A stretch of DNA of 31,324 nt, from positions 1 through 31,324 of IMG/VR virus record IMGVR_UViG_3300005914_000049; one strand, written 5' to 3'. Position 1 is the stretch's first letter; every line of letters begins with the position of its first letter. This document shows, piece after piece, positions 1-31,324 of this stretch. A program made the translations under genes and the position numbers. The stretch comes from a virus. Below the pieces are notes generated by a model. It saw nothing but the letters and a program-made list of their open reading frames with translations, was not told the DNA's origin and did no database searches.

Positions 1-725
1 TCTTCTTTAAGTTTCATCTTCTTCATTGCAACAACAATACTGCTTGCATAGATAAAGCCTTGTCCACCTGATATTTTGTCATCAGGGTCAAACATGTCCT
101 GACTTGCATATGTATGGTTGGTTGCTACAAGCCCTACGTTAGCGTTACCAAACATGTTTACACAGTTACGTACTAGTGATGTTAGTGCCTTGGGCTTACG
201 ACCCATGTCACCCTTCATATCACCTTTGTTAAACTGGTCAACATCTGTAGGTGTTAACAACATACCCAAACTGTCAATAACAAACAATACTTTAGGCCTG
301 TCATCTGACGGTAGTGTTTTATACTCTATCATAAAGTCACTTACTGTTTTAGCAACATCATCAACCATGGCCATGTTAAGTTTTAGCAGTTTGTCGGCGC
401 TGGTGTCAACGTCAAGTGCTTTTAACCAATTCTCATCAAGTGCGTTTTCAGTGTCGATTAAGATAACAAAGATACCCTGTGCTTGTGCTTCTTTTACAAT
501 ATTACCTGCGCAAATATAACTTTTACCTGCGCCAGACTCCCCGGCAAACACTGTAACTTTACCTAGTGGCACACCTTTGTTAAAGTCGCCACTGATAAGA
601 TAGTTTAGTGCATAGTTGCCTGTGCTGATCCAATCTGTTGGATCATTAAATCCAAAACTGATACCTTCAATACTTTTGGTTAAGCCTTTTCTAAATTTTG
701 ATACATCAAAGGGTTTTTGTGCCAT
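1..725 (-). CDS. uvsX: UvsX RecA-like recombinase, 3' end missing
   Basis: The frame is open from the ATG at 725 to the left edge of the window, so about 241 N-terminal residues are visible and the C-terminus is lost. UvsX is the T4-type RecA homologue: it polymerises on ssDNA, displaces gp32 and catalyses ATP-dependent strand exchange during recombination-dependent replication. A Walker A loop GESGAGKS lies near residues 62-69 and a Walker B-like strand VLFVIDS follows further on. T4 UvsX is about 390 aa, so roughly a third is missing. The start is one base after the stop of the upstream radical SAM gene, with a GAGG sequence a few bases upstream. Being in one transcription unit with gene 32 fits its role. 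I am confident of the family. Confidence 0.93.
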   Translation of the reverse strand, partial: MAQKPFDVSKFRKGLTKSIEGISFGFNDPTDWISTGNYALNYLISGDFNKGVPLGKVTVFAGESGAGKSYICAGNIVKEAQAQGIFVILIDTENALDENWLKALDVDTSADKLLKLNMAMVDDVAKTVSDFMIEYKTLPSDDRPKVLFVIDSLGMLLTPTDVDQFNKGDMKGDMGRKPKALTSLVRNCVNMFGNANVGLVATNHTYASQDMFDPDDKISGGQGFIYASSIVVAMKKMKLKE

Positions 726-726
726 G

Positions 727-1881
727 TTATTGCCTCATTAGTTTATATATGTAAGGGAATGCCTGCTCGCTGTCTGTGCCTCTACGAGCGTCTATTTCCT
801 TTAAAAAATCTACAGTGCTGTTTGGATCTTTTTTAAACGGCTCTTGTATATACCTCAATAAATTCCTATAACTATCTTCTAATAGATATCCAGGGTGTTC
901 GTTAATCTTCTCTTGTAGTATAACACCAATCCTATCTAATGTCAATTTAGGAAGATGCCGAACGTTAAGTGCTTCAGGTTGTAAAACGGGCCCAATTACA
1001 AATGCATTTGGATGAAAGTTCCAGTCATTTTTAAACTTTTCAATAAAATAAAAGACGGTAAATGCATTAAGAGCAAAGTACAACATGTTAAATGTTATCT
1101 TATGGTCTAAGTCCTTGATCCAACGTAGGTTATGACAGAATGTTGCCCATTGACCACCATAACGTATGTACTCATAGTCATCTCCCATGGTCTCTGCACT
1201 CACAATCCAGTGTACGTTTTTAAACTTACATACCAAATCAAACACTCGTGTGTTAGTATGACTTAGGTTAGTGTTAATGCGTAGATTTACGTCGGGATTG
1301 TGTTTAAGCAGTAGCTCTAACAGTTCTTCGTTCTCTGTCATTAGCATGGGCTCACCACCAGCTAGATATACGTTCTTTAAGTTTTTAACATTGTCAAAAA
1401 CATAGTTACGCAAGTCGTCATAGTTTTCTTTGCTGGGTGTTGGTAAGTGTATATTAACCTCTTGTGCCCACTTACTACTAAATTCAGGACCACAATATAT
1501 ACAAGCAAAGTTACAGGTATTTTGCCAGCGTACATCTATCTGATGTAGTTCATGTGTATTATGATCGTATATGCCTTTGTCTACATTACGCATTTCTTTA
1601 ATGTAATACTTGCGGTCGCTAATGATATTAAAGTCTGTTTTTTGTTCTTCTAGCTTATGACACCCCTGGCAACTATTGTGCTTGTTATTGTTTTGATGTG
1701 CCTGTTGTATCTCTATATTTTTACTACCTAATACAATATCACGAATGGGAGTTGTCTTTAAATCACCTATATCCTCGTATGCTCTAATACAATTCTTAAC
1801 TTGTCCGTCATGGTTGATCATTATGCCGGTCCAGGGGATCGGGCACCTAACTTTGTTTGTTACGTATTCTTTAGGGTCCAT
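727..1881 (-). CDS. Radical SAM protein with N-terminal twitch/SPASM-like Cys cluster
   Basis: This 384-aa protein has the radical SAM signature CX3CX2C at C123, C127 and C130 (CNFACIYC), followed by AGGEP near 174-178, the glycine-rich SAM-binding strand. Before the core there are four more cysteines, C13, C31 and the pair CQGC at 71-74, which look like ligands of an auxiliary Fe-S cluster. In classical SPASM/twitch enzymes these ligands lie after the barrel, so the order here is reversed. Such enzymes reductively cleave S-adenosylmethionine to start radical modification of peptides or small molecules; the substrate is not visible. The start overlaps the SDR stop by one base (TAATG), and uvsX follows directly. 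The family call is safe; the function is unknown. Confidence 0.85.
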   Translation of the reverse strand: MDPKEYVTNKVRCPIPWTGIMINHDGQVKNCIRAYEDIGDLKTTPIRDIVLGSKNIEIQQAHQNNNKHNSCQGCHKLEEQKTDFNIISDRKYYIKEMRNVDKGIYDHNTHELHQIDVRWQNTCNFACIYCGPEFSSKWAQEVNIHLPTPSKENYDDLRNYVFDNVKNLKNVYLAGGEPMLMTENEELLELLLKHNPDVNLRINTNLSHTNTRVFDLVCKFKNVHWIVSAETMGDDYEYIRYGGQWATFCHNLRWIKDLDHKITFNMLYFALNAFTVFYFIEKFKNDWNFHPNAFVIGPVLQPEALNVRHLPKLTLDRIGVILQEKINEHPGYLLEDSYRNLLRYIQEPFKKDPNSTVDFLKEIDARRGTDSEQAFPYIYKLMRQ

Positions 1882-2402
1882 TATGCTAGACTAATGTCGT
1901 ATATTTCCATGCCAACTTGGTCTTCTTCAAGTATACGCACCAATTTGCTTACCCAGGCCGTTACATCAGCACCGCCTTCTCCCTGTGTGTCTACTTTACC
2001 AGGTCGTACGGTAACTAGCTGTGGCCAAGTCATCTTATTTCGTAACACTTCTACTGCGCTTTCCAGCGTTCGCTTTTGATGATGATACTTTAACATGTCG
2101 TAACCCGGTAAGCAACTAACTGTCATTCCAGCCATCATACTGCTAATGTTTATTATCTTTTTGCCTGGTTTATCCTTCCAGTACTCATATACACCAAACA
2201 GTAGCTCAGTCTGTGCATAACCTTGTTGTGCATTATTAAAAAACCAATCACATTGTGCTACTCGTTCAGCAATACGTTCATGGTGTATAATATCCCAACC
2301 ATTTCGTTTACTGTAATCCATCACAGTGTGTCCTTTTTTAATGTAATGTTCTAGTAATGCCTTACCTATACCGTTAGTTCCACCCGTAATTGCTATTTTC
2401 AT
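1881..2402 (-). CDS. Short-chain dehydrogenase/reductase (SDR), compact
   Basis: This 173-aa protein has the SDR landmarks in order: dinucleotide-binding TGGTNGIG at residues 6-13, an NNAQ variant of the NNAG motif at 56-59, a catalytic serine in NISS (87-88), and the YxxxK pair Y101/K105. It is therefore probably an active NAD(P)H oxidoreductase with a Rossmann fold. It is shorter than the usual ~250 aa; the C-terminal substrate-binding part is reduced. Its start overlaps the upstream radical SAM gene by ATGA (2399-2402) and its stop overlaps the next radical SAM start, so the three are translationally coupled. This suggests one pathway. The substrate is unknown. Confidence 0.85.
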   Translation of the reverse strand: MKIAITGGTNGIGKALLEHYIKKGHTVMDYSKRNGWDIIHHERIAERVAQCDWFFNNAQQGYAQTELLFGVYEYWKDKPGKKIINISSMMAGMTVSCLPGYDMLKYHHQKRTLESAVEVLRNKMTWPQLVTVRPGKVDTQGEGGADVTAWVSKLVRILEEDQVGMEIYDISLA

Positions 2403-3346
2403 AAGTAGTCCTTGTAATTGATTTTTCTAATAGTATCCTGGTACTTTAACCACGCTGTTAGTTTCTGACTGTTGTCTTGCTCTGTCCCCACCACATCAAA
2501 TAACTCGTTAGCAGGTTCAGTTAAAAAGTTTGTGTGTCTAATGCTTAATACATCTGGTGATTCTAAAAATGCCCATGCCCAATTAACACCCTTATCTTCT
2601 GTAAACTTTTTGATGTTAGGATAGTCTTTAAGGTTTAATGCACTTATAGTTGACCATACATCTAAATGGAAGTTCTTGTTTTTAAATTCGTTGTAATAGT
2701 TAAATTGTTTTAACCATGTCTTCCAAACAACGGGCCAACGTAAGTAATCATGTACTTTGTCTATGCCATCTAAACTCATAGTTATTGTAACATCAATGCC
2801 ACGGTTAAGCAAAGGCGTTGGATCTATACGTAGACTGCCGTTTGTGTTTATTCTCACATAACGCACGTTAGCAGGCAAATACTCCAGTAATTTTTTGTAG
2901 TTGGGGCTTGCTGTGGGCTCTCCACCATTAATATCTAACTTAACAATACGTTCCTGCGGAAAGTTGTAAAATTTATCTGTGTTGTCTACTATTATCTTAT
3001 TATTAGCAATGGCGCCAAACTTTGTGCTTAAGTGTGGATTACAATGTTGACATGCAGAGTTACATATATTATCCAACACTCCACCAATGATTAGATAATC
3101 TTTATGAGCTTGAGATAGTTCTTCATGTTGTTTGTTACTGAATTGCCTAACACTTTCTTTGCCCTGATTTTCGCTAACTTTGCATCTAACACATTCGACA
3201 GGCCAATCTTTTAAGTTATTGTTCCAGTCACTGTTATTCATGTCATTAAATGAATTAAAACGAGGAGGTTTTACCATGTGACCACATCGGCTTACTGTGC
3301 CGTCAGGGTTAAGTCTTGCAAAGTGCTTGAATCTAATGCAGTTCAT
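2399..3346 (-). CDS. Second radical SAM protein with N-terminal Cys cluster
   Basis: This 315-aa protein has the same build as the 384-aa one: early cysteines C3, C21 and a C52-x2-C55 pair, then the radical SAM motif C95-x3-C99-x2-C102 (CNSACQHC) and NGGEP at 140-144. Overall similarity outside the motifs is low by eye, so the two are old paralogues or separate acquisitions. The protein should carry a SAM-binding [4Fe-4S] cluster and probably one auxiliary cluster. The start lies 14 bases inside the end of the upstream oxygenase-like gene. The SDR between the two radical SAM genes, coupled on both sides, argues for a joint multistep modification. The substrate cannot be read from the sequence. 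Confidence 0.85.
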   Translation of the reverse strand: MNCIRFKHFARLNPDGTVSRCGHMVKPPRFNSFNDMNNSDWNNNLKDWPVECVRCKVSENQGKESVRQFSNKQHEELSQAHKDYLIIGGVLDNICNSACQHCNPHLSTKFGAIANNKIIVDNTDKFYNFPQERIVKLDINGGEPTASPNYKKLLEYLPANVRYVRINTNGSLRIDPTPLLNRGIDVTITMSLDGIDKVHDYLRWPVVWKTWLKQFNYYNEFKNKNFHLDVWSTISALNLKDYPNIKKFTEDKGVNWAWAFLESPDVLSIRHTNFLTEPANELFDVVGTEQDNSQKLTAWLKYQDTIRKINYKDYL

Positions 3347-3848
3347 TTAACGGCTCATTAAAAAATGTTATACTTAAAACTATACGTGGACCGTATGTAA
3401 CTTTAACACCATGCGGTATTTGGCTGTTAAACACTATTGGTTTTGTAAAGAATTGATGTGTTATAATATTAGACTTTGGTACCCATCCTGCTAAGTCAGG
3501 AACGTTTCTGTTGAATTTATCTTTTTTAGTTCTTCTGTGACTTACGTCCTCGTCATACCAGTAGTTTATATTGCCCACACAATGTTGTATTGGTATATTA
3601 AGTTTAGCCACTACCGGCTTGGCATCTACGTGCAAGTCTAAGTGTTCAGTAAGGTATGTACATGCGATATCTCTAGGAGCCAGTTTAAGTTCTTTCAGGT
3701 ATAGCATGAGTCTAGGACAACTACGTAGACAAGTTGCTTCGTCAATATCGTTCCAGCCTTCTTCTAGCTCGTAATTGGCAAGATGCTCCATAACTTCGTA
3801 CTGTATGTACATAATACTGTGGCACGTTAGTTCTTTAAATGCTTGCAT
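3333..3848 (-). CDS. Putative 2OG-Fe(II) oxygenase-like (double-stranded beta-helix) protein
   Basis: This 171-aa protein has a possible metal-binding facial triad: HVD (H73, D75) followed by a KLNIPI strand, then PHGV with H146, and R155 nine residues later in GPRIVLSITF. The spacing and the strand pattern match small phage 2-oxoglutarate/Fe(II) dioxygenases, which hydroxylate small molecules, peptides or bases. The N-terminal 60 residues are Cys-containing and not recognised. It sits between the sulfotransferase-like gene (14-base overlap) and the radical SAM gene (14-base overlap), so it belongs to the accessory cassette. The call rests on motifs only; a non-catalytic cupin fold is possible. 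Confidence 0.5.
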   Translation of the reverse strand: MQAFKELTCHSIMYIQYEVMEHLANYELEEGWNDIDEATCLRSCPRLMLYLKELKLAPRDIACTYLTEHLDLHVDAKPVVAKLNIPIQHCVGNINYWYDEDVSHRRTKKDKFNRNVPDLAGWVPKSNIITHQFFTKPIVFNSQIPHGVKVTYGPRIVLSITFFNEPLNELH

Positions 3849-4419
3849 TTATTGTTTTACTATGTTCAAAGACTTCTTTATAGTATCCTATATGAAATAA
3901 TTTAAGTACACGTAATACTTCGTTAATATGCACTGTTGTATCTAAAAACTTTTCCCAGACAACCTTATCGCACGTTAGGTAAAAATGTACTTTGTCTGTA
4001 ATTGGCACTTCTGTTTTACTGTAAGGCACTTCATGAAACTCTGTTATAGAACCAATGTCGCCTAACTCCTTAAAACTAAAACAAGCATGTCTGTTCATAA
4101 AACGTCTAAGATTTATTAAACTGTAAAACTGTGGGGCATAGTGCCTATTTAAAAATAGATATTGAACAGCATCTTCTACTCTGATGCCTGTTTGTTGAAC
4201 AAACGTACTTACTCCGCTACAGAACCTTGCTACAGGTTCTCGCCAATATGCTGTAATTGTATTTGCTTGTTCTATTTCGTCTAGTGTAGCTAACTCGTAA
4301 CCTTGTCTATCCAAACTACTAGTTGCATTTTTAAATATTCTAGCCACTAGTTCTCCTGACGGTAGTCTGTATACCTCAGGGTTGTTAGGAAACAGTTCAT
4401 AATCAAGTTGTGTTAGCAT
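3835..4419 (-). CDS. Sulfotransferase-like protein
   Basis: From the ATG at 4419 this is 194 aa. An early segment ARIFKNATSSL resembles the 5'-phosphosulfate loop of sulfotransferases. About 25 residues further on, YWREPVARFCSGV resembles the 3'-phosphate-binding strand and helix (R-x-P-x-x-R-x-x-S/G). NRHYAPQFY near 91-99 is also typical of this fold. Such enzymes move sulfate from PAPS to a hydroxyl or amine. An in-frame GTG at 4461 would add 14 residues, but those codons lie entirely in a terminator-like hairpin after gene 32, so I prefer the ATG, although no clear Shine-Dalgarno precedes it. It is the first gene of the accessory cassette. The family call is moderate. Confidence 0.55.
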   Translation of the reverse strand: MLTQLDYELFPNNPEVYRLPSGELVARIFKNATSSLDRQGYELATLDEIEQANTITAYWREPVARFCSGVSTFVQQTGIRVEDAVQYLFLNRHYAPQFYSLINLRRFMNRHACFSFKELGDIGSITEFHEVPYSKTEVPITDKVHFYLTCDKVVWEKFLDTTVHINEVLRVLKLFHIGYYKEVFEHSKTINASI

Positions 4420-4434
4420 GTTTATCGTAGTACT

Positions 4435-4464
4435 AAAGCAGGTACCCACCTGGGTACCCACTTT
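4435..4464 (-). terminator. Strong hairpin behind gene 32, terminator or processing site
   Basis: The arms GGTACCCA (4441-4448) and TGGGTACC (4451-4458) are a perfect inverted repeat around a 2-base centre. Read as minus-strand RNA the stem continues outward through two G-U pairs and an AAAG/CUUU extension, giving about 14 pairs. It begins 30 bases after the gene 32 stop. The downstream side has only CUUU, not a long U tract, so it may act as a partial terminator or a stability element that sets gene 32 expression above that of the cassette. Confidence 0.6.
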
Positions 4465-4493
4465 TAACTACTTACTACTAGGAGGAGGTTGTG

Positions 4494-5435
4494 TTACTTT
4501 TGTCTATTTCTAATCATAGCCAAAATGTCTTCTGCTCTTTGGCTACTTGGTGGAGTAGTTACTGTTACTGGTGCCGCTGGTGCTGACACTGCCGCTGGTG
4601 CTGACACTGCCGCTGGTGCAGTACTGGTTTCTGTTGCTGTCCGCATCATACCTGCTGGTTTAAAGTAATTACCCCATTTCTCTGCATCATATGGTTGCCC
4701 ATCTACAGATGCTTCAAACATTTCTTTCATTACTTTTAGTGCAGTTTCGTCTGGGCGGTTAGGTAGAAAATCAACTAAGTTGAATAAACCATATTGTTCT
4801 ATTGCCGCAGTTTCTGTTGAAGTTAGTGCAGACTCTCGCCTTGCCCAATTGCTTGTAGAGTAGTCACTGTACCCACCTTTTGTGGTCTTAACTACCCTAA
4901 AGTCTAATCCCTTAGTAGGATCAGTTGGCAACTCTTCCATATCTGGATCAAGAAGTGCTGCCTTAATTAAATTAAAGATTTGTGGACTAATTACAAATCT
5001 GCGAATCGGGTTTTCAGGTGTTTTGTCTTCCTGCATTTGATTCTCTTTTACAAAACCTTGAAACAAATAACTACGCTTCTTCCAATACTTACGACCCATG
5101 TCTTCTAGACCCTTGTCTTGAAACCATGTTCTAACTTCTGCTAGGATAGGACAGGATTCTCCCCACATTTCAACGCAGGGTACTTGTACCTGTATGGGTT
5201 TACTGTCTGCTTGTCCTTTAATACCCTGGAAAGGTAAACGGATCATAGCACGTTCTACCCAGAAAAAATCGTTTTTAGGATCGCCATCAGGGAGGAACCT
5301 GATAGTTGCAGTGTCGCCTTCTTTTATGTTCCAGTGTGCAAAGATAGCATTGTCGCCACCCCCACTTGAACTACTTCCGGATCGTGTGTCTTGTTGTTGC
5401 AGTCTTGCTCTGATATCGGCCAATGATGTTGCCAT
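4494..5435 (-). CDS. 32: gp32 single-stranded DNA-binding protein
   Basis: This 313-aa protein matches T4-type gp32. It has a basic, Gly/Ser-rich N-terminal arm, then the core with blocks such as ATIRFLPDGDP, FFWVERAMIRLPF and KKRSYLFQGFV near residues 43-135. It coats ssDNA and organises the replisome with UvsX and the polymerase. T4 gp32 holds a zinc with one His and three Cys; here only VPCVEMWGESCPI offers two Cys, so that site seems to be lost. The C-terminus has an Ala/Pro repeat with the unit VSAPAA and ends in a non-acidic peptide, AEDILAMIRNRQK, unlike the acidic T4 tail. Start: ATG at 5435 preceded by TAAGGAGT. Confidence 0.92.
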   Translation of the reverse strand: MATSLADIRARLQQQDTRSGSSSSGGGDNAIFAHWNIKEGDTATIRFLPDGDPKNDFFWVERAMIRLPFQGIKGQADSKPIQVQVPCVEMWGESCPILAEVRTWFQDKGLEDMGRKYWKKRSYLFQGFVKENQMQEDKTPENPIRRFVISPQIFNLIKAALLDPDMEELPTDPTKGLDFRVVKTTKGGYSDYSTSNWARRESALTSTETAAIEQYGLFNLVDFLPNRPDETALKVMKEMFEASVDGQPYDAEKWGNYFKPAGMMRTATETSTAPAAVSAPAAVSAPAAPVTVTTPPSSQRAEDILAMIRNRQK

Positions 5436-5479
5436 AATGTATTACTCCTTAATAAGTTTGCCATAATGTATGCCTAAAA

Positions 5480-5507
5480 TACGCACACTTGTTTAGTAGT
5501 GTACGCA
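5480..5507 (-). promoter_or_regulatory. 5' hairpin of the gene 32 mRNA leader
   Basis: Arms TACGCACACT (5480-5489) and AGTGTACGCA (5498-5507) pair over ten positions in minus-strand RNA, two of them G-U, around an 8-base loop. The predicted late transcript start (5506) coincides with the outer end, so the hairpin would cap the 71-nt gene 32 leader. In T4, gp32 represses its own translation through a structured leader, so this is a candidate operator or stability element. That role is inferred, not shown. Confidence 0.45.
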
Positions 5508-5511
5508 CTTT

Positions 5512-5518
5512 TATTTAT
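5512..5518 (-). promoter_or_regulatory. T4-type late promoter core for gene 32
   Basis: The minus strand reads GATAAATA, one base from the T4 late consensus TATAAATA. By T4 spacing the transcript starts near 5506, about 71 bases before the ATG of gene 32. The bases after the core (AAAGT) match those at the terS promoter. Confidence 0.55.
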
Positions 5519-5536
5519 CTAGTCAAGTCTAAACGG

Positions 5537-7969
5537 TTAAATTAATCCGCTTAACCGTTTTAAATCTTCTGCTGTTGTTTCGCCGTGTTTCTTTTTCTTC
5601 TGGTCAGTTACTGAATTAATAAATTCCTCACTGGCATCACCGCCCAAGTTTTCCATTGTCATGTCACCAAAGTCTAATAACTTTAATAACTCTGGATTTG
5701 CATCCTGTAGATACTTGTAAACTGCTGGTCTACCACAACTGTCTGATCCTTGCTTATCGGCAATGTCTTGTAATCCTGCGTTTAACTCTTCATTGTCGAT
5801 AATGCCCGTAAGTGCTGTAATAGCATTACTGCCATCTTGACCTACAGGAAGGTGTTGTCCTATCAGCTTTTGTAGTTCAACATGATCTTCCGCTTCCGCC
5901 ACATTTTGCTCTTCATTTTGTTTATTAGCAGGTGCTATCTTGTCTGCTATGCCTTGTCTAAACTTGTTAAACATTTTCTTGCCTGACTGCAAACCTTTCT
6001 GAATCCCCATGCTCATTTTATAAGCAGGTGTTTGTGTTAATACAGGATCTCTGTGTGGGTCATAACCTGCTGGTGCATCACCAGCACCTTCCATTTTGTT
6101 ACCAGCCTTAAGTTCTTCATGCCAGTTATCTGCTAGTTCACTTGCCACAGCTCTACGTACTGCTGGCGAGAACATCTTAAAGCCATCATTTGCACCGTAA
6201 TCTTTGCCATATTTTCTAGCACCGGTGTCTGCATAGTACTTCCAAAGTGTTTTGGCTTTGTCATGATCATATACGCCTTTGTCCCACTTCTTAGTGAGGT
6301 TACGCATAATAGGCTCGCCTTGCATTTGATATAATTGGCCATCGTTTTCGATGTATAGCACAAGTTCACGTATTGGATCTTCGTCAACTTCATCGTCTTC
6401 TTCAATTACACTGTCTGCCCAGTCTGCATATTCATCTAGCTCTGAACCTTTACCCTTAACACCCTGAAACATATCTGCTAATTTATAAGCATAACTCTCC
6501 GAGTCTGAACGATTATCCATGCGATCTGCAACAAAGTTTAATGCTTTGGTGAATACTGCGTTATCATCACCTGAGTCGTCATCGAACGGGGCATATTCGC
6601 TATTCATCCAATCATTGAACAACTCTTTAATATCGTTATTAGATCCTTCAGCAACTTGACCTCCCTTAATCGACTTAACACCTTTAATATATTGCTTGGC
6701 AAGTTGCACAGCCATACCATATTCTTCTTTTAAAGATTCGTCAACTTGTTCTTCAATAGTGTTAAGGCGAGATGCCCATTTGGTTGCAAACTCTTTAATT
6801 GCTCCGTCTGCTTGATCTGACACTTGCTCTAGTACTGTTCTTAATAATGCTTTTGTGTCGACAAACCTTAATGATTCAAAGTAAGCCTTGTTGCCGTGTG
6901 TTTTACCTAATTGAACAGACTCATCTGAACGCACAAATTCATGCACTTGTTGTAACTGCTCTGACATATTCTTACTCCATACTTTGTGCGCACTGTATAC
7001 ATGCGGCAATGCTGATTCTAATTTTTCTGGGAAGCTCTGTTGTATAAACTTTTCTTTAACAGTGTCTGCATTAAACTCATCTAGTTCTTTAACTTGTGGG
7101 TTAAATGCTTCTGCAAATTTACTATAGCCTTTAGGGCCTGTTAAACTATTGAGAGTTGCCCTCACACCTTGGTATCTGTCAACCGAGGCTTCCATCATTT
7201 CCTTAGTTTCTCTATTCTCCCAGGGTTTGTTTTTCATTAGTCTAACAAATTGGCCCAAATCTGCCATCTCTTCAACTAGCTCTACAATATGTGTTCCCAA
7301 CTCATCGCCGACACCGCCACCATTCATTAAGTGTCTAGCCATGGCTCTTGCACCTACCAATTTAATAAATGGTAGTTTAAATCTTTCACCTGATTGAGTT
7401 TCTAAGAAAACTGCTGATATATTCCTTGCTCTTGCGCCATGCTTTTCTTCATCAATATTTTTAGCATGTCTAACAATAATTTTAACAGGATTCTGGCCTT
7501 CTCGTGCTACCATTTTTTGGTAACTACTTTTCTTGCTACCATATAACTTGCTTTCTGTGGCAATTTGATTAAGCTCTGATTTATCGTAAACGTCGACGTT
7601 GGTGGCCATATCTTTAATCTCTTTTTTTGTTAATGCGGATCTTGTTATATCTCTAGTATCGAACCTCAGCATGTTTCTACGTGAAAAACTGCGTAGTGCC
7701 TTTAAAAACTTGTACCATGATGGACGATCTTCTTCGTCCATCTTCTTACTGATACGTCTATTAAAGAATACTTTTAGACTGTCACCATCATTAATACTAA
7801 TGGTAACATTACCGTAATTTTTACTTCCTAGTTTAAAATCAAAATTAAAGAAGCGCCCATCTTCTAAGATACTAGTAGGCTTTGCTGATTCATCAGATAT
7901 AGCAATTTCGCCAAATCTGTTCTTTAATTTGTCGTATAATCCTTGCGCTATTGGTTCAATTTCGCTCAT
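5537..7969 (-). CDS. 810-aa phage protein of unknown function, possibly virion-associated
   Basis: I do not recognise a catalytic domain. The protein is hydrophilic, rich in Lys, Glu and Asp, with several long helical stretches and no signal peptide or membrane segment. The N-terminal 120 residues mix short strands and basic segments; near 210-230 a Gly-rich stretch follows KLVGARAMARHLMNGGG. The middle is acidic. The last residues end in DLKRLSGLI, a short motif that recurs in the putative head-protein genes further right, which hints that this is also a packaged or head-associated protein. Its late promoter core ends exactly 5 nt before the ATG and there is no ribosome-binding site. It lies between terL and gene 32 on the same strand. 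Reality of the gene is clear; function is open. Confidence 0.75.
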   Translation of the reverse strand: MSEIEPIAQGLYDKLKNRFGEIAISDESAKPTSILEDGRFFNFDFKLGSKNYGNVTISINDGDSLKVFFNRRISKKMDEEDRPSWYKFLKALRSFSRRNMLRFDTRDITRSALTKKEIKDMATNVDVYDKSELNQIATESKLYGSKKSSYQKMVAREGQNPVKIIVRHAKNIDEEKHGARARNISAVFLETQSGERFKLPFIKLVGARAMARHLMNGGGVGDELGTHIVELVEEMADLGQFVRLMKNKPWENRETKEMMEASVDRYQGVRATLNSLTGPKGYSKFAEAFNPQVKELDEFNADTVKEKFIQQSFPEKLESALPHVYSAHKVWSKNMSEQLQQVHEFVRSDESVQLGKTHGNKAYFESLRFVDTKALLRTVLEQVSDQADGAIKEFATKWASRLNTIEEQVDESLKEEYGMAVQLAKQYIKGVKSIKGGQVAEGSNNDIKELFNDWMNSEYAPFDDDSGDDNAVFTKALNFVADRMDNRSDSESYAYKLADMFQGVKGKGSELDEYADWADSVIEEDDEVDEDPIRELVLYIENDGQLYQMQGEPIMRNLTKKWDKGVYDHDKAKTLWKYYADTGARKYGKDYGANDGFKMFSPAVRRAVASELADNWHEELKAGNKMEGAGDAPAGYDPHRDPVLTQTPAYKMSMGIQKGLQSGKKMFNKFRQGIADKIAPANKQNEEQNVAEAEDHVELQKLIGQHLPVGQDGSNAITALTGIIDNEELNAGLQDIADKQGSDSCGRPAVYKYLQDANPELLKLLDFGDMTMENLGGDASEEFINSVTDQKKKKHGETTAEDLKRLSGLI

Positions 7970-7974
7970 AAATC

Positions 7975-7982
7975 TATTTATC
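7975..7982 (-). promoter_or_regulatory. Late promoter core, leaderless type
   Basis: The minus strand reads GATAAATA, then GATTT, then the ATG of the 810-aa gene. With T4 geometry (core at -13 to -6) transcription would start on the A of the ATG. Confidence 0.6.
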
Positions 7983-7990
7983 TAAAAAAT

Positions 7991-9553
7991 TTAAAAGATC
8001 ACAAAGGGCATAGGAAACTCTAGACTGTCATTATGGTCTCTCAACGCTGTGTCTAGACTAGCATCGTATGTTTGCAATCCCTGCATCATGCGGGTTATCA
8101 ATACCAAACTCATTACTAAGTCATCTGTTTCACCAGTCTTGGCAGCATAACTGCCACCATGTGCCACAAATGTTTTTAATTCACTAATTAAATTTTTGCT
8201 ATGTACTTTTAGTTTTTTGCTCTCTATTAGGCTCTTTAACTTAGCGCATGCGGCTAGTTTATTACGTGCAGTAGTATTAAACCCTTTTCTAAATCGACTA
8301 GAGTTCCCATGAGATCTGGACTCAGTAAGGAATGTTCCTGCAATATTTTCCTCTCCTATTTCGGCAATGCTTACTAATGCGGCTTCGCCAATAGAGTTGT
8401 TTTCTATGCTGTAGTATATGTTATTCTTGTTAACTGTTTCTGCTAGAAAACTTGTAATCTGTTGTAGTAGTTTAACTTGCTGTTGGATCGGTGTTCTGTT
8501 ATTTTGCCACTCACCCACCTGTTCTAATGTGGGCAACTCATATATTTGTATAGCGGAGTAATCGCCACCTGTTCCCAAACTAGGATCTAAACTGAGAACA
8601 TAAGTTTTGTCTTTTTCAGGATGTTTAAACCAGCGTACTTGTCCTTGCTTGAACACAGGCTCTTTAAACTCCAACTCTATTAGAGTAGTTGGTGCTATAA
8701 GAGTTTCGTCATAGATTAAGAACTCTAGCCCATGTTCTCGTCTAAACCTATCTTCACCAATACGCCCTATTTCCTCTTGTTTCCACTGCTCATCCCTGTC
8801 AGGATGTTCCCACCATTCAGACCTAAATGCTCTAAAACCGTTTACGCCTACTTCCTGTTCATTACCAAACTCATCAATGTTCTTGTTTGCTTGTTTCCAT
8901 ATAAATGCAAACTGATCTTCATCTGAGTTAGGTGTTGATGTAATAATAGCCTTACCACCAGTACTAAGTGTGGGTGATATGGACGTCCAAAACTCACGGG
9001 CAATAGTAGGCCTCACAAATGCAAACTCGTCTGAGTATAATAATGATATAGACATACCTCGACCAGTGTTCTCAGTTGTAGACATTGCCACGATACGTGA
9101 CCCGTTGTCAAAGTCAATACTTCCTTTGTTATAACTGGTAACACCTGCACGTATATGATTGGGTACAGACTCATACGCATACCTGATACGTTGCATAATC
9201 TCTTGAGCACCTGCATACTTGTGGGCGGCCACTAGTATTGTGCTGTCTGGCACAAACATTGCATACCACAACAGGTACCCAGCGGCAGTGGTTGTTTTAC
9301 CAGTTTGTCTTGGCATCAGAGAAACACTAAATCTATAATCGTTGTAGGTAGATATTAAGCGCTTTTGAAACTCAAAAGGTTTGTACAACAACTTACCTCT
9401 TGTAGGATGCTGTATATAAAAGTAGTTGCTCATAAAATATTCGCAACCAGTTTTGCCATTCATACAAGTCATGAGTTCTTTTATCTGAGGCTTAGTAAAG
9501 GTTTCTTGTTTATGTGCGGCTTTAATTAAAACGCCGTCGAGCGACTTAGACAT
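7991..9553 (-). CDS. 17: Terminase large subunit gp17
   Basis: This 520-aa protein is the DNA-packaging motor. The N-terminal ATPase has Walker A MPRQTGKTT (about residues 80-88), Walker B LLYSDEFAF and a coupling motif TSTPNSDED. The C-terminal RNase H-like nuclease shows the metal-binding strand LSLDPSLGTGGDYSA. It translocates DNA into the prohead and cuts the concatemer. A longer reading frame to 9634 exists, but the late promoter core (9559-9565) lies inside it and the ATG at 9553 begins exactly 5 nt after the core, so I chose 9553. It has no Shine-Dalgarno. The ATG of the divergent HNH gene lies at 9609. Unlike in T4, the small subunit is not adjacent but 4 kb away. Confidence 0.95.
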   Translation of the reverse strand: MSKSLDGVLIKAAHKQETFTKPQIKELMTCMNGKTGCEYFMSNYFYIQHPTRGKLLYKPFEFQKRLISTYNDYRFSVSLMPRQTGKTTTAAGYLLWYAMFVPDSTILVAAHKYAGAQEIMQRIRYAYESVPNHIRAGVTSYNKGSIDFDNGSRIVAMSTTENTGRGMSISLLYSDEFAFVRPTIAREFWTSISPTLSTGGKAIITSTPNSDEDQFAFIWKQANKNIDEFGNEQEVGVNGFRAFRSEWWEHPDRDEQWKQEEIGRIGEDRFRREHGLEFLIYDETLIAPTTLIELEFKEPVFKQGQVRWFKHPEKDKTYVLSLDPSLGTGGDYSAIQIYELPTLEQVGEWQNNRTPIQQQVKLLQQITSFLAETVNKNNIYYSIENNSIGEAALVSIAEIGEENIAGTFLTESRSHGNSSRFRKGFNTTARNKLAACAKLKSLIESKKLKVHSKNLISELKTFVAHGGSYAAKTGETDDLVMSLVLITRMMQGLQTYDASLDTALRDHNDSLEFPMPFVIF

Positions 9554-9558
9554 ACTAA

Positions 9559-9565
9559 TATTTAC
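9559..9565 (-). promoter_or_regulatory. Late promoter core for terL, leaderless type
   Basis: The minus strand reads GTAAATA, then TTAGT, then ATG. The 5-nt spacer predicts a transcript that starts at the start codon. Confidence 0.6.
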
Positions 9566-9581
9566 CAGTGTTCCATGGAGT

Positions 9582-9589
9582 GTTAAATA
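9582..9589 (+). promoter_or_regulatory. Late promoter core for the first HNH gene
   Basis: The sequence GTTAAATA is followed 19 bases later by the ATG at 9609, with AGAAAGGG as a weak ribosome-binding site. It lies back to back with the terL promoter, about 17 bases apart. Confidence 0.5.
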
Positions 9590-9608
9590 CTTTTTAGAAA
9601 GGGTTTTT

Positions 9609-10136
9609 ATGTCACACACCTTGCTTCTCAACAAAGATTACAATCCAATATCAGTACTTCCTCTCTCAGTTATACACTGGCAACACTCTATTAAGTTAAT
9701 GTTTTTAGGACGCATCCAAGTGTTAGAAACATATAATGACTGGCATGTACACAGTGAAAACCTTACATTAAATGTACCTAGTGTTGCAGTTACCAAAGAA
9801 TACTTTAACCCAAGACATTATGTAAGATTTAGTAGAGCTAACGTATACTTGCGTGATTTATTCCAATGCCAATACTGCCAGGATACATTTGACTTTGAGG
9901 ACTTAACTATCGATCATGTTATACCCAGAAGCAAAGGTGGCAAATCTTCATGGACTAACGTAGTTACTAGTTGTAAAAAATGCAATTATGCTAAAGCAGA
10001 CAAACTAATAAAACCCATACACAAACCATACGAACCAGACTACTGGAGACTGGCATCAAAGTGGCGCAATAGTCCTATTAAAATTAAAGATCCTAAGTGG
10101 GAAAAGTATTTAGGTGCTGGTAGGCGAGTTGCTTAA
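9609..10136 (+). CDS. HNH endonuclease
   Basis: This 175-aa protein has a C-terminal HNH nuclease fold (about residues 85-135): CQYC, then LTIDHVIPRSKGG with the conserved D-H pair, then TNVVTSCKKCNYAKAD with the second zinc CxxC. The N-terminal half (LLLNKDYNPISVLPL) is typical of a stand-alone phage and bacterial HNH family. It cuts DNA in a metal-dependent way and could be a free-standing homing endonuclease or a packaging accessory, as HNH genes often neighbour terminases. It is on the opposite strand to its neighbours and its stop overlaps the convergent small gene by four bases. No intron is seen in the flanking genes. Confidence 0.85.
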   Translation: MSHTLLLNKDYNPISVLPLSVIHWQHSIKLMFLGRIQVLETYNDWHVHSENLTLNVPSVAVTKEYFNPRHYVRFSRANVYLRDLFQCQYCQDTFDFEDLTIDHVIPRSKGGKSSWTNVVTSCKKCNYAKADKLIKPIHKPYEPDYWRLASKWRNSPIKIKDPKWEKYLGAGRRVA

Positions 10137-10324
10137 TAAGGCTTTTCTTTTGTGAGATATGGTCTGCTGAACCAAAGTTTAAACCATTCAGGTGTGCCTG
10201 GCTGGATATTTTTCTTACGCATTATCTTAGCCTTTTCAGTACCGGTATGGCTTATGTTTTCCATATCCATACAAGATGTTTTTTCTCTGATACCTGCTAA
10301 TTTTTGTAGTTCAGATATCTTCAT
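10133..10324 (-). CDS. Small unknown phage protein with LQKLAGI start motif
   Basis: This 63-aa protein starts MKISELQKLAGI and ends with a conserved-looking tail, PGTPEWFKLWFSRPYLT. I recognise no domain. The start motif ELQKLAGI resembles IKRLSGL in the 322-aa gene and LKRLSGL at the end of the 810-aa protein, suggesting a common targeting role. It closes the run of small genes 10133-13737 and its end overlaps the end of the convergent HNH gene by 4 bases. Confidence 0.6.
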   Translation of the reverse strand: MKISELQKLAGIREKTSCMDMENISHTGTEKAKIMRKKNIQPGTPEWFKLWFSRPYLTKEKPY

Positions 10325-10340
10325 TATCGGCCATTAGCTA

Positions 10341-10499
10341 TTATACTGCTATTGGTAATGCGACTAATGACATTCTTGGACCAATTGAGTGTTCTCCGAA
10401 AGCAGAAGATGCTCTAATGTCTATTGTTTGTCCTGCGGTAATTGTTACCACACTATCAATTAAATCTAATACGCTTCTAATTAAGTCGGTTGCGTTCAC
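10341..10499 (-). CDS. 52-aa small protein, GTG start coupled by GTGA overlap
   Basis: A GTG at 10499 overlaps the stop of the upstream 102-aa gene (GTGA, 10496-10499) and opens a frame of 52 codons ending at TAA 10341-10343. The product starts with a short amphipathic helix (ATDLIRSVLDLIDSV) followed by strands. The frame fills the space between two real genes with the same 4-base coupling seen elsewhere in this run, which argues that it is translated. No homologue is recognised. Confidence 0.5.
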   Translation of the reverse strand: MNATDLIRSVLDLIDSVVTITAGQTIDIRASSAFGEHSIGPRMSLVALPIAV

Positions 10500-10804
10500 G
10501 AGTAATCTACCTCAGATTCTAACTTCCAACCTTTGTTGATAACTTCTTCTCTGCCACTACTATGTACTACTGTTATTGGTCCAGGTCCTATATAAGTTTG
10601 GGTTACTAGATAGTCTGAACCGCTTAACGGTCTTGACTCTTTGGTCATAAAACCCAGTCTAATAAGATCACCAAACGAATTACTATCACGTGACCAACCT
10701 GAAGGAGTTACCAATGGTGCTTTATTTGCTTCGATCTCAGCTTTAAGTTCTTCTGGTGTTAACTTAGTACCCTCTGCCTCAGTTAAAAATTCATTTGCTC
10801 TCAC
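10496..10804 (-). CDS. Putative internal head protein, CTS-like N-terminus (102 aa)
   Basis: The protein starts MRANEFLTE, which fits the pattern of the T4 capsid targeting sequence (MKTYQEFIAE in IPI): Met, basic residue, then (E/D)-aromatic-aliphatic-x-Glu. FLTE would match the gp21 prohead protease preference (L/I-x-E). The rest is small, soluble and unrecognised, with a glycine-rich middle and a strand-rich C-terminal half. It overlaps the upstream gene by ATGA and the next by GTGA. Being a packaged protein is inference. Confidence 0.6.
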   Translation of the reverse strand: MRANEFLTEAEGTKLTPEELKAEIEANKAPLVTPSGWSRDSNSFGDLIRLGFMTKESRPLSGSDYLVTQTYIGPGPITVVHSSGREEVINKGWKLESEVDYS

Positions 10805-11157
10805 TTGTTTTTCCTTTTTACTGCATCACGTGGTTGCATCGGGCTAACACTTTGTGTGTCGGTAGGTTCATAACTGCCGTTGCTGGTAGTTTGTTCTGAT
10901 GAAAGCCCTAATTTTTTAAGAGCTTTATTAATAATTTCTTCTTCTTGTTTAGTATAACATAGTGTTACTGGTCTATTGTTAAGTTCATGCATCCCGTTAC
11001 CAATATCGTCTGGGCTACTAGCCATTGCTAGTCCAAATCTATACAGTCCATACCCTTGATCAATACGTGGGAATGTCTTAGCACCAGGTATAGCCCTCTC
11101 CTGGTAGTCTAAGACTTTTCCTTGTTTAATCTCTGTTATAAAGTCTTTTACTCTCAT
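10801..11157 (-). CDS. Putative internal head protein, CTS-like N-terminus (118 aa)
   Basis: It starts MRVKDFITEIKQG, again a close match to the T4 capsid targeting peptide, with a possible cleavage after ITE. The middle contains a short ordered region (YGLYRFGLAMASSP, then CYTKQEEEIINKALKKLG). The tail is low-complexity, with Ser, Thr, Pro and Lys. I recognise no family. It is separated by two bases from the upstream gene and overlaps the next by ATGA. Confidence 0.6.
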   Translation of the reverse strand: MRVKDFITEIKQGKVLDYQERAIPGAKTFPRIDQGYGLYRFGLAMASSPDDIGNGMHELNNRPVTLCYTKQEEEIINKALKKLGLSSEQTTSNGSYEPTDTQSVSPMQPRDAVKRKNK

Positions 11158-11159
11158 AA

Positions 11160-12176
11160 TTATATAATTTTACTTACTGGCGTTGTGGACCACATACGGC
11201 AGGACCAATAACGTGCTTTAGTTCTGTCGCTGGCTTTTGGTGTACCACAACCATGTCTTGCTCTAAACGACTTTCTACGCTTAGGATCGTCACGTTTAAT
11301 TTCCATGTTCTTATCACCAAAATTAACTTTCTTAACGTTACCTGTCTTCTTATCTTTTACATAGACCTTATACTTGGCCACATCGCCACGCATTGGCTTA
11401 CCGAGGTTAACTTCACGACCTTGATATTCTGCTTCGTCTAACTCATCACCGTCTTCTACCACATTGTCATACGATTGTTTTGATTCCATCATCTTCATTG
11501 CAAGTTCTGCAAGTTTAGTTATGTCTAGATCTTCCATCTTTTTCTTATTTGTATCATTTACTTTATTGTAAATCTGACTGATTGCTGATGCTGTAAACAT
11601 ATCAACCATAATGCCATCAATCTTCATTGCTTGTTGTTTGGACACAATGTCTTTTATCTTAGTAATGTTGTTAGACGCTTCACTAAGATCTGCTTCCATC
11701 TTCTTTTCTTTAGAGCGGTGACCAAATGTTCTATGTACAAGGTCATCTATTGCTTTGTGAAAATCAACTTCTTCTGCTTCATAATCTTTAAGTTCTTTAA
11801 ATGCGTCATGGGCCCGACCGGCTAGAGTTATTACATTAGGTTTTCTCATTTCATCTAAATCAAACTTTTCCTTAGCATCTAATTTAGACATATTGTACTT
11901 GTCCTGAAACTCTTTGTCAGTAAGCTCTTCTATGTCAAGAAGTAGGTCTTTTACCTTGCCTTCGGTGACTGTGTCCTCTTCTTCAATTAAATCTAAACCT
12001 TCTAGCAGTGATATTCCACGTTCATCATATTCAAGAACAAGTTTATCCTCAGTAGATTCTAACACATCTGCTTCAATAGCAAGTTCTTCGTTAATTACGA
12101 TATCAAATATATCACCCACTTGCGGTCTAATATGTCCTTGCTCTGACTCTGTAAAATATTCTGCTAGTTTTTTCAT
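11160..12176 (-). CDS. 338-aa putative head-associated protein with basic Cys C-terminal motif
   Basis: It starts MKKLAEYFTESEQ, a looser CTS-like peptide. The middle is acidic and helical. The last 80 residues form a distinct basic module: YKVYVKDKKTGNVKKVNFGD, then RRKSFRARHGCG and RTKARYWSCRMW, with two conserved-looking cysteines. I recall this module at the C-terminus of several proteins in marine T4-like phages but know no function for it; DNA or capsid binding is a guess. It overlaps the upstream 322-aa gene by ATGA. Confidence 0.65.
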   Translation of the reverse strand: MKKLAEYFTESEQGHIRPQVGDIFDIVINEELAIEADVLESTEDKLVLEYDERGISLLEGLDLIEEEDTVTEGKVKDLLLDIEELTDKEFQDKYNMSKLDAKEKFDLDEMRKPNVITLAGRAHDAFKELKDYEAEEVDFHKAIDDLVHRTFGHRSKEKKMEADLSEASNNITKIKDIVSKQQAMKIDGIMVDMFTASAISQIYNKVNDTNKKKMEDLDITKLAELAMKMMESKQSYDNVVEDGDELDEAEYQGREVNLGKPMRGDVAKYKVYVKDKKTGNVKKVNFGDKNMEIKRDDPKRRKSFRARHGCGTPKASDRTKARYWSCRMWSTTPVSKII

Positions 12177-13141
12177 TTTTTAACGCCTGCTAATTCTGCT
12201 TGATATGCTTTCCAAAGTTTGTTTTCAACTACGTCTACTTCTTCAGTAGCCATTGGGTTGTCACCCAACTTTGCTTTATCTGCGTATTGCTTAGACTTGG
12301 CATGTAAGTCATTGCCTTGGTCTATAACATCTGAAACACTGTATGTTGTAGTCTCTTTTGTTCCCTGCCCTGGCTTGTTAGCAAGTTCATCTAACTCTAC
12401 TTTGCCTTTTAACCCAGCAAGTGAAAGTAAGTCAGCAAGCTCTGCTAGTCCTTCTTCAACATCGCCCTTCTTTTTAGCAATAGCGGCTTTAATGGCGTTA
12501 CCTCTAGCGGCTAAGTAATCATTGCTGTCGATGTCTCCATCTCCATCATGATCTTTTTTCTCGCCTTCCATTTCAACAGACTCGACGAGTTTTCTAATGC
12601 TTTTTAGTTCCCAACCCATGTTCTCACGCTTACATCTTGCTTTAACGTCAGCTTCTGATTCGCCCTCGTCTGCTACCATGCGAACGCCTCTTGTCGTTTT
12701 GTCCTTAGTAAGTTTGCAATGGTAGTGTTTCTTTTCGGACTTGTCTACTTTGCCCTTCGTGTCTGCTCTTACACCACTTGCTTTCTCTACTTGTTCTTCT
12801 ACATCTTCGTCTGACTTTTTGCCTTTTTTAGCATCTAGCATCTTTTGAAATGCCGCTTTCTGTGCTGGGCTTTGTTCTTCAGTAACTACTTCTTCATCTG
12901 AGTCAGTAGATTCGTCAACCTTATACTCAGTCATTGCGCCTGCACTGTTTTCGTATGTGTTAGCTAAACCTGATAATCTTTTAATGTCTTCTAACCAAGT
13001 AAGGTCTTTCTGTCTTTCCTCGGCTTGGACGTCTTCTTCGTTGTTACTCACGCTATTCTCCTCGATTTCGTTTAAGCCTTCCTTGGCCATTTTTGTTGCT
13101 ATTGCATGCGTTTCGTCTTTTGTAAGTTCTCGTTTATTCAT
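12173..13141 (-). CDS. 322-aa acidic protein with EF-hand-like calcium loop
   Basis: The product is very acidic and of low complexity, with few strands. One clear element is DHDGDGDIDSND at 197-208, which fits the 12-residue calcium-binding loop (Asp at 1, 3, 5, 7, 9 and 12; Gly at 6). The motif DIKRLSGL (52-59) and the variant DLLSLAGL (237-244) match the short motif seen in two other proteins here. It has two Cys-containing segments around residues 142-170. It lacks the CTS-like start. Its start is 5 bases after the stop of the 196-aa gene. Function unknown; a packaged or scaffold-like role is possible. Confidence 0.6.
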   Translation of the reverse strand: MNKRELTKDETHAIATKMAKEGLNEIEENSVSNNEEDVQAEERQKDLTWLEDIKRLSGLANTYENSAGAMTEYKVDESTDSDEEVVTEEQSPAQKAAFQKMLDAKKGKKSDEDVEEQVEKASGVRADTKGKVDKSEKKHYHCKLTKDKTTRGVRMVADEGESEADVKARCKRENMGWELKSIRKLVESVEMEGEKKDHDGDGDIDSNDYLAARGNAIKAAIAKKKGDVEEGLAELADLLSLAGLKGKVELDELANKPGQGTKETTTYSVSDVIDQGNDLHAKSKQYADKAKLGDNPMATEEVDVVENKLWKAYQAELAGVKK

Positions 13142-13146
13142 GACAC

Positions 13147-13737
13147 TTACCTAGCAGAACTTTTATGCTCTGGCTTCTTATTTGCATTTGCAGTAGATCC
13201 CATAGGACTCTGGACACCCATCGGAAGGTCGTTTGTGGTTTTACCCCGCTCAGTATTAGGATCTGCATACTCATGTTTAATACTAGGCTCTAGGTCTTTC
13301 AACATGCTGTTCTTAAACTTTTCTGTACCATATTCACTGTTGTCTGACTTGTCATAATCTTTTCCTAATAGAGCACCATCTGATTCTTGCCCTTGATCAG
13401 CGACATAGGACTCGTCTTGACCTTTGGTATACACAAGCAAATCTGCTTCGTTAATACCAGCTCGTTGTTTCAGCATTTCTTTAAGTTGTGGTGGTGTTAC
13501 AGGCATACGTACACTTGCGTCAATAATGTATACTTCAATAGGTCCTCTATTAGGAAATTCGCCTGGATGTTCTTTAACTGGTAGCCTTTTTGGCTTACCC
13601 ATAGATACCATGTCGTATGCTTTTAGTACATTCTCCATAGCATCTAGGTTGTCTTTGTCAGGCTCGCAACACAATTTAATTTTAAAATCGTATGTCTTAT
13701 CTGCGGCCTCTGTTAAGTAATCTATAAATGTTTTCAT
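13147..13737 (-). CDS. Putative internal head protein with the best CTS match (196 aa)
   Basis: It begins MKTFIDYLTEAADK, which agrees with the T4 targeting peptide MKTYQEFIAE at Met1, Lys2, Thr3, the aromatic at 4 and Glu10 and is similar at 7-8. Cleavage would follow LTE. After that comes a compact segment of about 90 residues starting YDFKIKLCCEPDKDNLDAM with strands and helices, then a disordered tail rich in Ser, Asp, Lys and Pro. The gene is first in its transcription unit: a late core at 13755-13761, a predicted 12-nt leader, and AAGGACC as ribosome-binding site. Confidence 0.65.
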   Translation of the reverse strand: MKTFIDYLTEAADKTYDFKIKLCCEPDKDNLDAMENVLKAYDMVSMGKPKRLPVKEHPGEFPNRGPIEVYIIDASVRMPVTPPQLKEMLKQRAGINEADLLVYTKGQDESYVADQGQESDGALLGKDYDKSDNSEYGTEKFKNSMLKDLEPSIKHEYADPNTERGKTTNDLPMGVQSPMGSTANANKKPEHKSSAR

Positions 13738-13754
13738 GATGGGTCCTTATGTCG

Positions 13755-13761
13755 TATTTAG
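13755..13761 (-). promoter_or_regulatory. Late promoter core for the internal head-protein run
   Basis: The minus strand reads CTAAATA, then a predicted start near 13749 and a short leader with AAGGACC before the ATG at 13737. It likely drives the chain of coupled genes down to 10133. Confidence 0.55.
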
Positions 13762-13776
13762 CACGGTTTGTAAGTT

Positions 13777-14259
13777 TTATTTGTTGTTCTTGAGTATTTC
13801 TTGGAGCAATGCATTTCTATCTAACACTACACCTTTGCCTTCTATTTCAGCGTCTTCGTTAGTGCCACCTTTCTGATTTTGCTGGTCTAGACGCATTTTT
13901 TTAATCTGCAAGTCCACAGTTCTTAATTTGCGATCCAGTTTAACCTGTTTGGCAGTAATAGCATGTCCTAGCAACTGACTGGCGGTTTGAAATATGTTAC
14001 CGCTGAAGCGACTATCAACATTCATACCAAGATCCATTAGATCGTTGAATTTGTCTGTCGCTAAGTCTGCTAGGGCATCTAACTCTCTATCGCTGGTATC
14101 ATCTAGGTCTCTAACCCTAGGTAGTGCTATGTCTATCTTGTCAATTGCACTATTAATATCATCAATAAACGCCTTCCTTACCGGGATAGACTTTTCTGAT
14201 TCTTCTTCTGAAACGTCATCAGTAGTAATATTAAATATCTCTTCTAACTTTTTTGTCAT
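13777..14259 (-). CDS. 16: Terminase small subunit gp16
   Basis: From the ATG at 14259 the protein is 160 aa, close to T4 gp16 (164 aa). It starts MTKKLEEIFNI. The central helical region reads ALPRVRDLDDTSDRELDAL, DLMDLGMNVDSRFSGNIF and LGHAITAKQVKLDRKLR, as in gp16 of marine T4-like phages, where this coiled-coil part forms the oligomeric ring that feeds DNA to gp17. A longer frame to 14301 has no promoter or ribosome-binding support. The late core 14265-14271 ends exactly 5 nt before the chosen ATG. It follows gp4 with a few bases between. Confidence 0.8.
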   Translation of the reverse strand: MTKKLEEIFNITTDDVSEEESEKSIPVRKAFIDDINSAIDKIDIALPRVRDLDDTSDRELDALADLATDKFNDLMDLGMNVDSRFSGNIFQTASQLLGHAITAKQVKLDRKLRTVDLQIKKMRLDQQNQKGGTNEDAEIEGKGVVLDRNALLQEILKNNK

Positions 14260-14263
14260 ACTT

Positions 14264-14698
14264 TTATTTACTGCGTCCATTGTGGAACAGTTCATTTTCA
14301 CCCAGTATGCGGAATACTATTCCGTAGTGATTGCACCACGTTTCTGCGGCTTGCCACTTTGCCTGATTAATGACCCAGGCTACTTTATTACGCTGACTGC
14401 GAGTTTTTTCAAACAGTGTTTGATTACTGGGTTTTATTTCAATTAACTCTTTGTGGTTCTGTTTGTTCCTATCTATATATTCTATTAAAAAGTCTGGCAC
14501 GTATATTGTTTGCTTGTTTTTAACAGGATTAAAGTAAGGTATTTTAACAGGCTCACTGGCCCAACTTATAACACTAGGATTAGTGTCGCAGAACATCATA
14601 AAACGTTGTTCCCAACTACTGCGGTAAGTTGGTAATTGTCTGCCTAAATATTTTTTTGCGTTTTTTGGATGAAATTTGCCTTGTGCATATTTGGTCAT
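14264..14698 (-). CDS. 4: Head completion protein gp4 (TnsA-like nuclease fold)
   Basis: The 144-aa protein aligns by eye with T4 gp4: YAQGKFHPKNAKKYLGR, then YRSSWEQRFMMFCDTNP, then WASEPVKIPYFNPV, YVPDFLIEY and ELIEIKPSNQT. The last three segments give a PD-(D/E)xK-like nuclease signature (E in SSWE, D in PDF, ExK in IEIKP). In T4, gp4 is needed to complete DNA-filled heads. It overlaps the upstream gene by ATGA, and its stop codon lies inside the late promoter core of terS. Confidence 0.85.
   Translation of the reverse strand: MTKYAQGKFHPKNAKKYLGRQLPTYRSSWEQRFMMFCDTNPSVISWASEPVKIPYFNPVKNKQTIYVPDFLIEYIDRNKQNHKELIEIKPSNQTLFEKTRSQRNKVAWVINQAKWQAAETWCNHYGIVFRILGENELFHNGRSK
14265..14271 (-). 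promoter_or_regulatory. Late promoter core for terS, leaderless type
   Basis: The minus strand reads GTAAATA, then AAAGT, then ATG. The TAA stop of gp4 (14264-14266) is built into the core. Confidence 0.6.
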
Positions 14699-15057
14699 AC
14701 CAAAATAGTGCGTAAGACATATGGATTTTGATTTCCTGGATTACTTATGCCAAGATAACTAGTTCCCACACGAGTATTATTAAGGAAAAAAGCTAAAAAC
14801 GCATCTAACTCTATGGTATTTGCTTTTTTAATGTAATCAAATAATTCGTTAAACGAGATGTCTTGCTGGGATGAGCCTTGTATAATTGCTCCTGCTAAGT
14901 TCTCAGCGGACTCTTTGTTCGCTGTTCTTTTCATAAGCAATCCAATTAGTGCTTCGTATTGGTTGTCAGTAACGTAGCCTTCCTTAACAAAAAAGTTTTT
15001 AAAGTAATTGGGCGTAGATTCTGCTTTAAGGTTGGGTAAATTGGATGGTATTGCCAT
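14695..15057 (-). CDS. Unknown small structural-region protein (120 aa)
   Basis: The protein is soluble and mostly helical, with FKNFFVKEGYVTDNQYEALIGLL near the start and FNELFDYIKKAN in the second half; the C-terminus is strand-like (TSYLGISNPGN). I do not recognise it. Its place between the gp54-like gene and gp4 suggests a virion or assembly role. AAGGAT eight bases upstream serves as the ribosome-binding site. It ends in an ATGA overlap with gp4. Confidence 0.6.
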   Translation of the reverse strand: MAIPSNLPNLKAESTPNYFKNFFVKEGYVTDNQYEALIGLLMKRTANKESAENLAGAIIQGSSQQDISFNELFDYIKKANTIELDAFLAFFLNNTRVGTSYLGISNPGNQNPYVLRTILV

Positions 15058-15066
15058 TTGAAATCC

Positions 15067-16320
15067 TTATATAGTTCTAATGTTAGATGCTTGTCCTGCC
15101 GCTCTGTTTATTTGTTCATTGCGGCGAGCATCTTTGTTCTCAGCAAAACTGTTGTCTGATCCTACATTTTGTCCTGCAGGACTTGAGCCGACTATATCAC
15201 TATTCGACGAGCTGGAAGGTGTAGACTTGCCCTCGCTTGGGCCAAATTTATCGACTAAGTTGCTGACTGAAGGAAAGAAGTATTTTCCCTGTGTGTTGTT
15301 GCCACGCAATACGTCTGTGGCTAAGCCTGTGATGTCCCTTAGGGCTGTTTTTTTAAGATCAGCATTTTTAAAAGTATCACGAGCCCTATATGCATCTAAG
15401 GCGGCACTTAAGAAGTTACCAGATGCAATCTTATCACCTATACCGCCAATGGTGTTAAACACACCACCTTTGCCTATAATAGTATCTCTGCCACCCAATG
15501 ATTGTAGTGGACTCGGAACAGTATCATAATGTATAATACCAAACCCTCTAACTTGGTCACTTGTTACTATGCCTTCTCCAATGTACCTAATTTGTTCAGG
15601 CATCACCGTCATTGTGCTAGACATAAAGGACTCACCTGAGTAATTATGATTGCCATGTTTAAATGATTGTATTATGGGGTTTTCCACAACATAATGTGTA
15701 AAAGTCTTTTGACTTAAACTATATACATTTATCCTAGCAATAAAGTTTCCCTGTACGTCTCCAGCTTGGCTATAACCCCATTTGTCAGTTGTTCTATTAC
15801 CATATACACTTAAACTGGGATCATATACAGCATTCTCGTGGTCATCGTCTCTAAAGTAATGTTTAAGGTAAAGCTCATGAAACTTTTTTGTTAAGTTAAT
15901 CGTGTCGTCGTGAAATTCTATCGTAACAGGATCGTAATTAACTTTAGTCTGAATGTTTACTTTTCTGTTATACGCATGTAACTGCTCTGTATCATAAGCA
16001 AATCCAGGCAATGTTACATTTTTTGCCAACATACCCAACTCTATGGATTCTTCGTTGGTCAATGGATTAAATGCTGGGTTTAGCTCTATGTTAACATGGA
16101 ACAGAGCACTGTGTTTTGGAGCCAGCGCAAAGTTGTTGTCTCCAAACATTCGTTGTCCGTGTTTGAAGTCCTTAATATAATCAGCAGTAGTTGCGGCGTC
16201 TGCTAAACTTTTAAATTGCTTTCCCAAACTGTCAGTAACATTTAACCCAGTGCCTGCTTTAATAACAGAACTAGCTGATCCTAACGCTTTTTGGAATACT
16301 CCAGATAATAAATTTGCCAT
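15067..16320 (-). CDS. Baseplate/tail-tube initiator protein, gp54-like (or gp48-like)
   Basis: This 417-aa protein has a tube-protein-like core near residues 75-260: LFHVNIELNPAF, LAKNVTLPGFAYDTEQL, NYDPVTIEFHDDTINLT and NPIIQSFKHG, the pattern of proteins sharing the gp19 fold that cap the baseplate and start the tube. In T4 these are gp48 and gp54. The N- and C-terminal parts are Gly/Ser/Ala-rich and variable. It lies directly after the tail tube gene, beyond a terminator. The late core ends 5 nt before the ATG and no ribosome-binding site is present. I cannot separate gp54 from gp48 by eye. Confidence 0.65.
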   Translation of the reverse strand: MANLLSGVFQKALGSASSVIKAGTGLNVTDSLGKQFKSLADAATTADYIKDFKHGQRMFGDNNFALAPKHSALFHVNIELNPAFNPLTNEESIELGMLAKNVTLPGFAYDTEQLHAYNRKVNIQTKVNYDPVTIEFHDDTINLTKKFHELYLKHYFRDDDHENAVYDPSLSVYGNRTTDKWGYSQAGDVQGNFIARINVYSLSQKTFTHYVVENPIIQSFKHGNHNYSGESFMSSTMTVMPEQIRYIGEGIVTSDQVRGFGIIHYDTVPSPLQSLGGRDTIIGKGGVFNTIGGIGDKIASGNFLSAALDAYRARDTFKNADLKKTALRDITGLATDVLRGNNTQGKYFFPSVSNLVDKFGPSEGKSTPSSSSNSDIVGSSPAGQNVGSDNSFAENKDARRNEQINRAAGQASNIRTI

Positions 16321-16325
16321 ACTAT

Positions 16326-16334
16326 TATTTATCC
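16326..16334 (-). promoter_or_regulatory. Late promoter core for the gp54-like gene, leaderless type
   Basis: The minus strand reads GGATAAATA, then ATAGT, then ATG. It begins two to three bases after the U tract of the gp19 terminator. Confidence 0.6.
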
Positions 16335-16336
16335 AT

Positions 16337-16361
16337 AAAAAAACAGGGGTTTTATACCCTG
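16337..16361 (-). terminator. Rho-independent terminator after gp19
   Basis: On the minus strand CAGGG, an 8-base loop and CCCTG are followed by seven T. It begins 28 bases after the gp19 stop. Confidence 0.85.
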
Positions 16362-16388
16362 CTTTTTAATTCTGCTAAAATACTAAAA

Positions 16389-17006
16389 TTAACCTGTAAT
16401 TGTCTGACCTATTGTTCTTCCAACCAATGTACCAATACCAGTTCCAAGTGGAGTCTGTATTGCGTTGTCAAAACTAATTGTCATCTGAATACTTATTGGT
16501 TCATCACTACCGTATGATACATCACCGTATGCTACGTTAGTTAAAAAGCAGCCATACAGTTCCCAGGTCTCTAATGATGTTGGAGTAAATGCACCATTAC
16601 CACCATCTAATATTTCACATCTTGTAATAAACTTGTAGTCAATGCCTGATGCCGCACTAGACTGTTCCATAAAGTCATATTGCTTTTGCATCTGCTCGCC
16701 AACTAGTTTGGAAACATTACCCTGGGCGTCATCACGCAGGTTAACTGTGGTTGTCTCCCAGGTCGGGCGTCCACCTAAGTAAATTCTAGAGTTATAAATT
16801 GGAATTTCCATACGTTCTTGTGAAACTGTTGGTCGCATAAAATCTATAACTTGTTTTGTTAGCTCACTACGTGGAGTTGTAATGCCAAAGTTTTCAAAGC
16901 TCACTCTAAAGCGATACTTTAATTTTGGCATCAACAAGCCTTGTGTACTTGCTGATTGGTCACTAGCTAAAGGTACCGTAAATTTGTTTAAACTTGCTAC
17001 TGCCAT
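16389..17006 (-). CDS. 19: Tail tube protein gp19
   Basis: The 205-aa protein fits the T4 tail tube family (163 aa in T4): YRFRVSFENFG, then MRPTVSQERMEIPIYNSRIYL, a WETTTVNLRDD strand, FITRCEILDGG and the closing TISFDNAIQ. Hexamers of it stack to form the inner tube. The extra length lies mainly at the C-terminal GTGIGTLVGRTIGQT tail. AGGAGAC precedes the ATG and a late core lies upstream. A terminator follows. Its position after gp18 is the usual T4 order. Confidence 0.9.
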   Translation of the reverse strand: MAVASLNKFTVPLASDQSASTQGLLMPKLKYRFRVSFENFGITTPRSELTKQVIDFMRPTVSQERMEIPIYNSRIYLGGRPTWETTTVNLRDDAQGNVSKLVGEQMQKQYDFMEQSSAASGIDYKFITRCEILDGGNGAFTPTSLETWELYGCFLTNVAYGDVSYGSDEPISIQMTISFDNAIQTPLGTGIGTLVGRTIGQTITG

Positions 17007-17028
17007 TTTTCTGTCTCCTAATTAGTAG

Positions 17029-17036
17029 TATTTATC
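17029..17036 (-). promoter_or_regulatory. Late promoter for gp19
   Basis: The minus strand reads GATAAATA. The core and 3' flank ATAAATACTACTAATTA are identical to the gp18 promoter. The predicted leader is 17 nt and contains AGGAGAC. Confidence 0.65.
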
Positions 17037-17050
17037 GTATACTACTGCAT

Positions 17051-17076
17051 TAATGAGAGCCTAGTGGCTCTCATTA
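17051..17076 (-). terminator. Perfect 11-bp hairpin between gp18 and gp19
   Basis: TAATGAGAGCC and GGCTCTCATTA are separated by a 4-base loop. No U tract follows on the minus strand, so it is more likely an mRNA 3'-end stabiliser, a processing site or a weak terminator behind gp18. Confidence 0.5.
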
Positions 17077-17090
17077 TATGCGTACTTTAA

Positions 17091-20000
17091 TTATACACTA
17101 GTTCCTGCAATCTCACCTGTGTTCTTCAATCTAATTGGAACAAAGATAAATTCAGCAGACTTAACTGGCTCAATAGCAACGTCTACGTATAGTTCGTTTC
17201 TATCAATCCTAACTGGTGTGTTGTTTGTTTCATCACATACAACAACATAGTCGCTTAATGCTCTCTTAGCAACCAAGTCGTTACATAACTGTTCGACGAT
17301 TTGTTTAATTTCGTCTCTAGTTAACTTGTCGTTGGGCTCAAACACAAACGGTTTTGCTAATGTGTTTAAGTTAGTTCTCATATAAACAACAAGTCTTGCA
17401 ACATTAATTCTATCAAGTGAACTTGGTGCGTTTGGATCACGTGTTTTTTGACCATAAATTGTTAAACCAATTCCTGGAAGGAATGTAATTGGATTAATCT
17501 TATTTTCATATAGACTATCTCTTACACCTTCTGTTAAGCCTGCTAACACAAACTCACCAGTGGATGAACTAACATAACCAAGTTGTGTGGCGTTGTCAAC
17601 TAGACCTCGTTTCGTACCTGCTGGTGCAAACCAAGGGAAGCTCACATCGTCACTTCTGATCATTGTGCGTAATGCCATATGACTTGGTGGAACAACAATA
17701 GTGCTACCTGATAAATCAGTACTCTGTCCTGATGGATAATATAACCCAACATAGGCATCAGTTGATGTTGCGCCTTCGCCGAACCATGTGCCAGTGTTAT
17801 TATTATAGTTGCTTATTTCAGTAGCACTTGGGGCAAGTCTAATTGGGGTGTCTGCAACAATAAATGCGGTGTTACGTCTATCGTTATTTAGACTAATCAT
17901 ATTAGCAGTTAACTCTTCATAGCCAGGAGCGGCAATTAAGTTATATACCTGTTGCTCTTCTCTGATCTCTGTGTTACTGTCTAATGCAGACTTCATTGCG
18001 GCTACCACAACCTGTCTGACTGCTTTTCTACCCATGTAAGGTGAGCCGTCTGACTTGTTGCCTGCCTTATTAACCCAAGCATCTTTAATTGTTGGTAAAG
18101 ATCCTGCAAAGTCATCTGAATTAAAGTAGTCGTTCTTAAACTCTTTAACTAAGTAACCACTTCTACGTGTATTAAACAATAAAGTTCCACGTGGATAAAG
18201 TGCGGCACTTGGAACATCTAAGTCTGTATAGTTAGATGCCAACAAACTTGTAATTAGTGGGATGTCACCAGTAATTGGATTTGTTGTTCCGTCTGTGTCC
18301 CAACGTGCATCTGCAAACAAAATACCGTTCTCTGATGTTTGATCTGAATTATCAATCAATGTCCAATTAGAATCAGTAGCATCGTATCTGTAAAGGTTAG
18401 GATAGTTCTCTAAATCGCTTGTATCTAACCAAAGGTCTCCACTTACTAGTGCTGATGCATCTGACTGTGCAATTGGTTCACTTGCGGCGACAATAACACC
18501 ATCTGGATCAGTAGCAGTTAAATCATAGCCCCTTGCATCAGCGGCTAGTGTCTGGTACCCTTTCCAGTCTGTCCCGTTATGTATCATAATGTCAACATCA
18601 TCAACAGCGTTATAGTACCAAAGTGTACCTGTTACAGGATCTGCGCTTGGTACTGCTAAACTTGCTGTGTATGTTAATGGGATCCAGTTACTTGCAACCA
18701 AGTCTGAATTATTTCCCGCTTTAACGTTTGATAATGAAGTTGTAATACCAGCAGTTGTTAACGGTGTTCCTGCAGTATTCTTTAATACTATAACGCCACC
18801 ACCTGTGTGGTTAATAACAATTTTACCTGCACTGTTTACACTAGCAGTAATTTGTGATAGTCCTAATGCTAGTAGATCTGACACCAAAGACGCCGCATCA
18901 GTACCACTTAGTGTAACTGTTTGTGCTGTGCTTAGTGTGCTACTGGCTGGCACACTCTGCTGAATAGTAAATGTGTTAGTGGCTGTTAGTACTGGGTTAG
19001 CAACACTACCTGTAATTGTGGTGCTACCAGTTGCTGAACGCTTATATAGCTTGTAAGTAGCTGAGTCATCTTCTAGTGCATCGTATTGTACGTAAACACT
19101 ACTAGCACCAATGTTTTTACCACCACCAGTAGCATCCAGAGTTGCGTTTGCTGACTGGTCGTTTTCGTAAACAGGAGCACTTACTGCTGAGAATGCATCT
19201 GTTGTGCTAGAGTAAACACTAGCGTCAAAACTTGCACCAACATTAGCAGTGGTTGTTTTAATCCAAACACTTCCTGTTGGTCTAGAAGCTGTATCGTTAG
19301 TCTTCCAAGTAGGAACACTTGTATGAGCTGTCTGAGCTAGTGCTGGTCTGTAGAACGTACCTGCTGTGATGCCTAAATCTGCTAATGGGGTTCCTACACT
19401 GTTACTAATAATAATTGCACCGTCTGCTGTACTGCCATCTGATGTTGTAGTGGCGTCTGCAAAAATATGCAGTATGCCGGTTGTGGCACTAGCGTATGCT
19501 GTAATACCAGTAACCGATGCAGTATTAATATCGCTTACCAAACTAGAAACTGTTGTTCCAGTTAACGTAACTGTTGAGCCGTTAATGATAACTGCGTTTG
19601 AAGAAGTTAGTGTTGGGTTAGCAGTTGTTGCCGCAATAGTTGGGCTAGAAGTCTGCCAACCTATGCTGCCTACTAGTACCCAAGTATTATTGTACTTCTT
19701 GTAGTAAATTGGATTGTTTGTATTTGTTGTAACCACGGCATAATCGCCAATGCTACCAATACTTGTTTTAGGTACACCACCACTTAAATCTGAGGTGCTT
19801 GCTAAAATTGTAGGCACTTTGTTAGTAAATGCCTGTGTAGCACTATTCCATTCAAAAATGCCCCATAGAGTGTCTGTTAAATCTAACCAATAAGTTCCAT
19901 TAGATGGGCTTCCAGTAGGACGTACTGTTGTTCCAACTAATTCGGCTGTGTTTACATTTGCTCTGATGCAATAAACTCTATTGGATACACCTAGTAAACT

Positions 20001-20291
20001 ATAAGCAGTCATCAATCCATATTCATTAATATCATAACCATGAATAGGGGTTCCTGAACTTGTCTTATAGAATGTTGGAGTACCGAATAGGCTTGTTAAT
20101 TCTCTCTGACTTGTAGCGGCTACTAACTTGCCTGCATTTGCGGCGGTAGTTGCTATTGCTGTTACGCTAGAAGTGTTTAATTTGTCCTGTGCTGTGGCTA
20201 AAACAATTAAAGGGATAGTCCCCAATTGATTTGGCGCATAGTTACTCTCGTCAGTAACAGTTACATCTACTCCAGGTGAAATTAATGCCAT
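17091..20291 (-). CDS. 18: Tail sheath protein gp18, enlarged
   Basis: This 1066-aa protein is the contractile sheath. The N-terminus MALISPGVDVTVTDESNY and the C-terminal third (LYENKINPITFLPGIGLTI, SSLDRINVARLVVYMRTNL, CDETNNTPVRIDRNEL) match T4 gp18 (659 aa). Between about residues 125 and 680 there is an insertion made of two repeat types: GTxW modules (GTYWLD, GSVWIK, GTLWYY, GDLWLD) and two copies of a strand-rich unit that ends GTPLxxLGIT or GTPLTTAGIT. These probably decorate the outside of the sheath. A TTG start at 20306 is unlikely because those codons hold the TGAGGAT ribosome-binding site; I use the ATG at 20291. Confidence 0.9.
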   Translation of the reverse strand: MALISPGVDVTVTDESNYAPNQLGTIPLIVLATAQDKLNTSSVTAIATTAANAGKLVAATSQRELTSLFGTPTFYKTSSGTPIHGYDINEYGLMTAYSLLGVSNRVYCIRANVNTAELVGTTVRPTGSPSNGTYWLDLTDTLWGIFEWNSATQAFTNKVPTILASTSDLSGGVPKTSIGSIGDYAVVTTNTNNPIYYKKYNNTWVLVGSIGWQTSSPTIAATTANPTLTSSNAVIINGSTVTLTGTTVSSLVSDINTASVTGITAYASATTGILHIFADATTTSDGSTADGAIIISNSVGTPLADLGITAGTFYRPALAQTAHTSVPTWKTNDTASRPTGSVWIKTTTANVGASFDASVYSSTTDAFSAVSAPVYENDQSANATLDATGGGKNIGASSVYVQYDALEDDSATYKLYKRSATGSTTITGSVANPVLTATNTFTIQQSVPASSTLSTAQTVTLSGTDAASLVSDLLALGLSQITASVNSAGKIVINHTGGGVIVLKNTAGTPLTTAGITTSLSNVKAGNNSDLVASNWIPLTYTASLAVPSADPVTGTLWYYNAVDDVDIMIHNGTDWKGYQTLAADARGYDLTATDPDGVIVAASEPIAQSDASALVSGDLWLDTSDLENYPNLYRYDATDSNWTLIDNSDQTSENGILFADARWDTDGTTNPITGDIPLITSLLASNYTDLDVPSAALYPRGTLLFNTRRSGYLVKEFKNDYFNSDDFAGSLPTIKDAWVNKAGNKSDGSPYMGRKAVRQVVVAAMKSALDSNTEIREEQQVYNLIAAPGYEELTANMISLNNDRRNTAFIVADTPIRLAPSATEISNYNNNTGTWFGEGATSTDAYVGLYYPSGQSTDLSGSTIVVPPSHMALRTMIRSDDVSFPWFAPAGTKRGLVDNATQLGYVSSSTGEFVLAGLTEGVRDSLYENKINPITFLPGIGLTIYGQKTRDPNAPSSLDRINVARLVVYMRTNLNTLAKPFVFEPNDKLTRDEIKQIVEQLCNDLVAKRALSDYVVVCDETNNTPVRIDRNELYVDVAIEPVKSAEFIFVPIRLKNTGEIAGTSV

Positions 20292-20321
20292 TGTAATAAT
20301 CCTCAATATGTTAATTAGTAG

Positions 20322-20330
20322 TATTTATTG
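20322..20330 (-). promoter_or_regulatory. Late promoter for gp18
   Basis: The minus strand reads CAATAAATA with the same 3' flank as the gp19 promoter. The predicted leader is 25 nt with TGAGGAT. Confidence 0.65.
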
Positions 20331-20375
20331 ATTATAAGCAAAATGGCACCTATTAGTCGCCCTTTTAAAGGTATC

Positions 20376-20384
20376 TATTAAATA
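20376..20384 (+). promoter_or_regulatory. Late promoter core for the second HNH gene, leaderless type
   Basis: The sequence TATTAAATA is followed by ACTAC and then the ATG at 20390, again a 5-nt spacer with no ribosome-binding site. The core is a weaker match than the others. Confidence 0.45.
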
Positions 20385-20389
20385 ACTAC

Positions 20390-20737
20390 ATGCAACGCAG
20401 AATATGCCCAGCCTGTAATAGGAACCAAGTAGCTGTAAACTACAAAAAACACGACAAGATTTACTATAGATCTAGGTGCGATTCTTGTATTAGGCTTCGT
20501 AGAAAAGAACCTTCAAAAATACCTGCGTGGCACCAAGCAGGATATAAGAAAAAGAGTCAATGTGAGAAGTGCGGATTCAACTCTAAAAGCAAGGCACAAA
20601 TTATGGTCTGGCACGTGGATGGAGATTTAGGCAACAACAATAAGAGTAACCTAATCAGTGTGTGTTTAAATTGCGGAGTTGATATAAGTAATATGAACCT
20701 AGGTTGGCGACCTAGTGAGATACTACCAGATTTTTAA
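20390..20737 (+). CDS. Small zinc-binding HNH-like endonuclease
   Basis: This 115-aa protein has four CxxC pairs: CPAC (6-9), CDSC, CEKC, and a final CLNC. The second half has WHVDGDLGNNNKSNLISVC, which resembles the HNH pattern H-x-D-G-x-x-x-N-N-x-x-N-L-x-x-L-C. It is probably a free-standing nuclease. It is on the strand opposite to gp18 and dNMP kinase, and its end overlaps the kinase gene by 26 bases in a convergent arrangement, which suggests late insertion into the structural region. Catalysis is not certain because only one His is in place. Confidence 0.65.
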   Translation: MQRRICPACNRNQVAVNYKKHDKIYYRSRCDSCIRLRRKEPSKIPAWHQAGYKKKSQCEKCGFNSKSKAQIMVWHVDGDLGNNNKSNLISVCLNCGVDISNMNLGWRPSEILPDF

Positions 20738-21335
20738 GTACTTCATATAGCTCATCTATACTGCCGTTGTTTAATACAGTATAATTAAAGTCTGCACTTG
20801 CCCACGCCCATTCGCTAATGTGTACCTTAAAGTGGGTGTGCATCTGATCCTCTGCTTGTTTGTCCCCGTTATTGGCGGCTATTGCGGTATTGTACCATAC
20901 AGGATCTTCCCCACGTTTAACACGGAGAACTTTGCCGCCCAGACCTTTAATCATTTTTATCTCGTTAGGAAACCTACAATCTGTAATAACAGAGTCGTCT
21001 TTACTTTTACGTATTTTGTTTTCTAAACTTGCAATCCAGGTATCATCGTGAAAGCTCTTACGCACAACTTCGGTACCCCACTGTTGTAAGACATAACGAG
21101 GAGTTAAGTTGGGTATGCCTAGTCTTTGCGACCACCATTCGTCAACTTGCTCACGCCATTGGCGAGCCATTGTTGTACGGCCTTCCACAAGATCTCTATC
21201 CCAACCAAATATTGTACTAACAGCATCTTTAAGTGGGTTAGCAAAACTATCACGTCTGTAACCATGAAAATTTACCAAGTAATCTGCAACGGTGTCTTTG
21301 CCGGTTCCAATCAGCCCACATATTCCTATAATCAT
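20712..21335 (-). CDS. 1: Deoxynucleoside monophosphate kinase, gp1-like
   Basis: From the ATG at 21335 the protein is 207 aa. A P-loop GLIGTGKDT lies at residues 6-14, followed by DSFANPLKDAV, the QQWGTEVVRK segment and DCRFPNEI, all typical of T4 gp1, which phosphorylates dGMP, dTMP and hydroxymethyl-dCMP for phage DNA synthesis. A TTG start six codons earlier lies in the -10 box and is unlikely. Nucleotide synthesis genes are usually early or middle, which agrees with the sigma70-like -10 in front of it instead of a late core. Whether the phage has modified bases cannot be told from this window. Confidence 0.85.
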   Translation of the reverse strand: MIIGICGLIGTGKDTVADYLVNFHGYRRDSFANPLKDAVSTIFGWDRDLVEGRTTMARQWREQVDEWWSQRLGIPNLTPRYVLQQWGTEVVRKSFHDDTWIASLENKIRKSKDDSVITDCRFPNEIKMIKGLGGKVLRVKRGEDPVWYNTAIAANNGDKQAEDQMHTHFKVHISEWAWASADFNYTVLNNGSIDELYEVLKNLVVSH

Positions 21336-21341
21336 AGATAG

Positions 21342-21347
21342 ATTATA
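21342..21347 (-). promoter_or_regulatory. -10 box TATAAT directly before the dNMP kinase ATG
   Basis: A perfect TATAAT ends six bases before the ATG; a weak -35 (TTTAAT) lies 17 bases upstream. Transcription would start at or beside the start codon. Confidence 0.45.
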
Positions 21348-21410
21348 ACACAAGTAGAAATAAAATTAAACAGAAAAATTAGCCAGTTGCTCAAGTCATT
21401 CAGTTCTAGC

Positions 21411-21980
21411 TTATACCGCTACAACTTCGATGTTAGGATCGATTTCCCTTACTAAACTGGCAATACCAGCGAGTGTTCCAGATAAGGAACTGGGGCAACT
21501 ACCACATGCGCCCTGATAATGGACACTTAAAACGTTATCCTCTAAGCCTACAACATAGAGATCACCGCCATCACTTTGAAGGTATGGCCTCACACGGTCA
21601 TCTAGCAATTCATTGATTTGCACAAGCTGAGCCCGTTCCGTTTCGGAAAGACTGGATTCATCCGTTTGAAGCCATGTGGCAGTTTTCGATGCTTCCTCCG
21701 AAACCTGAGTTGCAACAGGGGCCAAACGAATTGGTTCGGCCAAAGAGCGCATCAAATCTTTCCAATCAGCACTGCCGTCTTGCGTCACCGTAATCCAATT
21801 ATCGACATAAAAAACAGATACCACACTCTCTATTTGAAACAAACTAGACGCAAGTTCATCCCCAACCGCTTCTTCCGCTGACTCATATGACTTGGCCACA
21901 CCATAGGTTATAGGTTCTTTGAGTACGAATTTCCTAGCGTTTGGATTCGGCGTAACTGCTAAGTCGGCAATTTTAGGCAT
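21411..21980 (-). CDS. nfu: Nfu-type Fe-S cluster carrier (NfuA/NifU C-terminal family)
   Basis: This 189-aa protein has the two-domain Nfu layout. The N-terminal domain (about 5-90) begins with [11 protein letters not shown], typical of Nfu_N. The C-terminal NifU-like domain (about 115-189) has RPYLQSDGGDLYVVG and the cluster-binding CxxC at C159 and C162 (GACGSCPSS). It would receive a [4Fe-4S] cluster and deliver it to target enzymes. It lies 85 bases after sufB on the same strand. Its first 64 bases, including the region just before the ATG, are repeated almost exactly in front of sufB. Base composition looks less AT-rich than the flanking phage genes. No clear Shine-Dalgarno is seen. Confidence 0.9.
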   Translation of the reverse strand: MPKIADLAVTPNPNARKFVLKEPITYGVAKSYESAEEAVGDELASSLFQIESVVSVFYVDNWITVTQDGSADWKDLMRSLAEPIRLAPVATQVSEEASKTATWLQTDESSLSETERAQLVQINELLDDRVRPYLQSDGGDLYVVGLEDNVLSVHYQGACGSCPSSLSGTLAGIASLVREIDPNIEVVAV

Positions 21981-21985
21981 AATTT
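21922..21985 (-). repeat. 64-bp direct repeat, copy A (nfu 5' end)
   Basis: This copy covers the first ~20 codons of nfu plus five bases before the ATG. It matches copy B (23509-23572) at 60 of 64 positions by my alignment, in the same orientation, about 1.59 kb apart. Confidence 0.9.
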
Positions 21986-22065
21986 TTTTACTTAAGTTTT
22001 TTGAGTGCCATCAATACTAGCGACGAGGTTATGTACACTTAGGATCGTTTCTGCATTCTTTATAA

Positions 22066-23502
22066 TCATCCAACACTTCCTTCCAGTTTTAAGCCGAGTA
22101 ATTTTGTTGCCTCGACCGCGAACTCCATGGGCAAGTGCATAAATACATCTCTAACGAATCCATTAATAATCATAGAAACAGCTTCTTCAGAACCGATACC
22201 TCGACTCGAAAAATAAAACATCTGCTCTTCACCAATTTTTGATGTGCTTGCCTCATGCTCTACGATCGAGCTCTTGTTGGCGACCTCGATGTAAGGGAAT
22301 GTATTGGCACCACAAAGATCGCCAATCAACATAGAGTCGCATTGAGAATAGTTACGAGCGCCATCGGCTTTAGGTGACACCTTCACCAAACCACGATAAC
22401 TATTATTAGATTTTCCCGCTGAAATACCCTTACTGATAATGCGGCTGCGGGTATTCTTGCCAATATGGAACATCTTTGTTCCAGTGTCCGCTTGTTGCAT
22501 GTGATTAGTAAGCGCTACGGAGTAAAACTCACCCACCGAATTATCGCCAAGAAGAATACACGAGGGGTATTTCCAAGTCACCGCTGATCCAGTCTCCACT
22601 TGGGTCCAAGATATCTTGGAGTTTTTACCTTTGCACAATCCTCGCTTAGTCACAAAATTAAAGATACCACCAACGCCATTTTCATCTCCGGCATACCAAT
22701 TTTGCACAGTGGAATACTTAATATCCGCATCATCAAGAGCAATGAGCTCAACCACCGCCGCATGCAATTGATTCGTGTCAAATTGAGGTGCGGTGCAACC
22801 CTCTAGGTAACACACCTGACTGCCCTCTTCTGCGACAATCAGAGTCCTTTCAAACTGACCCGAGTCCTGAGTATTGATGCGAAAGTAAGTCGACAGATCC
22901 ATCGGACACTTCACACCTTTGGGGATGTAACAAAACGAACCGTCCGTAAAAACCGCTGAATTTAATGCAGAATAAAAATTATCGGTATAAGGAACAACGC
23001 TGCCAAGGTACTTCTTAATCAGATCTGGATGGTCTCTGACCGCCTCCGAGAACGAGCAAAATATGATCCCGTATTCCGCTAACTTTTCTTTATAGGTGGT
23101 CGTTACAGAAACACTATCAAAAACAACATCCACAGCAACGCCTGCCAAAGCCGCACGCTCATTCATAGGAATACCAAGCTTCTCAAAAGTTTTCAATAAC
23201 TCTGGATCGACCTCATCCATGGACTTCTTGGTCGCCTTAGACTTCGGTGCCGAATAATAAATTATGTCCTGAAAATCAATTTTTGGATATCTCACGTTTG
23301 GCCATTTTGGCTCTGTCATCGTCAACCAATGACGGTAAGCATTAAGACGAAACTCTAACAACCAATCTGGCTCATTCTTCTTGCTCGATATCGTTCGAAT
23401 AACATCTTCGCTCAAACCACGAGCCATTGAATCCGTCTCGATTTCGGTGTGGAATCCAGCCTTGTACGGCTGATTCACAATGTTATCAATTGCTGTATTC
23501 AT
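22066..23502 (-). CDS. sufB: SufB, Fe-S cluster scaffold subunit
   Basis: This 478-aa protein is full length for SufB (495 aa in E. coli). Family blocks are present throughout: [58 protein letters not shown] and the C-terminal [13 protein letters not shown]. Residues known to matter in E. coli SufB seem conserved: the sulfur-accepting Cys405 corresponds to C388 (SQCDSM) and His433/Glu434 to H416/E417 (VEHEAST). In bacteria SufB works with SufC and SufD; neither is in the window, so the product may join host SufCD or act as a homodimer scaffold. The ATG overlaps a 22-codon leader ORF (ATGA). Spot counts give about 44% GC here against about 37% nearby, consistent with acquisition from a host. 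Confidence 0.95.
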
Positions 23503-23567
23503 AATATAAGTACAAATTTCCTAGCGTTTGGATTTGGGGTAACTTCTAAGTCGGCAATTTTAGGCAT
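23499..23567 (-). CDS. 22-codon leader ORF, truncated nfu copy coupled to sufB
   Basis: An ATG at 23567 opens [20 protein letters not shown] plus two residues and stops at the TGA that overlaps the sufB ATG (ATGA). The first 20 residues differ from Nfu only at residue 8 (Glu for Ala). It is too short to fold as Nfu_N. It may be a recombination scar, a translational coupler for sufB, or both. Three of the four base changes relative to nfu are silent. Confidence 0.6.
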
Positions 23568-23572
23568 AATTT
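23509..23572 (-). repeat. 64-bp direct repeat, copy B (upstream of sufB)
   Basis: See copy A at 21922-21985. Together the copies bracket sufB, so recombination between them would remove sufB and leave an intact nfu behind the upstream promoter. Confidence 0.9.
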
Positions 23573-23588
23573 ATTTTTGCATCTAGTT

Positions 23589-23594
23589 ATTATA
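23589..23594 (-). promoter_or_regulatory. -10 box TATAAT upstream of the sufB/nfu unit
   Basis: A perfect TATAAT ends 21 bases before the leader ORF ATG. No good -35 is visible at 16-18 bases upstream. It is the only promoter-like element between the gp13-like stop and sufB. Confidence 0.4.
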
Positions 23595-23614
23595 GTACAA
23601 AAGTATACAAAAGG

Positions 23615-24370
23615 CTAGCCGGTAACCCACCACATTGGCTGAGTGCCAGTCATCTGGTTCTGAATTTCAAGCTCTAGTGTTTGCATTTCCATTTGTGCTT
23701 CGCTCTTTAAACTTGCACCGTTTAAACTGGTGCCACCTTGCGGTCCAGCAATCTGTGCAAACTTTTCTCTTGCCTCACCTAACATGTGTTTTGCAAGTGC
23801 TAAAGAATAATCTTGTACCCAGGGAAAAATCATATGGTCATTGAGTATAGTTATATCTGGTTTAAAGTTATATGTCCAAAGTAACACGTCTTCGCCGCCC
23901 TGTGGGACCTTACGCACAATAGTAAGTTTTTTTGTACTTCTGTCAAATGTAAAGTTAATAAATCCACCAAACATTTTCATTGCTAATTCTTGATATTGTG
24001 AAAACAATTCATAGTTTAATAAACCACCTACTCTACCAGCAACTAACATATATGTGTTAAGGTACCCGCTAGAGAACGGTTCAAACTGGCTTGCTGTTGT
24101 GCCTGATGTACTACCTATACCACGTCTGAACACTTGACGTACTTCTTGTATTTCACTAGGTAGTATGTACTCATTTTGATCTTTGTTTAGAGCTAGGAAA
24201 GCATGACTTTCCTCCTGAGAATTTTCAGCTCGCTGTCTATATCTCGTTAGTGACCTATTAATAGCAAGGTCATAATGCTCCTTATCTAACTCAACATCAA
24301 CCATCTGACCACCTAGTCTTAGGTTAATGTACTCTTCTATTTCTTGTCGTTTTTCTATAAGTGTGGCCAT
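23615..24370 (-). CDS. Neck/connector protein, gp13-like
   Basis: The 251-aa protein begins MATLIEKRQEIEEYINLRLG followed by VDVELDKEHYDLAINRSLTRYRQR, the helical pattern of T4-type neck proteins that close the portal after packaging. A strand-rich middle (EYILPSEIQEVRQVFRRGIG, then FDRSTKKLTIVRKVP) and a helical C-terminus with LALAKHMLGEAREKF follow. T4 gp13 is 309 aa. AGGAT lies upstream of the ATG, within a predicted 14-nt late leader. The assignment to gp13 in particular is from pattern memory; neck protein is the safer call. Confidence 0.65.
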   Translation of the reverse strand: MATLIEKRQEIEEYINLRLGGQMVDVELDKEHYDLAINRSLTRYRQRAENSQEESHAFLALNKDQNEYILPSEIQEVRQVFRRGIGSTSGTTASQFEPFSSGYLNTYMLVAGRVGGLLNYELFSQYQELAMKMFGGFINFTFDRSTKKLTIVRKVPQGGEDVLLWTYNFKPDITILNDHMIFPWVQDYSLALAKHMLGEAREKFAQIAGPQGGTSLNGASLKSEAQMEMQTLELEIQNQMTGTQPMWWVTG

Positions 24371-24382
24371 TATATAATCCTG

Positions 24383-24407
24383 TTACATGTATTTATTGTA
24401 CATGTAA
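24383..24407 (-). promoter_or_regulatory. Late promoter inside a perfect 9-bp inverted repeat
   Basis: TTACATGTA and TACATGTAA flank TTTATTG. On the minus strand the core is CAATAAATA and gives a 14-nt leader to the gp13-like gene. The TAA stop of the upstream 374-aa gene (24393-24395) is part of the core. The half-site GTTACATGTATTTA occurs again at the fibre gene promoter near 30230-30243. Confidence 0.6.
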
Positions 24408-25517
24408 TAGAATAGTGTCAGAGTTTAACCTACCATTACATGGTATCTCTACACTCTTAATACCCTGTAAAAACTTGCGCTTTGCTGTTTTACTGGATCC
24501 CATAAAGTCAGGCAACTGTCTTTCAGGCTTACGTAAAGTCTTTTGTGTACTTGTTTGTGTATCGAACCCTGTAATAGTTGTGCCTTTAACATTTAATGTA
24601 GCCATATGTTCGTCAGCTACGTACTTGCCTAGTTTTCGTGTCTTAACATTAAACACATACAACTCAGTTGCACCTATAATTTGTAAAGGATCTACACTAG
24701 CAATCTTATATTGTGTATTGTCTTTAGCATACTTGACTTTACTAACAATCTTCTGCTTGTTGGGTGCTTTCTTAACCCTATTAACCTTAACAGCCTTTTT
24801 AGTTTTAGCGTAGGCTTCGATGTCTGCTAGTATTGCTTCAACAAAAGCAAAGTACTTTTTGTAATCCTTTGCTTGCCAGTGACTGTATCCTTCTTTAAGA
24901 TCCTCACAAGTACCTGCTTTGGCTTCCTGCCATTCAATCATACGCTCAATGAAAGGTTGTGCTATGCTAGTAAGCATATTCTGTGACACATTCTCTTTCT
25001 TTAAATAGGCGAATGCTTCAGGATCAACCTTACTCTTGGTTGCTAATAAATCCTGTTGTTCTTCAAAGTGTCCGATATGTTCGTTAATTTTTAGTTTAAT
25101 TCTATCCTGAATAGTGAGCTCAGGCAGTGTCTTGCCTACTGCAGGACCAGGAGAGACCTCAGCGTTAACAAGACACTTTGTTAGGTAATGTTTAATTTCA
25201 GTCTTAATATACGCAAGTTCATGCTTATCAAACACCCACCCATCAGACCGGGCTTTGCCCAAACGCCCTAAGGTACCAGGAAACCAACCATCTGGTCCAG
25301 AAACTAAATTAGCAACATCTTTTGGATCGTACTCAAGTGTACTTTGCATCCACCTCGCTATGTGTTTCTTTAACTCTTTTATACTATATGAATATCCATA
25401 ATGATTTAAGAACTTACCAACTTGATGTTTTCGTTCTTCTGGTGCCCAGGTAGCAATTAGGTCAGCATCAAACTTAAGTTTGCTTAATTTAGGTACCTCA
25501 AATCTTGCCTTTGCCAT
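24393..25517 (-). CDS. Unknown phage protein, 374 aa
   Basis: I see no known catalytic motif. The N-terminal 230 residues are helical with many charged residues (for example KKHIARWMQSTLEYDPKDV and ERMIEWQEAKAG). A Lys-rich linker (about 240-265) leads to a strand-rich C-terminal part (TELYVFNVKTRKLGKYVADE, TLNVKGTTITGFDTQT). The Lys-rich linker suggests nucleic-acid contact, but this is only a guess. The start is the ATG at 25517 behind GTGAGGATAT; an in-frame ATG at 25547 lies too close to the -10 box. It has a perfect sigma70-type promoter, unlike its late neighbours, so it is probably made early. Confidence 0.7.
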   Translation of the reverse strand: MAKARFEVPKLSKLKFDADLIATWAPEERKHQVGKFLNHYGYSYSIKELKKHIARWMQSTLEYDPKDVANLVSGPDGWFPGTLGRLGKARSDGWVFDKHELAYIKTEIKHYLTKCLVNAEVSPGPAVGKTLPELTIQDRIKLKINEHIGHFEEQQDLLATKSKVDPEAFAYLKKENVSQNMLTSIAQPFIERMIEWQEAKAGTCEDLKEGYSHWQAKDYKKYFAFVEAILADIEAYAKTKKAVKVNRVKKAPNKQKIVSKVKYAKDNTQYKIASVDPLQIIGATELYVFNVKTRKLGKYVADEHMATLNVKGTTITGFDTQTSTQKTLRKPERQLPDFMGSSKTAKRKFLQGIKSVEIPCNGRLNSDTILLHVQ

Positions 25518-25549
25518 AATATCCTCACTGTTTTTATTAGTTATCATAT

Positions 25550-25578
25550 ATTATACAACCATTCCGACCAGTTGTCAA
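25550..25578 (-). promoter_or_regulatory. Perfect sigma70 promoter TTGACA-N17-TATAAT
   Basis: TTGACA (25578-25573) and TATAAT (25555-25550) are separated by exactly 17 bases on the minus strand. It points into the 374-aa gene, whose ATG is 32 bases beyond the -10. Confidence 0.85.
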
Positions 25579-25581
25579 TCA

Positions 25582-25589
25582 GCTAAATA
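25582..25589 (+). promoter_or_regulatory. Late promoter core for the plus-strand structural block
   Basis: GCTAAATA is followed by a predicted 15-nt leader with AAGGA and the GTG start at 25610. It lies 3 bases beyond the -35 of the divergent early promoter. Confidence 0.5.
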
Positions 25590-25609
25590 TAGCAATAAGG
25601 ACTAAAATA

Positions 25610-26818
25610 GTGCCCAGACTTAGCTTATGGAAAGACGGTAAGCATACCGCAGACTACAAATTCTTTGATCAGAACATCAACGAGATGTTTACGGTGGGTG
25701 GGGTTGGTATAAATGTACACAAATATTTAGGTCCAGATGCGGCTAGTGGAGAAACGGGTGATCTAGCAGATGCGACAGCACCAAACTACACTAATCAAAG
25801 TGAAAAAAACATACAGGATTTCTTGTTCTTAGAGAACAGAGACCGCAAGTATGATACCAGCATTTACAATATGCGTGGTGTTTACTCCCCCGTAAGTCAA
25901 GACTTTGATTTAACACAGTTTGGTTTAATGAATGCGGGTGATACTGTCTTCATAACATTCCACTATAACCAAATGATTAATATACTAGGACGTAAGCTCA
26001 TGAATGGTGACGTCTTAGAGTTTCAAAACTTAGTAGACTATCATCCACTTGACGACGAAGTACCTGCCACGCTTAAAAGATATTATGTTATACAAGACGC
26101 AACTAGGGACGCACAAGGCTTTGGTGCTAGTTGGTGGAGTCACTTATGGCGGTGTAAAGTAACACCGCTAGTGGACAGTCAAGAATACAAGGATATTATT
26201 AATAAGATTAAGGGTAGTACTGACGAGGAGTATAATCCAACAGGTTCGGACACATCTCTGTCAGACTTACTAAGTCAATACAATAAGAATATTGAAATTA
26301 ATGACGCTATTGTTGCACAGGCAGAAGCGGAAGTTCCTGAAAGCGGTTATGATACCAGTAGATTCTATGTAGTGCCTACTGACGAAAACGGTAAAGCCCT
26401 TAATCCTAAAGGTAAGACTGCTGATGATACAAGTCTGGCAAGTGATGATTCTGTAAACAGTTCAGACCTAACTCGTGTAACGCCAAGACGTGATACACAA
26501 GGGTACTTGGCTGGCGATGGATTAGCACCAAATGGCTTCCCAGTAAGCTCAGGCACTACATTCCCAACAAATCCTGTGCAAGGCGACTTTGCACTACGCT
26601 TAGACTACAAACCAAATCGCTTGTTTAGATACGACGGAACACGTTGGGTTAAGGTTGAGGACGATGTTAGAACAAGTCTTACACCAGGTGCAAGCAATCA
26701 AACACAACGTAGCGGGTTTGTTAATAACGCTAACACATATACAACGATTGACGGCAAGACGTATGACGAGCGTCAAGGACTCAGCGATGTACTCACACCT
26801 AAGGCAGATAACGAATAA
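25610..26818 (+). CDS. Virion structural protein of marine T4-like phages
   Basis: The 402-aa protein starts with a GTG (LSLWKDGKHTADYKFFDQN, then MFTVGGVGINVHKYLGP), a sequence type I recall from cyanophage virion proteins. ENRDRKYDTSIYNMRGVY and FHYNQMINILGRKLMNGDV follow, then an acidic linker (about 200-300). The end carries a module, FPTNPVQGDFALRLDY ... LFRYDGTRWVKVED, similar to the YDG-x-W units in the gp15-like and gp18 proteins. The stop overlaps the start of the gp15-like gene (TAATG). It is likely a neck or tail protein; the exact role is unknown. Confidence 0.7.
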   Translation: MPRLSLWKDGKHTADYKFFDQNINEMFTVGGVGINVHKYLGPDAASGETGDLADATAPNYTNQSEKNIQDFLFLENRDRKYDTSIYNMRGVYSPVSQDFDLTQFGLMNAGDTVFITFHYNQMINILGRKLMNGDVLEFQNLVDYHPLDDEVPATLKRYYVIQDATRDAQGFGASWWSHLWRCKVTPLVDSQEYKDIINKIKGSTDEEYNPTGSDTSLSDLLSQYNKNIEINDAIVAQAEAEVPESGYDTSRFYVVPTDENGKALNPKGKTADDTSLASDDSVNSSDLTRVTPRRDTQGYLAGDGLAPNGFPVSSGTTFPTNPVQGDFALRLDYKPNRLFRYDGTRWVKVEDDVRTSLTPGASNQTQRSGFVNNANTYTTIDGKTYDERQGLSDVLTPKADNE

Positions 26819-28230
26819 TGTCTCAAGCATTTTTTTATGATGAACAAATACGTAGATTCTTATTGCAATTTATAAGGGTCTTATCAAATTTTGAAGTACA
26901 GTTTGGCAAGGACGAAAACAATTCCAGAGTTTTACAGAGAGTGCCTGTACGATACGGTGACGTTTCAAGACAGGGTTCGCAGATACTGCGTGGCAACAGC
27001 GAAAACACAATGTCGAATGTGCCAATGATTAGTTGCTACATAAGTGGCTTACAGTACGACAGACAACGTGTACAAGAACCAAACTTTATTAGTAAGATTG
27101 GAGTTAGGGAACGCAAGTACGACCCAGATACAGACAGTTACTTAAACATACAAGGCAATGCATTTACTATTGAGCGAATGATGCCTGTACCGTATAGACT
27201 GACATTAAAAGCAGATATATGGACAAGTAACACAGAACAAAAATTACAGATACTGGAACAAATGCTGGTATTGTTTAACCCTAGTTTAGAAATACAAAGC
27301 ACAGACAATTATGTTGACTGGACTAGTCTAAGTACTGTAAACCTAATAGATACATTGTGGACTAATAGGTCGATACCGCAAGGCGTAGACGATAATATTG
27401 ATTATGCTACACTAACATTTGAGATACCTATCTTTATAAGCGCACCTGCTAAAGTTAAAAAACTTGGTGTTATTGAACGGATTGCCACTGGTATATGGGA
27501 TATGCAAGGTGAATTTGATCCTAGTTTATTTCAAGATGTTGGCAACTTAATAACACGAAAAAGAATCTCTCCTCAAAACTATGGGGTATTATACCTCAAC
27601 GGGCAGGCGCAGTTACTGAAGTTAGAAGACACCGTTACAGAAGCCACTAGCAGTATAGGAGACACTACTGTAACTAAAGTAGGCACTAGGACTGATTGGC
27701 CTAGTTTTATTAACCTTTTTGGAGAGTTAAGGGCCGGAATCAGTCAAATTAGACTTGAAACTGACGAAAACGGGTCCGAAGTTGTGGGCACAGTAGCATT
27801 ACACCCCACAGATGAAAGTTTGTTGCTGGTCACAATAGATGAGGATACAGTGCCAACAAATGACATTAATCCCGTAAACGCAATTATAGATCCGGAAAGA
27901 GTAGGACCAAACAGTGTCTTAAGTGCTCCTACCGCAGGTACTAGATATTTGCTTATTAATGCTATAGGTGATGCCAACAATTTTGACGGTGCAGATGCCT
28001 GGAAAGGCCTAGAGCCAGACAGCAGTACTGACGATCCAATTGCTGGGAAAAATGATATTATTGAATACGATGGCAGTCGTTGGTCTGTTAGTTTTGACGC
28101 AAGCACCGAAGCAGGCATACATTATGTAAGCAACCTAAATACGAATTATCAATTTAAGTGGACTGGCTCAACGTGGGTTAGGTCTTATGAAGGTCAATAC
28201 AAGGAGGGCTTTTGGAGCCTCGCAATATAA
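26818..28230 (+). CDS. 15: Tail completion/sheath stabiliser, gp15-like with C-terminal extension
   Basis: The first ~225 residues match the layout of T4 gp15 (272 aa), the ring at the top of the tail: FFYDEQIRRFLLQFIRVLSN, RVPVRYGDVSRQ, PMISCYISGLQYDRQR, FTIERMMPVPYRLTLKADIW, LQILEQMLVLFNPSLEIQ and IDYATLTFEIPIFI. The remaining ~240 residues are an extension with a YDGSRWSVSFD and TGSTWVRSYEGQY module, similar to decoration modules in the sheath insertion. Being on the plus strand separates it from the minus-strand gp13, gp18 and gp19 genes. The Nudix gene starts inside its last 19 bases. Confidence 0.75.
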   Translation: MSQAFFYDEQIRRFLLQFIRVLSNFEVQFGKDENNSRVLQRVPVRYGDVSRQGSQILRGNSENTMSNVPMISCYISGLQYDRQRVQEPNFISKIGVRERKYDPDTDSYLNIQGNAFTIERMMPVPYRLTLKADIWTSNTEQKLQILEQMLVLFNPSLEIQSTDNYVDWTSLSTVNLIDTLWTNRSIPQGVDDNIDYATLTFEIPIFISAPAKVKKLGVIERIATGIWDMQGEFDPSLFQDVGNLITRKRISPQNYGVLYLNGQAQLLKLEDTVTEATSSIGDTTVTKVGTRTDWPSFINLFGELRAGISQIRLETDENGSEVVGTVALHPTDESLLLVTIDEDTVPTNDINPVNAIIDPERVGPNSVLSAPTAGTRYLLINAIGDANNFDGADAWKGLEPDSSTDDPIAGKNDIIEYDGSRWSVSFDASTEAGIHYVSNLNTNYQFKWTGSTWVRSYEGQYKEGFWSLAI

Positions 28231-28640
28231 ACAGTTGTGGTGCATTAGTAAGATCAAATAATACTGGAAGATACTTATTCTTGTTAAGAGATAAGTGCAG
28301 TTACGGCAACACGTGGGGTCTTCCTGGTGGCAAATTTGAGAGCGGTGAGTCTACAGTACAGGCACTAGAGCGTGAGTGCGAAGAAGAATTGGGTCAAAAG
28401 ATCATATATGATAAAATTATACCCATAGAGACGTTTACTAGCGAAAATCAAAAATTTGTATATCACACAGTACTACTGTCCGTTGCAACTGAGTTTACGC
28501 CCATACTAAACCACGAACACAAAGGGTATTGTTGGGTACACATAGAAGATCATCCTAAGCCGTTACACCCAGGTGTTTGGAAAACATTTAATTTTGATGT
28601 GGTTAAAGAAAAACTAGAAACTATAAAACAAGTATTATAG
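28212..28640 (+). CDS. Nudix hydrolase
   Basis: The 142-aa protein has a complete Nudix box, Gx5Ex7REx2EExG, in GGKFESGESTVQALERECEE (about residues 38-57) followed by ELG. Such enzymes hydrolyse nucleoside diphosphate derivatives with Mg2+, for instance damaged dNTPs, NAD-type cofactors or sugar nucleotides. The start is a TTG at 28212 with a strong AAGGAGG (28201-28207) inside the end of the gp15-like gene; no better start exists upstream of the conserved part. The end overlaps the convergent GT42-like gene by 6 bases. The substrate is unknown. Confidence 0.88.
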   Translation: MEPRNINSCGALVRSNNTGRYLFLLRDKCSYGNTWGLPGGKFESGESTVQALERECEEELGQKIIYDKIIPIETFTSENQKFVYHTVLLSVATEFTPILNHEHKGYCWVHIEDHPKPLHPGVWKTFNFDVVKEKLETIKQVL

Positions 28641-29357
28641 GTCTGCTTCTAGCACAAGATCTCGCTGAGATGCCTGTCTTAAGTTAAGACAATATTTCCA
28701 TTCTTCTGGAAAAATAGTTGTGCCTCCTAGTATCCAGACAAAATCTACGTCGTCGTAAGTGTTGAATAACCGAGTCATTTGCCCTTCCCATTTTTGACTT
28801 CTCGCAGGATATGAAGAATCTTGATAGTTTTTTGTACCAGCATAAATGTTGTTGTTGTTTATACCGTTATGATTATCAAAACCAAGTAGGTATATTTTTT
28901 TATGTCCGTCAAAACATGCCATATATGTAGCCATTGCACCTGCGCTTATGTTAATGCCATACGGGATAAGATGTAACTCCCCAGCATGCATCCTACAATT
29001 TGTAGCATTGGCTAAAACTATATGATCCTTCGTGTAACCGCTGTTTACAAGCTCAGTTACCATAAAATTATTAGTGCTAATTAAAAAGTCAGGTGACATA
29101 TCCCGGTAGACTGCGTTGCATCCATAACTTTGTAAACGATGCTTACCCAGATGTCCGCCACTATGATTTTCTATTTTTTTAAGATTTAGTTTAGCTCTAG
29201 AGATACCGTTGCCAATTACAATCGCATTTGTAGTATGTGCATTGTTAACTATAGTGTTTGGTATAAAGACTCGATTTTCAGTGCGTGTGCCACCTTGAAC
29301 AGTAAATCCGTCTACTACAAACTCACCTTCGTAGTTGGTACGATAGAGTTTTTGCAT
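28635..29357 (-). CDS. GT42/DUF115-like protein, possible glycosyltransferase
   Basis: This 240-aa protein has AIVIGNGISRAKLNLKKI near residues 45-62, then FLISTN, and later YGINISAGAMATYMACFDG followed by KIYLLGFD. The order GNGxS ... SxG ... (K/E)IYLxGxD is that of CMP-sialic-acid-dependent sialyltransferases (GT42) and the related DUF115/MptE fold, which bind nucleotide ligands. A role in glycosylating a virion fibre or host surface is possible. The start overlaps the stop of the fibre-like gene (TAATG), so the two are coupled. Similarity is by motif only. Confidence 0.5.
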   Translation of the reverse strand: MQKLYRTNYEGEFVVDGFTVQGGTRTENRVFIPNTIVNNAHTTNAIVIGNGISRAKLNLKKIENHSGGHLGKHRLQSYGCNAVYRDMSPDFLISTNNFMVTELVNSGYTKDHIVLANATNCRMHAGELHLIPYGINISAGAMATYMACFDGHKKIYLLGFDNHNGINNNNIYAGTKNYQDSSYPARSQKWEGQMTRLFNTYDDVDFVWILGGTTIFPEEWKYCLNLRQASQRDLVLEADL

Positions 29358-30211
29358 TAGAGTCTACCCACTACAACCTCAATCACACCAACTTCGTCAG
29401 AGTTGTACTCTTCCAGTGCTTTTCCTATTACTGTTCCTATAGCAGGATTGTTGTTTGCTACAGCAACGCCTTCGATGTTGCTGGTAACCATCATACTACC
29501 TTTAGTAACTTTACCTTTTACTTTACATGGTACTCGACCAGCTAATGCTAATACGACTACGTAGTCTCCAACGCAGTCTTTGTTCATAAGAATACCCGGT
29601 GCAGTAGATACAACCCCTGCTACCTTATTACTTTTTGGACTTTTGCTTAAGGTAACTTCATGTTCTCCACCAAATATTAAAACTGTTCCTGGTTCATACT
29701 GAACATCAGATACATAGAGCTCAGCCAAGTCAGCGTACTGAGCTGACGTTGATGTACCATCGAATACTGAGGTTGTTAACGTGTTAGTACTTGGATTGTA
29801 ATACAATCCAACATCAGTTTCTATTTCCTGAGAACCAGTTTGCGCATCAACAAATGTGACGTATACAGTCTCATCTGTTGCGTTGTTTGCAGTTGCAGTA
29901 ACATTTGTTGCTGTTGTTGCTGTATCTGCATTACCAGTCACATTACCTTCTAGATTTGCAACAAGTGTTCCAGTAGTAATTGTTAAATTACCTGTGCTTG
30001 TGCCTGTTGCTGTAGTAGTCCCCACAACAAAACTACCTGCACTCTCGTCCCATACAAAAACGGCATTATCACCTGTTGATCCACGCTCAAATATAAAACC
30101 AACGTCTGTGTCGTTGGCGCCTGTTTTGTCTGAATTTAGTCGTATTACAGGGTCGCTGATATTTGTTAGGTCAAAATTAATCTGCGACGCCTTAGGTCTT
30201 GTTAATCCCAT
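29357..30211 (-). CDS. Fibre-like structural protein, short paralogue
   Basis: From the ATG at 30211 the protein is 284 aa. The start (MGLTRPKASQINFDLTNIS) resembles phage fibre N-termini, followed by Thr/Asn/Ala-rich repeats (NVTGNADTATTATNVTATA). The last ~110 residues (YADLAELYVSD to GVIEVVVGRL) form a compact domain with AGRVPCKV and GTVIGKALEE that it shares with the neighbour at 30303. I know this domain from the ends of marine phage structural proteins, where it may be a chaperone or autoprocessing domain. An upstream frame to 30268 crosses a promoter and terminator and is not used. Confidence 0.7.
   Translation of the reverse strand: MGLTRPKASQINFDLTNISDPVIRLNSDKTGANDTDVGFIFERGSTGDNAVFVWDESAGSFVVGTTTATGTSTGNLTITTGTLVANLEGNVTGNADTATTATNVTATANNATDETVYVTFVDAQTGSQEIETDVGLYYNPSTNTLTTSVFDGTSTSAQYADLAELYVSDVQYEPGTVLIFGGEHEVTLSKSPKSNKVAGVVSTAPGILMNKDCVGDYVVVLALAGRVPCKVKGKVTKGSMMVTSNIEGVAVANNNPAIGTVIGKALEEYNSDEVGVIEVVVGRL
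29907..29924 (-). repeat. 9-bp repeat, two copies, in the short fibre gene
   Basis: GTTGCTGTT then GTTGCTGTA. The paralogous position in the next gene has four copies. Confidence 0.85.
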
Positions 30212-30237
30212 ATTATTAGTCTCTTGAAAGTTACATG

Positions 30238-30244
30238 TATTTAC
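30238..30244 (-). promoter_or_regulatory. Late promoter for the short fibre gene
   Basis: The minus strand reads GTAAATA followed by CATGTAAC, shared with the gp13-like promoter. A 21-nt leader with AAGAGA, a weak ribosome-binding site, follows. Confidence 0.5.
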
Positions 30245-30249
30245 TATCC

Positions 30250-30278
30250 AAAATAAAAGGGGGAACATTTGTCCCCCC
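30250..30278 (-). terminator. Rho-independent terminator after the long fibre gene
   Basis: On the minus strand a G-run with ACA pairs with TGT and a C-run (about 9 pairs, one G-U), followed by TTTTATTTT. It lies 25 bases past the stop at 30303. Confidence 0.85.
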
Positions 30279-30302
30279 TCTTACCCACTACATTTAGAAG
30301 TC

Positions 30303-31324
30303 TTACATCATTAATGCTAGAACTTCTATCACGCCTTCCCCTTCGCCTGAGAAATCTTCAATTGCTTTACCAATAACTGTGCCTAAACTTGGGTTTGCTT
30401 CTGCCCTAGCTTTGCCACCGCCTGCTGACACCATCAAGTCACCTGCGTTAACAGGTCCAACGACTTTACATGGTACTCGACCAGCTAATGCTAAAGGTGT
30501 GCCTTCCTGTGCGCTGTTCATCAAGTGAGCAGGATCTGTCGAAACAATACCTGCAACTTTAGAACACATATCAACATCACAAACTGCTACTTTGCCGTGA
30601 CCAGCAAAGTGTACCACTGTACCTGCTTCAATCTCTGTATCACTAGCGTACATCTCTGCCAAGTCAGCGTATTGTGCTGTTGTAGCAGTACCAGAGAATA
30701 CTGAGGTTGTTAATGTGTTAGTACTTGGATTATAAGTTAATCCAGTGTCAGTCTCAATACCTTGACCACCACTTACACCGTCAACAAATGTGACGTATAC
30801 AGTCTCATTTGTTGCGTCGTTTGCAGTCGCAGTAACATTTGTTGCTGTTGTTGCTGTTGTTGCTGTTGTTGCTGTATCTGCATTACCAGTTACATCACCA
30901 GTTACATCACCTTCTAGGTTTGCAACAAGTGTTCCAGTAGCAATTGTTAAATCACCTGTGCTTGCACCAGTTGCTGTTGTTGTACCAACAATAAACTTAT
31001 CAGCTGACTCGTCCCAACCCATAAATGCGTTATCGCCTGTACTACCACGCTCAATAACAATACCACTGTCGTTAGCGTTACTTCCCGCACCGTTGTTTAA
31101 TTCCATAAGGTTGTCTGAAACTACAGTGTTTGTTGTACTTACTGTTGTTGTAGTGCCGTTTACAGTAAAGTTACCGCTAACAATCAAGTTATCATCAACT
31201 GTAACTGTTCCGCCTGCTGAATCAATTGTTAATCCACCGCTTGTTGTATCAATCTCGTTAGCACCTGTAACACCAACTCGGATGTTTTGTGCTGTAAGTT
31301 GACCAGTTACATCACCAGTTACAT
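30303..31324 (-). CDS. Fibre-like structural protein, long paralogue, 5' end missing
   Basis: The frame stays open to the right edge, so at least 340 residues are seen and the N-terminus is missing. It is a mostly beta, Thr/Gly/Val-rich repeat protein (NFTVNGTTTTVSTTNTVVSD, then TGDVTGD and TATTATTAT repeats) with the same C-terminal domain as its neighbour (YADLAEMYASD, AGRVPCKVVGPV, GTVIGKAIEDF, GVIEVLALMM). It carries four copies of a 9-bp unit where the neighbour has two, and 12-bp units coding VTGD. It is probably a tail fibre or whisker component; the exact role is unknown. A strong terminator follows. Confidence 0.7.
   Translation of the reverse strand, partial: VTGDVTGQLTAQNIRVGVTGANEIDTTSGGLTIDSAGGTVTVDDNLIVSGNFTVNGTTTTVSTTNTVVSDNLMELNNGAGSNANDSGIVIERGSTGDNAFMGWDESADKFIVGTTTATGASTGDLTIATGTLVANLEGDVTGDVTGNADTATTATTATTATNVTATANDATNETVYVTFVDGVSGGQGIETDTGLTYNPSTNTLTTSVFSGTATTAQYADLAEMYASDTEIEAGTVVHFAGHGKVAVCDVDMCSKVAGIVSTDPAHLMNSAQEGTPLALAGRVPCKVVGPVNAGDLMVSAGGGKARAEANPSLGTVIGKAIEDFSGEGEGVIEVLALMM
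30841..30876 (-). repeat. 9-bp tandem repeat, four copies
   Basis: Three GTTGCTGTT and one GTTGCTGTA in a row, in frame, coding for an Ala/Thr-rich stretch. Copy number differs from the paralogue. Confidence 0.9.
30886..30909 (-). repeat. 12-bp tandem repeat CCAGTTACATCA, two copies
   Basis: Two copies here and at least 1.8 copies again at 31303-31324 up to the window edge. Each codes for Thr-Gly-Asp-Val. Confidence 0.9.

Follow-up and report, generated by a model that had tools for sequence, protein, structure and literature searches.

Introduction

Leaderless translation is deemed marginal in most proteobacteria. A 31-kb virus record (IMG/VR IMGVR_UViG_3300005914_000049, 31,324 nucleotides, ~60% AT), analyzed here over its full length and termed the window, raises the question of whether phage late promoters can lie so close to a start codon that the mRNA is left without a leader. 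In front of five of its genes, the hexamer TAAATA stands exactly 5 nt before the ATG. The late promoter core of phage T4 spans −13 to −6 (PMC1524935), so that +1 is expected ~5 nt past the core. The original prediction therefore read these genes as leaderless, and expected a sharp peak at a TAAATA-to-ATG spacing of 5 in marine T4-like phages.

Results

All five sites were found as described, and no Shine-Dalgarno (SD) sequence was detected at these close-class starts (7969-, 9553-, 14259-, 16320-, 20390+). The cores, together with an intrinsic terminator beside one of them, are as follows.

7975..7980, minus strand: late promoter core TAAATA, 5 nt before ATG 7969 of the 810-aa head gene (5537-7969)
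9559..9564, minus strand: late promoter core TAAATA, 5 nt before ATG 9553 of terL (7991-9553)
14265..14270, minus strand: late promoter core TAAATA, 5 nt before ATG 14259 of the 160-aa phrog_16202 gene (13777-14259)
16326..16331, minus strand: late promoter core TAAATA, 5 nt before ATG 16320 of the 417-aa tail-tube-like/gp54-like gene (15067-16320)
16337..16361, minus strand: intrinsic terminator CAGGG-TATAAAAC-CCCTG-TTTTTTT, after the tail-tube gene and just upstream of the 16326-16331 core
20379..20384, plus strand: late promoter core TAAATA, 5 nt before ATG 20390 of the 115-aa HNH-like gene

TAAATA as such is depleted in the window (23 seen versus 41 expected). TAAATA-N5-ATG is enriched (6 versus 0.84 expected), and none of 100 shuffles reached six, which bears out the earlier judgment that the constant spacing was unlikely to be chance. 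Real genes lie behind 5/6 of these sites; the sixth (25002+) is antisense within a gene and was therefore counted as chance. The core for the 14259 start overlaps the stop codon of the upstream head-closure gene. Because the terminator adjoins the 16326-16331 core, a transcript starting past it would have no room for a longer, SD-bearing leader. The gene names first proposed were only partly correct. TerL is certain (phrog_36964, 2e-112), but the supposed terS is phrog_16202, a family of unknown function, and its identity is thus unproven; the 417-aa "gp54-like" gene matches tail-tube families, and the HNH match of the 115-aa gene is weak. For the 810-aa gene the match is to a head structural family, and in relatives the orthologous head-gene families fall mainly into the close class.

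The remaining late starts (13737, 17006, 20291, 24370, 30211 and 9609+) have spacings of 17-30 nt, corresponding to leaders of ~12-25 nt. An SD-like sequence was present at 5/6 by one count, 30211 being weak, in agreement with the leadered class originally described.

13755..13760, minus strand: leadered core, 17 nt before ATG 13737; AAGGA SD
17029..17034, minus strand: leadered core, 22 nt before ATG 17006 of the tail tube gene; AGGAG SD
20322..20327, minus strand: leadered core, 30 nt before ATG 20291 of the tail sheath gene; GAGGA SD
24390..24395, minus strand: leadered core, 19 nt before ATG 24370 of the head-tail adaptor gene; AGGA SD
9584..9589, plus strand: leadered core, 19 nt before ATG 9609 of the first HNH gene; the terL promoter diverges from it
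30238..30243, minus strand: leadered core, 26 nt before the in-frame ATG 30211; weak SD

The two HNH genes are neighbours of late genes on the opposite strand (9559-9609; 20322-20390), each with one TAAATA promoter divergent from that of terL or the tail sheath gene (cores ~20 and 52 bp apart, respectively). The structural region of this jumbo phage also holds two radical SAM genes and a neighbour (727-3346), and the radical SAM relatives in contig G001 are close-class late genes.

TerL relatives were taken from viral contigs, and the TAAATA-to-ATG distance was counted for ORFs of at least 80-100 aa, with gene starts set by a simple ORF rule and loci represented by partly overlapping contigs. 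Across 81 sequences (1.1 Mb), 25, 78, 51 and 9 starts lay at spacing 4, 5, 7 and 8, respectively, and 12 at spacing 9-16, followed by a second hump at 17-26. Such a peak was seen for 0/14 permuted hexamers; that of ATAAAT at 6 is the same motif, shifted. In a nonredundant set of 530 starts (one locus per 90%-identity TerL group, 90 relatives, plus the whole contig G001), spacing was sharply bimodal, with 278 starts at 3-8 nt (close), 15 at 9-15 nt (gap) and 237 at 16-35 nt (leader). The close class was modal in 75 of 147 gene families (gap 9, leader 63), so the bimodality does not rest on a few orthologues.

Kinship inflates pooled p-values, an effect from which single-genome counts are free. 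With each orthologue counted once, close/gap/leader starts numbered 24/1/32 in G001, 12/0/27 in G002, 31/1/59 in G007, 34/8/46 in G011 and 49/0/22 in G017, versus 1.2-8.5 close starts for control hexamers in the same single-record counts. G017, a 499-kb jumbo phage of 57% GC (contig of L427, IMGVR_UViG_3300049988_000286), contains 76 TAAATA-N4-ATG versus 0 for the reversed-pattern control and is the clearest case for 5′-end mapping. Its 578-kb relative G016 (contig of L376, IMGVR_UViG_3300046660_000488) differs in spacing, with 40 TAAATA-N5-ATG versus 0 for the reversed control and 15 at N4. The anticipated peak at 5 is therefore real but not alone: 4, 7 and 8 are peaks as well, in lineage-specific combinations.

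The sharp peak was expected in marine T4-like phages, but it is no general feature of these; the phages that show it form an assemblage of jumbo phages with kinship to PA5oct, RaK2 and Atu_ph07. The TerL of the window is nearest to those of the jumbo phages PA5oct (53.8%), Phosso and Atu_ph07, followed by the RaK2/121Q group, so the window is not a classical marine T4-like phage; identity to S-PM2 is 33%. Phages with the close class belong to the PA5oct/RaK2/Atu_ph07 jumbo group and are mostly uncultured. No start lies 4-8 nt from TAAATA in T4 or S-PM2, and 80 cyanophage-like contigs show no close class (7 starts at 3-8 nt versus a broad hump at 18-35). In PA5oct, Atu_ph07, Phosso, 121Q and RaK2, close starts are at background level. 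PA5oct, the nearest isolate, has 4 versus 5.0 in controls, and consequently no cultured phage is yet known in which the leaderless reading could be tested.

In the TerL tree, the clade of the window (78 tips) holds 243 close and 202 leader starts, and the close class also occurs in uncultured PA5oct relatives. It is absent from the Phosso/Atu_ph07 branch and present in the sister branch with G017. Whether it arose repeatedly or was lost in the isolates remains open, deep branches of the tree being weakly supported. In the RaK2-like G019 (contig of L492), TAAATA-N4-ATG occurs 0 times and TAAATA-N5-ATG 5 times (reversed controls 20 and 17), a deficit hinting at avoidance in that lineage.

Close starts and leadered promoters have the extended core GATAAATA in common, which is CTAAATA-like in G017. 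The preceding GA is shared by both classes (A 0.59, G 0.48-0.49) compared with other TAAATA copies (0.18 and 0.15). At −13, the core has G in place of the T of T4, a position known to vary (PMC1524935). Among the relatives (window excluded), most of the long ones encode a gp55-family sigma factor (phrog_12791), namely G001, G003, G007, G008 and G010-G019, as do the isolates; it was not found in G002 and G009 (both perhaps incomplete) or in some short fragments.

Base preferences downstream of the core resemble those of a start site. Among leader-class starts, 227/237 have their first purine, counted from position 4 onward, at position 4 or 5. The same rule applied to the close class predicts +1 at the A of the ATG for 41/41 starts at spacing 4 and 137/140 at spacing 5, and exactly 3 nt upstream for 49/56 at spacing 7 and 12/15 at spacing 8, the sequence there being TACTATG. 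Position 4 holds a purine at 3/140 sites of spacing 5, compared with 125/237 sites of the leader class, and few predicted leaders are 1-2 nt long. The pattern recurs independently in G011, where the peaks lie at 5 and 8. The placement of +1 is inferred from the T4 rule and these preferences, as transcript 5′ ends are not available for any member.

SD sequences accompany 7/278 close starts (2.5%) versus 128/178 (72%) at 16-25 nt; an earlier count gave 0/152 versus 61% in the leader class. Start codons were 175 ATG to 1 TTG for close starts versus 96:13 for leadered ones, and 43:4 versus 20:16 in G017 despite its 57% GC. A preference for AUG is expected from leaderless initiation in Escherichia coli (PMC9031893). 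The first 35 nt of close genes are weakly structured, as are those of the leader class.

A TAAATA near the AUG could act in translation rather than transcription, as an AU-rich enhancer or an S1 site that stands in for the SD in longer mRNAs, and it does occupy the SD position at starts without an SD. We consider this unlikely: the extended GATAAATA context is identical in leadered promoters, the purine and pyrimidine preferences suit a start site with offsets of 1-2 nt avoided, permuted AT-rich hexamers form no such peak, and the pattern persists in a 57% GC genome. Terminators also stand directly upstream of some close cores (12/187 versus 9/600 starts without TAAATA), with the T-run 9-14 nt away in 11/12, the 16320 gene of the window among them. 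Still harder to uphold is the idea that the promoters chiefly serve downstream operon genes, the first gene being poorly translated or coupled from upstream mRNAs. Some sites, such as 14259, do lie within gene clusters, but spacing would hardly be tuned to 0 or 3 nt, nor AUG be so nearly exclusive, unless translation of the first gene were under selection.

Mis-called start codons are a common type of annotation error, and a downstream start with its own SD would restore ordinary leaders. We give this very little credence, because an SD plus start codon was found within codons 2-15 in 0/191 close genes and within 30 codons in 3/191 (internal control 7/184), and because the TerL N-termini of the window and its relatives align from M1. 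The AT content of the window might suggest that TAAATA falls near ATG by chance in AT-rich upstream regions. This is scarcely conceivable given the shuffles of the window, is refuted by the genome counts for G017 (76:0) and G016 (40:0), and does not fit RaK2 and 121Q, which lack the close class although 121Q is 66% AT. The leaderless interpretation originally proposed is thus supported in the relatives by the sharp peak, the inter-class gap, the lack of SD, near-exclusive AUG and the lack of any alternative downstream start, with 5′ ends unmapped.

Leader mode followed gene identity. Close:leader counts by family were 0:37 for tail tube and 0:13 for tail sheath, versus 43:15 for terL, 38:6 for phrog_16202, 16:9 for the gp54-like gene and 58:20 for a large head-type family (Fisher p ~2e-25, uncorrected for relatedness). 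G001 has portal (spacing 7) and gp25-like wedge (spacing 4) genes in the close class, and leadered sheath, tube and fibre genes. The mode, as far as 5′ ends can be inferred, is gene-specific and broadly conserved: tube and sheath are leadered, whereas terminase, portal and similar genes are mostly predicted to be leaderless. It therefore plausibly sets protein dose, an inference made without having located the major capsid gene.

Discussion

Spacing, SD absence, AUG preference, the shared core, start-site bases, lineage distribution and gp55 in relatives can be read from the genomes. We regard it as very probable that they reflect gp55-type late promoters positioned for mRNAs with 0- or 3-nt leaders; the 5′ ends, leaderless translation and dosage role are inferred without RNA data. 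Host RNA polymerase carrying the phage gp55-type sigma would read TAAATA, within its extended context, as a T4-type late promoter and begin transcription at the first purine 4-5 nt beyond the core. At spacing 4-5, this would be the A of the AUG (0-nt leader), and at spacing 7-8 the A three bases before it (5′-ACU-AUG, 3-nt leader). With the core this near the start codon, an SD would not fit into close-class mRNAs, on which ribosomes would initiate in the leaderless manner at the 5′-proximal AUG; a second late class would keep leaders of 12-25 nt, most of them SD-bearing. Some close-class genes could also be reached by polycistronic read-through; that at 14259 overlaps the upstream gene.

Among the closest known systems are the T4 late promoters (gp55/gp33/gp45): the core is of the TATAAATA type and sits one turn ahead of +1 (only inferred here), a sigma of the gp55 family is encoded (here in relatives), and late structural genes are served on both strands. 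T4, however, lacks starts at 4-8 nt from TAAATA, the core here is GATAAATA, and a review of T4 late transcription does not mention leaderless messages. Leaderless expression is common in Thermus, the host of phage phiYS40, and we know of no use of T4-type late promoters by this phage. Its middle and late mRNAs are leaderless (PMC3594737); it resembles the phages studied here in expressing late genes from leader-free mRNAs, but the latter also use SD leaders. In Deinococcus-Thermus, a −10 element placed 6-7 bp ahead of the ORF yields leaderless mRNAs beside an RBS class (PMC12340547), but with a cellular sigma factor and in another phylum, in contrast to the phage late sigma here. The betaproteobacterium Burkholderia cenocepacia has natural leaderless mRNAs with a TA-rich promoter directly upstream (PMC4603805); these are a minor fraction of host genes, as opposed to about half of the promoter-adjacent late genes in these phages. 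In the open-access literature searched, we saw no description of leaderless mRNAs made from T4-type late promoters, nor of such a promoter giving leaderless mRNAs (5′ ends inferred here) in about half of the promoter-proximal late genes, beside an SD class.

A widespread group of giant phages thus appears to translate roughly half of its promoter-proximal late genes from leaderless messages, in a mode tied to gene identity. Exact 5′ ends can be predicted for hundreds of genes, which would improve start-site calling in these genomes and offers a large natural dataset on the requirements of leaderless starts (AUG, 0 or 3 nt, not 1-2). A further question posed by these phages is how initiation is reprogrammed during late infection.

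No TerL relative was found in GTDB genomes that would identify a host. The ribosomal protein bS21 of G001 (that contig only) is most like bS21 of Burkholderiales, among which leaderless mRNAs occur naturally (PMC4603805), and a proteobacterial host is likely for at least one member. Many long contigs of leaderless lineages encode bS21, but so do PA5oct, Phosso and Atu_ph07, all without the close class, which rules it out as a discriminating factor. Phage IF3 (G011, G014, G015, G018, G019, Phosso, Atu_ph07 and 121Q) occurs mainly in groups without the close class and is missing from most groups with it; G011 has both, so the link is only suggestive and IF3 does not discriminate either. A phage initiator tRNA found no support: the 27-tRNA array of G002 (L202:6558-15359) includes three tRNAs with CAU anticodons, elongator-like by inspection, and no tRNA genes were found in G001. 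That one promoter type feeds two late translation programmes, with leaders quantized at 0 or 3 nt and late ribosomes biased to leaderless initiation, perhaps via phage bS21 or manipulation of IF3, is a speculative and doubtful extension. The bS21 gene of G001 does not itself have a leaderless start, as the spacing-5 ATG begins a mini-ORF of merely 8 codons that runs into the bS21 start. At this site (L188:15876-15912, contig of L055), the TGA of the mini-ORF overlaps the bS21 ATG after TAAATA-N5-ATG; this may be chance, or the mini-ORF may encode a leader peptide, itself leaderless, that is coupled to bS21.
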